From positions 709,728-773,727 of the forward strand of contig NZ_CANMBB010000001.1 of assembly GCF_947495965.1 (NCBI RefSeq): a DNA stretch of 64,000 bases, written 5' to 3'. Of the stretch, positions 1 to 64,000 are shown one piece after another. Below the pieces are notes generated by a model. It saw nothing but the letters and a program-made list of their open reading frames with translations, did not search any database and was not told the DNA's origin. Position numbers and translations under genes: made by a program. The DNA is from an uncultured Maribacter sp. (GTDB taxonomy: Bacteria; Bacteroidota; Bacteroidia; Flavobacteriales; Flavobacteriaceae). The first letter of the stretch is position 1. The number at the start of each line of letters is the position of its first letter.

Positions 1-813
1 CTCTGCAATACTACTTTTTGGATACATGTAAATACCTCCTTTAATCATGTTTCTATGAAAATCTGAAACTAAAGAACCTATATATCTTGAAGTATACGGT
101 CTATCCCCTTCTTCTTTTTGACAATATTTTATATAATCTTTTACGCCTTGCAAAAAATGAACATAGTTACCTTCGTTTACAGAATATATTTTACCATCTT
201 CAGGGAACTGCATATTAGGGTGCGAAAGATAAAAAGTACCTAATGCAGGGTTTAATGTAAACCCATTAACTCCATCTCCAGTGCTATATACTAACATTGT
301 AGAAGTACCGTAAACAATATATCCTGCAGCAACTTGCTCACTCCCTTTTTGTAAAAAATCTTTCATTTCTACTGGAGTACCAACAGGAGTTACTCTTCTA
401 TATATTGAAAAAATAGTACCTACAGATACATTTACATCTATATTGGAAGACCCATCTAAAGGGTCTATTAATACTACATATTTATTTTGATGATTCTTAT
501 CATTACTATTTATAGAAATAAAATCGTCTTCTTCTTCTGACGCAATTCCACAAACAATTTCTCTATTCTTTAGTGTTTGAATAAATTTTTCATTTGCAAG
601 GACATCTAGTTTTTGCTGACTTTCCCCTTGTATATTAGTGTCTCCTGCATCTCCAAGAATATCTACTAAGCCGGCTTTATTAACTTCATGATTAACAACT
701 TTAGCTGCCAATCTAAGCGCATTAATAAGTTTTGATAATTCTCCAGATGAGTATTGAAAAGAGGATTGATTTTCAATAATAAACTCTCCTAATGTTTTGT
801 TTTTCTTAAGCAT
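1..813 (-). CDS. fbp: Fructose-1,6-bisphosphatase class I (C-terminus beyond window)
   Basis: The first 271 residues are visible; the ORF track missed it because the stop lies outside the window. It starts [11 protein letters not shown] at the ATG at 813. The class I FBPase metal and phosphate signature [11 protein letters not shown] is intact, and an acidic SEEEDDF stretch sits before it as in the family. It hydrolyses fructose-1,6-bisphosphate to fructose-6-phosphate in cytosolic gluconeogenesis, as expected for a cell that also feeds on glycerol and other non-hexose carbon. It is transcribed divergently from the GNAT gene. Identification is secure; only the C-terminal end is unseen. Confidence 0.95.
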
Positions 814-882
814 TATTATGATTGTGTTTATTTTGATTACAAATATCGCATATTTTGTGATACTATAACGTTTTCGAATGTT

Positions 883-918
883 TTTGATTTTTAAATTTAT
901 AACTATGTGTTATATTTG
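883..918 (+). promoter_or_regulatory. Bacteroidota-type promoter for the GNAT gene
   Basis: TATATTTG (911-918) matches the -7 box TAnnTTTG. A TTTG (883-886) lies 24 nt upstream, slightly longer than the usual spacing. The start codon follows about 85 nt downstream. Confidence 0.4.
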
Positions 919-1004
919 TAACATGATAGTTTTTCCTTCTAAATAAATAAAGGTTAAACGCCTTATTTATAACCAAATTGTTTTTTGGAATAAAAAAATG
1001 ACCT

Positions 1005-1487
1005 ATGGATTTTATTATTAGAAATAGCGAAAAAAAGGATATGCCTCAAGTTTTAAGTTTAATTAATGAACTAGCTGTTTTTGAAAAAGAGGAAGATGCT
1101 GTAGAAGTAACTGTAGAGCAATTAGAAAAAGATGGTTTTGGAGAAAACCCACTATTTCATTGTTTTGTTGCAGAAAGTGATTCTAAAATTGTAGGTATGG
1201 CCTTAGTATACTCAAGATATTCTACTTGGAAAGGTCCTGTTATACATTTAGAAGACCTTATTGTTACTGAAGAATACAGAGGAACAGGATTAGGTTCCTC
1301 CTTATTAACCTCTGTAGTTAAACATGGTAAAAAATTAAATGTAAAAAGAATTAGTTGGGAAGTAATTGATTGGAATGAACCTGCAATATCTTTTTATGAG
1401 TCTAAAGGGGCAAATGTAATGAGAGACTGGGATGTAGTACAATTAGATGCGCAAGGAATAGAAGACTATTTAAAAAATAATAACTAA
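1005..1487 (+). CDS. GNAT family N-acetyltransferase
   Basis: A 160-residue single GNAT domain. The acetyl-CoA binding motif A appears as the EEYRGTGLGSSLL stretch near residues 90-102, followed by the C-terminal WNEPAISFYESKGA segment typical of spermidine/diamine (SSAT-like) acetyltransferases. It transfers acetyl from acetyl-CoA to an amine in the cytosol; the true acceptor cannot be told from sequence. The stop is 34 nt before the aspartate kinase start, so the two may be co-transcribed. The start is the ATG at 1005, giving MDFIIRNSEKKD, the usual beginning of this family. Confidence 0.85.
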   Translation: MDFIIRNSEKKDMPQVLSLINELAVFEKEEDAVEVTVEQLEKDGFGENPLFHCFVAESDSKIVGMALVYSRYSTWKGPVIHLEDLIVTEEYRGTGLGSSLLTSVVKHGKKLNVKRISWEVIDWNEPAISFYESKGANVMRDWDVVQLDAQGIEDYLKNNN

Positions 1488-1521
1488 AATAAACCCTACT
1501 CGGGGTATAAAATTAAGCTTA

Positions 1522-2772
1522 ATGAGAGTTTTTAAATTTGGAGGAGCATCTGTAAAAGATGCCAATGGTGTAAAAAATGTTGTAAAAGTATTACAAGAAG
1601 TAGGTTACAAGAATACCCTAGTAGTTGTTTCTGCTATGGGAAAAACCACCAATGGCATGGAAGCCATTGTTGGGGCATATTTTAATGACAAAAACAACTT
1701 ACCTTCTAATATACAAGAAGTTATAGATTATCATGCTGTTATTTTACATGATTTATTTCCAAATAAAGAACATGAGGTTTATAAAAGGGTTAAAGTTTTA
1801 TTTGATGAAGTTCAAGGCTTTTTAACCTGGAATAAATCTCCAAACTATAATTTTGTATATGATCAAGTTGTAGGTTATGGTGAATTAATATCTACCAGTA
1901 TCATAAGTGCCTATTTAAATGAAATTGGCATGCAAAATAACTGGTTAGATGTTCGTAGCTTAATAAAGACCAATAACATATACAGAGACACGACTGTTAA
2001 TTGGGAAAAAACGCAAGAGCAAATAAACCAAACTGTAAATAAAAAAGTTCTTAATATTACCCAAGGATTTTTAGGTAGTGATGACAACAATTTTACAACT
2101 ACTTTGGGACGCGAAGGTTCTGATTATACTGCTGCAATACTTGCTTATTGTTTAAACGCAGAATCTGTAACTATTTGGAAAGATGTACCTGGTGTTTTAA
2201 ATGCAGACCCTAGATATTTTAAAGAAACACAATTACTAAATAAAATATCTTATAAAGAAGCAATAGAACTTGCCTTTTACGGTGCTTCTGTAATACACCC
2301 AAAAACATTACAACCACTACAACGTAAAGAAATACCACTACTTGTAAAATCTTTCATTAATCCAAAAAATGATGGAACTACCGTAGGAAAAGGAAATGGT
2401 ATTGAGCCTAAAGTACCTTGTTTTATTGTTAAAAAAGACCAAGTTTTAATGAAACTTTCTTCCTTAGATTTCTCATTTATTGTAGAAGATAATATTAGTG
2501 AGTTATTTAAACTTTTTCATGAGTATAAAATGAAGGTAGACCTAATTCAAAACTCTGCTATTAGTTTTTCTGTATGTGTAGACAATAGGTTTGGTCGTTT
2601 GGAAGAGTTATTAAACACTTTAAAAAGTCGTTTTAAAGTAGCGCATCAAGAAGGAGTTTCTTTATATACAATTCGTCATTTTAATTCCGAGGCTTTAGCA
2701 TCTTTACAAAATGGGCATGAAGTTTTATTAGAACAACGTGCAAAAGAAACTGTGCAGTTAGTTGTAAAATAA
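1522..2772 (+). CDS. lysC: Aspartate kinase
   Basis: A 416-residue monofunctional aspartokinase. It has the N-terminal KFGGASV phosphate-binding motif, VVSAMGK near residue 38, and the TTLGREGSDYTA substrate loop near residues 193-204, followed by a C-terminal region the size of an ACT regulatory domain. It phosphorylates L-aspartate, the first step towards lysine, methionine, threonine and diaminopimelate. Length and the KFGGASV variant (rather than KFGGTSV) resemble the short flavobacterial form. The gene symbol is given by function; feedback specificity cannot be read from the sequence. Confidence 0.9.
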   Translation: MRVFKFGGASVKDANGVKNVVKVLQEVGYKNTLVVVSAMGKTTNGMEAIVGAYFNDKNNLPSNIQEVIDYHAVILHDLFPNKEHEVYKRVKVLFDEVQGFLTWNKSPNYNFVYDQVVGYGELISTSIISAYLNEIGMQNNWLDVRSLIKTNNIYRDTTVNWEKTQEQINQTVNKKVLNITQGFLGSDDNNFTTTLGREGSDYTAAILAYCLNAESVTIWKDVPGVLNADPRYFKETQLLNKISYKEAIELAFYGASVIHPKTLQPLQRKEIPLLVKSFINPKNDGTTVGKGNGIEPKVPCFIVKKDQVLMKLSSLDFSFIVEDNISELFKLFHEYKMKVDLIQNSAISFSVCVDNRFGRLEELLNTLKSRFKVAHQEGVSLYTIRHFNSEALASLQNGHEVLLEQRAKETVQLVVK

Positions 2773-2849
2773 AAACTTCCAAAATATAAAAAGGAATTGC
2801 TTAACGCTGGTTTTTGCTATATTTACGGTTCTGAAATTTTTTAAATTCT

Positions 2850-4661
2850 ATGGGTTTAGTAACCGCAAAGGAAGTAGCAGCTGCTATTCATTTAAAAAAA
2901 TATGGGTTTTTTGGTACTTTTATTGGGTGGATCCTAATGAAAATCACCAGAATATCTAGTATAAATAGATGCTATGATACTTATAAGCACTTAGAAGGTG
3001 TTGCTTTCCTACAAGCTATATTAGAACATTATGACATAGATTTTGAGATACCTGAAGAAGATTTTAAAAGACTTCCTAAAAATGGCGCATATATTACCAT
3101 ATCTAACCACCCATTAGGTGGAATAGATGGTGCATTATTACTAAAACTTATATTAGCGCATAGAACCGATTTTAAAATTATTGCAAACTTTTTATTACAC
3201 AGGTTAACCCCATTAAAACCATATATTTTACCTGTAAATCCTTTTGAGAATCACAAAAGTGCTAAAAGTAGTATTGCTGGTTTTAAAAATGCAATGAAAC
3301 ATTTAAATGATGGTCATCCACTTGGTATTTTCCCTGCTGGAGAAGTATCTACCTATAAAGATGGAAAATTAATTATAGATAAACCATGGGAAGATGCGGC
3401 ATTAAAACTTATTAGAAAAGCAGAAGTGCCGGTTGTGCCAATATACTTTCATGCAAAAAATAGTAAATTATTTTATCGTTTATCTAAAATAAGTGACGTT
3501 TTTAGAACTGCAAAATTACCTTCAGAAGTGTATTCGCAAAAAAACCGTCCTATAAAAATTCGTATAGGGCAACCTATCTCTGTAAAAACACAAAAAGAAC
3601 AAGGCTCCTTAAAAGAGTTTACAGAGCTTTTACGAAGAAAAACTTACATACTATCCAACGCCTACGAAAAAGAGCGCTTAATAGACCAAATACCTACAAC
3701 CCTTAAAATACCTAAAGCTCCAAAAAAAATTGCTTCTCCAATTCCAACAGAGGTAATGCAAGGCGAAATAGAAAAATTACGAGAAAAAGATTGTCGTCTT
3801 TTACAAAGTAAAAATTATGAGGTTTTCTTAGCACAAGAAAAAGACATGCCTTTTATTTTAAAGGAAATTGGAAGACAAAGAGAAGTAACTTTTAGAGCTA
3901 TTGGCGAAGGCACAAATAATGCAATAGATTTAGATGTTTTTGACTCTTATTACTACCATCTTTTTCTATGGGATAATACCGAAAAATGTATTGTTGGTGC
4001 TTATAGAATGGGAATGGGCTCAGAAATATTCCCTGAACATGGTATAAATGGATTTTATTTACAGGATTTATTTAGAGTGGAACCCGAATTATATGGAATG
4101 ATGAAAAATTCTATTGAAATGGGTAGAGCTTATATAGTTAAAGATTACCAACAAAAACCAATGCCGCTATTCTTATTATGGAAAGGTATTGTACATACTA
4201 CTTTAAGGCATCCAGAACATAAATATTTAATAGGAGGTGTAAGCATAAGCAACCAGTTTTCTAATTTCTCTAAATCTTTAATGATTGAGTTTATGAAATC
4301 TAATTACTGGGATCCTTATGTTGCGCAATATATACGTCCTAAAAAAGAGTTTAAAGTTAAACTTAAAGATGCCGATAAAGATTTTGTTTTTGACGAAACG
4401 CAGGCAGATTTAAATAAGTTTGATAGACTTATTGATGAGGTAGAACCAGGTAATCTTAGGTTACCTGTTCTTATTAAAAAATATATAAAACAGAATGCTA
4501 AAGTAATTGCATTTAATGTAGACCCGCTTTTTAATAACTCTGTAGATGGTTTAATGTATATTAAAATAGCAGATTTACCAGAGAGTACTGTTAAACCTGT
4601 TATGGAAGAATTTCAGGCAGAATTAGAGCGTAAAATGGCTGACGCTAATACTACCAAATAA
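2850..4661 (+). CDS. Bifunctional PlsC-GNAT acyltransferase, OlsF-like aminolipid synthase
   Basis: 603 residues with two acyltransferase modules. The N-terminal half (about 60-270) is a PlsC/lysophospholipid acyltransferase with SNHPLGGIDG near residue 85 and FPAGEVS as the second block. The C-terminal half (about 310-520) is an OlsB/hemolysin-type GNAT domain with GAYRMGMG. This order is that of OlsF, known from Serratia and Flavobacterium johnsoniae, where the C-terminal part N-acylates ornithine and the N-terminal part adds the second chain by O-acylation. The likely product is an ornithine- or glycine-type aminolipid of the membrane. The head-group amino acid is not determined. It appears to be a single-gene unit. 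Confidence 0.7.
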   Translation: MGLVTAKEVAAAIHLKKYGFFGTFIGWILMKITRISSINRCYDTYKHLEGVAFLQAILEHYDIDFEIPEEDFKRLPKNGAYITISNHPLGGIDGALLLKLILAHRTDFKIIANFLLHRLTPLKPYILPVNPFENHKSAKSSIAGFKNAMKHLNDGHPLGIFPAGEVSTYKDGKLIIDKPWEDAALKLIRKAEVPVVPIYFHAKNSKLFYRLSKISDVFRTAKLPSEVYSQKNRPIKIRIGQPISVKTQKEQGSLKEFTELLRRKTYILSNAYEKERLIDQIPTTLKIPKAPKKIASPIPTEVMQGEIEKLREKDCRLLQSKNYEVFLAQEKDMPFILKEIGRQREVTFRAIGEGTNNAIDLDVFDSYYYHLFLWDNTEKCIVGAYRMGMGSEIFPEHGINGFYLQDLFRVEPELYGMMKNSIEMGRAYIVKDYQQKPMPLFLLWKGIVHTTLRHPEHKYLIGGVSISNQFSNFSKSLMIEFMKSNYWDPYVAQYIRPKKEFKVKLKDADKDFVFDETQADLNKFDRLIDEVEPGNLRLPVLIKKYIKQNAKVIAFNVDPLFNNSVDGLMYIKIADLPESTVKPVMEEFQAELERKMADANTTK

Positions 4662-4803
4662 AGTATCCTATTCACTTAAGACTAATACAAACCCCTCCAT
4701 TTTCACATCCAAATTAGTCCTGAAAAGCACAACTAAAAATTTCATTTTTCATTTACTATTAAAAAATAATTTTTAGGGATAAAAAAACCTAAAATATAGT
4801 ACC

Positions 4804-4834
4804 AATTGGTATATTATAAATTTATATACCAATT
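4804..4834. repeat. 11-bp perfect inverted repeat
   Basis: Arms AATTGGTATAT (4804-4814) and ATATACCAATT (4824-4834) are separated by 9 nt. It lies between the ends of two convergent genes, so it could act as a weak AT-rich terminator or be a protein-binding site. There is no adjoining T-run, which argues against an intrinsic terminator. The rest of 4662-4955 shows nothing recognisable. Confidence 0.6.
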
Positions 4835-4955
4835 AGACCATAATTAATTGCCTGACAATTAAAGCTATAAATGAAAAGTAGTCGTGAATTAAGGTTTATA
4901 AAATATTCTTAAAAATTATATTAAAAACACATACCATTAAGTATATTATTAAGAA

Positions 4956-6329
4956 TTACTTAGAACCATATAACCTATTTACAGCTCTTAATATTAAACG
5001 GGCCCTACCTAATTCTGATTGTTTAATTTTTTTGTACGTTCTATTTAAATAGTATTCTACTGCAGCATTACCTTTAAATTCTTTCCTTGCTTTATATAAA
5101 TCTAATGCAACTTGTAAATCTTGGGGCACATAAGAAACTCCTGTATATTCTTGAAGTAATTGTAAATTAAGAAAACCATATTCTTCCGTTGGCTCTAACA
5201 TGGTTCCTTCTCCAAAATCATTCCATGTAACTAATTGAATAAAATCTGCAGCTTCATGGTGGGTGTAATTTAATGTCTCTACAAACGTATCCCCATCTGC
5301 ATGGTTTATATTCCAAGTATGGTTTAATCCCCAACCACCTTCTTCATAAAAGCTATTAAAACCAGGATAACTACTCCCAACGGTTACCAAGTTATTTGTT
5401 AAATAAGTATCGTAGTAATATTCATGTGCTAAAAGGTGATCGCCAGCTACCCATAAAAATTCACCAGAGGCATTATTGCCAACCATATTTTGTGCAGCCC
5501 ATAAGGTTAAAAAATAAGGCTCTTGATCTTGAGGAAATACAGAAAAAATGCTATCCCAATCTGAGGTTGTTGTTATAGTTTCAGGGCCAAAAACAAACAT
5601 AAGTTCTTTAGAATTATGTTTCAGAAAGTTAGACTTTGTAAAATAGGTGTTTTTAATATAATTAAAATCCATCGTAGCAGCATTTACAACACTAGTTGAT
5701 AACCCAGCGTTATAAATATCTTGAGCAACGCGATCTTCATACATAATAGAAAATTCCATACCCAAATCTTGCAATCTATTCATAAATGTTTCTGTAGACT
5801 GTTTAATAAGTTGGTAATCATATACATCTTTACTACCATACCAATCAAAAATAACACCGTCTATACCAGATAATTTCATCATTAAAAAATGGTATTCTTG
5901 TAAATCTGGGTCATTAGAAGAGTATGGGCCAATAATAGGATAGTAATACGAAGCAATTTCTCTTTTACCATTAGCATCTACAGTATTTGGGTTTTTAGTA
6001 GCCATTGTCCAGTGTTGCCCCCAATACCCATCAAAATCTAAGCTTTGAAACCAAGGCATATAATGCGCATATACCTTTTTGGGATTATCTTTAACAACAT
6101 CCATTCCTGAAATATCTACAATCCTTCCTGCCAAAGTAGCTTCTTTAAAACTATCTTCTTCATCTAAAACAGCCCGTAATATAGAATCTGGAATTATTTC
6201 GGTAGCTTCTGTACTAAAAACCTCTTGCTTAGACTCTTTAAAATCTTTTGTTTTTTCTTTCTCACAAGACGCAAGAATTAAAAAAAACACTCCGACTAAT
6301 ATTAAAATTACCTTCTTATTATATAACAT
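4956..6329 (-). CDS. GH99/GH71-like glycoside hydrolase lipoprotein
   Basis: 457 residues. The N-terminus MLYNKKVILILVGVFFLILASC is a lipoprotein signal with an LASC lipobox. From about residue 85 the protein follows the family annotated GH71/99-like: YAHYMPWFQSL, a GIDGVIFDWYG segment (strand 4 of a TIM barrel), and WNDFGEGTMLEPT carrying conserved acidic residues near the C-terminal side. Known GH99 enzymes are endo-acting alpha-mannosidases and GH71 are alpha-1,3-glucanases; the Bacteroidota members of this mixed group are mostly uncharacterised. It is probably anchored in the outer membrane. No SusCD pair is next to it, so substrate and partners are unknown. Confidence 0.7.
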   Translation of the reverse strand: MLYNKKVILILVGVFFLILASCEKEKTKDFKESKQEVFSTEATEIIPDSILRAVLDEEDSFKEATLAGRIVDISGMDVVKDNPKKVYAHYMPWFQSLDFDGYWGQHWTMATKNPNTVDANGKREIASYYYPIIGPYSSNDPDLQEYHFLMMKLSGIDGVIFDWYGSKDVYDYQLIKQSTETFMNRLQDLGMEFSIMYEDRVAQDIYNAGLSTSVVNAATMDFNYIKNTYFTKSNFLKHNSKELMFVFGPETITTTSDWDSIFSVFPQDQEPYFLTLWAAQNMVGNNASGEFLWVAGDHLLAHEYYYDTYLTNNLVTVGSSYPGFNSFYEEGGWGLNHTWNINHADGDTFVETLNYTHHEAADFIQLVTWNDFGEGTMLEPTEEYGFLNLQLLQEYTGVSYVPQDLQVALDLYKARKEFKGNAAVEYYLNRTYKKIKQSELGRARLILRAVNRLYGSK

Positions 6330-6474
6330 ATAATTAAAATTTTAATTAAAATTGAGGAACGAGGTGAAAGTAAAAATATTTTTAGGAGTTTTTTCCTACA
6401 ATTAACATATTAACATATTTTTAACATTTACAAGTGCAACACTACCAGTACATTACAATTTTTAAAAGTAAATT

Positions 6475-6762
6475 ATGCAAGCTCCTTTTATACTAGATAA
6501 AACATATACTAAACAAGATTATACAACCAACAGGTTACCAAGAGCCGAATATGAGAATTGTATTTTTAAAGAATGTAATTTTGAAAATGGTTTGTTAGAT
6601 GGGCAAAATTTTATGGAATGTACTTTCATAAAATGCAATTTTAGCGCTACAAACATTACAAACACAATTTTTAAAGAAGTAAGTTTTACTACCTGTAAAA
6701 TGCTAGGAGTTACATTTGAAACGTGTAATACTTTTTTAATAGATTTTACTTTTAATAATTAA
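6475..6762 (+). pseudogene. Pentapeptide-repeat protein, truncated C-terminally
   Basis: 95 residues with pentapeptide-like phasing (YENCIFKECNFENG, FMECTFIKCNF, FKEVSFTTCKM), giving the quadrilateral beta-helix of this superfamily. The flavobacterial relatives I recall are about 190 residues long and continue after the equivalent of FTFNN with several further coils. Here a stop follows directly, and an unrelated gene begins 45 nt later. This looks like loss of the second half by deletion, although a short functional form cannot be excluded. The function of the full-length family is unknown. Confidence 0.6.
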
Positions 6763-6807
6763 ATAGTAGTGAAATTTGTACCTTGTAATGAATACAACCA
6801 TTTAAAA

Positions 6808-7299
6808 ATGAAATTTACATATATACTTTTCTTACTTTTTTCATTAAATATTTATGCCCAAAATACCATAAAATTAAAAGAAGGTCAAAATTCTCCAAAA
6901 GCAAGTTTAGCAGACGTGTCTTGGATTGCCGGCCATTGGAAAGGAGAGGCTTTTGGGGGCATTACTGAAGAAATATGGAGTCCGCCTTTAGGAAATTCTA
7001 TGATGTTTGTTTTTAAACTAGTAAGCGAAGGGAAAGTGCAATTCTATGAAATTGGACATATTAAAGAGCAAGAAGAAAGCCTTATATTACAACTAAAACA
7101 TTTTACAGAAAATTTAAAAGGTTGGGAAACAAAAGAACAAACTATAGACTTTAAACTTGTTAAGCTAGAAGAAAACAAAGTATATTTTGAAGATTTTACA
7201 ATAGAAAAATTAAATGCTAATGAAATTAATTTATATGTTTTAATAGCACATGAAGATGGCACTAAAAAAGAAGAAAAATTTAATTACAAAAAACTGTAG
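6808..7299 (+). CDS. Exported DUF6265 family protein
   Basis: The ORF track begins at a GTG at 6769, but the ATG at 6808 is preferred because it gives MKFTYILFLLFSLNIYAQ, a clean type I signal peptide ending in YAQ. The mature part starts with DVSWIAGHWKGEAFGG and EEIWSPPLGNSM, the signature of DUF6265, a small lipocalin-like beta-barrel domain filling the protein (163 residues). It is expected in the periplasm or outside the cell. No function is known for the family. The next gene starts 3 nt after its stop. Confidence 0.7.
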   Translation: MKFTYILFLLFSLNIYAQNTIKLKEGQNSPKASLADVSWIAGHWKGEAFGGITEEIWSPPLGNSMMFVFKLVSEGKVQFYEIGHIKEQEESLILQLKHFTENLKGWETKEQTIDFKLVKLEENKVYFEDFTIEKLNANEINLYVLIAHEDGTKKEEKFNYKKL

Positions 7300-7302
7300 T
7301 TA

Positions 7303-7653
7303 ATGAAAAAGAAATGCTTAGAATGTAATACCGAAATTATAGGAAGAATTGATAAAAAATATTGTTCTGACTATTGTAGAAATGCTTACAATAACAAAGT
7401 AAATAAAGACAGTAAAAATTTAATTAGAAATATAAATAATAGACTTAGAAAAAATTATAGAATATTAGATAGCTTTAAATTAAAAGACGGTAAAACAAAT
7501 ACAACCAGAACTAGGCTATTAGATAAGGGTTTTGATTTTGATTTTATTACTAATCTCTATACAACAAAAAAAGGCACAACCTATTTCTTTATATATGATT
7601 TAGGTTATTTGCCTTTAGATAATGATTACTATATGATAGTTAAAAGAGAGTAA
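7303..7653 (+). CDS. Small zinc-ribbon protein of unknown function
   Basis: 116 residues. The N-terminus carries two CxxC/CxxxC-type pairs (KKKCLECNTEI and YCSDYCRNAY), a treble-clef or zinc-ribbon knuckle like those of DUF2116/YacG-type proteins. A basic, Asn-rich stretch follows, and then a C-terminal half without recognisable motifs that ends YYMIVKRE. A nucleic-acid or protein-binding role is possible, but I see nothing decisive. It sits 3 nt behind the DUF6265 gene and converges on the CBS-domain gene, with only 2 nt between the two stops. Confidence 0.6.
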   Translation: MKKKCLECNTEIIGRIDKKYCSDYCRNAYNNKVNKDSKNLIRNINNRLRKNYRILDSFKLKDGKTNTTRTRLLDKGFDFDFITNLYTTKKGTTYFFIYDLGYLPLDNDYYMIVKRE

Positions 7654-7655
7654 AT

Positions 7656-8120
7656 TTATTTATAATTTTGCCCACTTAATTTTAGTGCTGCAATTACAAT
7701 ATCTTTTCTACTAATTTGTCCTACAAGAATACCATTTTTCATTACAGGTAATCTACGCCTATTGTTGTTATAAAATATACCTGCAGCATCAAAAATACTA
7801 ATGTCATTATCAATAGTTTCTACATTCTTAGTCATAAACTTTTCTACACTTTTATCTAGTATAGGCTGGTTAAAATAACGGCTTTCAGATATTTGTTTCA
7901 TGCAATCCGCTTCAGATATAATACCTACAAGAAATCCGTTAGAATCTATAACAGGGCCACCAGAGATATGGTTTTTAGCAAAAAGCTCCATCACCTCTAA
8001 AATAGATTGTTCTGGACTAAACGTAAGGAGTTTTTTTGTCATATAATCTTCAACCAAAAAAGGAGCATCAAATTCCTTTTTTGTACTTTTCCTTACTCCC
8101 TGAAAGCTTTTAATTCCCAT
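7656..8120 (-). CDS. Tandem CBS-domain protein
   Basis: 154 residues made almost entirely of two CBS motifs: VEDYMTKKLLTFSPEQ with GGPVIDSNGFLVGIISEAD, then VEKFMTKNVETIDND with RRRLPVMKNGILVGQISRKD. A CBS pair (Bateman module) usually binds adenine nucleotides and senses energy state. No catalytic or membrane domain is fused, so it would act as a stand-alone cytosolic sensor, partner unknown. The start MGIKSFQGVRKS at 8120 fits; the next upstream region is non-coding. Confidence 0.8.
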   Translation of the reverse strand: MGIKSFQGVRKSTKKEFDAPFLVEDYMTKKLLTFSPEQSILEVMELFAKNHISGGPVIDSNGFLVGIISEADCMKQISESRYFNQPILDKSVEKFMTKNVETIDNDISIFDAAGIFYNNNRRRLPVMKNGILVGQISRKDIVIAALKLSGQNYK

Positions 8121-8315
8121 ATACGTTATTTTTAAGGTTGATTACTAAAGATAGGAAAAAATATGAATTACGCAATAAATATTAATGTTAATTGAATTAA
8201 TAATACCATTAAAAAGATTTTTATGTAAAATTCGTATTAAAAAAATTAATACATCTACCGTAACAAAAAAAATATTTTACCGCTTATATTTACAATAAAT
8301 AGCACTACAAACTAT

Positions 8316-9122
8316 ATGAAAAATATTGGAATATTAGGCTGCGGTTGGCTAGGGTACCCACTAGCAAAAGAACTTTTAAAGGATGCTTACAATGTATATG
8401 GCTCAACAACCTCACAGAGCAAAATTGAAAAACTAGAAAATGATGGAATAAAAGCTTCCAAAATTATATTCTTTGAAGATAAAATTGAAGGGGACATTAT
8501 TACCCTTCTAAAGCCCTTAGATATAGTAATTATTAATATTCCACCAAGATTAAGAGGGAAAATTAGAGAGAATTTTATAAAAAAAATGACACTCCTTCAT
8601 GCAGAAATAAAAAAAACAAAATGCTCTAAAATTATATTTATTAGTAGTACTGCGGTTTACGGGAATGTAAGTGGAACTGTTACCGAAGAAAGTAAAACCC
8701 AACCAAACACAGAATCTGGAAAACAATTACTCGTATGCGAAAAACTTTTTTTAGAAGACCCTGAATTACAAACAACTATTATTAGATTTGGTGGCTTAAT
8801 TGGTCCAGATAGGCATCCGGTAACAATGCTTTCAGGTAAAGAGAACTTAACTAATGGAAATGCCCCTGTTAATTTAATTCATGTACAGGATTGCATTTCT
8901 ATTATTAAAACTAGTATTAGTAAAGGTTGGTGGAATGTTACTATGAACGCGGTACACCCATTACACCCAACCAAAAAAGAATACTATGCCCAAGAAGCAT
9001 TATTAAGGGGCATAAAACCCCCAAAATATATAACTTGTAATGAAGTAAACAGCAAGAAAGTGGACTCTACATGGCTTATAAATGTTAAAAAATACCATTT
9101 TCACACCTCAATTTATAGTTAA
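8316..9122 (+). CDS. SDR/NAD(P)-dependent epimerase-like protein, YeeZ type
   Basis: 268 residues. The Rossmann glycine motif is at the very start (IGILGCGWLGYPLA, residues 4-17), and the SSTAVYGNVSGTV segment near residue 110 holds the Ser/Tyr region of extended SDRs. The GCGWLG form and length match the E. coli YeeZ group, annotated as SDR oxidoreductases of unknown substrate. It probably binds NAD(P) in the cytosol. The canonical YxxxK is not clear, so catalysis is uncertain. The gene stands alone with about 190 nt of AT-rich leader. Confidence 0.75.
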   Translation: MKNIGILGCGWLGYPLAKELLKDAYNVYGSTTSQSKIEKLENDGIKASKIIFFEDKIEGDIITLLKPLDIVIINIPPRLRGKIRENFIKKMTLLHAEIKKTKCSKIIFISSTAVYGNVSGTVTEESKTQPNTESGKQLLVCEKLFLEDPELQTTIIRFGGLIGPDRHPVTMLSGKENLTNGNAPVNLIHVQDCISIIKTSISKGWWNVTMNAVHPLHPTKKEYYAQEALLRGIKPPKYITCNEVNSKKVDSTWLINVKKYHFHTSIYS

Positions 9123-9245
9123 GACACATCAAAAGGAACGTTTTTCACAACAAAAAGAGTGTTTTTGTGTTAATTATATAACTGAAAAACAGAAGGTTAT
9201 CGACGAAATACATACCTTTATATTAAATTATTAAATATAAAAGCC

Positions 9246-9620
9246 ATGAAAAATTCAAGTTTAAAAAGGAGAATTTTACTGGATGTTGAAAACCTAATTT
9301 CTCGTAGTAGCTCCTTTCAAAAAAGTAGTTCAAAGTTTAATAAATTGCATGTTGCCATATTAAAAAAGCATTACAATGCAGCAGATGTTTCTATAGATTA
9401 TCATAGAAACCGTGTTACAATGAATATAATTGTAGATGATAAACAATATGATCCAAAAACCATAAATACAAACCTAAGTACAATCTATACAAATCTGTTT
9501 TTTGAAAATTTAAAAGATTTTTTAAACTCCTGTATAGATAAGGACACAAAAAGTTTGGCCTTTTATGCCAGTTTACTTAGAACTTTTACAAAAAAAGAAG
9601 TAAAACTAAGTATCGTTTAA
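9246..9620 (+). CDS. Conserved-looking protein of unknown function
   Basis: 124 residues, basic at the N-terminus (MKNSSLKRRILLDVENLI), with no signal peptide, no membrane segment and no motif I recognise. Codon usage is normal for the region, and the gene is followed by a well-formed terminator, so it is likely real. Predicted structure would be mixed alpha/beta; the central YHRNRVTMNIIVDDKQYD stretch reads like a beta-hairpin. Confidence 0.5.
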   Translation: MKNSSLKRRILLDVENLISRSSSFQKSSSKFNKLHVAILKKHYNAADVSIDYHRNRVTMNIIVDDKQYDPKTINTNLSTIYTNLFFENLKDFLNSCIDKDTKSLAFYASLLRTFTKKEVKLSIV

Positions 9621-9640
9621 ATTATTCACTTCAAATTATG

Positions 9641-9671
9641 AAAAAGGGATACTCAAAGTATCCCTTTTTTT
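9641..9671 (+). terminator. Intrinsic terminator
   Basis: GGGATAC (9646-9652), a five-base loop TCAAA, GTATCCC (9658-9664) and a run of seven T, preceded by five A. It lies 20 nt after the stop of the 124-residue gene. Confidence 0.85.
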
Positions 9672-9750
9672 ATTAAAATGTGTTTTAAAGATAATATTAA
9701 CAGAATACTCTAAATTATTTAATAGTTTAGTGCATTAAATTTTATTAAAA

Positions 9751-10449
9751 ATGAAAAAAATATTTTTTGCCTTTATAGTACTTATAGGAGTATCTGCTAT
9801 TGCACAAACTAAAACCGAATTACAAAAGCACTATGAAGCTTTTTATAAAGAAATGAGATTACAGGGCGATGTAACTGGTGTTATAAATGCACTTACGCAT
9901 TTAAACGTTATTGCGCCATCTAAACAAAGAAAAGACACCTTAGCCTTTATTTATGCTAATGACAATCAACATTTACAGGCATTAAATACCATAGGAATAG
10001 AAAAATTAGATACAGATTCTGATTTAGCTGTACAGGTAAAAGGAATTTCTTTAAAAGCTTTAAACCAACCTAAAAGAGCATTAGAACAATTTGAAGTTTT
10101 AAACAAAAGAACTCCAAATGTTTATTTGGCTTATGAAATTGCTGATTTAAAAATACAAACAGGTGATAAAGTTGGAGCTGAGAGCCATATAGAATATGGT
10201 ATTACTAATGCAAAAGAGGATATGAAATATGCTTTCTATGAACGCCAACAGCCTTATGAGGTGCCGTTAAAAGCTGCTTTTTTACATTTAAAAGCTTTAG
10301 CAATTTATAAAGCAGATATGACTAACGTAGATGACGCTATAGCTTTAATTGATCAAGCTCTTACAATAGACCCAAAATTTAACTTAGCTAGTTTAAGTAA
10401 ACAAGCTTTGGTAGCTAGAAAAGAAAAAACTCCTGAAAAAGAAAAATAA
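9751..10449 (+). CDS. Exported TPR-like protein
   Basis: 232 residues. MKKIFFAFIVLIGVSAIAQ is a signal peptide with cleavage after AQ. The remainder is alpha-helical and has the A-x-x-x-Y/L spacing of tetratricopeptide repeats (for example ALEQFEVLNKRTPNVYLAYEIADL and DDAIALIDQALTIDPKFNLAS). It is expected in the periplasm as a protein-protein scaffold. No enzyme domain is present. It converges on the minus-strand NTF2-like gene with one shared terminator. Confidence 0.65.
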   Translation: MKKIFFAFIVLIGVSAIAQTKTELQKHYEAFYKEMRLQGDVTGVINALTHLNVIAPSKQRKDTLAFIYANDNQHLQALNTIGIEKLDTDSDLAVQVKGISLKALNQPKRALEQFEVLNKRTPNVYLAYEIADLKIQTGDKVGAESHIEYGITNAKEDMKYAFYERQQPYEVPLKAAFLHLKALAIYKADMTNVDDAIALIDQALTIDPKFNLASLSKQALVARKEKTPEKEK

Positions 10450-10461
10450 TACTTTTAGGCC

Positions 10462-10497
10462 TAAAAAAAAGGGAAGAGCGCTGCTCTTCCCTTTTTT
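10462..10497. terminator. Bidirectional intrinsic terminator
   Basis: GGGAAGAGC and GCTCTTCCC form a perfect 9-bp stem with loop GCT. A run of eight A stands on the left and a run of six T on the right, so it can stop both convergent genes. Confidence 0.9.
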
Positions 10498-10499
10498 GT

Positions 10500-10982
10500 T
10501 TACTTATTTTTCAATGTCATTTTCTCTTCTTTTTTTAATACAATAACTTCTTTAATTTTCTCATTAGGAATGGTGATAGACAAAACATAATGTGCAATTT
10601 TCCATTGACCGTTAACTTTCTTTACTATTCCAGAACCCCTGCAAATTCCCATTTGCGTTTCTAAAAGCTCATCAAACCAAGCTATGTCTTTATCTTTATT
10701 GTATACATTTCTCTCTATAGCGGTAAAACTCCATGCTTTTCCATTATCAAAATAAGGTTTACAATATTCTTTAAAATCCTTGTTTTGCCAATTCTCAGAA
10801 GCATCTGTTCCTATAAAAACAGCATCCTTGGTCATTTTTCCAAAATAAGCATCAAAATTTGCATCTGCAGCTGCTTTATGCCATTCTGTTATAACTTTAT
10901 TTATTTGTTGTTTTTCTATGGTTTGAGAAAAAGAAGTAAAAACACCTAAAAAAAATACGATAAAAAGTAGATTATTCTTCAT
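10500..10982 (-). CDS. Exported SnoaL/NTF2-like protein
   Basis: 160 residues. The signal peptide MKNNLLFIVFFLGVFTSFSQ is followed by one NTF2-fold domain: helices with ITEWHKAAADANFDAYFGKMTKDAVFIGTD, then a conical sheet ending VKKVNGQWKIAHYVLS, the usual last strands of the DUF4440/SnoaL group. Members in Bacteroidota are periplasmic and mostly of unknown role. Its start overlaps the end of the upstream lipoprotein gene by 11 nt, so the two form an operon. Confidence 0.75.
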   Translation of the reverse strand: MKNNLLFIVFFLGVFTSFSQTIEKQQINKVITEWHKAAADANFDAYFGKMTKDAVFIGTDASENWQNKDFKEYCKPYFDNGKAWSFTAIERNVYNKDKDIAWFDELLETQMGICRGSGIVKKVNGQWKIAHYVLSITIPNEKIKEVIVLKKEEKMTLKNK

Positions 10983-11469
10983 CTAGAATAAGTTTATTAT
11001 TTAATGTATTATTAAGCAACACATTAAATTGATTACGCATAGCATTATATGCATTTATAAATGCTATGACAGATTCTTCTGCGTTTATTTGATATTCTAA
11101 ATCGCCTTTGGTTTTTAATAGATACGTAAGTGCTATTTTTTGTCTACTCTTTACCTGTGGTAAATTAAAATCTTCTGGGTATTTAGATTTTGCTAGTAAC
11201 TTCTGTTTTTCTATTAAATCTTCTATAATTAAAATTAAATCTTCTTTTCCTTCTACACCATAAATAGCGTCAAAACTAGAATCAAAAGCATTAAATTCTG
11301 GCCACTCACTTAAAATAGTGCCCGCTTTACCAGCTACCGTTAACTTTTTAGGCCATTTTTTTGTTTCTATTTTAACTATTTGATCCTGTGTAGAACTTAC
11401 TTCTTTTTCTTTAGTGTTACAGCTAAAAAAAGCTAAAAAAAGAGCTCCTAAAATAAATACGCTTCTCAT
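10972..11469 (-). CDS. Hypothetical lipoprotein
   Basis: The ORF track begins at a TTG at 11484; the ATG at 11469 gives MRSVFILGALFLAFFSC, a lipoprotein signal with an FFSC lipobox, and is preferred. The mature part (about 148 residues) is helical and acidic, with no family I recognise. It overlaps the following SnoaL-like gene by 11 nt, which suggests translational coupling and a shared role at the cell envelope. Confidence 0.6.
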   Translation of the reverse strand: MRSVFILGALFLAFFSCNTKEKEVSSTQDQIVKIETKKWPKKLTVAGKAGTILSEWPEFNAFDSSFDAIYGVEGKEDLILIIEDLIEKQKLLAKSKYPEDFNLPQVKSRQKIALTYLLKTKGDLEYQINAEESVIAFINAYNAMRNQFNVLLNNTLNNKLILDEE

Positions 11470-11525
11470 ACTACGAAGGTACAAATTTTAGGAGCAGATA
11501 TAGTAATTATGCTATTATAGAAATT

Positions 11526-12914
11526 TTATTTTACAGTACTACTCGAAAATTTAAGCTTGTTTTCAATAGCAACAATCATACTATTAGCTATATCCTTTCC
11601 TGTTGCATTTTCTATACCTTCCAAACCTGGAGAAGAGTTAACTTCTAGTAATAAAGGTCCTTTATTAGACCTAATAATATCTACCCCTGCAACAGCAAGT
11701 CTTAACGCTTTTGCTGCTTTAATAGCTAGCTTTTTTTCTTCTAATGTAATTTTTACGACAGATGCTTTTCCTCCTTGATGAATATTTGCTCTAAACTCTC
11801 CTTTTTGTGCTTGTCGTTGCATAGAGGCAACTACTTTACCGTTAACCACAAAACAACGAATATCTTGCCCATTTGCTTCTTTAATAAACTCTTGGACTAA
11901 GATGTTTGTTTGTACACTTTTAAAAGCATTAATTACACTTTCTGCAGCTTTATTTGTTTCTGCTAAAACCACACCTTTACCTTGTGTGCTTTCTAGTAAC
12001 TTTATTATTAATGGCGCTCCGTTTACCATGCGTATTAAGTCTTTGGTGTCCATTGGAGATTTTGCAAACCCAGTTATTGGTATTTGTATATCGTTTTTAG
12101 AAAATAATTGAGATGCAAATAGTTTATCTCTAGACTGTGTAATTGCCTCCGCAGAATTTTGGCAATATGCCCCTAAAAAATCGAACTGACGAATAAGTGC
12201 ACAACCATAAAAAGTAACTGCAGGTTTTATTCTTGGTATTACGGCATCAAAATCATTTAAAATAGCACCTCCCCTATATCTCATTTCTGGAGATTTGGCA
12301 TCTAATTTCATATATGCCTGCTCTACATTTAAAAAAATAATTTCATGTCCTCTAGCTTCGGCAGCTTCTATAATTCTTTTATTACTATATAACTTTGGAT
12401 TACTTGCAAGTAACGCTATTTTTAATCCTGTTTTTTCTTTAAAATATGGTTTATACTTTGCATCTATTTCTTTTTCTGTAAAGTCTTGGATTAAATAGTT
12501 TTCCGCAGAATTTACCATAAACCTTTGGTTAATTGCCTCTCTACCTAAGAGCATTCTAAACTCCATAGTATCTCTGTTAGCCAATGTTAATTCTATTTCA
12601 AAAACATCTTTTCCTAAAGTAACAGCTGTTTTGATTACTAAGCGCTCTTCAGAAATACCAGAAGAACTTTTTACCATTCTACGATCTACTAATTTAGCAT
12701 CGCATTCTATACTTATGCTTCTATTTTCTTGAAGTGGGTTAATATCAAACTTAACCCATTCTTCTGCTCCTTTAGAATAAACTTTAATATTTGTGGCTTG
12801 TATAGACGAAGTTTTTGCACCAGAATCTACCCTAGCTTTTATTGCAGGAACTCCTAAATCATTAAAAACACACCATTCTTCACTACCAATAATTCCTAAA
12901 TTATTTACTGCCAT
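11526..12914 (-). CDS. Fusion of RimK-associated retropepsin-like protease and RimK-type ligase
   Basis: 462 residues. The N-terminal part (about 8-145) is the RimK-associated, retropepsin-like domain (often called ATP-dependent zinc protease), with the aspartate motif ARVDSGAKTSSIQA and LLGREAINQRF. The C-terminal part (about 160-455) is an ATP-grasp ligase of the RimK group with SRDKLFASQLF, LLESTQGKGVVLAE, QEFIKEANGQDIRCFVV and a LLEVNSSPGLEGIE metal site. RimK adds glutamates to the C-terminus of ribosomal protein S6; in many bacteria the two domains are separate neighbours. Fusion suggests that addition and trimming act on one target. It acts in the cytosol. Confidence 0.85.
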   Translation of the reverse strand: MAVNNLGIIGSEEWCVFNDLGVPAIKARVDSGAKTSSIQATNIKVYSKGAEEWVKFDINPLQENRSISIECDAKLVDRRMVKSSSGISEERLVIKTAVTLGKDVFEIELTLANRDTMEFRMLLGREAINQRFMVNSAENYLIQDFTEKEIDAKYKPYFKEKTGLKIALLASNPKLYSNKRIIEAAEARGHEIIFLNVEQAYMKLDAKSPEMRYRGGAILNDFDAVIPRIKPAVTFYGCALIRQFDFLGAYCQNSAEAITQSRDKLFASQLFSKNDIQIPITGFAKSPMDTKDLIRMVNGAPLIIKLLESTQGKGVVLAETNKAAESVINAFKSVQTNILVQEFIKEANGQDIRCFVVNGKVVASMQRQAQKGEFRANIHQGGKASVVKITLEEKKLAIKAAKALRLAVAGVDIIRSNKGPLLLEVNSSPGLEGIENATGKDIANSMIVAIENKLKFSSSTVK

Positions 12915-13335
12915 AAATTTTATTCTTAAAATAATTTATCTAAAAAACATTCTTTTAAAAGTACTCTTATTTTGTGTAGAAAAACACAAAAAATAGTGTT
13001 GCATTTTTTTGGCAAATGAAAACAAAAAAAAGGAAATTCAATACTATTAATTAAAAAAAGGAAATAATATAATCTTCTCTTAACAAAAATGAATGCTATG
13101 CTCAACAAGCATCTTATTCTTATATAAAAAAAGCTGCATAAATGCAGCTTTAATAAACTTAAAAATGGTGGGATTAAAATTCTGAATGTTTTTTTATTTC
13201 AGACAACATAGTTTTTCGAAACTCTTCTATCTGAGAATCTGATTATATTTCGTAATCCATAAAAAATAAACCTTCTATTTCTTATGAAAGAAATATTAGA
13301 AATATACAACACGCTAAATTGTGCTCTAAGTACAT
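12915..13335. other. Intergenic stretch without a gene
   Basis: A 421-bp AT-rich gap holding one minus-strand terminator (13126-13150). There is also a broken reading frame at 13174-13260 on the minus strand with an internal stop, which I could not assign. No RNA gene or intact ORF was recognised; the track's 60-residue ORF at 12926-13108 is low-complexity and not convincing. Confidence 0.5.
13126..13150 (-). terminator. Intrinsic terminator (minus strand)
   Basis: AAGCTGCAT (13131-13139) pairs with ATGCAGCTT (13142-13150); on the minus strand the stem is followed by a T-run. It lies about 185 nt after the DUF2927 gene and is the probable end of the galactosyl-glycerol operon. Confidence 0.75.
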
Positions 13336-14055
13336 TTATTCATTAATCAAAATATTTCTTAATAACTCATCAACTTCATTTATACCTAATCCAACCTTCA
13401 TATCTGGATGATATAAAAGTCTTATTAATTCTTTATCAATAATTGAATATTCTGTTGCAAAACCACCATTACTAAATGTCTCATAGAATATGCTATATAA
13501 ATATCTTGGCGAATCTTTTCCTAGCCCCAATGTTTGTGTAATTTCTTCTAAAATTAAACTCTTTTGTTGCGTTAAATTTGGGCGATTTATATCGATGAAG
13601 ATTCTTCCTTTATTTATAATATTATTATCATCCCAACAAACATTAAAAAGTGCAAAATTTGACCTTATTTGACCTTCAGCATCTGGAAATTTTTCAATAA
13701 ATTCTGATGCAGAGCCAAAGAACATATAACAATTAGCAAGGTCAGGTTTGTTTACAATCTCTATTAAAAAGCCGTCTGTTGCGAGCTCGTTTATATCACT
13801 TACAGTTTGTTCTACTTTATTAATTAATGAAGACGAAGGAATTCCATCTAAAAAAATCTTCATTGGAGCATTCCATTTACGAGTAATATTAGAAGCATTA
13901 CCCATTTCAAAACCTAATGCTATTTCTTTAAAATAATTAATCGTAAGGAGTTCTTGCTTATCTAACTGTAATTCAAGCAGCATCTCATCATTGTTTTTAG
14001 AGCATGATAAGACTAAAATCAATAAAGCAAATAATCCTGAAAATTTATTATACAT
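13336..14055 (-). CDS. DUF2927 lipoprotein
   Basis: The ORF track starts at a GTG at 14091. The ATG at 14055 (MYNKFSGLFALLILVLSC) gives a proper lipoprotein signal with an LVLSC lipobox and is preferred, leaving 239 residues. The mature protein fits DUF2927: a central LILEEITQTLGLGKDSP block, resembling a protease-like helix without a visible HExxH, preceded by NRPNLTQQ. No biochemical function is known to me. It is the last gene of the minus-strand SusCD/GH36/glycerol operon, 40 nt after the FG-GAP protein, so it is likely induced with it. Confidence 0.6.
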   Translation of the reverse strand: MYNKFSGLFALLILVLSCSKNNDEMLLELQLDKQELLTINYFKEIALGFEMGNASNITRKWNAPMKIFLDGIPSSSLINKVEQTVSDINELATDGFLIEIVNKPDLANCYMFFGSASEFIEKFPDAEGQIRSNFALFNVCWDDNNIINKGRIFIDINRPNLTQQKSLILEEITQTLGLGKDSPRYLYSIFYETFSNGGFATEYSIIDKELIRLLYHPDMKVGLGINEVDELLRNILINE

Positions 14056-14095
14056 GCATGCAATTATATTTTTATTCTTTTTGTATAACACAATT

Positions 14096-17000
14096 TTACT
14101 TTTTCTTAACTATTTCAACAAAATCATTATTTCTTACAGCAATAATATATTGCTGCTCATTTACTTTTATACTATTCATATCTTTTACATCACCAGGAAC
14201 AAAGAAACCTGTTTCGTGAGCATTTAAAACTTGGAATTCTCCTTTTCCGTTACCTTTAAGAAACTGCCCGTAACCAGCATCATTTCTTGGTGTTTCTACT
14301 TCAGAAACAAATAAATTACCTGCTATTAAGGCATCTAAAAAACCATCTTTATCATAATCATCCACCAAAATTTGATTAATGCTAGAAACTTGGGCTTCTC
14401 TTGGAAGTTCATGTATTATAAATTTATTGTCCTTATTTTCTAGATAAATACTAGCAAATGATTTTACTTGGTAATGCAAAGAAGATGCTAATGACTTTTC
14501 TGAGTATACATCTACTAGAGTGGCATTAGAAAAACTCTCATAATTCTGAAATTTCTTTTTAATACCTGGTATTTGTTGCGAAGAGCATTCGCGCCCTCTT
14601 ACTGGATATTTTTTTCCTTCGTTATAATAACTTAATACAATGTCTTCTTTGTTGTCCTTATCAAAATCATTTACATAAATATCAAAGGTCTCTTCATTTG
14701 TTGCTTTATACTTATAGTTTAAACCATTATTACCTACTATATAATCCATATCACCATCTCCATCAAAATCTCCTTCTTTAATACTCCACCACCAACCTGT
14801 AGTATCTTTTGTTAAACCTAAATCTTCTGATACTTCTAAAAAACCAGTTTGTGTATTTTTAAAAACACGAATAGACATCCATTCTCCTACTAATATTATA
14901 TCTAACCAACTATCGTTATTATAATCTGTAATAACAGCACTGGTAGCCATTCCCAAATTTTTAAATTTGTCTGTTATATTTTCTGGAAAAAAATTAAACT
15001 TAACCCCTTGCTTATCACTTGTGTTTTTAAGTACATATGTATTTGCCGGACTTGGGTATTTTCCTGGTATTTGTCTTCCTAACACTAATAAATCTTGTTT
15101 ACCATCTTTATCAAAATCTGCTGTATATACTTTTGATGAGCTTGTAATCATTTTAGGTAATGTACCTTCGGTTGCTTTTGTAAATTCTCCTTTACCATTA
15201 TTTATATACAACCTATCTTGCAACATTTTAGAAGTTGGTGAAAATTCATAACCGCCACTCGTAACATATAAATCATTATCTCCATCACTATCGGCATCAA
15301 AAATTAATGCCCCAACATCTTCACTTAACTTGTCTTCATTAAATACTTGTGTTTCTTGTTTTATAAAGCCCTCTTTATTTTGATAAAAAAGTGCACCAAC
15401 TTTACCAAAAGACCCACCAACAAAATAATCTTCTAGACTATCGTTATTTAAATCTCCTACTGCTAATGCAGGTCCAAAACTTGACATTTTATGCGGTAAG
15501 AGTACCTGATACTTAAAATCATCAAACATATTTTCTTCATGAGTATACCTAGGAAAGGTACTCGTTGTATCTGTTACAAATAATTTTTCTTTTTCTACTA
15601 TAGTGCTTTTTTCTTGCGTAGCGTTTACATATTTTAATTTAAGGTTTTGATTAGCCTTAACATTTTTTAGCGTTTGGACCTTACCATCTGTCCAAATAAC
15701 TTTTAGCTCTTCTACAATATTCTCTTTACCTAATCCAAAATGTAGTTCAGGAGCTACTGAAGATTGAAAACCTCTAGTTAATGTTAATTCTTGCATTTGC
15801 GTCTTATTTGCTGTCTTTACAAATACTCTATTTCCTAAACCAAATTTATTACCGTCTATACCATTAAAAGTTATTTTTAAATAATTGGTGTTTTGTGCGC
15901 TAGAATTCTCAAATACAGAGGCATAATCATCTATATTATTAGTAATAAGTTCTAAATCGCCATCATTATCTAAATCTGCATAAGATACCCCATTAGAAAA
16001 GCCTTTATAAGAAATTCCCCAGCGTTCATTTACCTGTTCAAAATCTAGATTTCCTTTATTTCTATACATAAAGTTGTCTATTTTTTCGGATGGTATTTTT
16101 AAACTTAATTCTAATTTACTTGCAGCATCAATATTTGTGTTTTTTATTTTTGTAAAGTAATCTCTATTATTTACTTCTCTACGCGTACCGTTTGTTACAA
16201 ATAAATCTTTAAGGCCATCATTATCAAAATCTGCAAATAAAGGCCCCCAACTCCAATCTGTAGAAGATGTTCCTGTTATTCTAGACACGTCTGAGAAGTA
16301 TGGGTTTCCGTTTTTAAAAACACCAGAATTTACCTGAAAACAATTTTGCATATACTGATAATGAAAGCCTGCGTTAACAACATCCCAAAAAAGTGTTGGG
16401 TTCATACTAGCCATATTTGCTTTTTGGCGCCTATTATTATTCGCATCCATGTCTACCTGGAAAATATCTAGATATCCATCATTATTAAAATCTGCAATAT
16501 CTACACCCATTCCATAAAAAGCGGTATGCGCTGTACTTTCTTTTACTACTTCTTTAAAAGTACCGTCTTGGTTATTAATGTACATGTAATCTGGCGAACT
16601 AAAATCATTAGACACATATAAATCTGGCCAGGAGTCGTTATTTATATCGCCTACGGTAGCACTTAGTGAGAGTCCAAAACTCTTTAATTTTGCTTCATTG
16701 GTAACATTAGAATACGTATTATTATCATTTCTATATAAATGGTCTGTTTCTACTTCACTAACATTTGCCATTTTATGAGTATACACAAAGGTTGGTGCAT
16801 TAAAAGGTGTTTCTGGATAATTGGCTACATATACATCTAAATCGCCATCTTTATCGTAATCAAAAAAAGTAGCTTGCACGCTATTACCAATATCTGCTAA
16901 GCCGTATTCTTTTGCTTTTTCTGTAAAAGTACCATCTTGGTTATTAATGAATAACTGGTTTTCTTTAGGATTAAATTTACCTGCTACAGAACAATAGATA

Positions 17001-17401
17001 TCTAAAAAGCCATCATTATTAACATCTGCCATAGTAACTCCTGTGTACCATCTACTATCACCAGCTACCCCTGCCTCTTTAGTTATATCTTTAAATTCTA
17101 GGTTTCCTTTATTTACATATAATTTGTTTGCAACTTGGTTGCCTGTAAAATAAATATCTTGTAAACCATCATTATTAATATCGCCAACAGCAACACCACC
17201 TCCCATATACAAATAGGAGTATGTAAAGTAATTTAAAGAATCATTTTCTACAAGGGTGTTTTTAAAATTTATATTAGATTTTGTATGATTTAGGCTAGCG
17301 AATATTTTAGCACTCTTTACCTCTTCTTTTGTTGTACAATTTAAGAACTGCAACAAAAAAATACTGTAACATAGGGTTTTTAATAGTATTCTCTTCATCA
17401 T
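14096..17401 (-). CDS. FG-GAP/VCBS-repeat lipoprotein with ASPIC/UnbV domain
   Basis: 1101 residues. MMKRILLKTLCYSIFLLQFLNC is a lipoprotein signal. The body is a chain of FG-GAP/VCBS blades with calcium-type loops (DINNDGLQDIYF, DYDKDGDLDVYV, DFDGDGDMDYIV), forming one or two beta-propellers. In the middle (about 510-580) lies an ASPIC/UnbV domain with RGFQSSVAPELHFGLG. Such proteins often sit beside SusCD in marine Bacteroidota and are presumed to be surface glycan or protein binders; no enzyme activity is established. It is 21 nt behind glpD in the same operon. A paralogue lies at 36902-40234. Confidence 0.8.
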   Translation of the reverse strand: MMKRILLKTLCYSIFLLQFLNCTTKEEVKSAKIFASLNHTKSNINFKNTLVENDSLNYFTYSYLYMGGGVAVGDINNDGLQDIYFTGNQVANKLYVNKGNLEFKDITKEAGVAGDSRWYTGVTMADVNNDGFLDIYCSVAGKFNPKENQLFINNQDGTFTEKAKEYGLADIGNSVQATFFDYDKDGDLDVYVANYPETPFNAPTFVYTHKMANVSEVETDHLYRNDNNTYSNVTNEAKLKSFGLSLSATVGDINNDSWPDLYVSNDFSSPDYMYINNQDGTFKEVVKESTAHTAFYGMGVDIADFNNDGYLDIFQVDMDANNNRRQKANMASMNPTLFWDVVNAGFHYQYMQNCFQVNSGVFKNGNPYFSDVSRITGTSSTDWSWGPLFADFDNDGLKDLFVTNGTRREVNNRDYFTKIKNTNIDAASKLELSLKIPSEKIDNFMYRNKGNLDFEQVNERWGISYKGFSNGVSYADLDNDGDLELITNNIDDYASVFENSSAQNTNYLKITFNGIDGNKFGLGNRVFVKTANKTQMQELTLTRGFQSSVAPELHFGLGKENIVEELKVIWTDGKVQTLKNVKANQNLKLKYVNATQEKSTIVEKEKLFVTDTTSTFPRYTHEENMFDDFKYQVLLPHKMSSFGPALAVGDLNNDSLEDYFVGGSFGKVGALFYQNKEGFIKQETQVFNEDKLSEDVGALIFDADSDGDNDLYVTSGGYEFSPTSKMLQDRLYINNGKGEFTKATEGTLPKMITSSSKVYTADFDKDGKQDLLVLGRQIPGKYPSPANTYVLKNTSDKQGVKFNFFPENITDKFKNLGMATSAVITDYNNDSWLDIILVGEWMSIRVFKNTQTGFLEVSEDLGLTKDTTGWWWSIKEGDFDGDGDMDYIVGNNGLNYKYKATNEETFDIYVNDFDKDNKEDIVLSYYNEGKKYPVRGRECSSQQIPGIKKKFQNYESFSNATLVDVYSEKSLASSLHYQVKSFASIYLENKDNKFIIHELPREAQVSSINQILVDDYDKDGFLDALIAGNLFVSEVETPRNDAGYGQFLKGNGKGEFQVLNAHETGFFVPGDVKDMNSIKVNEQQYIIAVRNNDFVEIVKKK

Positions 17402-17422
17402 TACCTAAATATATCAAGAAAA

Positions 17423-19084
17423 TTAAATCTTTGCTGCTTTCATAGCATGCGTTTCTATTTCTTTAGCTAATATGGCAGCATATTCTTGTATTTTGTCTTC
17501 ATTTAAATTAAAAATAGTTTTAAACTCTGCTAAAATTACAGTTTGGTATTTTTGTAAACTATCAATATCAAAATATAGCCTTCCGGTTCTTCTAATAAAG
17601 AAATCCATTGGTGTTACTACCATTTCATTTTCTATACAAAAGTCTAATTCTGCTAAAATTAAATTTTCAAACGCATTTTCTCCTTTTTTTGTTTTAAAAA
17701 TAGTTAGTATTTGCTCTGATTGCTTCCCATAAGTTGTAGTTAAATACCACGCAGTATAAGAATCTAAACCTAATTTCTCTACATCTTTTGTAAGAGTCTT
17801 TATATATTTTTTTACTTCTTTATACTTTTTCCACGGCCCACCGATTAAAGGTATTTTATCTGTAAATACATCTTTGTAATCTACTTGAGTTTCTTTTTCT
17901 AGTTTTTTTTGAACTTTATCCACAACTCTTTCTGCCATTTTTCTATAGCCAGTAAGTTTACCGCCAGCCATACTAATTAGACCCGTATCTGAAATAAATA
18001 TCTCGTCTTTTCTAGAAAGTTCTGAAGGAGATTTACCTTCTTCATGAATTAAAGGTCGTAAGCCTGCCCAAGAAGATGCAATATCTTTACGTTCTAAATT
18101 TACAGCAGGAAACATGTTATTTATAGCATGTAATAAATAATCCGCATCTTCTTCCGTTGCTCTTACCTCATTTTTATCTAGGGTATAATTGGTATCTGTG
18201 GTACCTGCATATGTAATTTTTCCTCTTGGAATAGCAAACATCATACGACCATCTGGAATATCAAAATACACAGATTGTTTTAAAGGTAATTTATCTTTTG
18301 GAAATACTAAATGCACCCCTTTTGTAAGATGTAATTGTTTGCCTTTTTTAGAATGATTTACCTCTCTAAGCTCATCTACCCATGGACCAGCTGCATTTAT
18401 TACATACTTTGTTTTTATAGTATACTCCTCTCCGTTCAATTCGTCTTTAACTTTTACCCCTTTAATTTGTTCATTTGCATATATAAAATCTTGTACTTTT
18501 GCATAATTTAAAGGTGTACCACCGTAGTTAATTGCTGTTTTTATATTTTCTAAAGTTAACCTTGCATCATCTGTTCTATACTCCGCATAATACCCAGAAC
18601 CTTTTAATATTTTTTCTGGTAATAAAGGTTCTAATTCTAAGGTTTCTTCCTTATTCATCATCTTACGCTTATCATCGCCTTCTACATTGGCTAAAATGTC
18701 ATAAACCTTTAAACCAATAGAAGTCATCCACTCCCCATAAGAGCCATTTTCTATTAAAGGAAGTAACATTTTTTCTGGAATAACTAAGTGTGGCGCCAAT
18801 TTATGAACAATAGCACGCTCTGTACCCACTTCTTTAACTAAAGAAAGTTCAAATTGCTTTAAATATCGTAGTCCGCCATGAATAAGTTTTGACGATTTAC
18901 TACTAGTTCCTGAAGCAAAATCTCCTTTTTCTAGCAAAGCAACTTTCATTCCTCTAGAAGAAGCATCTAAAAGAATTCCTGCTCCTGTTATTCCTCCTCC
19001 TATTACAACTAGATCGTATTCCTCTTCTTTAAGTTTCGATATTATTTTATCTCTATTAAGACTTGTAAATTTTATATTTTTCAT
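17423..19084 (-). CDS. glpD: FAD-dependent glycerol-3-phosphate dehydrogenase
   Basis: 553 residues. The dinucleotide-binding motif DLVVIGGGITGAGILLDAS is followed by the GlpD signature ASGTSSKSSKLIHGGLRYL (about 57-75), and the C-terminal DAO_C-type helical domain is present. It oxidises sn-glycerol-3-phosphate to dihydroxyacetone phosphate at the inner membrane and passes electrons to quinone. It is placed between the FG-GAP gene and glpK in one tight operon with a GH36 alpha-galactosidase, which links glycerol oxidation to a galactoside substrate rather than to free glycerol alone. Confidence 0.93.
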   Translation of the reverse strand: MKNIKFTSLNRDKIISKLKEEEYDLVVIGGGITGAGILLDASSRGMKVALLEKGDFASGTSSKSSKLIHGGLRYLKQFELSLVKEVGTERAIVHKLAPHLVIPEKMLLPLIENGSYGEWMTSIGLKVYDILANVEGDDKRKMMNKEETLELEPLLPEKILKGSGYYAEYRTDDARLTLENIKTAINYGGTPLNYAKVQDFIYANEQIKGVKVKDELNGEEYTIKTKYVINAAGPWVDELREVNHSKKGKQLHLTKGVHLVFPKDKLPLKQSVYFDIPDGRMMFAIPRGKITYAGTTDTNYTLDKNEVRATEEDADYLLHAINNMFPAVNLERKDIASSWAGLRPLIHEEGKSPSELSRKDEIFISDTGLISMAGGKLTGYRKMAERVVDKVQKKLEKETQVDYKDVFTDKIPLIGGPWKKYKEVKKYIKTLTKDVEKLGLDSYTAWYLTTTYGKQSEQILTIFKTKKGENAFENLILAELDFCIENEMVVTPMDFFIRRTGRLYFDIDSLQKYQTVILAEFKTIFNLNEDKIQEYAAILAKEIETHAMKAAKI

Positions 19085-19128
19085 ACCTGTAGAACTTATC
19101 TTTTTAAATTATTAGATAAGCTGTTTTT

Positions 19129-20616
19129 TTAATTAGTATCCCATTTCATTGTACGTTTTACAGCTTTTCTCCAGCCTTTGTACATTTTTTTTCTTTGTGT
19201 TTTTGTAAATACAGGCTCAAAAATTTGATCTATAGTTTTACTTTCCAAAACATCTTCTTGTGTCCATAAACCTATTGTTATTCCTGCCATATAAGCTGCA
19301 CCTAAAGCAGTAGATTCTATAGACTTTGGCCTTACAACCTCTTTATTTAATAAGTTAGATTGAAACTGCATTAAATAATTATTTGCTGCAGCACCTCCAT
19401 CTACTTTTAGCCTTTTTAATTTAAAGCCAGCATCGGCCTGCATAGCATCTAAAATATCTCTAGTTTGGTAGGCTAAGCTATCTAATGTAGCTTTTGTAAT
19501 GTGTCTAGAACCAGTATCTCTTGTTAATCCAAAAATGGCTCCTTTAGCATACATATCCCAATAAGGGGCTCCTAATCCTGCAAAAGCAGGTACTACATAT
19601 ACAGGATTTTCTTCTTCTAAATCCTCTGCTATTTGTTGCGTTTCTTGAGCAGATTTTATTAACTTCATTTCGTCCCTAAGCCATTGTACTGCAGCTCCTG
19701 CAATAAAAATACTACCTTCTAAAGCATAGGTTACTTTACCATCTAATCCCCATGCAATTGTAGTAAGCAGTCCATTATTAGAATACTGCGGTTTTTTCCC
19801 TGTATTCATTAATAAAAAACAACCTGTGCCATATGTATTTTTAGCTTCTCCTTTTTTTAAACATGCCTGCCCAAATAAAGCCGCTTGCTGATCCCCTAAG
19901 ACACTTGCTATAGGAATTTTAGTTCCTTTAATTTCATATTCTCCAAAAATACTAGAAGAAGGTTTTACTTCTGGAAGCATACTTTTAGGAATTTGTAACT
20001 CCTCTAAGAGGTTCGCATCCCAAGAAAGCGTATTTATATTATACAATAAAGTTCTAGAGGCATTAGTATAATCTGTTACATGCTGCTCACCATTAGTTAA
20101 ATTCCAAATTAACCAAGAATCTACTGTGCCAAAACGTAATTTTCCTTCTTGTGATTTTTCTTTTGCACCTTCTACATTTTCTAAAATCCATTTAATTTTA
20201 GTTCCAGAAAAATAAGAATCTACCACTAAGCCTGTATTTTCTCTTATATATTTTGTGAGTCCTTTTTCTTTTAAAGTCTCGCAATAATCACTAGTCCTTT
20301 TATCTTGCCAAACTATAGCATTATACAATGGTTCCCCTGTATCTGCATCCCAAACAATAGTTGTTTCTCTTTGGTTAGTAATTCCTATTGCTTTTATATA
20401 CTCTAAACAAATTTTGGTGTTCTCTAATAATGTATGAAAAACACGCAATTGGGATTCTAGTATTTGTTTAGGGTCATGCTCTACCCAACCAGATTTAGGA
20501 TAAATTTGTTCAAATTCTTCTTGCTCTATTTGTATAATTTGTCCTTTCTTATCTATCAATAAGGCTCTGGAACTTGTTGTTCCTTGGTCTAATGAAATGA
20601 TATAAGAATTTTCCAT
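19129..20616 (-). CDS. glpK: Glycerol kinase
   Basis: 495 residues, full length. The FGGY-kinase start [18 protein letters not shown], the substrate segment [25 protein letters not shown] and the ATP-site [15 protein letters not shown] are all present. It phosphorylates glycerol in the cytosol, trapping it as glycerol-3-phosphate for GlpD, encoded 44 nt downstream. No glycerol facilitator gene (glpF) is present in this window, so glycerol is probably released inside the cell by the GH36 enzyme. Confidence 0.95.
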
Positions 20617-20634
20617 AATTAAATTAATATGAGA

Positions 20635-22293
20635 TTAAAAAATGAGATAGGTGCTTAATACTAAAATAGTAATTAAAGCTCCAACGAGTATGGCATATTT
20701 CCAAGGCTTAATATTTACTTTACCAGAATCTTCTAAAATAAAATCTGTATCTCTTGGGAAAACTTTCCCTACTACTAGTAATACTATAATGTTAAACACA
20801 AATAAAATTCCCATTACATGCAAAAAATGCGGATAGGCTTCTGCCTTTATTATACTTAACGCTTTGGGGTCCGTTATACCATCTATTCCTGCTTGTACTA
20901 AGGCTACATCTATAAAATAAGGGCTTAACACAAACTGGCTAATTAAGTATATTAAAACTCCAAAAACAAGTACTATTTTAGCACCCAATGCAGGAACTTT
21001 TCTGGTATATAACCCAACAATTACTACCGCAAAAATTGGAACACTTAAACTACCCAACATAACTTGAATGTAGTTAAACAAACCATCTGGAGCATTACTA
21101 ATAAATGGTGCAATTACCATAGAAACAAAAGCCAAAATAATTCCGAATATTTTACCTGCCTTTACCGTTTGTAATTCCGAAGCTTCTTTATTGAAAAATT
21201 GTTTATATAAATCAAAACCAAATAAGGTTACACTACTATTTAGTAAACTATTAAATGAGCTTAAAACTGCTCCAAAAAGAACTGCGGCAAAAAAGCCCAT
21301 AAATGCAGGCGGCAACACCGTTTTTACTAATGTTGGATACGCTAAATCTGCATTTGGTAAATCTCCTTTAAATAAATGCCACGCTATAACTCCTGGTAGA
21401 ACAACAATAATAGGAATTAGGAACTTTACTAAAGCAGCAAGAATAACTCCTTTTTGCCCTTCTGCTAAGTTTTTTGCTCCAAAAACACGTTGCATAATGG
21501 CTTGGTTGGTTCCCCAATAATATATTTGTGCCAACATCATTCCTGTAAAAATTGTACCTACAGGAATTGAAGAATCTACATCCCCCGTTACATCAAATTT
21601 TTCAGGGTTAGTTTCCCATAAGGTATTTAATCCTGTAAGTATACCGCCATCTTCACTTATTGCCATTAATCCAAAAATAGGAATAGTAATACCTCCTATT
21701 AACAAACCAATTGCGTTTATTAAATCGGAAACCGCAACCGCTTTTAATCCTCCAAAAATTGCGTAAACAGAGCCTATAAGCCCTATGCTCCATACACAAA
21801 CCCAAATAGTAGCGGCTTGCGACAGCCCAAACAAGGTAGGCAAATCGAACATGGTACTAAATGCTAAAGAACCAGAATACAGTACCGTTGGCAATAGTAC
21901 TAAACCATAGGCTACCAAAAACAGAACAGACATTATTGTCTTTGTTCTTTTATCAAACCTATTTTCTATAAACTCTGGTATTGTAGTAATACCTGCTCTC
22001 ATGTATTTAGGCAAAAAGAATATTGCTGTTGCAATCATTGCAATGGCCGCTAGGGTTTCCCAAGCCATTACCAAAATACCTTCTGTAAAAGCTTGACCGT
22101 TTAAGCCTACAATTTGTTCTGCAGATAAATTAGTTAATAATAAAGAACCTGCAATTGTTATTGCTCCTAAACTACGACCTCCTAAATAGTAGCCATCCGC
22201 TGTTTTTTCATTAGTTTTTCTTGATGCATACCAAGCTATCACAGCTACTAAAACTGTAAATCCTATAAAAGAAAAAATGGACAACATTCCCAT
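20635..22293 (-). CDS. SGLT-type sodium/solute symporter (SSS family)
   Basis: 552 residues, about 14 membrane segments. It follows Vibrio vSGLT closely: TNLSAEQIVG in the first core helix, MAWETL in the next, YYWGTNQAIMQRVFGAKN, and a YIQVMLG helix near the end. By memory alignment most vSGLT galactose contacts are kept (Asn and Gln of the NxSAEQ motif, Glu of WE, the Tyr gate, Lys of VKF, Gln of YIQ), while the Asn before YYW is Gln. It likely brings a galactose-containing solute into the cytosol with sodium. It is 18 nt upstream of glpK and 11 nt downstream of the GH36 gene. Confidence 0.85.
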   Translation of the reverse strand: MGMLSIFSFIGFTVLVAVIAWYASRKTNEKTADGYYLGGRSLGAITIAGSLLLTNLSAEQIVGLNGQAFTEGILVMAWETLAAIAMIATAIFFLPKYMRAGITTIPEFIENRFDKRTKTIMSVLFLVAYGLVLLPTVLYSGSLAFSTMFDLPTLFGLSQAATIWVCVWSIGLIGSVYAIFGGLKAVAVSDLINAIGLLIGGITIPIFGLMAISEDGGILTGLNTLWETNPEKFDVTGDVDSSIPVGTIFTGMMLAQIYYWGTNQAIMQRVFGAKNLAEGQKGVILAALVKFLIPIIVVLPGVIAWHLFKGDLPNADLAYPTLVKTVLPPAFMGFFAAVLFGAVLSSFNSLLNSSVTLFGFDLYKQFFNKEASELQTVKAGKIFGIILAFVSMVIAPFISNAPDGLFNYIQVMLGSLSVPIFAVVIVGLYTRKVPALGAKIVLVFGVLIYLISQFVLSPYFIDVALVQAGIDGITDPKALSIIKAEAYPHFLHVMGILFVFNIIVLLVVGKVFPRDTDFILEDSGKVNIKPWKYAILVGALITILVLSTYLIF

Positions 22294-22304
22294 ATTATTA
22301 AGGT

Positions 22305-24074
22305 TTAAGAGGTTATTTTACTTAGTTTTACAATACCGCAAGAAGGCACATTTAATGCAAGAACTCCTTTTTCTAGATTAATTTCTTCATTACGAACTAT
22401 TTCTCCTTGACAACTAAAAATAGTACAATTATAACTTCCAAAGTTAGTACTGTTATTAACTATTAGTTGATTTTCCGTTTTTGCATTTAATAAATGAACT
22501 TCGGCATCGCCTTTTTCAATAGTTGCAACAACATTATCATACACTCCAATAATTGTTTTGCTATTTTTTGATATTCTTTTGGTTGAATAATTAGCTAACG
22601 GTTTTGATGGTATAAAATTACCGTTCATAAATATGTCTGCATTTTCATTCCAATACTTCGTGTAAAAAGCAATCATTTTTTTCTCTTCGACTGATGCTTT
22701 AGATAAAAAGATTGAAAGTTGCGGAACACCAAAAAAAGTATTTATTAACTGTAAAGATGCAATCTCTAACGGCTCGTCTTTATGCCAAGTAACCATATCT
22801 GAATGTACCGCTGTGTTTCCACATAGCATTTTAATATCTGCAATTCTTATTCTATTCATAGTTGCATCTCCAGGACAATCAAAAGCTCTAAACATATTAC
22901 CATATTTACGCATTGCCGGTCCTGTATATTTTTGACGAAACTCTATAAAAACGTTTGGATTTATAGCTTGTAAAGCGTTTGCAACATCGGTTAACAAACG
23001 ATCTACTGCTGCATTAATAGAAGCATAATCTCTACCGTTTTCTTTTTGTATTGGTGTGTCTTTATACAATCTAAAATCATCAATAAAATCTAGTTTAAAT
23101 CCATCTAAATTCCAATCCTTTAAAGCATTTGTATAAATATTTATTAGATACTCTCTTACCTCGGGATAACGTGGATCAAAAACTGGTGCCCAACGGTGGT
23201 CTTCGGTTAAAAATTTACCTTTAAATTTTTTATAAGCTTCCGATTTTTTCCCGCAAAAAGGAACCGAATACCATAAAGCAGCTTTCATTCCTGTTTTATG
23301 AATATCACTTATATATTTTTTCATATTAGGAATACGGTCTGGTTTCCAATCTCCAGTATAATCGTATCCTCTATTGTTATCGTTTGTTTGCCAACCATCA
23401 TCAATAATTACAGCTTTATAGCCTAAATCATAGGCTAGCTTGCATTCCTCTAATAATAAATTACAATCTAAATCTTGATGAAACTGGTACCATGTAGAAT
23501 ACAATGGCATTTTTGCTATTGCTGGCACATGTGTTGGTTTTAGGTTTTCAAAAGTTTCCCACCATTTAGAAACATCTCTTATAGTTTCTGAAAAATGGAT
23601 AGCTCTAGAATCTAATCGTATTTGAGTTTTAAAATTTTTTAATGCATAATGTTGCTCCATAAAAAAAGTAATATGACAATAAAAACAATTGTCTTCTTCT
23701 CTTAATCGTGCATTCATTTCTAACTTATTAATTGCGTTAGAACATGCAAATGTTAGTACATTACTATCATCATTACCAAATAAATTAATAATTGGAGCAT
23801 CTATAGAAATTCTAGATTCCATATGGTCTAGTTCCCAATCTGCCTGAATTCTTTTATTAAAATCTGTTGTTGGCTTCCAAACGCCTTTTACATTAACTCC
23901 TGGAATTTTCCATTCTACAGATATTGGTTTAGGAAATACTTCTGTATCACAGTTTACTTCTAAATCGTATATAAGTACACCTTCTTCATCTTGCACCTTA
24001 GTTAAGGTTCCGTTCATAGATTTTTGTAATCCTTTAATACGCAAATCTTCTATATGACTAGTAGTTATAATCAT
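22305..24074 (-). CDS. GH36 alpha-galactosidase-like enzyme, cytosolic
   Basis: 589 residues. The TIM barrel has KAVIIDDGWQTND (about 222-234), DGFKLDFIDDFRL with the probable nucleophile Asp in KLDF, and RAFDCPGDATMNR with the candidate acid/base Asp, followed by a C-terminal beta-domain. The arrangement is that of GH36/GH-D, in a subgroup related to plant alkaline alpha-galactosidases. It lacks a signal peptide (starts MIITTSHIEDLR), so it should act in the cytosol on an imported small galactoside. The link to glpK and glpD points to an alpha-galactosyl-glycerol such as floridoside, giving galactose and glycerol; that substrate is my inference. Confidence 0.8.
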   Translation of the reverse strand: MIITTSHIEDLRIKGLQKSMNGTLTKVQDEEGVLIYDLEVNCDTEVFPKPISVEWKIPGVNVKGVWKPTTDFNKRIQADWELDHMESRISIDAPIINLFGNDDSNVLTFACSNAINKLEMNARLREEDNCFYCHITFFMEQHYALKNFKTQIRLDSRAIHFSETIRDVSKWWETFENLKPTHVPAIAKMPLYSTWYQFHQDLDCNLLLEECKLAYDLGYKAVIIDDGWQTNDNNRGYDYTGDWKPDRIPNMKKYISDIHKTGMKAALWYSVPFCGKKSEAYKKFKGKFLTEDHRWAPVFDPRYPEVREYLINIYTNALKDWNLDGFKLDFIDDFRLYKDTPIQKENGRDYASINAAVDRLLTDVANALQAINPNVFIEFRQKYTGPAMRKYGNMFRAFDCPGDATMNRIRIADIKMLCGNTAVHSDMVTWHKDEPLEIASLQLINTFFGVPQLSIFLSKASVEEKKMIAFYTKYWNENADIFMNGNFIPSKPLANYSTKRISKNSKTIIGVYDNVVATIEKGDAEVHLLNAKTENQLIVNNSTNFGSYNCTIFSCQGEIVRNEEINLEKGVLALNVPSCGIVKLSKITS

Positions 24075-24161
24075 TCTATTCTATTATTAAGTAGCTATTT
24101 TAACTTTAAAAAATAAACAGTGTCTTCTCTTTATTTAATAATTTATTGTTTGTGACAATAA

Positions 24162-24191
24162 AGCCAAGTAGTTAGTTATTCCTACTTGGCT
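24162..24191 (-). terminator. Hairpin terminator or attenuator after susD
   Basis: AGCCAAGTAG (24162-24171) and CTACTTGGCT (24182-24191) form a 10-bp stem with a 10-nt loop; on the minus strand it is followed by TTTATTGT. It sits in the 152-bp gap between susD and the GH36 gene, so it may lower enzyme-gene expression relative to the more abundant SusCD, or end the transcript. Confidence 0.7.
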
Positions 24192-24226
24192 ATATCAACT
24201 CAACAAACCAAAACTATAATATTGTA

Positions 24227-25804
24227 TTAGTACCCAGGGTTTTGCTTTAAATTAGGGTTAGAATTTAATTCTACCGTAGGAATCCAAAATAACTCATCTT
24301 GACCTGGTTGAAAAAAACCATTTCCGTTGACTAAAGATTTTGGATGGATTGGGTGAACCGAATTTTGACCTAAATATGTTTCCGCTAAATTCCAACGAAT
24401 TAAATCAAAGAAACGGTGTCCTTCAATAAACAACTCCATTTGTCTTTCATCTATAATTGCAGTTCTCATTTCTTCCTGAGATAATCCGTTATGAGGTGCT
24501 ATTTGCGCTCTTTCCCTAACTTGATTTATATAACCTTCTGCTTCTCCTGTTTTACCTGTTTGTTCATTTAACGCTTCTGCTAACATTAATAAAACATCTG
24601 CATATCTTATAATTCTAAAATTAGTTCCATTTGCCGCTCCTAAGTTATCGGCAGCTGCAGCAGCTCTAGTCATTTCAAACCTTGCATATTTTTTTCCAAA
24701 AATTGGTTCTACTCCTAAATCATTTGCTACCTGAATGTCTGGTGCAAAATCTGTTAAAAAATCTATTCCTCCATACCCCGTTGCATCAGGATAATCATAC
24801 ACAATTGTTGCATTACGCCTAACAACATCTCCATTTGCCTCATATAAATCTTTAATCCATGTTGGAACAATAAATCCTGTGTCTGGCGTTACAGAAGGCG
24901 GTGCATATTCTATAACAAAATGCCCTTGTGTTCCTGTACCTGGAATATCTTGCCCCCATAAAAAAGTTTCTACTCCTTTAAATTGGAATTCAAAAATTGA
25001 CTCGGAGTTATTCTCATTTGTTTCTGTAAAATTATCTTCAAATTGTGCTGTAGGTAATAATGCATATGTACCACTATTCACAACTTCTTTAAATGCAATC
25101 TCTGCATTAGCCCAATCTTTTAGATATAAATAACTTTTTCCCTTTAAAGCTGTTGCAGCTCCAGAAGTTGGTCTTCCTAAATCGTCCCCTGACCAAGATT
25201 CAGGCAACATTTCTTCGGCTTTCTCTAAGTCTGCAATTATTATTGGCCAAATTTCTGCTGGTGTTGACTGAAAAGGAAATGCATCATTTAAATCTGGCTC
25301 TTCTAGTACTATAGGAACATTACCATATAATAATACTAAATTCCAATAACTAAAGGCTCTAAGGAAATATGCTTGTCCAACAAGATTATTTCTGACAGTG
25401 TCATCAGGAATTCCTTCTTCTGATGTACCTAAAATTACTGTATTAGATCTACCAATAGTTAAATAAAACTCTTGCCAAGCCTGAGCTGCCCATCTTGCAC
25501 CTGGCGCACCTTGTAAACTATTTGTTACTGTATTACCTCCATTATCAATGGTTAGTGTTTCGTCTGATCTAAAATGCGCACCTAATTGAACAACACGTCC
25601 AAAAGAAAATGCTGTTGTTAATGGGTGAAAAGCTGCATTTACAGCTTTTTTCACTTGCGTAGGAGAAGTTCCAAAATTTGCACTTGAAGTTGCATTATTA
25701 TTTGTTTGTTCTAAAAGATCATCAGAACAGCCTACAACCATTGCAAAAACTACAGCAAACGATAAAACGTTTTTAGATAGTCTTTTATTTAATATTTTTT
25801 TCAT
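24227..25804 (-). CDS. SusD/RagB-type surface glycan-binding lipoprotein
   Basis: The track starts at 25864, inside susC; the ATG at 25804 (MKKILNKRLSKNVLSF) is preferred and gives a lipoprotein signal ending VVGCSDD. 525 residues with SusD/RagB features: the N-terminal TPR-like helical scaffold (AYFLRAFSYWNLVLLYGNVPIV), the RIIRYADVLLMLAEALNE block, and the C-terminal ELFIEGHRFFDLIRW signature. It forms the lid over the SusC channel and binds substrate at the surface. The gene follows its susC by 19 nt. Confidence 0.9.
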   Translation of the reverse strand: MKKILNKRLSKNVLSFAVVFAMVVGCSDDLLEQTNNNATSSANFGTSPTQVKKAVNAAFHPLTTAFSFGRVVQLGAHFRSDETLTIDNGGNTVTNSLQGAPGARWAAQAWQEFYLTIGRSNTVILGTSEEGIPDDTVRNNLVGQAYFLRAFSYWNLVLLYGNVPIVLEEPDLNDAFPFQSTPAEIWPIIIADLEKAEEMLPESWSGDDLGRPTSGAATALKGKSYLYLKDWANAEIAFKEVVNSGTYALLPTAQFEDNFTETNENNSESIFEFQFKGVETFLWGQDIPGTGTQGHFVIEYAPPSVTPDTGFIVPTWIKDLYEANGDVVRRNATIVYDYPDATGYGGIDFLTDFAPDIQVANDLGVEPIFGKKYARFEMTRAAAAADNLGAANGTNFRIIRYADVLLMLAEALNEQTGKTGEAEGYINQVRERAQIAPHNGLSQEEMRTAIIDERQMELFIEGHRFFDLIRWNLAETYLGQNSVHPIHPKSLVNGNGFFQPGQDELFWIPTVELNSNPNLKQNPGY

Positions 25805-25823
25805 AATTGATATTTTTTTATTA

Positions 25824-28800
25824 CTAAAAAGTTGCTTTAACACCAAATGTAAATGTTCTTGCATTTGGGTATGCTCTTGCGTCTATACCTCTAGAAAGTA
25901 ATGGATTTACTGGGGTTCTTACTCCAGGAACTCCTGAATTTAAACTAGCTCTACCACCATCTGTTGAAGATACATCTGGATCATAACCACTATAATCTGT
26001 AAGAACAAATACATTCTGTACATTAAGGGATAATCGTAAATCTTTAATGAAATCTCCTCCTAAAATTCCTTCCTTAAAGTTGTAACCAACTTCTAAAGTT
26101 TTTAATCTAAAATAAGAACCATCTTCAACAAAGAAAGATGAAGGCGCTTTATTATTTGCACCATCTGCTACAGTAGCTTTTGGGATATTGGTATCTGTAT
26201 TGGTAGGTGTCCATGCGTTAAGAACATCTGTTAATCTACCACCATCTGGAGTAAAAATATTAAACTCTTTTACTAGATTATAAATCTCATTACCCTGTAC
26301 ACCATTAAAACCTAATGCAAAGTCAAAATTCTTATATGCCCCATTAAAATTAAGCCCGTATGTGAAATCCGGAGTTGGATCCCCTATTACTGTCTGATCT
26401 GCAGCAGTGATACCATCAACGCCATCTGTATCTACTCTTACAAAATCTCCTGTAACTGGGTCTACTTTATCTTCTACAATATAGCCATAGAATGCGCCAA
26501 TTGGCTCACCTGATATTGTTCGGTTTACTACATTTAGATTTTCATCTATCTGAGGTCCTAATATTGGGCTTGGTATGTTACCCGCTTCACTCTTTAAATT
26601 AAAAGAAATATTTGCTCCTATCGTATATGTAAAATCTCCTTCTCTTTTCTTATAATCTAAAACAAATTCTAAACCGTTATTAATTAAATCACCAGCATTT
26701 CTTGTTACGGGAAGGTTTACACCTGTTGTTGATGGCACTGCAATTTGCACTAATACATCGCTAATATCTTTAGAATAATAATCCGCAGAAAAATTCACTT
26801 TTCCATCAAAAAGAGACATATCTAATCCTACATCAATAGTCTTCGTTGTTTCCCAAACCAAATCAGGATCTGCCAATGTTGTTCTTGCTAAACCGTTTGC
26901 TGTTTCGTTTCCAAATAATGCATTAGATTGATTACTAAGAAACACCGCCTGTGTTGGATAAAACACATCTGGATAGGAACCTAATTCACCATAAGAAGCA
27001 CGTAATTTAAAATAATTAACTACACTATCTTCTCCCCAAAATGGTTCACTACTAAGATTCCATGCTCCTGAAAAAGATGGAAAAATACCTGACTGATTTT
27101 CTTTAGCAAATCTTGAAGAAGCATCTCTCCTTACTGTTGCAGAAAAGATATATTTACCTCCATAATTATAATTTAATCGTCCAAAAATAGATTCTAAACC
27201 TGCTTTATTATCAGACCCTAATAATATGGTTTGCGAATCTGCCGCCAAACCACCAACTACACGAATAGAGTTAGAATCTGTTCCTTGACCATAAAGGCCT
27301 GCACTATTTTGACTTTCTAAAAAATAAGTATATCCTAATACTGCACCTATTTTATGCTCTCCAAATTCCTTATTATAAGATAATGTTGGCTCAACTAATA
27401 AATTAATATCTTCTTGTCTAAAATCTGTTAAATCATTTAAAGGATTTATATTTCTTCCTGATTCTGCCGATGGACTTAAAAAGAATGTAGGTGTAAATTC
27501 AAAAATATGTGTATTTAAATAATCAAATCCAAAATTTATTCCAGCTTTAAAACTATCTGTAATATCATAATCAAACTTTACACTAGCATACACGTTTCTT
27601 GTAGTCGTTAAATTGTCTTCTAAAAGCGCTCTTGCATACTGATTTGTACCTCCTGGGCCTTGTACATTAAGAGAAATATCTGGAGCCTCAAAACCACCTT
27701 CATTAGCTGCATTTCTTAAAGCTACTGTTGGTGCTGTTGTCCCGTCAAAACCATACCATCTATTTTCCTGTAATTGCCCTTGTGTTAAACCAAGAGATTG
27801 TGTTACATGAAACTTACCATAATCAAACTTATTATTAGTCCTAAAGTTAATACGTTCAAACCCTGAACCTACTAAAAGTCCATCTTGATAAAAATAATTT
27901 CCAGAAACATAGTGACTTGAGTGCTCTCCTCCTCCAGAAATGCTAAATCCATAATCTTTAATAATAGCATTACTAATATTTTCATCTTGCCAATCCGTAT
28001 CTACACCATTCCAAGTTACTCTTGTAGATGAACCATCATTCTCAAATCTTTGATTTAAGTAATCTGTATATTGTTGACCATTAATAAAATCTAATTTTTT
28101 ACTTGCAGTATCAAATCCTGTTTTTAAATTTAGCTCTACCTTTATTCCTTGATTTTTTCTACCATGATTTGTCTTAATCAATACCACACCATTAGCTGCT
28201 CTAGCCCCATAAATAGCAGAAGCCGCTGCATCTTTTAATACAGAAATATCTTGAATATCATTAGGATTAATATTATTCATATTATCCACAAAAAGACCAT
28301 CTACAATAAATAAAGGATCCGCATTACTTAAAGAGTTTACCCCCCTAATAAATACATTTGCTTTACCACCTGGTTGTCCTCCAAAGCTCTCTACCTGAAT
28401 ACCTGCTAACTTTCCTTGTAATGCAGTAGTTGGGTTACTTGCTACTACATTAACAATAGCATCTTTTTTAATTGTAGATACAGAACCTGTTAGTTCTCTT
28501 TTGTTAGAAGTACCGTAACCTACGATTACTACTTCATTTAACGCCTGCGCATCTGCTTCTAAAGATACATTTAACGTTGTTTGTCCGTTTAGAGTTATTT
28601 CTTGAGTAGCATACCCAATATAACTAAAAACTAGAACTCCATCTTCGGCTACATCTGCAATAGTGTAATTACCATCAAAATCTGTGGTAACACCATTTGT
28701 AGTTCCTTTAACTACAATGTTAACACCTGGCAAAGGACCATCTACGTCCGATACAGTACCCGAAACTTGTGCAGTCTGCGCAATTGTGATGTAACTGAGA

Positions 28801-28847
28801 AACATCATTGCCAAACCCATAATTTGTTTGCGTGTTTTTCTGTTCAT
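25824..28847 (-). CDS. SusC/RagA-type TonB-dependent transporter
   Basis: 1007 residues. It has a signal peptide ending ITIAQ, a carboxypeptidase-D-like N-terminal extension (VSGTVSDVDGPLPGVNIVVKGT, about 27-105), a TonB-box-like EVVIVGYGT near 107-115, and a plug with IRGVNSLSNADPLFIVDG and DAAASAIYGARAANGVV. A 22-strand barrel follows, ending in a terminal Phe as usual for outer-membrane barrels. With the SusD it imports an oligosaccharide or small glycoside across the outer membrane. It is the first gene of the minus-strand operon; its promoter and a candidate operator lie upstream. Confidence 0.93.
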   Translation of the reverse strand: MNRKTRKQIMGLAMMFLSYITIAQTAQVSGTVSDVDGPLPGVNIVVKGTTNGVTTDFDGNYTIADVAEDGVLVFSYIGYATQEITLNGQTTLNVSLEADAQALNEVVIVGYGTSNKRELTGSVSTIKKDAIVNVVASNPTTALQGKLAGIQVESFGGQPGGKANVFIRGVNSLSNADPLFIVDGLFVDNMNNINPNDIQDISVLKDAAASAIYGARAANGVVLIKTNHGRKNQGIKVELNLKTGFDTASKKLDFINGQQYTDYLNQRFENDGSSTRVTWNGVDTDWQDENISNAIIKDYGFSISGGGEHSSHYVSGNYFYQDGLLVGSGFERINFRTNNKFDYGKFHVTQSLGLTQGQLQENRWYGFDGTTAPTVALRNAANEGGFEAPDISLNVQGPGGTNQYARALLEDNLTTTRNVYASVKFDYDITDSFKAGINFGFDYLNTHIFEFTPTFFLSPSAESGRNINPLNDLTDFRQEDINLLVEPTLSYNKEFGEHKIGAVLGYTYFLESQNSAGLYGQGTDSNSIRVVGGLAADSQTILLGSDNKAGLESIFGRLNYNYGGKYIFSATVRRDASSRFAKENQSGIFPSFSGAWNLSSEPFWGEDSVVNYFKLRASYGELGSYPDVFYPTQAVFLSNQSNALFGNETANGLARTTLADPDLVWETTKTIDVGLDMSLFDGKVNFSADYYSKDISDVLVQIAVPSTTGVNLPVTRNAGDLINNGLEFVLDYKKREGDFTYTIGANISFNLKSEAGNIPSPILGPQIDENLNVVNRTISGEPIGAFYGYIVEDKVDPVTGDFVRVDTDGVDGITAADQTVIGDPTPDFTYGLNFNGAYKNFDFALGFNGVQGNEIYNLVKEFNIFTPDGGRLTDVLNAWTPTNTDTNIPKATVADGANNKAPSSFFVEDGSYFRLKTLEVGYNFKEGILGGDFIKDLRLSLNVQNVFVLTDYSGYDPDVSSTDGGRASLNSGVPGVRTPVNPLLSRGIDARAYPNARTFTFGVKATF

Positions 28848-28920
28848 AAGAATTAATTGTTAATAGATTATTTAATATAAGTTAGTTTAGTTGTGCAGCA
28901 AATCAATCTTTAAAATAGTA

Positions 28921-28951
28921 CTATGATAGTCTATGCTACTATGCAAATATA
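28921..28951 (-). promoter_or_regulatory. susC promoter -7 box with overlapping CTATG repeats (candidate GntR operator)
   Basis: On the minus strand 28944-28951 reads TATATTTG, a perfect TAnnTTTG -7 box, about 100 nt before the susC ATG. Where the transcript would start, CTATG occurs three times (28921, 28931, 28939), the first two exactly 10 bp apart. Repeats over the start site are the usual place for a repressor; the GntR-type gene starts transcribing away some 1.2 kb upstream. No clear -33 TTTG was found. Confidence 0.4.
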
Positions 28952-29073
28952 AATTAAAATTGCACATATAAAAATAAAACTATATTAAAATTAAATATAT
29001 GTTAAAATTTATATGCTAAAAATGTAAAATTAACGTTTATTGCAATTGTAGTAACAGCAGGGTTTTCCTAGCT

Positions 29074-30087
29074 CTATAAAGAATTTCTCTTTATTAAATT
29101 AGAGGGCATAATTATTTTTGTAGTTTTTTGCAATTTAATATGATTGGCTGCTTCTTTAGCCATTTCTTTAAAATCTGTAGAGATTGTGGTAATACCTCCA
29201 AAAACAATTTCTTTAACAACGTGGTCATTATGAGAGAGCACACCAACATCTTTCCCAATCATATATTCATTGTTTTTGGCATCTCTTAAAACTTCCCATA
29301 AAAACGTATCACTAATAAAAAAGTAAAGACTCCCTTTTTTAATTGAGCTAGGCTTATATTTAGCTTCTACTTTTCCAGAAATATTATAGTCTAGACAAAA
29401 CTTATTAAATGCTTGTAAAATACCTAATGGATAATCTGCATCATCTTTATAAAATAAAATAAACTTTTTATACGTAGAGATTTGAGGTAGCAAATCTACC
29501 AACTTATTATAGGTAGACTCTTTAAACTCTTGAGAAATATAAGAGTATGCATTACCAAGATTTATATACCTATCTATTATTAATAATTTTTTGGGATCTA
29601 TAGTTTTTATATGCGGGACTAGTGTATTATTAGGTATTGGAGCAATTACATACATTCCATATTTTCCTCGTATGGTACTTAACACACCTTCAAAAACAGA
29701 TATATTATTATGATGAAAAAAGACATCTATTTGGTATCTTTTCCCTAATTCTTTCCTAAATGCATTATAAAATTCTTCTTGAAAACGCTGTAAAGAAAAT
29801 AATAGTAAAGCTATTTTTAAAGTAACCTTAGTCTCATTACTAATAATAAAATACCCTTTTAATTTTTTAGATTCTATTAATCCTCTTTCTTTTAATTCCT
29901 CATAAGCTTTTACAATAGTTTTACGTGCATACCCTAACTCTCCTACCATTACATTAATAGATGGCAACTTATCGCCAATAACTAATATTCCAGAATCTAT
30001 AGATTCTATAATACCATGTACCAATTGTTCATGTTTAGATAAACTATTAATTTCTTGTAAGCTTTTAATTTTTTCAATTAGGGACAT
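29074..30087 (-). CDS. GntR-type regulator with LacI-like sugar-binding domain
   Basis: 337 residues. The N-terminal winged helix (about 18-85) has the GntR pattern IIESIDSGILVIGDKLPSIN, ARKTIVKAYEELKERGLIES and KGYFI. The C-terminal 240 residues (KIALLLFSLQRFQEEFYNAF and so on) look like the periplasmic-binding-protein fold used by LacI regulators, so the effector is probably a sugar or glycoside. It lies directly upstream of the minus-strand SusC operon, in the same direction, with 226 nt between. It is the obvious candidate regulator of that operon. Confidence 0.85.
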   Translation of the reverse strand: MSLIEKIKSLQEINSLSKHEQLVHGIIESIDSGILVIGDKLPSINVMVGELGYARKTIVKAYEELKERGLIESKKLKGYFIISNETKVTLKIALLLFSLQRFQEEFYNAFRKELGKRYQIDVFFHHNNISVFEGVLSTIRGKYGMYVIAPIPNNTLVPHIKTIDPKKLLIIDRYINLGNAYSYISQEFKESTYNKLVDLLPQISTYKKFILFYKDDADYPLGILQAFNKFCLDYNISGKVEAKYKPSSIKKGSLYFFISDTFLWEVLRDAKNNEYMIGKDVGVLSHNDHVVKEIVFGGITTISTDFKEMAKEAANHIKLQKTTKIIMPSNLIKRNSL

Positions 30088-30460
30088 AATGAGAAGATTA
30101 TAACTGTGTAATGATATGAAAATTAAACGATTTTAAAAATATTTTTGGAAAAAAGGGATTATCCATACTTCAGATTATAATCTTTAATTACAATTAATGT
30201 TTTTTTCTCAAAAGTTTAAAAAATGATTATTAGAGCATCTTATTTAACCAAATAGCACTATTACAAAAACGCCCTTAAAGTACTACAAATAAGACAATTA
30301 AAATAAAATTATCCATTATTATTGAATTTAATAAAAAAACAAAACGGAACATTTGTTCTGCGAATTGGTACATCTGAAACCTTAAAATAATCTTAATGCC
30401 TTCATATTTGTTTAACAGAACTTTAAGGTTCTTATAACTAACTTAAATTAAATAAATATT
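30088..30460. other. Divergent intergenic region between GntR and second SusC operon
   Basis: 373 bp, very AT-rich, no ORF. It must contain the promoters of both the regulator and the plus-strand susC. I see a weak -7-like CATATTTG at 30403-30410 and a short palindrome GAACA-TT-TGTTC at about 30347-30358. The CTATG repeats seen before the first susC are not repeated here. Confidence 0.5.
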
Positions 30461-33400
30461 ATGAAATTTCATTTTGAATTTAGTTGGAAATCCAAGCTTT
30501 GCTTAATGACCCTTTTAGGGTTTCTAAGCTTTGGCATTTCACAAGCTCAAACACAAAAGATTTCGGGTACCATCAGTGCAGATGGCACGCCTTTACCTGG
30601 AGTTAGTATTGTAGTAAAAGGAACAAATGTAGGCGCAATTGCAGATTTTGATGGAAACTATAGTATTCAAGCATCATCATCAGATATTCTTGTTTTTAGC
30701 TACGTTGGGTATACTACAAAAGAGCTTAAAGTAGGTAATAATACTACTTTAAATGTACGCCTAGCAGAAGATGTAGCCGCACTAGAAGAAGTAATAGTAT
30801 ACGGTTATGGCTCTGTAAAAAGAAAAGATTTAACTGGATCTGTTGTTTCTATTAAGGCAGAAGATATGCAAAAAGTTAAAACCGTTTCTTTTGAAGGAGC
30901 TTTAGCAGCAAAAGCGGCTGGTGTACAAGTAGTAACCTCACAAGGTGGACCAGATGCTGGTTTTAGAGTCCTTGTTCGTGGAGGTACATCTGTTAACGCA
31001 TCTACAGATCCTCTTTATGTTGTAGATGGTTTTGCTTTGGAAGGTAACTCTCGTTCCACTGCACTTGGGTTAGGAAACTCTAATACAAGTCCCCTATCAA
31101 CAATAGATCCGGCAAATATAGAATCTATAGAAGTCTTAAAAGATGCTTCTGCTACAGCTTTATATGGTTCTAGAGGTGCAAATGGTGTAGTTATAATAAC
31201 AACCAAAAAAGGTAGAAAAGGTAGAACCGACATGGATTTTAACATGTATACTTCTGTCTCTACTCTTGCAAATAGAATTGATTTAATGACAGCTCAAGAG
31301 TTTGTTGATTATAGATTAGAATATACTCCTTGGGATGAGAACAACCCTACAGATCAATTTGTTGGTGCTTATAGAGATGGTTTTGGTAATCCTATTGATT
31401 TAAATGATTCAAGAGTAATTTTAACAGATTGGCAAGATGAAATTATGCGAACTGCCATTACTAAAAATTACAATTTTGGAATAAGAGGTGGATCAGAAAA
31501 TAGTTCTTACTCGGCTTCTATATCCTATTTAGATAAAGAAGGTATTGTTAAAAATACAGATTTTGAGAGGTATAATATTAACTTAAATGTTACTCAAAAT
31601 TTAGGAAAAAAAGTAAAAGCAGGGGTTACATCTAACATTAGTATAAGTAATAGGTCTGGTATTGTTTCTGCAGCTGGGTCTGATTCCAATGGACAAAGTG
31701 GTATTGTAACAAGTGCTTTATTATTTAGCCCGGTTCAAGGATTAACACGTTATGATGATGCAGAATACGATGAAAACGGTTTATTACTTACTTTAAGATC
31801 AGGGGATATTACTAACCCAGTAAGAAGGTTAGAAGGTGACACAAATACAGGTAATACGCTTGGTTATACAGGTAGTGCATATCTTAGTTATGAAATAGCT
31901 AAAAACCTAACCTTTAGAACCTCTATTTCTGGTAATTACAATAAGACTAAGAATAAATCTTACTTCAACGAAAACTTTGGATGGGGTAAAAGTGCAAATG
32001 GTAGAGCTTTTGTAGGCCAATCAGAATTTGCTGGTCTTACTACAACTCAAAACTTCACATACAACAATAATTGGAACAAGCACTCTTTAAATGTTGTAGC
32101 AGTATATGAGCAACAAGAAGGGTATTTTGAACAATTAACATCTAGTGCAACTGGTTTTAACTTACCTGGTTTTAATGTAGATTTATTACAATCTGCTACA
32201 GAGACTTTAAACAACAGAACACTTAGATCGGAGTCATCTATTAGATCTGCTATCTCAAGAATTCAATATGATTTTGATGATAGGTTTGTTTTTAATGCAA
32301 GTGCACGTTGGGATGAATCTTCTAAGTTTGCTCCAGGAGAAAAATGGGGCTTTTTCCCATCGGCAGGTTTTGCTTGGAAAGCATCTAATGAAAACTTTTT
32401 AAAAGACCAAAAAACAATTTCTAACTTAAAATTTAAAGTTAGTTATGGTGAAACCGGTAATGCAAATATTCCATCCTATCAATCTTTTGGTTTTGGAGAA
32501 CTGGCAAATTATTTTTATGATGGAAATTTAGCAACTGGTGTATCTGTAAATCGTATTCCTAACCCTGCTTTAACATGGGAAACTACAACGCAATTAGATG
32601 CTGGTTTTAACTTAGGTTTATTTAATAATAGAGTAAATTTTGAATTCGATTATTACAACAAACAAACATCAGATTTATTATTAAGAACTCCAATACCTAA
32701 TAGTACAGGGTTTGATATTATTTTCAAAAACACTGGATCATTAGAAAACAAAGGATATGAATTTGCACTAAGTACAGTGAATGTTGATACTGAAAACTTT
32801 AGTTGGAACACTAGCTTCAATATTAGTTTCAATAAAAACAAAATCCTAGATCTAGGAGGGGCAGATCAATTCTTAATAAGAGCAATTGGTAACAACCAAG
32901 TTAATAATGATTATATCGTAAGAGTAGGCGAATCTTTAGGTACTTACTACGGAATAGAACAAGACGGTGTTTATAATTATAGTGATTTTGTAGAATTTGA
33001 TGGTTTAAGTAATACTGAAGCAGCTGCTAAATTAAGACAAGATTCTGCGGATAGTGGAGATGCCTATTTTGACATTTTTTATACCCTTAAAGATGGTGTA
33101 GTTAAAACTGGTGGTGTAAATAATTACAGACCAGGATTACCTAAGTTTAAAGATCAATTAACTGTAGATACAAATGGTGATGGTATACCAGATGAGGCAG
33201 ACGGAACCGCAAATGATGAGGATCAAGTTATTCTAGGAAGATCAGCTCCAAAGCATTTTGGTGGTTTCACTAATAACTTTAGATACAAAAATTTCGACTT
33301 AGGAATAGTAACGCAATGGGTTTACGGTAATGATATCTACAATAAAAATAGGGTAAGAGGTAATTCTTTAGCAGTACCATACAGCAACAAATATGCAGTA

Positions 33401-33751
33401 GCCGCTGATAGATGGACTCCTGAAAACTATGATTCAGATATTCCTGGTATTTGGGGATATGGAGATGGTGGTTTTGGTAGTGCCGCTAAATCTGTTTATG
33501 TAGAAGACGGTTCTTACTTTAGAATATCAAATATTACCATTGGGTATACAATACCTTCAGACGTTGTAGATAAAATTGGCATTAAAAAAGTTAGACTTTA
33601 TGGGTCTGTTGATAATGTATTCTTATTTACTAATTATACTGGTTTTGATCCAGATGTAAATGTTGGAAACAACCAATTAACTCCAGGATTAGATTCTGAT
33701 GCTTACCCTAGAGAAAGAACTTTTAACCTAGGTCTTAATGTTGGATTTTAA
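30461..33751 (+). CDS. SusC/RagA-type TonB-dependent transporter
   Basis: 1096 residues. It has a signal peptide ending GISQAQ, a CarboxypepD-like extension (ISGTISADGTPLPGVSIVVKGT), TonB-box-like EEVIVYGYGS, a plug with VLVRGGTSVNASTDPLYVVDG and DASATALYGSRGANGVV, then a long barrel with terminal NVGF. It contains an extracellular-loop stretch rich in Asp/Gly (DTNGDGIPDEADG) resembling a calcium site. It is the first gene of a four-gene operon that has SusD and binding proteins but no enzyme, so its substrate must be prepared by enzymes encoded elsewhere or imported unprocessed. Confidence 0.93.
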   Translation: MKFHFEFSWKSKLCLMTLLGFLSFGISQAQTQKISGTISADGTPLPGVSIVVKGTNVGAIADFDGNYSIQASSSDILVFSYVGYTTKELKVGNNTTLNVRLAEDVAALEEVIVYGYGSVKRKDLTGSVVSIKAEDMQKVKTVSFEGALAAKAAGVQVVTSQGGPDAGFRVLVRGGTSVNASTDPLYVVDGFALEGNSRSTALGLGNSNTSPLSTIDPANIESIEVLKDASATALYGSRGANGVVIITTKKGRKGRTDMDFNMYTSVSTLANRIDLMTAQEFVDYRLEYTPWDENNPTDQFVGAYRDGFGNPIDLNDSRVILTDWQDEIMRTAITKNYNFGIRGGSENSSYSASISYLDKEGIVKNTDFERYNINLNVTQNLGKKVKAGVTSNISISNRSGIVSAAGSDSNGQSGIVTSALLFSPVQGLTRYDDAEYDENGLLLTLRSGDITNPVRRLEGDTNTGNTLGYTGSAYLSYEIAKNLTFRTSISGNYNKTKNKSYFNENFGWGKSANGRAFVGQSEFAGLTTTQNFTYNNNWNKHSLNVVAVYEQQEGYFEQLTSSATGFNLPGFNVDLLQSATETLNNRTLRSESSIRSAISRIQYDFDDRFVFNASARWDESSKFAPGEKWGFFPSAGFAWKASNENFLKDQKTISNLKFKVSYGETGNANIPSYQSFGFGELANYFYDGNLATGVSVNRIPNPALTWETTTQLDAGFNLGLFNNRVNFEFDYYNKQTSDLLLRTPIPNSTGFDIIFKNTGSLENKGYEFALSTVNVDTENFSWNTSFNISFNKNKILDLGGADQFLIRAIGNNQVNNDYIVRVGESLGTYYGIEQDGVYNYSDFVEFDGLSNTEAAAKLRQDSADSGDAYFDIFYTLKDGVVKTGGVNNYRPGLPKFKDQLTVDTNGDGIPDEADGTANDEDQVILGRSAPKHFGGFTNNFRYKNFDLGIVTQWVYGNDIYNKNRVRGNSLAVPYSNKYAVAADRWTPENYDSDIPGIWGYGDGGFGSAAKSVYVEDGSYFRISNITIGYTIPSDVVDKIGIKKVRLYGSVDNVFLFTNYTGFDPDVNVGNNQLTPGLDSDAYPRERTFNLGLNVGF

Positions 33752-33796
33752 CAAAGAGGATAGCTTATTAAGTTAAAAACGTAAAAAATTAGAAAA

Positions 33797-35341
33797 ATGA
33801 AAAAAGTAAAAAATATAGTATTCTTGATGATGGCACTTATAGCCGCATCATCTTGTTCAGAAAGTTTTGTGGAGGAAAATCCACCTTCTGAAATCACTCC
33901 CGATGGTTTATTAACTACTGAGGCAGGTGCTCAAGTTTATTTAAATGGAGCGTATGGTGCCATTCAACATACTTTAGCTTCTGGCGGTGGTGGTACTAAC
34001 GCTGCATGGCAAATTCATTGGGGAACTATTGCTACAGATGAAGTAGTTGTTCCTGGTTGGGCTGGTGACAGAAAACTTATGTTCTTACAACAAGTAACAC
34101 CTTCAAACAATACTGTTCTTGATGTATGGCAAGAGTTATATACCGCAGTAAATATAGCTAATAGTGTTATTGACAGAATTGGCGCTATGACAGAAGACCA
34201 AATAAGTAACGATGCAAAAGAATTAATGATTGCAGAAGCAAAATTTTGTAGAGCTGCAGCTTATTTTGGTTTAGTAGTTCCTTTTGAAAATATACCACTG
34301 CATAAAAATGAAACTGTAACGGTAGAAGATGCTATTTTACCACAATCTTCACCAGAAGAAGTTTATGACTTTATTGTTGCAGATTTAAAAGCTGCTTCAG
34401 CTATTTTACCAGAAGAACAAGGTGGTGCAAAAGCTACAAAAGGAGCTGCACAATCTTTACTAGGAAAAGTATATTTACAAATGACAGGTTTTCCTTTAAA
34501 CCAAACAGATAAATTTGCCCTTGCAGAAAAAGAGCTTGAAGAAGTAATGGCAAGCGGAGTTTACAATTTGTTAGACAATTATGCTAATGTTTTTAAACTT
34601 GATTATGAGCAGAGCAATGAAATTGTTTATGCTTTTCCTATGGAAGGTCCAGGACAACAAGAAGGAGGAAATTTAAGTACTTTTTATGGTCCAAATGGAG
34701 CCGTATCTAATGGTGGCGGATGGGGTACATGCTATATAAACCAAGAATTTGAAAGTTCTTACGATAGAGATGATTTAAGACTAAGAAATAATATAGCTGT
34801 ACACAATGCAAATAACATGACAAGAGAAGAAGCTGTTGAAGTTGACCCTAATGATTGGGGAACAAATAAAGTTTCTTGGAGAGGTTGGAAAACACATGCC
34901 GAAAAACCAAACGCTTACGCTAATGATACTCCTTTTGACAATCCTTATATTAGATATTCGGATGTTTTATTAATGTATGCAGAAGCTTTAAATGGGCAAG
35001 GAAAACTTACACAAATAGACATAGATCAAACCGTAAATAGAATAAGATCAAGGGTAAGAAATATTCCTACTGCAGTACCAGATATGGTTCTTGGAACACA
35101 AGAACAAAATGCTGATGAAATTTTATCTGAACGTAGAAAAGAACTTTGCTTTGAAGGTTGGAGACGTAATGATCTTATTAGGTTTGGAAAATACAAGGAG
35201 ACTATTTTAGCTATTGATCAGGGTGGTTGGAGCACAGCAGGAAACCCAGGCCCAAATTATCAAGATTTTGAAATTAGATGGCCTATACCTAGTTCAGAAC
35301 TAGAAATAAATCCTAATTTAAAACAAAACGAAGGGTATTAA
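33797..35341 (+). CDS. SusD/RagB-type surface glycan-binding lipoprotein
   Basis: 514 residues. MKKVKNIVFLMMALIAASSC is a lipoprotein signal. SusD landmarks are present: KFCRAAAYFGLVVPFENIPLHKNE in the helical scaffold, IRYSDVLLMYAEALNGQGK, and ELCFEGWRRNDLIRFGKY near the C-terminus. It pairs with the SusC encoded 45 nt upstream. Several Trp and Gly-rich loops (GGGWGTCYINQEF) are possible ligand-contact sites, but the glycan cannot be inferred. Confidence 0.9.
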   Translation: MKKVKNIVFLMMALIAASSCSESFVEENPPSEITPDGLLTTEAGAQVYLNGAYGAIQHTLASGGGGTNAAWQIHWGTIATDEVVVPGWAGDRKLMFLQQVTPSNNTVLDVWQELYTAVNIANSVIDRIGAMTEDQISNDAKELMIAEAKFCRAAAYFGLVVPFENIPLHKNETVTVEDAILPQSSPEEVYDFIVADLKAASAILPEEQGGAKATKGAAQSLLGKVYLQMTGFPLNQTDKFALAEKELEEVMASGVYNLLDNYANVFKLDYEQSNEIVYAFPMEGPGQQEGGNLSTFYGPNGAVSNGGGWGTCYINQEFESSYDRDDLRLRNNIAVHNANNMTREEAVEVDPNDWGTNKVSWRGWKTHAEKPNAYANDTPFDNPYIRYSDVLLMYAEALNGQGKLTQIDIDQTVNRIRSRVRNIPTAVPDMVLGTQEQNADEILSERRKELCFEGWRRNDLIRFGKYKETILAIDQGGWSTAGNPGPNYQDFEIRWPIPSSELEINPNLKQNEGY

Positions 35342-35364
35342 TTCACCTAAAAAATCGCAAAAAA

Positions 35365-36813
35365 ATGAAAAATTATATAAATAATAAATTCAGCAAGTAT
35401 CTTTTTGCTATAACCATTCCTTTAGGAATAGCAATAAGTTGTACGCCAGAATCTAATATTAAAGATGGTATTAAAGAAATAAGCTTTAAACCAACAGCCA
35501 GTACCACTTTAATTACAGAAGGAGAAACTATAAAATATCAAGATTCTTCCCTTAATGTAAGTAAAAGAATTTGGACTTTTGAAGGAGGTAATATAGAAAC
35601 TTCAGATGAGGAAATTATAGAAATTACTTATGATGAAGCATCAGAAATTAACGAAGGAACCCCAGTCGGCTATGTAACCACACTAGAGGTAACGCATGAA
35701 GATGGTTCCATTACAAAAAATTCGTTTAAGGTAGATGTATATAACCATATAAAACCAGAGTTTAGTGCTGATAAAAATGCTGCATTAATGGGTTCCGAAA
35801 TCTCATTTACTAACCTTTCAGAATACACCGAATCTAAATGGGAAGATGCTCAAGAAAAAGACCAATATTTTTGGTCTTTCCCAGGTGGTATTCCAGAAAC
35901 TAGTACCGAAGAAAACCCAAAGGTAATATACCCTACTACTGGAGATTATCCGGTTGCTTTAGCAATTTTTCGTTCCGCACCAGAAGATAAAGCTTTAATC
36001 GTAAAAGAAGATTTTATTAAAATTGTAGATGTACAAGTAATTGGTTCTACTAGTAATAGATTAGCAGAGTTAGGTTCTAAAATATTTTTATCATACGATG
36101 CAGATTTACAGCCTACAGATGCAGAAAAATTTACAGTTATGGTAGATGATACCGCAGTAAACATTTCTTCTGTTAATGTAAAGTCAGATGATACTATAAC
36201 TTATGAAATTATATTAGAAACTCCTGCTGTAGATAACCAAACAATTACACTAAATTACGAGGGTGGAGATTTTGCTGCTAGCGGAGAACTTTTAGGGCCA
36301 ATAGTAGATTTGGCAATAGAAAATAATGTAGTTAACCTATTAAAAGATAAAAACCCTGGTTTTGAATCTGATGGACCAGGTGGCTTTCCTGGTACTGGCT
36401 GGGGTAACTGGGATGGCACTGCAAATAACCCAGAAGTATATGCTGTTATAGATACCGACAAACATAGTGGAAATAATAGTTTACAAATAACTATGGACGG
36501 TACAGGAACAGGCTGGATTCTTAATACTACAGGTCATGAAGCTGTAGAAGAGGGCGAGTATAGATTAAGCATATGGGCAAAAGCATCTGTAGATGGTATT
36601 CCTTTAGATTTTAGATCGGTAACACCAAACTGGTCTAATGTACATACTGCTAATGAAACATTAACAACAGAATGGACAGAATATACGTTAGAATTCTCTA
36701 CCGTTGGCGATGAAAATCTTAACAGAAATTACTGGCACGTTCTTAGGCCAAATGAAGCTGCTAATGGGGTACAGGTTTTTATAGATGATGTATCTTTATA
36801 CAGAATAGATTAA
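35365..36813 (+). CDS. SusE-position PKD/CBM lipoprotein
   Basis: 482 residues. The signal ends in an IAISC lipobox. Two PKD-like domains follow (about 30-120, with RIWTFEGGNIETSDEE; about 125-200, with FWSFPGGIPETSTEENP and TTGDYPVALAIF). Next comes an Ig-like segment, then a C-terminal jelly-roll of the CBM4/9 type (about 310-482) with YRLSIWAKA and VQVFIDDVSLYRID. It occupies the SusE/F position and is expected to be a surface glycan-binding protein. A homologue of the same architecture is at 50062-51672. Confidence 0.75.
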   Translation: MKNYINNKFSKYLFAITIPLGIAISCTPESNIKDGIKEISFKPTASTTLITEGETIKYQDSSLNVSKRIWTFEGGNIETSDEEIIEITYDEASEINEGTPVGYVTTLEVTHEDGSITKNSFKVDVYNHIKPEFSADKNAALMGSEISFTNLSEYTESKWEDAQEKDQYFWSFPGGIPETSTEENPKVIYPTTGDYPVALAIFRSAPEDKALIVKEDFIKIVDVQVIGSTSNRLAELGSKIFLSYDADLQPTDAEKFTVMVDDTAVNISSVNVKSDDTITYEIILETPAVDNQTITLNYEGGDFAASGELLGPIVDLAIENNVVNLLKDKNPGFESDGPGGFPGTGWGNWDGTANNPEVYAVIDTDKHSGNNSLQITMDGTGTGWILNTTGHEAVEEGEYRLSIWAKASVDGIPLDFRSVTPNWSNVHTANETLTTEWTEYTLEFSTVGDENLNRNYWHVLRPNEAANGVQVFIDDVSLYRID

Positions 36814-36837
36814 ATATAAAACATATTAAAAAATTAT

Positions 36838-36871
36838 AAGGTCTATTTGAATTTTCAAATAGACCTTTTTT
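36838..36871 (+). terminator. Intrinsic terminator
   Basis: AGGTCTATTTGA (36839-36850) and TCAAATAGACCT (36855-36866) form a 12-bp stem with loop ATTT and a T-run. It separates the SusCD-CBM genes from the FG-GAP gene that starts 30 nt later, so that gene is reached by read-through or has its own promoter overlapping the terminator. Confidence 0.85.
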
Positions 36872-36901
36872 ATTAAATTACTTGTATAACTTATTACTGT
36901 A

Positions 36902-39900
36902 ATGAAAAAACACTCACTTTTAATTGCTCTTTTAATAAGTTGTAATACTATATTCTTCAACTGTAAAAAAAGAACTAAAAACTCTATAGAAACTAAAACT
37001 GAAGTTTTTGAAAACAACTTATTCTATCTTATATCTCCAGAACAAAGTGGTGTTACTTTTAATAACCATATAGAAGAAAACTTTAAAAACTTTTTTGCCA
37101 TATTTAATTATGTATATAATGGTGCTGGAATTGCTGTTGGAGATATTAATAATGATGGCCTTTCTGATATTTATTTTGTAGGCAATGAAGTGCCAAATAA
37201 ACTTTATTTAAACAAAGGAGATTTTAAATTTGAAGACATTTCTATAAGTGCAAAAGTTAGTAATAATAAAGGGTGGCATAATGGTGTTGTAATGGTCGAT
37301 ATAAATGGAGATAATTTACAAGATATATATGTTTGCCGTGGTGGTTACAATGATACCGATGAGGATAGAGAAAACCTACTCTACATAAACCAAGGAGATA
37401 CTACATTTAAAGAAGAGGCAAAAAAATATGGCATAAATGATAATGGGTATTCCATAATGGCTTCTTTTTTTGATTTTGATAAGGATAACGATTTAGACCT
37501 TTATGTAACTAACAGACCAAATAAATTTTTTCTAGGCTATCAGCAAGTCCTCCAAGGAAAACAAAAAGAAGAAGATTTATTTCGTGATAAATTATATGAA
37601 AATGTAAATGGCACCTATGTAGAAGTTAGTATTAACGCTGGTATAAAAAATAATTTTGGGTATGGGTTAGGCTTAGCTACTACAGACATTAATAGTGACG
37701 GAAATACTGATATTTTTGTTTCTAACGATTATTTAGAGAAAGATTATTTATATATAAATCAAGGAAATAAACAATTTAAAGAAAAATTAACCTCTCATTT
37801 TAACCATATTCCATTTTATGCCATGGGAGTTGATGTTGTCGATTTTAATAATGACGGTTTTGAAGATATAATACAATTAGAAATGTCTCCTGAAGATTAT
37901 GAGAGGTCTAAAACAACCATGGCCTCTATGAATACAAAGCTTTTTAATGACATGACCACAAATGGGTTTCACTACCAATACATGCATAACCATTTACATC
38001 TTAATAGAGGCAATGGTATTTTTAGTGATATTTCACAGCTATCAGGAGTAGCTAAAACAGATTGGAGTTGGGCCTGCCTAGGTAGCGATTTTGATAATGA
38101 TGGTTATAGAGATCTTTATATTACGAATGGCTTTAAAAGGGATATATGGGATAAAGACGCCAATAAAGCGTTTAGGCAATTTATGCAAAGCCAACAAGCA
38201 CGAAAAAATACTAATGAACAAAATGCACGGCATATAACTAACCTATTTAAAGAAAACAAAATTCCAAATTATATTTATAAAAACAATGGAGATTTAACAT
38301 TCACCAAAAAAACTAAAGAATGGGGTGTACATCAAAGTAGCTTTTCTAATGGTGCCGCCGTTGCAGATTTAGACAATGATGGAGATCTAGACATCATTGT
38401 AAACAACATCAATCAGCCAGCATTTATATATAAAAACAACGCAGAAAAATTAGATAACAATTTTATAAAGCTAAAACTAAAAGGCCCAAAAAAAAATAGT
38501 AATGGTTTGGGTGCTAAAATAACTTTATACTATAATAATAAAATACAATTTCAAGAATTTAAAACTGTACGTGGTTATTTATCTTCTGTAGAGCCTATAG
38601 TACACTTTGGCCTTGGAAAAAAGAAAATAATAGATAGTATCCACGTAAGATGGAATGACAATAAAAATCAGGTAATTTCAAACATAAATACCAATCAACT
38701 AATAAGTATTAATTACACAGATGCTAAAGTTTCATCTAAAAAAATAGGTTCTACTACTACCCTAGTATCAGAAAAAACAAAAAATCTACTAACACCACCC
38801 TATATTCATAAAGAAAATGAGTATAATGATTTTAAAGATCAAATATTATTGCCTCATAAATTATCGCAGAACGGTCCGTGTTTATCTGTTACTGATATTA
38901 ATAATGATGGCCTAGAAGATTTTTACATTGGTGGCGCTTCCGGACAAGCTGGAGCTATATATACGCAAACTAAAAAAGGAGCTTTTAAAAAGTTACACCA
39001 AAACTCTTTTTTAATAGACAAAGAAAAAGAAGATGTTGGCGCGGTTTTCTTTGATGCAGATGGTGATAATGATCAAGATTTATATGTAGTAAGCGGTGGG
39101 TATGAGTTTGCTATAAATGATTCTCTGTTACAAGACAGACTATATCTTAACAACGGAGAAGGTATTTTCTCTAAGTCTAAAAGCCTCCCTAAATTACATA
39201 AAAGTGGTTCTGTTGTAATTCCATTAGACTATGATAAAGATGGCGATTTAGATTTATTTGTTGGTGGTAGATTAATTCCTAAAAGTTACCCCTCTACCCC
39301 CAATAGCTATTTGCTAAAAAATGAAAACGGAAAATTTATAAATGTAACATCTAGTGTAGCACCAACAATCTCTAAAATTGGCATGGTAACTTCTGGTACT
39401 TGGAATGATATTGATGGCGACAATACTAATGAACTTATCTTAGTTGGAGAATGGATGCCTATTACTATTTTTAAAATAACCAACGGAGTATTTACAAATG
39501 TCACCAAATCTTATAACCTAGAAAACACAAATGGTTGGTGGAATAAAATTGTTCCTTCAGATTATGATAAAGATGGAGATGTAGACTTTATTGTAGGAAA
39601 CTTAGGTCTAAATTATAAATTTAAGGCTAGCCCAAAAAATCCTTTTTTAGTTTACGCTAATGATTTTGATAAAAATGGGACTAATGACATTTTTTTAGCT
39701 AAAAAGTATAAAAATAGAGAAGTACCAATAAGAGGACTACAATGCACCTCTGAACAAATGCCAACAATTGCTAAAAAGTTTAAAAGTTATTCTGAATTTG
39801 CAAAGGCAGATATAAAAGAAATAGTTGGTGATAATTTAAGTTCTGGAAATGTATTGCAGGCTAAAGAATTTGCAAGTGTAATTTTAGAAAATAATAATGG

Positions 39901-40234
39901 CGTATTTACTATTAAAAAACTTCCTGCCGAAGCTCAATTTTCTGTAATAAACGGTATTGTTGTTCATGATTTTAATAAGGATAATATTCTAGATATATTG
40001 GTTGCTGGTAATAAGTTTGAAGTAGAAATAGAAACCACTAGAGCTGATGCCTCTATAGGTTTGCTCTTATTAGGAACAGAACAAGGAATCTTTGAACCTA
40101 TGAATTACCTTAATAGTGGCTACAATATGCCTTTTAATGTAAAAGATGTTAAAAAAATAAATATTGGAACTACTAAAGCTGGCATACTAACAGCCATTAA
40201 TAATAACAGTTTAAAATTTCATCTTATTAATTAA
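36902..40234 (+). CDS. FG-GAP/VCBS-repeat lipoprotein with ASPIC/UnbV domain
   Basis: 1110 residues, paralogous along its whole length to the protein at 14096-17401. The signal ends near IFFNC (lipoprotein). FG-GAP blades carry calcium-type loops (DINNDGLSDIYF, DFDKDNDLDLYV, DYDKDGDLDLFV), with an ASPIC/UnbV domain in the middle (VRGYLSSVEPIVHFGLG). It is expected to be surface-exposed; its function is unestablished. It closes the second SusCD cluster and converges on the hybrid regulator with only 8 nt between stop codons and no terminator. Confidence 0.8.
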   Translation: MKKHSLLIALLISCNTIFFNCKKRTKNSIETKTEVFENNLFYLISPEQSGVTFNNHIEENFKNFFAIFNYVYNGAGIAVGDINNDGLSDIYFVGNEVPNKLYLNKGDFKFEDISISAKVSNNKGWHNGVVMVDINGDNLQDIYVCRGGYNDTDEDRENLLYINQGDTTFKEEAKKYGINDNGYSIMASFFDFDKDNDLDLYVTNRPNKFFLGYQQVLQGKQKEEDLFRDKLYENVNGTYVEVSINAGIKNNFGYGLGLATTDINSDGNTDIFVSNDYLEKDYLYINQGNKQFKEKLTSHFNHIPFYAMGVDVVDFNNDGFEDIIQLEMSPEDYERSKTTMASMNTKLFNDMTTNGFHYQYMHNHLHLNRGNGIFSDISQLSGVAKTDWSWACLGSDFDNDGYRDLYITNGFKRDIWDKDANKAFRQFMQSQQARKNTNEQNARHITNLFKENKIPNYIYKNNGDLTFTKKTKEWGVHQSSFSNGAAVADLDNDGDLDIIVNNINQPAFIYKNNAEKLDNNFIKLKLKGPKKNSNGLGAKITLYYNNKIQFQEFKTVRGYLSSVEPIVHFGLGKKKIIDSIHVRWNDNKNQVISNINTNQLISINYTDAKVSSKKIGSTTTLVSEKTKNLLTPPYIHKENEYNDFKDQILLPHKLSQNGPCLSVTDINNDGLEDFYIGGASGQAGAIYTQTKKGAFKKLHQNSFLIDKEKEDVGAVFFDADGDNDQDLYVVSGGYEFAINDSLLQDRLYLNNGEGIFSKSKSLPKLHKSGSVVIPLDYDKDGDLDLFVGGRLIPKSYPSTPNSYLLKNENGKFINVTSSVAPTISKIGMVTSGTWNDIDGDNTNELILVGEWMPITIFKITNGVFTNVTKSYNLENTNGWWNKIVPSDYDKDGDVDFIVGNLGLNYKFKASPKNPFLVYANDFDKNGTNDIFLAKKYKNREVPIRGLQCTSEQMPTIAKKFKSYSEFAKADIKEIVGDNLSSGNVLQAKEFASVILENNNGVFTIKKLPAEAQFSVINGIVVHDFNKDNILDILVAGNKFEVEIETTRADASIGLLLLGTEQGIFEPMNYLNSGYNMPFNVKDVKKINIGTTKAGILTAINNNSLKFHLIN

Positions 40235-40242
40235 TTTTTAAA

Positions 40243-43200
40243 CTATACTAAATCATCGTTTGTATTAATAGCAGGTTTTTTTCTTACATATTGGCTTGGG
40301 GTTACACCAAATTGTTTCCTAAAACATTTAGAAAAATAAGAGGATGTATTAAACCCTGTTTTATACATAATATCTTTTACTGGCAAATCACTATTTTCTA
40401 ATAATTGCACCGCTCTTTTTAAACGAACGTTACGAATAAATTCCCCAGAAGATAACCCAGTAAGTTCTTTAAATTTCATATAAAGATTGGTACGGCTATG
40501 GCCCATTTCTTTAACTAACATTTCTACATTAAACTCTGTATTCATCATATGTTTTTCTATAATATCCATAGCTTGCTGTAAAAATTTTTCATCTAAAGAG
40601 GTAACTGCAACTTCTTTTGGTTGTAATATTATTTCTTTATTAAAACGCTCTCTTAGTTTTTCTCTACGCTTAATAATATTATTTATTTTAACTTCTAGAA
40701 GTTCTATATTAAATGGTTTCTTTAAAAAATCATCTGCCCCAATTTGAAGCCCTTTTAACTCATTTTCTTGAGAAGATTTTGCAGTTAAAATTATTATTGG
40801 GATATGGCTAGTTTCTTTATTATTTTTCATTTTAACACAAAACTCTAAGCCATCCATAACGGGCATAAGAACATCACTAATAACAATATTAGGCAATACA
40901 TCCCTAGCAATTTCTAATCCTTTTTCTCCATTTTCTGCTTCATAAACAGTGTAATTGATTTCTAGCACATCTTTTATAAAATCTCTAATCTCATGATTAT
41001 CATCTACAATTAACAATGTGGGTTTTTCAGTACTTTTTTGCGATAAGTTATTGTCCGCAATTTCATCATTTAAATCTTTTGCAAAAGATTCTGCCTCAGA
41101 AGAGCGTATTAAGTAATCATTATCTGTTACTTCTTTACAGCTTATTTCTTCACTATTAAGATAAGCTTCTTTATTTTTAGGGAGTTTTACAATAAACTCT
41201 GTGCCTGTATTTAGTTCTGTATTAATATCTATGCTTCCTTTATGAAGTTCTATTAGGTTTTTTGTAAATGCTAAACCTATACCTATTCCCTCTGAATTTA
41301 ATTTTCCTTGTCCTTTTTCTGAATGAAATTTTTCAAAAATACTTTTAATTTTATCTTTTGCTATACCAATACCAGAATCTTTAACTTTTATAACAATACA
41401 TTCTGTTGTATTTAATTTTCCTTCAGATATTACTATTTCTATTTTCCCATTAGTTTTTGTGAATTTAAAAGCATTAGAAAGTAAGTTGTTCATTATTTTT
41501 TCTAGTGCATCGTGATCAAACCAAGATATTAAAGGTTCCTTTTTTATATCTATTTTAAAATCTATTACTCTTTTGTAGGCTAAAAATTGAAACGGTTCCG
41601 CAATTTCTTTTACAAAAGCAACGACATTTGTATTACGTACTACTAGCCTCATTTTTCCTTGATTAATTTTTCTAAAATCTAAAAGCTGATTTACTAACCT
41701 ATGCAAAGAATCACTATTTTTTTTAATAACATTAAATTGTTTTTGAGCTTTTGCAGGAGCTAGCTCGCCATAATTTTTTTGCAAATATTCTAAAGGCCCC
41801 TTTATTAAAGATAATGGTGTTCTAAATTCATGAGAAACATTAGTAAAAAATTCTAATTTTATTTTATTTAATTCTTCTGCTTTTTCTTTCTCCTTATATT
41901 CAAATTCTAATTGCATTTTCTTGGTAGTTCTTATAAAGGTATACCTCCAAAACAACCATAAAACACCAATTGCCATAAGGCCATAAATTATATAAGCTAC
42001 ATTTGTTCGCCACCAAGGTGGTATTACTCTTATTTTAATTGTAGAAGGTGTACTATCCCAATAACCATCATTGTTAGAGGCTTTTACTTTTAAAACATAA
42101 TTTCCTGGTTCTAAATTGGTATAGGTTGCAAAACGTTTATCGGAAGTTGTTTTAATCCAATCCGAATCAAAATTTTCTAGCATGTATGCAAATCTATTTT
42201 TTTCTGGTGCAGCAAAGTGTAATGCAGCAAATTCAAAAGAAAAACTATTTTCTTTGTATTTTAAATTAATTTCTTGTGTTTTTCCAATACTTTTTTCTAA
42301 AATAACACGGCCATTTACTTTAGCACCTATTGGTACTGGTTTATTAGAAATTAAAAAATTAGTAATTACTGTCTCTACCTTATTTGTATTTTCTTTAATA
42401 TTTTCTGGATAAAAGGCGTTAAAACCATTAACTCCTCCAAAAAGCATTTCGCCATCTTTACGCTTTAAAGCTGCTAGTTCCTGAAACTCATTACTTTGTA
42501 AACCATCATTTACATCATAATTTTTAAATATTTTCTCTTTAGGGTTAAATCTAGAAAGGCCTTTATTGGTAGACAACCATAAATTACCCTCATCATCTTC
42601 TAAAATTCCTTTTATAACATTATTAGGCAAGCCATCTTCTTGAGTATAAGAAATAAAAGTGTCTTTTTCCCCATCTTTACCAGGAACTAGTTTATTAAGT
42701 CCACCTCCAAAAGTACCTATCCATAAATCTCCTGCTTTACTTTCGCGTATTGATAAAATATAATTATGACTAATAGAATTTATCTCATCAGATTTATTCT
42801 TATAAACCGTAAAATTTAAATCTTTTTTATATTTCTCTTCTGAAGACAACTTACTTAAACCATTAGCGGTACCAAACCAAATATTGCCCTTACTATCTTC
42901 ATATATGTTCCTAATAATGTTATCAGAAATGGTATTAGGCTTATATTTTACATTTGTAAAATTTTCATTTATATACTTCTTAGTTTCTTTATTTATAGTC
43001 CATCTAAAAACACCTTTCCCATAGGTGCCTATCCATATATTCTTTTTTGCATCTGTTAATAAAGAAAATACACTCCTATCTATTTTTATAACTTCATCTA
43101 CACCTTTTTGTTTAACATTTTCTGGATCTGTAATATCAAATTGAAGAAGACCAGGATACCCTTCTACTCCTACAAAAAGAGTTTTTTTACCATCTTTTAT

Positions 43201-44448
43201 AGTTTCGCTTATTGCAAAAGGTTTTTTAATCTTAGGGTATATTTGAAATTTATCGTACTTACCATCATCGTCTTTTTTTAAAAGCATATTTAACCCTCCG
43301 CCCTCTGTTCCTATCCATAAAGAACCATTACTATCTTCATAAATGGATCTAATCTTATCATAACTTAAACTATTAGTGTTTAAATTTTTCTTAAAATGTT
43401 GAAATTGTTTCCTCTGCGCATCATACTTATTTACCCCACCTCCATTAGTACCAACCCAGATAATGCCTGTCTTATCCATGAATAAAGACTTTACCACGTT
43501 TTTACTTAAGCTATAAGGGTTTTTAGAGTCATATTTATAGTGTCCATTTAATTTTGGCAATTCGTTTTTATTTTCGTTTTCAAAAGATAATAAGCCGTCA
43601 TTAGTACCTACCCATATTCCATTTGTATTATCTACCAATAAATCAATACAAAACGCTCTGCGTAATAATTGAACTTCAGATTTGTCTGCGTCTTTACTTA
43701 TATATACACCATCACCAGAACCTACAAGGAGTCTCCCAAATTTATCTTCCCCTATACTTCCAATAACAGTTCTTGGCATACCAAAACCCAATTCTAATTG
43801 GTTCATGTAATAATCCCCTTCTTTATTTCGTGACATTACAAATAAACCTTGCAATGTTCCTACCCAAATTTTTCCATTACCGTCTTCATAAATAGAATTA
43901 ATTGTATAAGACTTGGGGAACCTATTACTTACATTTTGTTCTGGATAAAAGTGGTTAAATTTTAAATTACCTTCAAATTTTTCTAAGTCTACCATATCTA
44001 GACCTTCTGAAGTACCTACCCATAACCTATTTTTACTATCTAGTAACATAGTGGTTACATAATCACTAATCAAACTAAAACTATCATCATCATCATGCTT
44101 ATATTCGGTAAAAGTTTCTTTGTCTTGGTCAAAATAATTAATACCACTACCTGTGGTACCAATCCATAGATTCTCTTTATCATCGCCAACAATTTCATAT
44201 ACTAGATTACTGTTTATACTATGAGGGTCTTTAGTATTTGGCAAGTATAATGTAAAACTATATCCATCGTATTTATTAAGTCCATCATGGGTAGCAAACC
44301 ATAAGAACCCTTTACTGTCTTGATATATTGCATTTATGTCATTTTGAGAAAGCCCATCTTGGGTTGTTATATGACTAAACTTTACAGATTCTTGAGAAAA
44401 AATTATTACAGAAAAGAAAAAAAGTGAAATACTTAGTTTATAATACAT
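40243..44448 (-). CDS. Hybrid two-component system regulator (HTCS)
   Basis: 1401 residues, the one-protein sensor/regulator of Bacteroidota glycan loci. Order: signal peptide; a periplasmic sensor of two beta-propellers made of Reg_prop repeats (GFLWFATHDGLNKYDG, LWIGTTGSGINYFD and many more, about 30-700); a Y_Y_Y domain (about 735-810); one membrane span near 825; HisKA with NVSHEFRTPLSL (His near 872); HATPase with NLLSNAFKFT and GIGIGLAFTKNL; REC with ISDVLMPVMDG (Asp near 1192); and an AraC-type HTH at the end (SSYFSKCFRKQFGVTPSQYV). It should sense an oligosaccharide in the periplasm and switch on a nearby SusCD operon, probably the one at 45219. Confidence 0.93.
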   Translation of the reverse strand: MYYKLSISLFFFSVIIFSQESVKFSHITTQDGLSQNDINAIYQDSKGFLWFATHDGLNKYDGYSFTLYLPNTKDPHSINSNLVYEIVGDDKENLWIGTTGSGINYFDQDKETFTEYKHDDDDSFSLISDYVTTMLLDSKNRLWVGTSEGLDMVDLEKFEGNLKFNHFYPEQNVSNRFPKSYTINSIYEDGNGKIWVGTLQGLFVMSRNKEGDYYMNQLELGFGMPRTVIGSIGEDKFGRLLVGSGDGVYISKDADKSEVQLLRRAFCIDLLVDNTNGIWVGTNDGLLSFENENKNELPKLNGHYKYDSKNPYSLSKNVVKSLFMDKTGIIWVGTNGGGVNKYDAQRKQFQHFKKNLNTNSLSYDKIRSIYEDSNGSLWIGTEGGGLNMLLKKDDDGKYDKFQIYPKIKKPFAISETIKDGKKTLFVGVEGYPGLLQFDITDPENVKQKGVDEVIKIDRSVFSLLTDAKKNIWIGTYGKGVFRWTINKETKKYINENFTNVKYKPNTISDNIIRNIYEDSKGNIWFGTANGLSKLSSEEKYKKDLNFTVYKNKSDEINSISHNYILSIRESKAGDLWIGTFGGGLNKLVPGKDGEKDTFISYTQEDGLPNNVIKGILEDDEGNLWLSTNKGLSRFNPKEKIFKNYDVNDGLQSNEFQELAALKRKDGEMLFGGVNGFNAFYPENIKENTNKVETVITNFLISNKPVPIGAKVNGRVILEKSIGKTQEINLKYKENSFSFEFAALHFAAPEKNRFAYMLENFDSDWIKTTSDKRFATYTNLEPGNYVLKVKASNNDGYWDSTPSTIKIRVIPPWWRTNVAYIIYGLMAIGVLWLFWRYTFIRTTKKMQLEFEYKEKEKAEELNKIKLEFFTNVSHEFRTPLSLIKGPLEYLQKNYGELAPAKAQKQFNVIKKNSDSLHRLVNQLLDFRKINQGKMRLVVRNTNVVAFVKEIAEPFQFLAYKRVIDFKIDIKKEPLISWFDHDALEKIMNNLLSNAFKFTKTNGKIEIVISEGKLNTTECIVIKVKDSGIGIAKDKIKSIFEKFHSEKGQGKLNSEGIGIGLAFTKNLIELHKGSIDINTELNTGTEFIVKLPKNKEAYLNSEEISCKEVTDNDYLIRSSEAESFAKDLNDEIADNNLSQKSTEKPTLLIVDDNHEIRDFIKDVLEINYTVYEAENGEKGLEIARDVLPNIVISDVLMPVMDGLEFCVKMKNNKETSHIPIIILTAKSSQENELKGLQIGADDFLKKPFNIELLEVKINNIIKRREKLRERFNKEIILQPKEVAVTSLDEKFLQQAMDIIEKHMMNTEFNVEMLVKEMGHSRTNLYMKFKELTGLSSGEFIRNVRLKRAVQLLENSDLPVKDIMYKTGFNTSSYFSKCFRKQFGVTPSQYVRKKPAINTNDDLV

Positions 44449-44521
44449 TTTACTATTCTTAAAAAAAGATACTTTACTAAATATACTACATATTAAAACA
44501 TTCCTAATAGTGTATTTATAA

Positions 44522-44611
44522 GAAAATGAAACAATTTATTTTGATTACGCTAAATCTAACATAACAGCTAGAACAGATTTTATTATTGAAAAAAAACTTG
44601 TAGTACATTAA
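44522..44611 (+). pseudogene. Remnant of an OmpA-like domain
   Basis: A 29-codon frame without a start, bounded by stops. It translates to ENET-IYFDYAKSNITARTDF-IIEKKLVVH. This resembles the beginning of OmpA-family peptidoglycan-binding domains, where IYFDFDKSNI(T/R) is followed by a helix AAFELDK. The rest of the domain (the NTD..G and R..SV..YL motifs) is gone. An intrinsic terminator in the same orientation follows 11 nt later, as would be left by the 3' part of a deleted gene. Confidence 0.4.
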
Positions 44612-44621
44612 CTCTTTTTTT

Positions 44622-44663
44622 AGCATAAAGCCTTTACAGAAATGTAAAGGCTTTATGCTTTTT
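44622..44663 (+). terminator. Orphan 17-bp hairpin terminator
   Basis: AGCATAAAGCCTTTACA (44622-44638), loop GAAA, and the perfect complement 44643-44659, followed by five T. No intact plus-strand gene precedes it; only the OmpA remnant does. Its inner 28 nt are identical to those of the tRNA-Asn terminator at 60046-60075. Confidence 0.8.
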
Positions 44664-44738
44664 GGTAATTATTAATAAGGCATAAACCGCAAAAATATTC
44701 ATAAACTAAGAGTTTTGTATTCAATATTGCTAGTTGTA

Positions 44739-44755
44739 ACATGTAATTTACATGT
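44739..44755. repeat. 17-nt palindrome, possible operator
   Basis: ACATGTAA-T-TTACATGT, a perfect 8-bp inverted repeat around one base, 291 nt upstream of the HTCS start and 464 nt upstream of the susC start. Protein partner unknown. Confidence 0.4.
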
Positions 44756-45164
44756 ATTAATTTAAAATTTTTATGGTTTTTAATTGCCATAAATTATTAC
44801 CGTAAATAAAATTTTTATAAAAAATTAATAGCTGATCAAAAACTGAACGCATAATTTTTCTTAAATAGACACGAGCTTTATTGTATCTATTCCATTATCT
44901 AAATAAGTACTTTAAAATTAGTATTAGCTATAAAATACAAGCGTATTTTAAATAAAATAAAAACCCAACACATAAAAATTGTTTTACTTCAAAAGAAAGC
45001 TATAAAACAGCATATAGAAAACCCATTTTTAAGTAAATAAAAACAAGTAAAGACATCTCTAAAGCACATGTCTATTTTTTATTCAGGGTACAAGTTACAA
45101 GCCTAAAATGATAATTTGATAGTTTTATTTCCTAATAATTATTAAAAATTTAATGTTAAACCAG

Positions 45165-45195
45165 TTTTAATACCATATCGATAATGGTATTAAAA
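45165..45195. promoter_or_regulatory. 12-bp inverted repeat in the susC leader
   Basis: TTTTAATACCAT (45165-45176) and ATGGTATTAAAA (45184-45195) flank ATCGATA. The element ends 23 nt before the susC ATG, so it is either a dimer-binding operator or a hairpin in the 5' leader that could affect translation. Confidence 0.5.
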
Positions 45196-45218
45196 TGCTA
45201 ACTATCTAACTCATCATT

Positions 45219-48200
45219 ATGAAAAAACAAAAATTAAAACTTATTAGAGCAAATGCTTTGCTGCTGTTTCTATTTCTAGGAATAGGCTGGGTGCATGCGC
45301 AAGAAACAATTTCCGGTGTAATTACAGACGATCAAAAAATTCCTTTAGCTGGAGTTACCGTTATTGTTAAAGGCACCAATAATGGAGCAGTCTCGGATTT
45401 TGACGGAAATTATTCTATTTCTGCCACGGCTGGCGAGACTCTATTATTTTCGTATCTAGGTTTTAAGAACATAGAACGTGTTGTAACAGCTGACACAAAA
45501 ACTCTAAACCTTGCAATGCAAGAAGACTCTCAAGCCTTAGATGAGGTAATTGTTGTTGGGTACGGAACCCAAAAGAAAAAGGAAGTAACTGGTGCTGTTG
45601 CTAAAGTAGCTTCTGATGAATTAGTAAAAGTTGCTGTATCTGATATTGGTGCTGCCATACAAGGTAAAGTAGCTGGGGTAAACATCCAAGCTGCAAGTGG
45701 GCGTCCGGGTGAAGCTTCTAACGTGCAAATTCGTGGATTAGTTTCTTTAAACGGAGGAGAGCCATTATATGTAGTAGATAATATCCCACAAGAGGGTAAT
45801 CCTAATTTGGCTCCAGAACAAATTGAGTCTATCGATATTCTTAAAGATGGTGCATCAGCTTCTATTTATGGAGTGCGTGGTGCAGGAGGTGTAATTTTGA
45901 TTACAACAAAACGTGGTAAAAAAGGTAAAATGAAGGTAGATGTAAATATGTTTACAGGTATCCAAAACATTACTTCGGGAACTGCATTATCAAACACTAC
46001 CGATTATCTCTACGTTAGGGAGACTTCTGAGGAAGTAAATGGTACTGAGCCACAAACATTTAGAATAAATTCTAACGCCTTAGATTGGGATACGAATTTT
46101 GTTGATGAAGTACTAAACGATAATGCTGTTGTACAAAATTTTAATGTAAACTTATCTGGAGGTACAGAAAACCTAACCTACAATTATAATACTACGTATT
46201 ACAAGCAAGAAGGTACTTTAATCAATTCAGATTTTGATCGTTTAACAAACCGTATTACTGGGCAATTTACTAAAGGAAGATTTAAAGCTTTTGCATCTGC
46301 TAGTTTAACAACAGAAAATCGTAAACAAGAACCTTGGAATATCTTTGGATTTGCTATAGGTAACCCTCCTCACACTGCTCCTTTTAGTGCATTTGAAACC
46401 GATGGTCAAAATACAGTACAATTAGATGATGTGGATAACGCAATATTTTATGGCTTCTTAGCACGTCAGCTAGATAATACTGATGATAGAGAAAATAGAA
46501 GCAATAGTATTTCTTTAAATGCGGAGTACGAAATTTTAGATGGATTGAGTTACAAATTAAATATTGGTCGTAATGAAGGTCAAAATTTTAGAAAATTCTT
46601 TCAGCCTCAGTATTTAGCTTTCGACCGTAATGGAGATCCGGTTGTATCCGGTTCCACACCACAGGCCACTTTGCAATACAATCAGTGGTTTTCTAAAAGA
46701 GAGACTATAGAACACATTTTAAATTATAAAAAATCCTTTGGAAAGCATAATTTAGATTTCTTAGCAGTTGCCTCTTATGAAAAATACCAATTCAGAACCC
46801 TGAATACAGGTACGGTTTTTGCTGAGGATGCATCTAATGATGTACAGGTATTAAATGCAGGAGCCAGCCCAATTACTCCAAGTGAAAATAGAAATGCCAA
46901 TACTTTGGCAGGTAAATTAGGTAGAATACAATACAATTATGATGGCAAGTATCTTTTTAGTGCCAGTCTAAGACGTGATGGTTCTTCTAAATTTCCTACA
47001 AAGAGTAGATACGAAAACTTCTATGGTTTTTCAGCAGGATGGAATGTAAGTGATGAAGAATGGTTTAATGTAGATGCTATTAGCAATTTAAAAATTCGTG
47101 GTAGTTGGGCACAAGTAGGATTTAACGGTATTAATGATTATGCATTTATACCCGTAATCGAATCAGGGGTCAACTATCCTTTTGGTGTCGATGAAAATTT
47201 ACAAAACGGTTTAGTGCAACGTAGATTTGCAAACCCTGATGTACAATGGGAAACTCAAGTTTCTTCCAATATTGGTTTTGAGTTGGGCATGTTTAACAAT
47301 AAGTTAAACATTACAGCAGATGTTTATAAAAATGACAAGGAGAATATGTTACTTAATGAACAAACTGCTCCCTCCGCTGGTTTGTGGCAACCGCGAGCAA
47401 CAAATGTATACGGTTCTATACCAGTCAATACTGGTAACATGGTAAATAAGGGTGTTGAGGTTGCTGTTAACTATAAAGGTACAATAGGTGACGATTTTAA
47501 ATTTGGAATTTCTGGAACTTGGACGCTGAACGATAACAAGATTACCAATTTAAATGGTAAAATACTTGGTCCTAATGGAGGTAGAATCAGGAATTTTGAT
47601 GGTAGTACTAGTAATCTTGCAACAACTATTTTAAGATTAGGAAATCCGGCTGGGTCTTTCTATTTATACCAACATGATGGCGTTATTAAAACACCGGAAG
47701 AATTGGCTGAGTACCAAGCCCTAAATACATCAACTATTGGTTCTCCTGAATTGGGAGATATAAAGTTTAAAGATGTTAATGGTGATGGTGCCATTAATGA
47801 TTTGGATCGTGTATTCTCTGGTTCTGGTATTCCACAATGGGAAGCTGGTTTAAATCTTGACTTTGGCTATAAAAATTGGGATTTTTCGGTTCAAGGTTAT
47901 ATGGCTTATGGTACAGAAATATATAATGGTAATAAGGTGCTGGCTTATCAGGGAGGGCGTCATCAAGATCAAGTTTTTCAATGGACTCCACAGAATTCAA
48001 ACTCTGATATTCCTACCCATAGAGGTAACCAACACTTTAACGTACAACCATTTTCAGATTGGTTCTTAGAAGATGGTACGTATTTGCGAATTAGAGCCAT
48101 GTCTTTAGGATTTACTGTTCCGAACACACAAGATTATGGATTAGAAAAAATTAGATTATACTTATCTTCTGTAAATCCGTTTACGTTTACCAATTATACG

Positions 48201-48308
48201 GGTTATGATCCTGAGGTAGGTGGTAATAATCTATTTGAGAGAGGAGTAGATAATGGAAATTATCCAATCGCTCGTCAGTTTATGATGGGAGTTCAATTAA
48301 GTTTCTAA
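45219..48308 (+). CDS. SusC/RagA-type TonB-dependent transporter
   Basis: 1029 residues. It has a signal peptide ending GWVHAQ, a CarboxypepD-like extension (ISGVITDDQKIPLAGVTVIVKGT), TonB-box-like DEVIVVGYGT, a plug with QIRGLVSLNGGEPLYVVDN and DGASASIYGVRGAGGVILI, then a barrel ending VQLSF. It is the first gene of a SusC-SusD-CBM operon lying between the HTCS and the GH117/GH16 enzymes, so neo-agaro-oligosaccharides or related red-algal galactan fragments are the likely cargo (inference from position). Confidence 0.93.
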   Translation: MKKQKLKLIRANALLLFLFLGIGWVHAQETISGVITDDQKIPLAGVTVIVKGTNNGAVSDFDGNYSISATAGETLLFSYLGFKNIERVVTADTKTLNLAMQEDSQALDEVIVVGYGTQKKKEVTGAVAKVASDELVKVAVSDIGAAIQGKVAGVNIQAASGRPGEASNVQIRGLVSLNGGEPLYVVDNIPQEGNPNLAPEQIESIDILKDGASASIYGVRGAGGVILITTKRGKKGKMKVDVNMFTGIQNITSGTALSNTTDYLYVRETSEEVNGTEPQTFRINSNALDWDTNFVDEVLNDNAVVQNFNVNLSGGTENLTYNYNTTYYKQEGTLINSDFDRLTNRITGQFTKGRFKAFASASLTTENRKQEPWNIFGFAIGNPPHTAPFSAFETDGQNTVQLDDVDNAIFYGFLARQLDNTDDRENRSNSISLNAEYEILDGLSYKLNIGRNEGQNFRKFFQPQYLAFDRNGDPVVSGSTPQATLQYNQWFSKRETIEHILNYKKSFGKHNLDFLAVASYEKYQFRTLNTGTVFAEDASNDVQVLNAGASPITPSENRNANTLAGKLGRIQYNYDGKYLFSASLRRDGSSKFPTKSRYENFYGFSAGWNVSDEEWFNVDAISNLKIRGSWAQVGFNGINDYAFIPVIESGVNYPFGVDENLQNGLVQRRFANPDVQWETQVSSNIGFELGMFNNKLNITADVYKNDKENMLLNEQTAPSAGLWQPRATNVYGSIPVNTGNMVNKGVEVAVNYKGTIGDDFKFGISGTWTLNDNKITNLNGKILGPNGGRIRNFDGSTSNLATTILRLGNPAGSFYLYQHDGVIKTPEELAEYQALNTSTIGSPELGDIKFKDVNGDGAINDLDRVFSGSGIPQWEAGLNLDFGYKNWDFSVQGYMAYGTEIYNGNKVLAYQGGRHQDQVFQWTPQNSNSDIPTHRGNQHFNVQPFSDWFLEDGTYLRIRAMSLGFTVPNTQDYGLEKIRLYLSSVNPFTFTNYTGYDPEVGGNNLFERGVDNGNYPIARQFMMGVQLSF

Positions 48309-48319
48309 AAAAAATAACT

Positions 48320-50050
48320 ATGAAATCAATGAATAAAATAATAATAAAAAGTCTTGCTCTTCTTGCGCTAGTTATTACTAGTTGTAACGAAAGCACATTT
48401 TTAGACGAACAAAATCCAAATGCGCTTACAGAAGCTAATTTTTGGAAAACAGAGACCCATTTTAATTCTGCGCTTACTACAGTGTATGGTGCTTTACAAA
48501 ACCGAGGGGTAAGTGGTTCTGAATTGGTTCAGGAATTCGTACTAGGAGATATAGCCGGTACGCAACCTTGGTATCGTCCTGCTCCTTTCAGAAATTTAAC
48601 GTATAATAACGCTCAAAATCACGTTACTAACAAGTGGGAAGAGTTGTATCTGGGTGTTTTTAGAGCAAATACCATACTTACTCAGTTAGAACGAGTTGAG
48701 GAAGATACTTTAAATGATGAGGCTAAAGCAAAAATTGAAGGGGAAGTGAGATTTTTGAGAGCGTTCTTTTATTTCCAAATTGTACACACCTATGGGGGTG
48801 CAATGATACATGATGGAGTTGCTCAAACGTTGGCAGAATTGAATCAACCATTATCAAGTACTGCTGAAGTTAATACACAGATAATTATTCCAGATCTTGA
48901 ATTTGCAATGAACAACTTGCCAGAATCATGGGAAGCAGATCAAGTAGGTAGAGCTACATGGGGAGCGGCAACATCAATGTTAGGTAAAGTATATTTGTAT
49001 GACCAACAATGGGATAAAGCAGCAACTTTATTCAAAGAAGTAATAGATTCTGGTATATACGATTTAACACGTAATATTGAAGATAATTTTACGCACTTTA
49101 ACGAGTTTAATGAAGAATCTATTTTTGAAGTAAACTTTTCGTTCGATTTAGTGCCAGGAGCTGGCGGTGCTTTTAAAGACGATACTACAACTGGCGTTAT
49201 AGGATCTGAGGCAACTGCCATTTCTAATGAAATAGGAACTCTTAATCATGGTGCTTTTAACACAGTTTTGACTTCGTATAGTTTACATGAGTTGTTAGTG
49301 CATGACGAGGTAGATCCAAACAACCCAATTAACGACGGTAATTTAGAATCGCGTAGAATGAATTATACCATTGCTCCAAGAAACGGGGAAGGGGATTATT
49401 ATTTAGAACCATTTGCTGAATCACCAGCTGCATGGGGTGGTGGAATAAGTGCCTTCGTAAAAAAACATTCTAACTGGTATCATATGGAAACAGAACCTCT
49501 AATGGGACGTAGTGGAATAAACTTTAGACATATTCGTTATGCCGATATTCTATTAATGTATGCTGAAGCAATAATCAATGATAGTGGTGATTTTATGACA
49601 GCCATTCAATATATTGATATGGTAAGAAGTCGTGCAGGTGTATATACTTTACAGCAATATATGGATATGAATGGTGGACAGTTTCCAGCGTTTCACGTGA
49701 GTCCTCAAGTTAATGGTGGGAACCTAACTTTTGTTGATCCTAATGCGCAAACAGTAATGGAACATATTCGAAAAGTAGAACGAAAAATAGAGCTTTGTTT
49801 TGAAGGACATCGTTACAAAGATTTAGTTCGTTGGGGTATTGTTAAAGAGGTTTTTGACGAATTACGTGCTGATGAAGTTTGGCGTGAGGAGAACTTGGAT
49901 GTTTCGGGTGAAGGTCAAGCACCTTTATTTATATCAGGATTTGTTCGACCAGATTTTGTGTTGTCTGCTGATAACTACCAATCCGAACAACACGACTATT
50001 TCCCAATTCCTACAGGAGAAGCGTTAAACAATCCAAATATCAATAATTAA
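48320..50050 (+). CDS. SusD/RagB-type surface glycan-binding lipoprotein
   Basis: 576 residues. The N-terminus MKSMNKIIIKSLALLALVITSC is a lipoprotein signal. SusD motifs: VRFLRAFFYFQIVHTYGGAMI, FRHIRYADILLMYAEAIIND and ELCFEGHRYKDLVRWGIVKE. It is somewhat longer than the other two SusDs here because of an insertion around 280-400. It starts 11 nt after its susC. Its ligand probably matches the neighbouring GH117/GH16 enzymes. Confidence 0.9.
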   Translation: MKSMNKIIIKSLALLALVITSCNESTFLDEQNPNALTEANFWKTETHFNSALTTVYGALQNRGVSGSELVQEFVLGDIAGTQPWYRPAPFRNLTYNNAQNHVTNKWEELYLGVFRANTILTQLERVEEDTLNDEAKAKIEGEVRFLRAFFYFQIVHTYGGAMIHDGVAQTLAELNQPLSSTAEVNTQIIIPDLEFAMNNLPESWEADQVGRATWGAATSMLGKVYLYDQQWDKAATLFKEVIDSGIYDLTRNIEDNFTHFNEFNEESIFEVNFSFDLVPGAGGAFKDDTTTGVIGSEATAISNEIGTLNHGAFNTVLTSYSLHELLVHDEVDPNNPINDGNLESRRMNYTIAPRNGEGDYYLEPFAESPAAWGGGISAFVKKHSNWYHMETEPLMGRSGINFRHIRYADILLMYAEAIINDSGDFMTAIQYIDMVRSRAGVYTLQQYMDMNGGQFPAFHVSPQVNGGNLTFVDPNAQTVMEHIRKVERKIELCFEGHRYKDLVRWGIVKEVFDELRADEVWREENLDVSGEGQAPLFISGFVRPDFVLSADNYQSEQHDYFPIPTGEALNNPNINN

Positions 50051-50061
50051 AATAGCTAGAT

Positions 50062-51672
50062 ATGAAACAAAATAAATTTTTAAGCATGCTCTTTGTCATG
50101 AGTCTACTATTTGTAGCTTGCGAAGAGCAAGAAGATTTGAATATAAATGATGTAAGCCATCGCATTATTGTAACATCAGAACAAGACTTTTCTAATACAA
50201 TAAACGTTGGTGCAGATATTGATTTCGGTGATATTTCAAGAGGTGTTGAATCTAGAATATGGACACTTCCAAGCAATGGAAGTATTATTTCTGGAGGAAG
50301 TGGTACTACTTCATCTGAAAAAGTTATTAAGGCAGTTTTTAATAAAGCAGGAGTTTACGATGTTATCTTAAACCAAAAGTTTAAAGGAAATGTTTTTCGT
50401 AATGATGATAGTACAGAGCCAAGCGATACTAGAGAGTTAGATACAACCATTGTAGTAACCGTAATAGATTCAATTACTTCAGTATTAAAGGCCTATCGAG
50501 TTAATGAAGATGGTAGTACTGGCACGGAACTAAATTTAGCAGATAACGCAGAACATGAACTAGAAGCGAGTAACTCCATTCGTTTGAGTTATACCGCAAT
50601 TGGAGAGCCTCAAAATGTAAATTGGTCTTCTGAAGGTGGTAATCCTAAATTACTTCCGCAAGAGGAAACAGATGATTTTGTAGATATGAAATTTAGTAAG
50701 TTAGGTTCTTGGGATTTACAATACATAGCTGATAGATTTCGTCCTACCGATGCCGATACCCTTTTCTATGAAAAATTAATAAAGGTGATTCCTTCTACAG
50801 AACCAGTTACTTTAGATAGACTTTTTCAAGTAGATGATAAAATTGGTTTAGAGTTCAGTAGAGAAATTGATGACGCTACAGTTAACGCTGGTGATTTTAC
50901 AGTTAGAATAGAAAACAATAAGGATGCAATGAATCCTATTGTACTTAACCCTTCAGTTGTATCTGCTACTGTGGATAGTGATGAAGCAACCATAATTTTT
51001 CTTGAATTAGACGGCACACCATTTTATATTGACGATCTAGTTTATGTAACCTATACACCTGGTAGTTTAACAACTACTGATGAAGTTGCTTCTGATCCTA
51101 TTATTGATGCACAAGTGACTGAGTTCCCAACTCCAGAAAACCTTTTTGTTTCTAATGGTGTTGATTATAGTTTTGAATCTACCACAGCTAATGGCCCTGA
51201 AAGTGGCGGAGGCGACTGGCCATACCAAGGTTGGGGAGGCAACTGGGGTGAATATGATATACAAATTAATGCAAATCTTGCATTTGAAGGAGCTCAAGGT
51301 ATGTCTATAAATTTTAGACCTAATGGAGGAATGATTATTTCCGCTAATACAGAATTTCCAGTAGAAGGTGGAAAAACGTATGAAATTAGCTATTGGCTAT
51401 ATTTAGAAGATCCAATTCCTAATGCTCCGGTAGATAATGCAGCATCAGATATTAGATTTTATGATGCTAGCTGGAATTATTCAGATGTAGTTGGTACAGT
51501 TTTTGAATCGTCCATGCCAACTGGTGAATGGATTTACCAAAGTGCAACTTTCATACCTGGTAATACTGCAAATTCAAAGTTCTTAATAAGAGGACAAAAC
51601 GCGAACTATGCCAGTCCTATTAAGTTTTTTATCGACGGGATGGCGTTAAGGCAACTTAACGTAAGACCATAA
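50062..51672 (+). CDS. SusE-position PKD/CBM lipoprotein
   Basis: 536 residues. MKQNKFLSMLFVMSLLFVAC is a lipoprotein signal. The mature protein begins with a PKD-like domain (ESRIWTLPSNGSIISGGSG, AVFNKAGVYDVIL), then Ig-like domains (about 200-350), and ends in a CBM4/9-type jelly-roll (about 370-536: YEISYWLYLED, TGEWIYQSATF, KFFIDGMALRQLNVRP). It starts 11 nt after susD. The same architecture is found at 35365-36813. A decayed copy of its C-terminal end lies just downstream. Confidence 0.75.
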   Translation: MKQNKFLSMLFVMSLLFVACEEQEDLNINDVSHRIIVTSEQDFSNTINVGADIDFGDISRGVESRIWTLPSNGSIISGGSGTTSSEKVIKAVFNKAGVYDVILNQKFKGNVFRNDDSTEPSDTRELDTTIVVTVIDSITSVLKAYRVNEDGSTGTELNLADNAEHELEASNSIRLSYTAIGEPQNVNWSSEGGNPKLLPQEETDDFVDMKFSKLGSWDLQYIADRFRPTDADTLFYEKLIKVIPSTEPVTLDRLFQVDDKIGLEFSREIDDATVNAGDFTVRIENNKDAMNPIVLNPSVVSATVDSDEATIIFLELDGTPFYIDDLVYVTYTPGSLTTTDEVASDPIIDAQVTEFPTPENLFVSNGVDYSFESTTANGPESGGGDWPYQGWGGNWGEYDIQINANLAFEGAQGMSINFRPNGGMIISANTEFPVEGGKTYEISYWLYLEDPIPNAPVDNAASDIRFYDASWNYSDVVGTVFESSMPTGEWIYQSATFIPGNTANSKFLIRGQNANYASPIKFFIDGMALRQLNVRP

Positions 51673-51693
51673 AAATTGAGTTAGTTAAGTTAG

Positions 51694-51727
51694 AAAAAGG
51701 GTTGGCTTATTTATGGTCAACCCTTTT
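51694..51727 (+). terminator. Intrinsic terminator of the third SusCD operon
   Basis: AAAAGGGTTG (51695-51704) pairs with CAACCCTTTT (51718-51727) around a 13-nt loop, 22 nt after the CBM gene. Confidence 0.8.
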
Positions 51728-51742
51728 ACTTCTTATATACTT

Positions 51743-51896
51743 ACGGGGCAATGGATTTACCAAAATCAAATATTTGATGCGGGACCTGGTCGTGACATCA
51801 CTTGGTAAACTAAAGTGATTCAACGAATTTCATGATAACGCTCTTGTCTTCTATTTAGATGACTTTTTCTTAGCAGAAGTACCTGTTAGGCCATAA
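51743..51896 (+). pseudogene. Decayed 3' end of a second CBM lipoprotein gene
   Basis: In one frame TGQWIYQNQIFDAGPGRD matches TGEWIYQ of the intact CBM gene just upstream. After a stop and a frameshift the sequence resumes as FYLDDFFLAEVPVRP followed by TAA, matching FFIDGMALRQLNVRP at the intact C-terminus. Both copies are followed by terminators sharing AAAAGGGTTG arms. This is the tail of a paralogue left after duplication or recombination. Confidence 0.65.
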
Positions 51897-51920
51897 ATCA
51901 AATAATAGTTTACTAAAAGT

Positions 51921-51956
51921 AAAAGGGTTGTATACTAGTATACAACCCTTTTTATT
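51921..51956. terminator. Perfect 32-bp palindrome, likely bidirectional terminator
   Basis: AAAAGGGTTGTATACT (51921-51936) is followed directly by its exact complement (51937-51952) and T-rich sequence. It can serve both the CBM remnant and the convergent LuxR-type gene. Its outer ten bases equal those of the terminator at 51695. Confidence 0.8.
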
Positions 51957-52005
51957 TATACTATATCTTATCTTTTTTAAGGGATAAATATATCCATTTA
52001 GACTA

Positions 52006-53598
52006 CTAAAAATTTGCCATAAATTTAGCAAGGTTTGTTCCTTTTTCTAAATTTAATTTTTTTCTTAATCTATACCTAGAGGTATGTGCACTTTCTATTG
52101 TAATACCCAACAAAGAAGACATTTCTTTACTAGAAAAACCTAGTTTAAGTAAAGCACATAACTTTAAATCTGTTTGACTTAAGTTTGGATATTTTTTTCT
52201 CATGTTTTTATAAAAATTTTGGTTAACAGAAATAAACCTAGTCTCAAACTCTTTCCAGCTATCGCCAATAGAGTTTTGAAAGCTATTAACCATACTATGA
52301 ATTGCTCTAACGTCAATAGCATCATTCTTGGCAATACTATTTTTTAATTTAATTATAAACTCTTCTTTTTCTATTAATTGTAATACTGAAGTCGTAAGCT
52401 CTCTATTTTTTAACTTCATAACTTCATTAATCTTCTCTTTTTCTAAATTATTTTTTCTCCTTAAATTCCTAAAAAAAAGCATCCCATACAGTAGTAAAAA
52501 AACAAAAGCAGCTGCCATTAAAATGTTTCGTAAAAAACTAATCCTTTTTTGACTTTCAAGTTCTTGAATCTTGGCTTCATTAAGCATTTCTAATTCCTTT
52601 TCTTTTTGTAATCTGTATTTATCTTTTATCTCTATTAAATGCTTGTTATTTTTACTATTAAGCCCAAATATTTTTTCATTTAACTCTTCTGCTTTCTTTT
52701 TAAATTCAAATGCCTCTTTATAATTACCTTTATTAGAATACAATTTTGATAAAATATTATAATTAAATAATTTGTATCCTAAATGCTTATTATACTTTTC
52801 AGAAAAAGAAAGGGAGTTTTTAAAAGAATTTATTGCTTGTGTTGTATCTCCATTTAATGTATATATTTCACCAAACAAATAATAAATAACTGTTAAGTAT
52901 GAAGGGTCATTTTTTTCAAAAAACTCTTTAGCATTATTTAATTTACTAAGAGACTCATTATAGTTTCCTTTTACGACTGCATTATAATAAGCCGCTTCGG
53001 ACTCTACATAAAATGATTTTTCATAGGGACTTATTTTTTTTAGCGATAGCATACAGCTATCTAAATAAACTTTAGCCATTTTTAAGTTATTGTTTATACG
53101 ATAACAATTAACAATTGCATAATAATTACTAACTAAATAATCAACTCCTATTTTATTTTCCTTAACCAACTCTTTTTTAAGCCTTAAAGATTTATTAAAA
53201 TAATCTAAAGATTCTTCCTCTCTTCTGTAAGAATTATACAACCATCCTAATTCTCTATAAATCATAGACTTAGAAATATTATCGTTAGACAAATCGGCAA
53301 GAATTAATGCATCCCAATAACCATCATAGGATTTTCCATAATCTAGTATATTACTGTAAAGTGCAGAAAGTTGGCAAATACTATTTATAAGATTTAAAGT
53401 GTCATTTTCTTTACGATAAAAATCAATTCCACTATTTAAATAATAAACAGCACTATCTATGTTTTTCTCTGTTAAATGCTTAGCCTTTTCTATATATTTA
53501 TTAGTAACATAAGGTTCTTGACCATTTATGTACATACAAAATATGCAAAAAATAATACTAAACATTTTTTGTAAACTCATACCCTTTTTCATAGCCAT
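52006..53598 (-). CDS. TPR membrane regulator with LuxR-type HTH
   Basis: 530 residues. An N-terminal signal-like segment (IIFCIFCMYINGQEP) is followed by five or more TPR-like repeats (about 30-330, for example LYSNKGNYKEAFEFKKKAEELNE), one membrane span near 351-373 (LMAAAFVFLLLYGMLFF), a coiled-coil linker and a C-terminal helix-turn-helix of the LuxR kind (about 470-528: LCALLKLGFSSKEMSSLLGI, SRYRLRKKL). This makes a one-protein periplasm-to-cytosol sensor, common in Flavobacteriia. It is transcribed divergently from the GH117 genes and may control them. Confidence 0.8.
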   Translation of the reverse strand: MAMKKGMSLQKMFSIIFCIFCMYINGQEPYVTNKYIEKAKHLTEKNIDSAVYYLNSGIDFYRKENDTLNLINSICQLSALYSNILDYGKSYDGYWDALILADLSNDNISKSMIYRELGWLYNSYRREEESLDYFNKSLRLKKELVKENKIGVDYLVSNYYAIVNCYRINNNLKMAKVYLDSCMLSLKKISPYEKSFYVESEAAYYNAVVKGNYNESLSKLNNAKEFFEKNDPSYLTVIYYLFGEIYTLNGDTTQAINSFKNSLSFSEKYNKHLGYKLFNYNILSKLYSNKGNYKEAFEFKKKAEELNEKIFGLNSKNNKHLIEIKDKYRLQKEKELEMLNEAKIQELESQKRISFLRNILMAAAFVFLLLYGMLFFRNLRRKNNLEKEKINEVMKLKNRELTTSVLQLIEKEEFIIKLKNSIAKNDAIDVRAIHSMVNSFQNSIGDSWKEFETRFISVNQNFYKNMRKKYPNLSQTDLKLCALLKLGFSSKEMSSLLGITIESAHTSRYRLRKKLNLEKGTNLAKFMANF

Positions 53599-54029
53599 AA
53601 AATTTTAATTCATAATAAATGTATAAATGACAGTATTGAAATTTATACTGAACAAATAAAATGATGTTTAAGTCTATGTCAATATAATATTTGATTAGTT
53701 ATTATCTATTATAATTATGCTGCTTTTTGGTAATGTTCAGTTTTAATTCATCAAAAAACAAGGGGTGTTTACCATATTAAAGTGATTTTTGTATAAAAAA
53801 TTAGTTAAAAATTTATCAATATGGCAATGCTGTGCAGATATCATGTTTAGTACAAAGATTTAATAGAAAGTATTTCATGTTCAATAAAACTATTGCAGAA
53901 GAATTAAAAAAGGTAAAATCAAATGCATTTTAGATTTTTAAATATTCCTAAAATATAGAACATCAAAATTCTAAATCTCAACAACTAAACAAATAACTCT
54001 AAGATTTATAATAAATTAAATATTACAAA
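53599..54029. other. Regulatory gap between LuxR-type gene and GH117
   Basis: 431 bp of AT-rich DNA with no convincing gene. It contains a tandem TTCAG-type repeat at 53735-53752 that is matched upstream of the VOC gene. A 43-codon start-less frame (53805-53933) was examined and not assigned. Confidence 0.5.
53735..53752 (+). promoter_or_regulatory. Tandem TTCAG-type direct repeat (site 1)
   Basis: GTTCAGTTTTAATTCATC: two TTCA units 11 bp apart. The same arrangement (TTCAGTTTTTATTCAGG) occurs at 59086-59102. One-turn spacing suits an AraC-type or similar dimer. Binding is not demonstrated. Confidence 0.35.
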
Positions 54030-55247
54030 ATGAAATTAAGAAGAAGCATTATTTTCCTGTCCTTTATTACAACGTTAATTACGATTAGTTCTAGTGCACA
54101 AATTAACTCCCCAACTAAGGTAAATAATATAGACTTTTCTAAAATAACTCAGGAACAAATAGACCATTTAGGTATAACAGATATAAACCATTTAAGTGCA
54201 GCATCTAAAAGAGCCTTAATGTGGCCTACAGATCTTGGAAATGATTGGTTTGTAGAATTTTCTAACTTAAGTCCATTAAAAGGAGATTTAGCCTATGAAG
54301 AAGGTGTTGTACGTAGAGACCCTAGCGCTATTATAAAAGAAAACGGAAAATTTTATGTATGGTATTCTAAAAGTACTGGGCCTACACAAGGGTTTGGAGG
54401 CGATGTTGAAAACGACAAAGTATTTCCTTGGGATCGTTGCGATATTTGGTATGCAACATCAAAAGACGGAGAAACTTGGAAAGAAGAAGGCCTAGCGGTA
54501 CCTAGAGGAAAAGCAGGTGCGTATGACGATAGGTCTGTATTTACAGTAGAAATCATGAAACATGAAGACAAATACTATTTGTGCTACCAAACTGTAAAGT
54601 CTCCATATACAGTACGTGTTAAAAACCAAATTGGTTTAGCATGGTCTAATTCTCCTGATGGACCTTGGACAAAAAGTAAAGAGCCAATATTAAGTCCTGC
54701 GGATAATGGCATATGGAAAGGTGAAAAACAAGATAGATTTGCTGTGGAACGCAAAGGTGATTTTGATAGTCATAAAGTACATGATCCTTGTATTATACCT
54801 TACAATGGTAAATTTCATCTTTATTATAAAGGAGAACAAATGGGAGAAGAAATTACATTTGGAGGAAGACAAATACGTCATGGGCTTGCCATAGCAGACA
54901 AACCAGAAGGGCCTTATATAAAGTCTCCTTATAACCCTATTAGTAATAGCGGACATGAAATTTGCGTTTGGCCATACAACGGAGGTATTGCTGCGTTAAT
55001 TACAACTGATGGCCCAGAGAAAAACACCATTCAATGGGCGCCAGATGGTATTAACTTTGAGATAATGTCTGTTATACCAGGAGTTAGTGCTCATGCTATT
55101 GGTTTAAATAGAACCTCCGATAATGAAAAAGAACCTACAGAAATATTACGTTGGGGATTATCTCATATATACAATAGTTGGAATTATCAAAGTATTATGA
55201 GTTATACATCTAAAACAAAAAAACAACACAGAGCTAAAGGAGAATAA
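54030..55247 (+). CDS. ahgA: GH117 alpha-1,3-(3,6-anhydro)-L-galactosidase
   Basis: 405 residues with a signal peptide ending SSSAQ. A five-bladed propeller of GH117 type follows. The three acidic residues known from Zobellia AhgA are present: Asp97 in RRDPSAI, Asp252 in VHDPCIIP and Glu310 in SGHEICVW; the adjacent His309 matches the proposed catalytic acid. The N-terminal helical segment needed for domain swapping in the family dimer ([19 protein letters not shown]) is also there. It removes 3,6-anhydro-L-galactose from the non-reducing end of neoagaro-oligosaccharides, probably in the periplasm. The symbol follows the characterised homologue; the identification rests on recalled family numbering. 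Confidence 0.85.
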
Positions 55248-55310
55248 ATTAAAAAATTAGCTTATAGTTAATAAGGGTAGCATTCTGTGTTTAAAAAAAC
55301 AAACAATATC

Positions 55311-56549
55311 ATGACAGCTAACCTACTAAAAAAAGGTGTTTCATTTATTTTAACACTTATTGTAATAAACTTATTTTCATGTAAAAACAACCATCTAACA
55401 ACCTATGAGAGTTCTTCTTATAAGCGTTTTCGTGAAAATCATATCCATTATGAGAAGTATAATGAATTTAACACCCAGTTTAGTTATAAAAAACTAGAAG
55501 GATTTGATTTTGATAAAGGCATTGAACGTTATTACCCATCTAGTATTATACAAGATGGCGGGCTATATTATATGTGGTACTCTAAACCACAAAAAAACAC
55601 TAAAGTAGTTGGCCCCAATAACGCAACAGATTCTCTAAGAGCTTTTCACTGGGATTTGTGTGATGTATGGTTTGCTACATCTATTGATGGATATAAATGG
55701 GAAGAGCAAGGAATTGCAATTTCTAGAGGTAAAAAAGGGCGCTACGATCATCGTAGCGTTTTTAACCCTGAGATTTTATTTGCAGATGGTAAATATTATC
55801 TAGCATACCAGGCTGCTAAAAGTATAAAAGATGCTCGCTGGTCTAAACTATTTTTAACATCTGGAGATTTTACCCCTAATGTAATTGGCATGTCTGTAGC
55901 AAACTCCCCAGCAGGTCCTTGGGAGCCTCTGGACGAACCCATTTTAAAACCTGGTCCAGAAGATAGCTGGGATGGAGAAGTTATTCATGAACCCACTTTT
56001 ATTGTTAAAGGAGGACAGTATTTTTTATACTACAAAAGTCATAGCCGGTTACCTTGGACTCCTAACATAACATCTGGAAAATATAATAAAAAACATGCCG
56101 ACATTCCCTTAGCAACTGGTGTTGCTATAGCGAACTCTCCTAAAGGACCGTACATTAAATCAAAATATAATCCTGTATTAATGGGAGGGCATGGTAGTAT
56201 GGTTTGGCCATACCGTAATGGTATATGCGCTACATTACCTGAGGGACCAGAAAGAAACAGTATCTTATTTTCTGAAGATGGAATAAATTTTTACCCAGTA
56301 ATACAAGGTGTAACTGTTCCTATGGGCGGCGGTGCCTTTAGGCCTGGGAAATTCACAGATAGCAATAAACAACCAGGACAAGGTATAACATGGGGAATTA
56401 GTCATAAACTATACCCTATGTATCATTTTGTACGCTTTGACTGCGATTTATCTTTAGAGAAAGGCAATAAAATTAAAAAGAAGCACCAAATGGTTAAAGA
56501 TTATATGAAGAGTAAGGAATATAAATATAACCCTCTACTTAAACAATAA
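55311..56549 (+). CDS. GH117-like lipoprotein lacking canonical catalytic residues
   Basis: The track begins at a GTG at 55287; the ATG at 55311 (MTANLLKKGVSFILTL) gives a lipoprotein signal with lipobox LFSC and is preferred (412 residues). Shared blocks with the preceding GH117 include WDLCDVWFATS, GPYIKSKYNP and GITWGISH. The three acidic positions differ: RYYPSS (Tyr75 for Asp97), IHEP (Glu227 for Asp252) and GGHGSM (Gly295 for Glu310), with the His kept. So it is either a surface binder, an enzyme with a shifted mechanism, or one active on another linkage. It follows the true GH117 gene by 63 nt in the same direction. Confidence 0.75.
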   Translation: MTANLLKKGVSFILTLIVINLFSCKNNHLTTYESSSYKRFRENHIHYEKYNEFNTQFSYKKLEGFDFDKGIERYYPSSIIQDGGLYYMWYSKPQKNTKVVGPNNATDSLRAFHWDLCDVWFATSIDGYKWEEQGIAISRGKKGRYDHRSVFNPEILFADGKYYLAYQAAKSIKDARWSKLFLTSGDFTPNVIGMSVANSPAGPWEPLDEPILKPGPEDSWDGEVIHEPTFIVKGGQYFLYYKSHSRLPWTPNITSGKYNKKHADIPLATGVAIANSPKGPYIKSKYNPVLMGGHGSMVWPYRNGICATLPEGPERNSILFSEDGINFYPVIQGVTVPMGGGAFRPGKFTDSNKQPGQGITWGISHKLYPMYHFVRFDCDLSLEKGNKIKKKHQMVKDYMKSKEYKYNPLLKQ

Positions 56550-56557
56550 TAATTAAA

Positions 56558-56585
56558 AAAGGGCATGGCCCTACCCATACCCTTT
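56558..56585 (+). terminator. Imperfect hairpin after the GH117-like gene
   Basis: AAAGGGCATGG and CCATACCCTTT form a stem with one mismatch and a 6-nt loop. No strong T-run follows, so activity is uncertain. Confidence 0.4.
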
Positions 56586-56657
56586 ACTTAAAACTAAACT
56601 TAACTCAAACTCATTATTATTTCTCAATAAATTTTATAATGTGTAAACTTTTAAAAG

Positions 56658-57914
56658 CTATTTATCTTCTAGTTTCCAAGTACGAACCCAATCAACCTTC
56701 ATAGTATTAATTGTATTATCAGCCAAATCATTTTTATCTGCCAACCCTCCTAAGAAACATTCATCAGCAGTCCACAAATCAAAAATAAGCTCTAACTCTA
56801 AAGTAAAATCTTGATTTGTAGTAACTTTTCCTGCAGGCTCGCCATCTAGGTAAAATTGAACGGTACGCTCATCAATCCACCAGCACCCTACAATATGGTA
56901 ATCTTCGTTCCAAGTTTTGTCTTTTTTCGGATTTTCATCAGACAACCATCTTGTATCATAATTATCTTCATGTCTTTCTGTAACTCCGTTTTTAGCTATA
57001 AAATATTGTGAGTTCATTTGTGTTGGAAATAAATTTGTAGTCCATGGAAAATTTGGTGTATTCATAGAAGTATTTACACAATCTTCTGTTGGTTTAGAAT
57101 TATTTTCTACAATATCTATTTCATCTCTATCATCAATATCACCATTATTCATCCAAAAAGTATTAAAAGCAGAGATATGAGCGGTTTTCATACTACATTC
57201 TGTATACATAGGATACTTTATTTTAGTAGTTGAATGAACTCTTGCAGTTTGAAACCAATTTGGATCACTCCTTAATGTTGCCTGAATACAAAGATTACCA
57301 TCTTCTGTATAAGAATTCTCAGACCTCATAAAAACAGGAGTTCCGCCATAATTCCAAAATGAATTATACCACTTTTTTGATGTATCATTTGGATCATTAG
57401 AAATATCCAAAAGACCTTCAAATTCATCTGAAAGAGCATCTACTTTAACCCATTTTTTATCATTTGGAGTGGTATCTTCTATAGATACGAAAGAAGGAAA
57501 ATCAGGATTTATATTTTCAAAAACTTCAGCTGATGGCCCTTGATTTTCAGTTACTTCTATAGCAACTGTAGCTGTAACGCCATTATCATCTTTATCTATT
57601 ATTCTATAGGTAAAACTATCACTTCCAAAAAAGTTAGAATTAGGTACATACTCAAAAACGCCATCACTAACTTCTGTAACATTTCCATTTACAGGAGAGC
57701 TTGCTAAACTATAATTATTTGTATCACCTCCATTGGGTCCAATATTATCATTTACAGACACATCTATTTGGTTATTATCACCAGATTTACTATTCTCTGT
57801 AACAGAAAGAGAATCATCTGCTGCCGTTGGACCACCAGATTCTTCATTAGAATTAGAGGAGCACGAGATAAGTATACTTACAAGGCCAATAATTAGAAAT
57901 GAGTAAGTTTTCAT
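56658..57914 (-). CDS. GH16 lipoprotein, probable beta-agarase or porphyranase
   Basis: 418 residues. It has a lipoprotein signal (LVSILISC), a cadherin-like/tandem-type Ig domain (about 30-122, ending VFEYVPNSNFFGSDSFTYRI), a linker, then GH16 (about 150-416). The catalytic signature DEIDIVEN gives nucleophile Glu265, Asp267 and acid/base Glu270 with the beta-bulge spacing ExDxxE typical of agarases, porphyranases and kappa-carrageenases. The opening VDALSDEFEG is as in GH16 agarases. It should cut internal beta-1,4 bonds of a red-algal galactan at the cell surface. Agar is favoured by the GH117 neighbour and the absence of sulfatases. It forms an operon with the DUF1080 gene upstream (25 nt). 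Confidence 0.8.
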   Translation of the reverse strand: MKTYSFLIIGLVSILISCSSNSNEESGGPTAADDSLSVTENSKSGDNNQIDVSVNDNIGPNGGDTNNYSLASSPVNGNVTEVSDGVFEYVPNSNFFGSDSFTYRIIDKDDNGVTATVAIEVTENQGPSAEVFENINPDFPSFVSIEDTTPNDKKWVKVDALSDEFEGLLDISNDPNDTSKKWYNSFWNYGGTPVFMRSENSYTEDGNLCIQATLRSDPNWFQTARVHSTTKIKYPMYTECSMKTAHISAFNTFWMNNGDIDDRDEIDIVENNSKPTEDCVNTSMNTPNFPWTTNLFPTQMNSQYFIAKNGVTERHEDNYDTRWLSDENPKKDKTWNEDYHIVGCWWIDERTVQFYLDGEPAGKVTTNQDFTLELELIFDLWTADECFLGGLADKNDLADNTINTMKVDWVRTWKLEDK

Positions 57915-57939
57915 AATATTTTTTTTAGGTTTTATTAAT

Positions 57940-58839
57940 TTAAAAAAGGTTACTTTGCTCTTGTGTGAGCGAATCTATTTTTCGGATTTTAATATCCTTA
58001 AAAAACACTTCCGCAGCTTCACTCTGTAATTGAATTTTTCCTTGTATTAGAGGTACTTCTTTACCATTTTCATCTATATATCTGGAATCTTTCAAAATCA
58101 TAACAACTTCCCCATTTACGATATGCAAACTTTTCCCTTCATAACAAATCAAGTCAAGTGTATTCCACTCGTCATTGGGTTTTTCATAGTTACCACTTCG
58201 CAAACAATAGTTTTTATACGGACTACCCATACCTATTGGCAAGTACTCTTGCGACTCATGAGCTAAAGGATCCAAAACAGATTCTGGTTTGTAGGCTTTA
58301 ATATCTATAGCAGAATTTGCTTGACTCCAAAAATCTCCAGTATGTCCCTCCATAATCTGAAATTCTTGTGAAAGCATCCATGAACGCCAATATTCTACAG
58401 CCATTGGACCCATAGAATGGTATAAAATACCTGAGTCCTTAAGCAAATCTTTTCTATAAGCCCATTTTTTATCTCCCCACTTATATTGTAATTGAAAATG
58501 ATAGTTTTTATATTCTTTTTTGGTAATTAAACATCCATAATATTCTCCTGTATTCTTAATTATAGTATTACCATCTTCTAAAAAAGTTGTAAAAACATTA
58601 TAAGAGGGGTTGTTTACCCCAATAGGAGCAATTTCTTGCCCTTCTTTATTTTTTGGCACAGAACCGTCATAACCAGGCTGGTGTTGGTAACTTAAATAAT
58701 TATCCCAATGGGTTAAATCTTTATCTATTAATTCTTCCCATTCATATATTTCACTAACACTTTTATTATCTACTTTTTTTAATTGGTTACAAGAGACAAG
58801 AAGTAAAAGTAATGGCAAAATATTTTTAAAAACTTTCAT
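57940..58839 (-). CDS. DUF1080 (3-keto-disaccharide hydrolase-type) lipoprotein
   Basis: 299 residues. MKVFKNILPLLLLLVSC is a lipoprotein signal. The rest is a single concanavalin-like DUF1080 domain: KNYHFQLQYKWGDKKW, LLKDSGILYHSMGP, QEFQIMEGHTGDFWSQ, EWNTLDLICYEGKSLHIVNG and a final EVFFKDIKIRKI. Some members hydrolyse 3-keto-glucosides; others occur in algal-polysaccharide loci with unknown activity. Its place directly upstream of the GH16 gene suggests action on, or binding of, the same galactan. It is the first gene of a two-gene minus-strand operon. Confidence 0.75.
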   Translation of the reverse strand: MKVFKNILPLLLLLVSCNQLKKVDNKSVSEIYEWEELIDKDLTHWDNYLSYQHQPGYDGSVPKNKEGQEIAPIGVNNPSYNVFTTFLEDGNTIIKNTGEYYGCLITKKEYKNYHFQLQYKWGDKKWAYRKDLLKDSGILYHSMGPMAVEYWRSWMLSQEFQIMEGHTGDFWSQANSAIDIKAYKPESVLDPLAHESQEYLPIGMGSPYKNYCLRSGNYEKPNDEWNTLDLICYEGKSLHIVNGEVVMILKDSRYIDENGKEVPLIQGKIQLQSEAAEVFFKDIKIRKIDSLTQEQSNLF

Positions 58840-59160
58840 ATTATTTTTAGTATTTTATTGGTATTCTTTTATAGAATTCTACAGAAGAAAAAATATGTAG
58901 AATTAGGTTATTTATAGTAATAAAAAATAAAAGGAGTTAACACACTCTTTGTAAAATATGCTAGAGTAATATTACAAAAAAAGGGAGCAAAGGCTTATTC
59001 AATAATAAATTTTAAACGACTTGTCTAGTTTTTATTGATGCATATTTATATAAGGATTAGCGTCTTTTTAAAAAAAAATATTTTATTCAGTTTTTATTCA
59101 GGTTAGTTTAGTTAAGTACCATTATATATTATCCTATTTTTAAGAAAACAATATTTAATT
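58840..59160. other. Divergent promoter region between DUF1080 and VOC genes
   Basis: 321 bp, AT-rich, no ORF. It contains the second TTCAG-type tandem repeat (59081-59102) 58 nt before the VOC start. No clear TAnnTTTG box was found on either strand. Confidence 0.5.
59081..59102 (+). promoter_or_regulatory. Tandem TTCAG-type direct repeat (site 2)
   Basis: TTTTATTCAG is followed directly by TTTTTATTCAGG, two near-identical units 11 bp apart. It matches the site at 53735-53752 in 14 of 15 core positions. Candidate binding site for the HTCS or LuxR-type regulator. Confidence 0.4.
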
Positions 59161-59709
59161 ATGAAAATTTATAATAGTAAGAGTAAAAAAGTAAACAGCT
59201 TTACATCAAAACTTATTTGCAGATATTGCTTCTTTGTAATATTTCTTGGTTTGGGCGCTAATAATGCCTTAGCTCAAAGTACAGATTCTAAAGTTTCAGC
59301 TAAAGAAAATAAAACAGAAGCAAGGGTTACTGGTTTAAAATACATTAGCGTGCACGTTTTAGAACTGGAAAAAACCTTAAAGCTATATCGCGAAATACTG
59401 GGTTTTAAAATGTCTGATGCCGAAGTACTTCATGGGCCAGGACTTGAAGGAATGCTCGTAATGAAACTAAAGGCCGATGACTTAACAATTGGGCTATCGC
59501 TTACGGCTCCAGAATTTATAGATACTATAGGGCCAATAGGAAACACTAACCACAACCACTTTATGTTAAAGGTAAATAACATTGGCCCAATTGGAGACAA
59601 GTTAAAAGAAGAAGGCTATGCGCTGGAAAATGAAAATTACGCTCGTGATAAATACACATTCTTTGTAGGACCTAACGGAGAAATTATAGGTTTATCTGCT
59701 TGGGATTAA
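59161..59709 (+). CDS. Exported VOC/glyoxalase-fold protein
   Basis: 182 residues. After a basic N-terminus, CFFVIFLGLGANNALAQ forms a signal peptide. Residues 57-182 make one VOC domain: GLKYISVHVLELEKTLKLYREILGF, then NHNHFMLKVNNI and KYTFFVGPNGEIIGLSAWD, with His65 and C-terminal Glu as possible metal ligands. VOC enzymes include glyoxalase, dioxygenases and isomerases, usually cytosolic, so export is unusual. It may act on a released sugar aldehyde such as anhydro-galactose, but this is only positional inference. It is a monocistronic gene with its own terminator. Confidence 0.7.
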   Translation: MKIYNSKSKKVNSFTSKLICRYCFFVIFLGLGANNALAQSTDSKVSAKENKTEARVTGLKYISVHVLELEKTLKLYREILGFKMSDAEVLHGPGLEGMLVMKLKADDLTIGLSLTAPEFIDTIGPIGNTNHNHFMLKVNNIGPIGDKLKEEGYALENENYARDKYTFFVGPNGEIIGLSAWD

Positions 59710-59736
59710 TTTAAACAACATTATACTTTGTAAAGT

Positions 59737-59774
59737 AAGGTCTTGGTAACAGTATATACGCCAAGACCTTTTTT
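59737..59774 (+). terminator. Intrinsic terminator after the VOC gene
   Basis: AAGGTCTTGG (59737-59746) and CCAAGACCTT (59761-59770) pair around a 14-nt loop and are followed by a T-run, 28 nt after the stop. Confidence 0.85.
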
Positions 59775-59925
59775 ATTAGTTTTAATTTTGTATTGTATAT
59801 GCAGTATAGTAAACTAAACTACATAAACTATTACACTCATTATTTTCTTCTACCCCAAAATATAACAAACCAAATGATTGTATTTAAAACTTAAAAAAAC
59901 AAATAATAGAATTAGTTTAATATGT

Positions 59926-59945
59926 GGTACCCCTAATAGGGTACC
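59926..59945. repeat. 7-bp inverted repeat
   Basis: GGTACCC and GGGTACC around CTAATA, in the otherwise featureless 59775-60043 gap between the VOC terminator and tRNA-Asn. No T-run; role unknown. Confidence 0.45.
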
Positions 59946-60043
59946 TTCTATTGGTTATAGGCTTAATAAATTCGTTATTAAATGGAAAAATAAATTATAA
60001 TACTAATCCTTGTAAAACATAGTATTTACAGTTAGTCAAAATC

Positions 60044-60075
60044 AAAAAAGCCTTTACATTTCTGTAAAGGCTTTT
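60044..60075 (-). terminator. Terminator of tRNA-Asn
   Basis: AAAAGCCTTTACA (60046-60058), loop TTTC, and the exact complement (60063-60075). On the minus strand it follows the tRNA 3' end by 8 nt and ends in six T. The inner 28 nt match the orphan terminator at 44622-44663. Confidence 0.85.
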
Positions 60076-60083
60076 GTTTTTTG

Positions 60084-60157
60084 CTCCCCCTCTTGGGCTC
60101 GAACCAAGGACCCTCTGATTAACAGTCAGATGCTCTAACCAACTGAGCTAAGGAGGA
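60084..60157 (-). tRNA. tRNA-Asn (anticodon GTT)
   Basis: A 74-nt cloverleaf on the minus strand. The 7-bp acceptor stem TCCTCCT/AGGGGGA (one G-T pair) is followed by discriminator G, and the D-arm reads GCTCAGTTGGTTAGAGC. The anticodon stem TCTGA/TCAGA holds loop CTGTTAA (anticodon GTT), and the T-arm is CTTGG-TTCGAGC-CCAAG. CCA is not encoded in full. Confidence 0.95.
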
Positions 60158-60238
60158 GTGTTATTTTTGCTTTAGTAACCTAAAGCGGGTGCAAATATAA
60201 ATGTTTTTTCAAATTCACCAAACAATTTTTTATTGTTT

Positions 60239-61594
60239 TTATTTAGTTATCCATTTATACAAATCATTACCATTAGCAAACAATAATAAAGCTATTAAAA
60301 TAAAGAAGCCTGTCATTTGTGCATACTCCATAAATTTATCGCTTGGCTTTCTTCCAGTAATCATCTCGTATAATAAAAACATTACATGTCCGCCATCTAA
60401 TGCCGGTATTGGTAATATATTCATAAAAGCCAGAATAATAGATATAAAGGCTGTTGCACTCCAAAAAGCTGGCCAGTTCCAAGCATCAGGAAAAATACCT
60501 GCAATTGCAGCAAAACCACCAACACCTTTATAAGCTCCTGTAGAAGGGTTAAATATTTTTTTCATCCCTTTTATATAATCTGATAAGGTTTTTATTCCTT
60601 TATCTATTCCTGCTGGTATAGATTCTACAAAAGAATAATTTACTTTTTCTATCTTAAAATATCCTTTGTCTTGGTATTGTTGCATTGTCATTGCTCCTAA
60701 TGCAACTCCTAAAGTTGCTTCTGAACTTACTTTTGCAGCAATAGTCTCTACAGCACCATCTTCTCTTTTTAAAGTTACCTGTATGTCTTTTTCTTTATTT
60801 TCTTCTAATAATGGTTTTACTTGATCCAAGTAAGTAACATCGGTGTCATTTATTTTTAAAACAACATCATTTTTACGAAAATCAGTGTCTTTATTTACAG
60901 AACCTTCCGAAATTTCATTTATAATAAATGGTTGTCTTAAGGTTAAAAAACGCATTTTATCTTCGTCTTCTATTAGCTTAGCTATAAAATCTTCGGGAAT
61001 TTCTTGGTCAAAAGTTCTTCCATCTCTTTTTATAGTAATGGTATTACCATATGCGATACTACCAACGATACTACTAAACCTCTCTACTTTAACGCCATCT
61101 ATAGCAACTATTAAATCTCCTGTTTTTACTCCTAATTTATCCCCAATAGCCTGTTCTGTAACCCAAAAACCATCTTTTAAACTGGTGGCAGAAATATACT
61201 CATCGCCGTAAGACCAAGCCATTCCTATGTATATTATTACTGCTAATATAAAATTAACGGTTACTCCTCCTAACATAATTATTAATCGTTGCCATGCTGG
61301 TTTACTTCTAAATTCCCATTCTTTTGGTTCTTCAGCCATGGCTTCGGTGTCCATGCTTTCATCAATCATACCTGAGATTTTAACATATCCTCCCAAAGGC
61401 AACCAACCTATACCATATACGGTTTCTCCTATTTTCTTCTTAAACAAAGAGAACTTAACATCAAAAAACAGGTAGAATTTCTCTACTCTTGTCTTAAATA
61501 ATTTTGCTGGTATAAAATGCCCCAATTCATGTAGTACAATCAATAGAGATAGACTTAAAAAGAATTGGATGGTTTTAATTAAAATTGGATTCAT
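60239..61594 (-). CDS. rseP: RIP metalloprotease RseP (site-2 protease)
   Basis: 451 residues. The zinc motif LHELGHF (His22, Glu23, His26) lies in the first membrane span, two PDZ-like regions occupy the middle (KLGVKTGDLIVAIDGVKV near 150; FRKNDVVLKINDTDVTYLD near 240), and the last third holds NILPIPALDGGHVMFLLYE with the third zinc ligand region and the final spans. It cuts membrane-bound anti-sigma factors and signal-peptide remnants within the inner membrane. It sits next to tRNA-Asn, which is transcribed in the same direction. Confidence 0.93.
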   Translation of the reverse strand: MNPILIKTIQFFLSLSLLIVLHELGHFIPAKLFKTRVEKFYLFFDVKFSLFKKKIGETVYGIGWLPLGGYVKISGMIDESMDTEAMAEEPKEWEFRSKPAWQRLIIMLGGVTVNFILAVIIYIGMAWSYGDEYISATSLKDGFWVTEQAIGDKLGVKTGDLIVAIDGVKVERFSSIVGSIAYGNTITIKRDGRTFDQEIPEDFIAKLIEDEDKMRFLTLRQPFIINEISEGSVNKDTDFRKNDVVLKINDTDVTYLDQVKPLLEENKEKDIQVTLKREDGAVETIAAKVSSEATLGVALGAMTMQQYQDKGYFKIEKVNYSFVESIPAGIDKGIKTLSDYIKGMKKIFNPSTGAYKGVGGFAAIAGIFPDAWNWPAFWSATAFISIILAFMNILPIPALDGGHVMFLLYEMITGRKPSDKFMEYAQMTGFFILIALLLFANGNDLYKWITK

Positions 61595-61714
61595 TTTTGT
61601 TTTGTATCGTTAAAAATCGGCTCAAAAATACATCTTTACAAAGTCTTAAAAAAAGAAACTGCCTTTACTACAGCGTTTTTATGATATTATTAGCAACAAT
61701 ATAACTTTCTTTAT

Positions 61715-61746
61715 TTTGATAACTATACTACGCTAATGTACCTTTG
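61715..61746 (+). promoter_or_regulatory. Canonical Bacteroidota promoter for the SCO gene
   Basis: TTTG (61715-61718), 20 nt, then TACCTTTG (61739-61746), a textbook -33/-7 pair. The ATG is only 12 nt after the -7 box, so the transcript should have a leader of a few bases at most. Confidence 0.65.
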
Positions 61747-61757
61747 CATAAAAAATT

Positions 61758-62432
61758 ATGCTTTCTTTTTTTAGTAAATACAAGCTTTTTGGATTAGTTA
61801 TGCTAGTGCTTTCTGGTATAATAATTTACTTGTTTTATACAGCATTAACTCCTAAAAAAACGCTTCCTATATACCAACCAGCTATGGTTAACGCAGAATT
61901 AGTAGATAGCACATTACAGTATGTAAAAAAATACCACAGTATAGCTAACTTCTCATTAACTAACCAAAATGGGGAAACAATTACACAAGAAAATTATAAG
62001 AACAAAATTTATATAGCCGATTTCTTTTTTACCACCTGCCCTACTATTTGCCCCATAATGACTAAAAATATGGGAGAAATACAGTCCAAAATAGTAAAAG
62101 ACACCAATGTTTTACTATTATCACACTCTGTTACTCCAGATATAGATTCTGTTGCACAATTAAAAAAATATGCTCTAGAAAAAGGGGTAATAGATACCAA
62201 ATGGAATTTAGTTACTGGCAGTAAAAAAGAAATATATGAACTGGCAAGAAAATCTTATTTAGCTGTTAAAACAGATGGTGATGGTGGCCCTTATGATATG
62301 ATACATACAGAGAATTTTATACTTGTAGATAAAGAAAAACGCATAAGAGGTTTTTACGATGGCACTAAAACAGAAGACATAGAAAAATTATTATCCGATT
62401 TAGAGATTCTTAAAAAAACCTACCTAGAATAA
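61758..62432 (+). CDS. SCO1/SenC family copper chaperone or thiol protein
   Basis: 224 residues. An N-terminal membrane anchor (GLVMLVLSGIIIYLFYTAL) is followed by a thioredoxin-fold domain with the SCO copper site: Cys94 and Cys98 in TTCPTICPIM and His183 in DMIHTENF. It helps deliver copper to the CuA centre of cytochrome c oxidase, or acts as a periplasmic thiol reductase. It stands 95 nt upstream of feoA, which appears to have its own promoter, so the two are probably separate units. Confidence 0.9.
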   Translation: MLSFFSKYKLFGLVMLVLSGIIIYLFYTALTPKKTLPIYQPAMVNAELVDSTLQYVKKYHSIANFSLTNQNGETITQENYKNKIYIADFFFTTCPTICPIMTKNMGEIQSKIVKDTNVLLLSHSVTPDIDSVAQLKKYALEKGVIDTKWNLVTGSKKEIYELARKSYLAVKTDGDGGPYDMIHTENFILVDKEKRIRGFYDGTKTEDIEKLLSDLEILKKTYLE

Positions 62433-62487
62433 AAAAGCTTCATAATAAATTTTATAAATAGCCTTATTAGAATTCGGGTTTTTCCCT

Positions 62488-62528
62488 TACTTTTGCTCTT
62501 AATTAAAATGAATCTAAATAAACATTAG
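62488..62528 (+). promoter_or_regulatory. feoA -7 box and six-codon leader ORF overlapping the GTG start
   Basis: TACTTTTG (62488-62495) matches TAnnTTTG. A short frame MNLNKH begins at the ATG at 62508 and its TAG stop shares the G with the GTG start of feoA (TAGTG), a layout that allows translational coupling. Confidence 0.4.
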
Positions 62529-62761
62529 TGACTACAGTTGCAAACTTAAAAAGGGGAGAAAAAGGTATTATTAAAGATATTGCCTATGATTCTCTTCCTA
62601 TAAAACTATTAGAACTTGGTTGTTTGCCAGGGAATATGGTAGAGCTTGTACAAGTTGCCCCACTAAAAGACCCCATTTATATTAATGTAAATGGTTCTCA
62701 TATTGCTATAAGACGTGCTATGGCTTTAAAGATTAAGTTAGATCTTATAGAAACAAAATAA
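62528..62761 (+). CDS. feoA: Ferrous iron transport protein A
   Basis: 77 residues, GTG start, giving MTTVANLKRGEKGIIKDI. An SH3-like fold with LLELGCLPGNMVELVQVAPLKDPIYINVNGSHIAIRRAMA, the FeoA consensus. It is a cytosolic accessory of the FeoB ferrous iron transporter, whose gene begins 3 nt after the feoA stop. No better ATG start exists in frame, and the GTG gives the normal family N-terminus. Confidence 0.93.
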   Translation: MTTVANLKRGEKGIIKDIAYDSLPIKLLELGCLPGNMVELVQVAPLKDPIYINVNGSHIAIRRAMALKIKLDLIETK

Positions 62762-62764
62762 CCT

Positions 62765-64000
62765 ATGAGTAAACAAATAAACGTAGCCCTCATAGGCAAC
62801 CCTAACACTGGAAAAACTTCTGTTTTTAACCAGTTAACAGGATTAAACCAAAAAGTTGGTAACTACCCTGGCATTACGGTTGAAAAAAAAGAAGGGATTT
62901 GTAAACTCCCAAGAGGTGTAAAAGCTCATATAATTGATTTACCTGGAACTTATAGCTTAAACACAACCTCTTTAGATGAAAGTGTAGCGGTAGAGTTATT
63001 ATTAAATAAAAAAGATAAAAACCACCCCGATGTAGCTATTGTTGTTTCTGATGTTGAAAATTTAAAAAGGAATCTTTTACTTTTTACACAGATAAAAGAC
63101 CTTAAAATTCCTACCCTTTTAGTCATTAACATGGCAGACCAAATGACCAAAAAAGGGATTGTGATTGATATAGAACTTCTAGAAGAAAAATTAGATACTA
63201 AAATTGCGCTAGTAAGTTCTAGAAAAGGAACAGGAATAGATAAATTAAAAGAGCTTATAACAGATTATAAAAATTTGTCTACAACCCCTTGCGTAGATAC
63301 CACCAAAATTGACGGTGAATATTTTAACAACCTACAACAAGCTTTTCCTAAAGAAGACTTATACAAACTTTGGCTAGTTATAACGCAAGATGTAAACTTT
63401 ATGCCTATAGAAAAAAAGGTAATCCCAGATACCTCTTCTTTTTCTACAAAATCTAAATCAGAACTTAAAAGGCTGCAACAAAAAGAAACCATTTTAAGGT
63501 ATAAATTTATAAATGAGACATTAAAAGAAGCATATTCTATAGATGTTAATGCTGCTACAGGAGTAAGAGCTACCTTAGACAAAGTACTTACACATAAAAT
63601 ATTTGGGTATGTAATTTTCTTTCTTATTCTTCTTCTTATTTTCCAAGCAATTTATGATTGGAGTAGCTACCCAATGGATTTTATTGATGAATCCTTTGCA
63701 GCAGCTAGTGAGTGGGTTAAAAATACCTTACCAGAAGGAGCATTTACAAATTTAATAGCCGAAGGAGTTTTAGCTGGTATTGGTGGCATTGTAATTTTTA
63801 TACCCCAAATTGCCTTTTTATTTTTATTCATTGCATTGCTAGAAGAAACAGGTTATATGAGTAGAGTTGTTTTTTTAACCGATCGTATAATGCGCCCTTT
63901 TGGATTAAGTGGTAAGAGTATAGTACCTCTAATTTCTGGTACTGCATGTGCAATTCCTGCAATAATGGCCACAAGAACTATAGAAAACTGGAAAGAACGT
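62765..64000 (+). CDS. feoB: Ferrous iron transporter FeoB (C-terminus beyond window)
   Basis: The first 412 codons are seen; the ORF track missed it because the stop is outside. The N-terminal G domain has G1 GNPNTGKTS, the G3 segment DLPGTYSL, NMAD as the G4 motif and SSRKGTGIDKL as G5. The transmembrane part begins near residue 280 (IFGYVIFFLILLLIF), with the Gate motif GTACAIPAIMA at the window edge. It imports Fe2+ across the inner membrane and is encoded with feoA. Confidence 0.95.
   Translation, partial: MSKQINVALIGNPNTGKTSVFNQLTGLNQKVGNYPGITVEKKEGICKLPRGVKAHIIDLPGTYSLNTTSLDESVAVELLLNKKDKNHPDVAIVVSDVENLKRNLLLFTQIKDLKIPTLLVINMADQMTKKGIVIDIELLEEKLDTKIALVSSRKGTGIDKLKELITDYKNLSTTPCVDTTKIDGEYFNNLQQAFPKEDLYKLWLVITQDVNFMPIEKKVIPDTSSFSTKSKSELKRLQQKETILRYKFINETLKEAYSIDVNAATGVRATLDKVLTHKIFGYVIFFLILLLIFQAIYDWSSYPMDFIDESFAAASEWVKNTLPEGAFTNLIAEGVLAGIGGIVIFIPQIAFLFLFIALLEETGYMSRVVFLTDRIMRPFGLSGKSIVPLISGTACAIPAIMATRTIENWKER

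Follow-up and report, generated by a model that had tools for sequence, protein, structure and literature searches.

The window, a stretch of 64,000 nucleotides from an uncultured Maribacter sp., carries two neighbouring GH117-type genes, here called ORF1 and ORF2, within a PUL (Table 1). Two more SusC/SusD loci are present in the window, at 14096-28847 on the minus strand and at 30461-40234 on the plus strand, each with a 1100-aa FG-GAP/ASPIC-UnbV protein; the former also contains genes for a glycerol-3-phosphate-oxidase-like protein, an FGGY kinase, a symporter and a melibiase-like protein.

Table 1. Positions of the two GH117-type genes, the altered ORF2 codons (BpGH117 numbering) and other genes of the PUL
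Feature	Position	Strand	Basis or remark
ORF1, clade A GH117 (AhgA-type) 3,6-anhydro-alpha-L-galactosidase	54030..55247	+	405 aa; 3p2n match and residue check
ORF2, GH117-like "Y clade" protein; lipobox LFSC	55311..56549 (alternative GTG start 55287)	+	PDB match, alignment, orthologue N-termini
Tyr-Tyr codons for Arg89-Asp90 (Asp90 is the general base)	55530..55535	+	alignment
Asn codon for Thr165	55764..55766	+	alignment
Glu codon for Asp245	55989..55991	+	alignment
Codons of kept His302 (general acid) and Gly for Glu303	56190..56195	+	alignment
Glu codon at the position of Asp320 (His302 partner); Glu already in the sister clade	56241..56243	+	alignment
SusC-type TonB-dependent receptor, same PUL	45219..48308	+	
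SusD-type lipoprotein, same PUL	48320..50050	+	
Conserved PUL lipoprotein; no match in Pfam or PDB	50062..51672	+	
Putative regulator with TPR, conserved in the PUL	52006..53598	-	
GH16 nearest beta-agarase C (ZgAgaC, 6hy3); EIDIVE motif	56658..57914	-	
PF06439 (DUF1080, "3-keto-disaccharide hydrolase") lipoprotein; co-occurs with the Y clade	57940..58839	-	
Exported VOC/glyoxalase-fold protein; co-occurs with the Y clade	59161..59709	+	

ORF1 is an AhgA orthologue with a standard active site. Its top PDB match was AhgA (3p2n; E = 8e-229, about 80% identity), and residue-by-residue checking found Asp97, Asp252, His309 and Glu310 at the exact AhgA positions, as originally predicted. The genome of the window has a second AhgA gene elsewhere (C1 522 kb), the neighbours of which are similar to the agar-induced cluster for L-AnG catabolism described in Z. 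galactanivorans (PMC5613140); the locus in the window is thus a second, different agar-type PUL.

ORF2 has two possible starts, GTG 55287 (420 aa) and ATG 55311 (412 aa), of which the N-termini of its orthologues make the ATG the more likely. Its PDB matches were GH117 proteins only (E = 1e-51 to 1e-59), with a phmmer E-value of 9e-60 over about 320 residues. An AlphaFold model of the protein (pLDDT 86.9, pTM 0.88) was used for a Foldseek search, in which the top 18 matches were all GH117, including the Zg3615 product complex 4u6d. Sequence similarity over the full length and the modelled five-bladed propeller confirm ORF2 as a GH117 protein, and the claim that the propeller scaffold is kept was borne out. 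The SxAxxR motif, a GH117 signature for multimerisation (PMC8152962), reads SSSYKR in ORF2 and SASYKR in its clade, i.e. SxSxxR.

In BpGH117, Asp90 is the general base, His302 is the general acid and is paired with Asp320, and Glu303 possibly tunes Asp90; single mutants of Glu303, Asp90, Asp245, Glu167 and His302 are all inactive (PMC11574756). The alignment at the ORF2 active site is ungapped and unambiguous (RRDP/RYYP, HDP/HEP and GHE/GHG) and revealed, in BpGH117 numbering, the changes R89Y, D90Y, T165N, D245E, E303G and D320E. It agrees with the original prediction of Tyr, Glu and Gly at three catalytic sites with the His kept (Tyr83, Glu235, Gly303 and His302 when numbered from the GTG start), and adds R89Y, T165N and D320E, the last with a one-residue deletion, to the changes noted before. 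The general base position is occupied by Tyr in 22/22 members of the ORF2 clade, and Glu and Gly stand in place of Asp245 and Glu303; the Glu that follows the deletion at 320 leaves a carboxylate there. The general acid His302 is invariant in the clade (GGHG), and His244, Gln180, Lys260, a Trp near position 128 and an acid at 167 are also retained in ORF2. Since the general base is gone, standard GH117 activity appears very unlikely for ORF2, and from the inactive BpGH117 mutants at Asp90, Asp245, Glu303 and His302 (PMC11574756) ordinary activity would not be expected. To call the active site lost, as was done at first, is nevertheless too strong, as the general acid and the carboxylates at 245 and 320 stay; judged from the aligned residues, the fixed replacement set looks more like a site that was rebuilt than one that was lost. 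GH130-like phosphorolysis (missing base), raised by a weak NCBIfam match, was rejected as the match was far below the cut-off and ORF2 is exported.

Sequence searches brought the ORF2 clade (the Y clade) to 22 distinct members, all of which carry the identical set YYNEGE at positions 89/90/165/245/303/320. The same six positions read RDTDEE in 3/3 sister proteins (L043, L044 and L074), and RDTDE followed by D or N in 27/27 other GH117 proteins. Chance substitutions or an assembly error were rejected on these counts. Asn at the Asp320 position was seen in some other GH117 paralogues (L045:1245-2531, L017:1459-2748 and L049:7417-8739).

Whole-genome searching of 400 genomes of the family found a sharply bounded set of orthologues, with 73-78% identity in four genomes in addition to that of the window; the next matches had 58-60% identity in two genomes, followed by a drop to 43%. 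When named genomes were scanned, 20 loci with 67-78% identity came up, in Maribacter, Zobellia uliginosa and russellii, Flavivirga, Algibacter, Lutibacter, Aquimarina, Cellulophaga, Jejuia, Agaribacter marinus and a Pirellulaceae MAG, and one more clade member came from a search of the genus Zobellia. One scan peptide held the GHG residues, which is a possible bias, but the whole-protein searches (the 400 genomes and the genus Zobellia) agree. Searches of Bacteroidota (396 genomes, E 1e-80) and of 296 genomes from the order to which Agaribacter belongs added no clade members. The clade is found mostly in Flavobacteriia, with one gammaproteobacterium and one planctomycete MAG. The members L069 and L064, from Agaribacter (Gammaproteobacteria) and the Pirellulaceae MAG, where the gene is located on a short contig with a transposase, likely reflect horizontal transfer or, in the case of the MAG, a binning error.

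The Y clade was monophyletic with 100/100 support, and its SH-aLRT value remained 100 when the trait columns were removed. The sister group of three has 54-60% identity to ORF2 and shares with it the one-residue deletion, Glu at 320 and the inserts; unlike ORF2, it has the base and all other GH117 acids intact. Because this group keeps R/D/T/D/E, the change occurred once: on this tree the residue set has a single origin, in a lineage whose ancestor still had its acids, and only D320E is older. The tree contradicts the idea that ORF2 is a recent duplicate of AhgA.

Median dN/dS over unsaturated pairs of the clade was 0.084. Columns changed and then fixed made up 4/9 of the active-site columns and 5/70 of the others (Fisher p = 0.008), in a test of few columns that was confined to those conserved elsewhere and in two sister proteins, with the active-site list taken from the literature. 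The YYNEGE set is held by purifying selection after its origin, and ORF2 is probably no decaying copy but a protein kept for a new role in the breakdown of agar.

The contrast drawn originally between a lipoprotein signal in ORF2 and a plain signal peptide in ORF1 is real in the window, yet it is not general. A Cys at the signal end was found in about 13 of the 22 clade members, and the other nine have a plain signal peptide with no lipobox; a lipoprotein signal was therefore rejected as a feature of the clade. A Cys also stands at the end of the signal in the Zobellia AhgA 3p2n. The conserved lipid anchor expected of an SGBP is thus missing, and since surface anchoring does not belong to what the clade has conserved, a periplasmic role is favoured over that of an obligate surface glycan-binding protein. 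The clade proteins are predicted to be exported to the periplasm or outer membrane. Regarding the proposal of "a surface binder or a new activity", the general line holds, the loss of the general base making standard activity very unlikely; the surface-binder half is weakened by the nine members without a lipobox.

A cluster comprising SusC, SusD, the lipoprotein, the TPR regulator, AhgA, ORF2, GH16, DUF1080 and VOC genes was found in the window, in Maribacter, in two Zobellia loci and in L055, and in a third Zobellia AhgA lies directly upstream of the clade gene. The clade gene is encoded with SusC/SusD in the window, L051, L052, L053 and L055, and not in most others; in L059, L063 and L068 it accompanies the DUF1080/VOC pair in other gene orders. 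In most loci examined it stands apart from AhgA, the PUL and the DUF1080/VOC pair, which restricts the support from operon structure, and the neighbourhoods of these lone genes were mostly housekeeping, with no substrate clue. In the three lone-gene genomes examined (L078, L079 and L080), the SusCD/GH16/DUF1080/VOC cluster was present elsewhere in the genome. A true AhgA was found in 20/20 searchable clade genomes (19 and the window's own). A close DUF1080 orthologue was present in 19/20 clade genomes, compared with 4/27 of the GH117-bearing genomes that lack the clade (p = 2e-8), and a VOC orthologue in 20/20 and 4/27, respectively (p = 1e-9), both p-values ignoring phylogeny. The DUF1080 lipoprotein and the exported VOC protein recur together alongside AhgA and/or the Y-clade gene, and may perform an uncharacterised step in agar breakdown.

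Compared with GH117 clade A (AhgA/Zg4663 3p2n, BpGH117 4ak5 and BuGH117B 5ta7), ORF2 is alike in the five-bladed propeller, the pocket with the His general acid, Lys260/Gln180/His244 and the agar-type PUL. It differs in having 37-45% identity, replacements of Asp90, Asp245, Glu303, Thr165 and Arg89, and different loops, including two inserts common to ORF2 and the sister clade. The Zobellia paralogues Zg3615 (4u6d, product complex) and Zg3597 (4u6b) have the same fold, and ORF2 is about equally close to these as to clade A; Zg3615 and the relatives grouped with it keep R/D/T/D/E, and ORF2 falls in a separate clade with 100% support.

Taken together, we lean towards ORF2 representing a maintained, GH117-derived five-bladed propeller subfamily with a repurposed pocket and altered chemistry on agar-type oligosaccharides. 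The kept acid machinery, the carboxylates at 245 and 320 and the fixed Tyr, Glu and Gly favour a repurposed, possibly catalytic pocket, so that a new activity on agar-type oligosaccharides appears more likely than pure binding. Invariance of the pocket residues is equally expected of a binding protein, and a serious, though less probable, alternative is a non-catalytic pseudoenzyme that binds or senses oligosaccharides in the periplasm or at the outer membrane, with the GH117 pocket serving as a lectin-like site. The loss of the base and of two further essential positions, the invariant pocket, which fits ligand recognition, and the lipobox in about 13/22 members, which fits an SGBP-like role, are all consistent with this; the retained His acid, acidic partner and carboxylate at 245 argue against it (though D320E predates the clade), as do the 9/22 members with no lipid anchor and the position of the clade gene apart from the SusCD pair in most genomes.

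GH117 enzymes are swapped dimers, and ORF2 could heterodimerise with AhgA and modulate it. The pairing of AhgA with the clade gene (in the window, in Maribacter, at two Zobellia loci, in L055 and in the third Zobellia), the presence of AhgA in all clade genomes searched and the nearly kept dimer motif agree with such a regulatory partner. We consider it improbable, as ORF2 has about 37% identity to AhgA and a different N-terminal region, the clade gene is mostly unlinked to AhgA, and the clade is no recent AhgA duplicate. Even less credit can be given to an ordinary neoagarobiose hydrolase that tolerates the substitutions: it would share the fold, the His acid and an AhgA-type operon, but single changes at these positions inactivate BpGH117 (PMC11574756) and a true AhgA is always present too. 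A pseudogene or decaying duplicate, suggested by the loss of catalytic residues, was rejected as scarcely credible, given the intact ORF in all members, a dN/dS of about 0.08 and a residue set invariant across genera and phyla.

For the favoured repurposed pocket, we infer location, substrate class, catalysis and a Tyr mechanism. On one branch, the canonical inverting machinery (base Asp90, Asp245, Glu303, Thr165 and Arg89) was lost and a new pocket fixed, made up of Tyr-Tyr, Asn, Glu, the kept His general acid, Gly and a Glu beside the His. The protein would share an oligosaccharide pathway with AhgA, the AgaC-like GH16 and the DUF1080 and VOC proteins, and may act on non-reducing-end residues of agar-type oligosaccharides beyond the reach of AhgA, i.e. 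substituted or modified units. As the base holds the water in an inverting enzyme, a Tyr at the base site could bring its phenol close to C1; the Tyr90 phenol would then occupy the site of the catalytic water or a point close to it, with Gly303 giving room. Activated by Glu245, the Tyr might serve as nucleophile or base, with His302/Glu320 as acid. Whether the inverting glycosidase thereby gave way to different bond-breaking chemistry is a tentative and rather doubtful proposition; this would be either a retaining mechanism with a Tyr/Glu nucleophile replacing Asp and water, or a Tyr/His elimination on agar oligosaccharides, in concert with the co-occurring DUF1080 and VOC proteins. Sialidases (GH33 and others) use a Tyr/Glu nucleophile, and they have, as ORF2, a Tyr and Glu pair in a propeller pocket; they are six-bladed and unrelated, and offer a mechanistic analogy for Tyr90 as a putative nucleophile.

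According to the 2015 family paper, as cited in PMC11574756, the active-site His, Asp and Glu are conserved throughout GH117 with two exceptions only, and the portion of PMC6950322 that describes extra GH117 clades in Zobellia gives no residue analysis. A fixed Tyr/Glu/Gly subclade was not found described in the papers searched, among them PMC11574756 and PMC6950322. The Y clade departs from the GH117 conservation rule as a whole subfamily and in one fixed pattern, its sister group retaining the ancestral acids; with these two groups, one can test directly how a glycosidase gave rise to a new activity or binding role. It also points to an uncharacterised step in complex-agar breakdown, possibly with the DUF1080 and VOC proteins. 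On family similarity alone, Y-clade genes would be misannotated as neoagarobiose hydrolases.

In the sister group, a GH2 gene adjoins in two loci, and sulfatase, GMC oxidoreductase and KduI genes are nearby in one. In the latter (L074:3465-14124, Zobellia), the sister-clade GH117 with intact acids is clustered with a sulfatase-like gene, a GMC oxidoreductase and a KduI-type isomerase, which suggests a substrate other than agarose.
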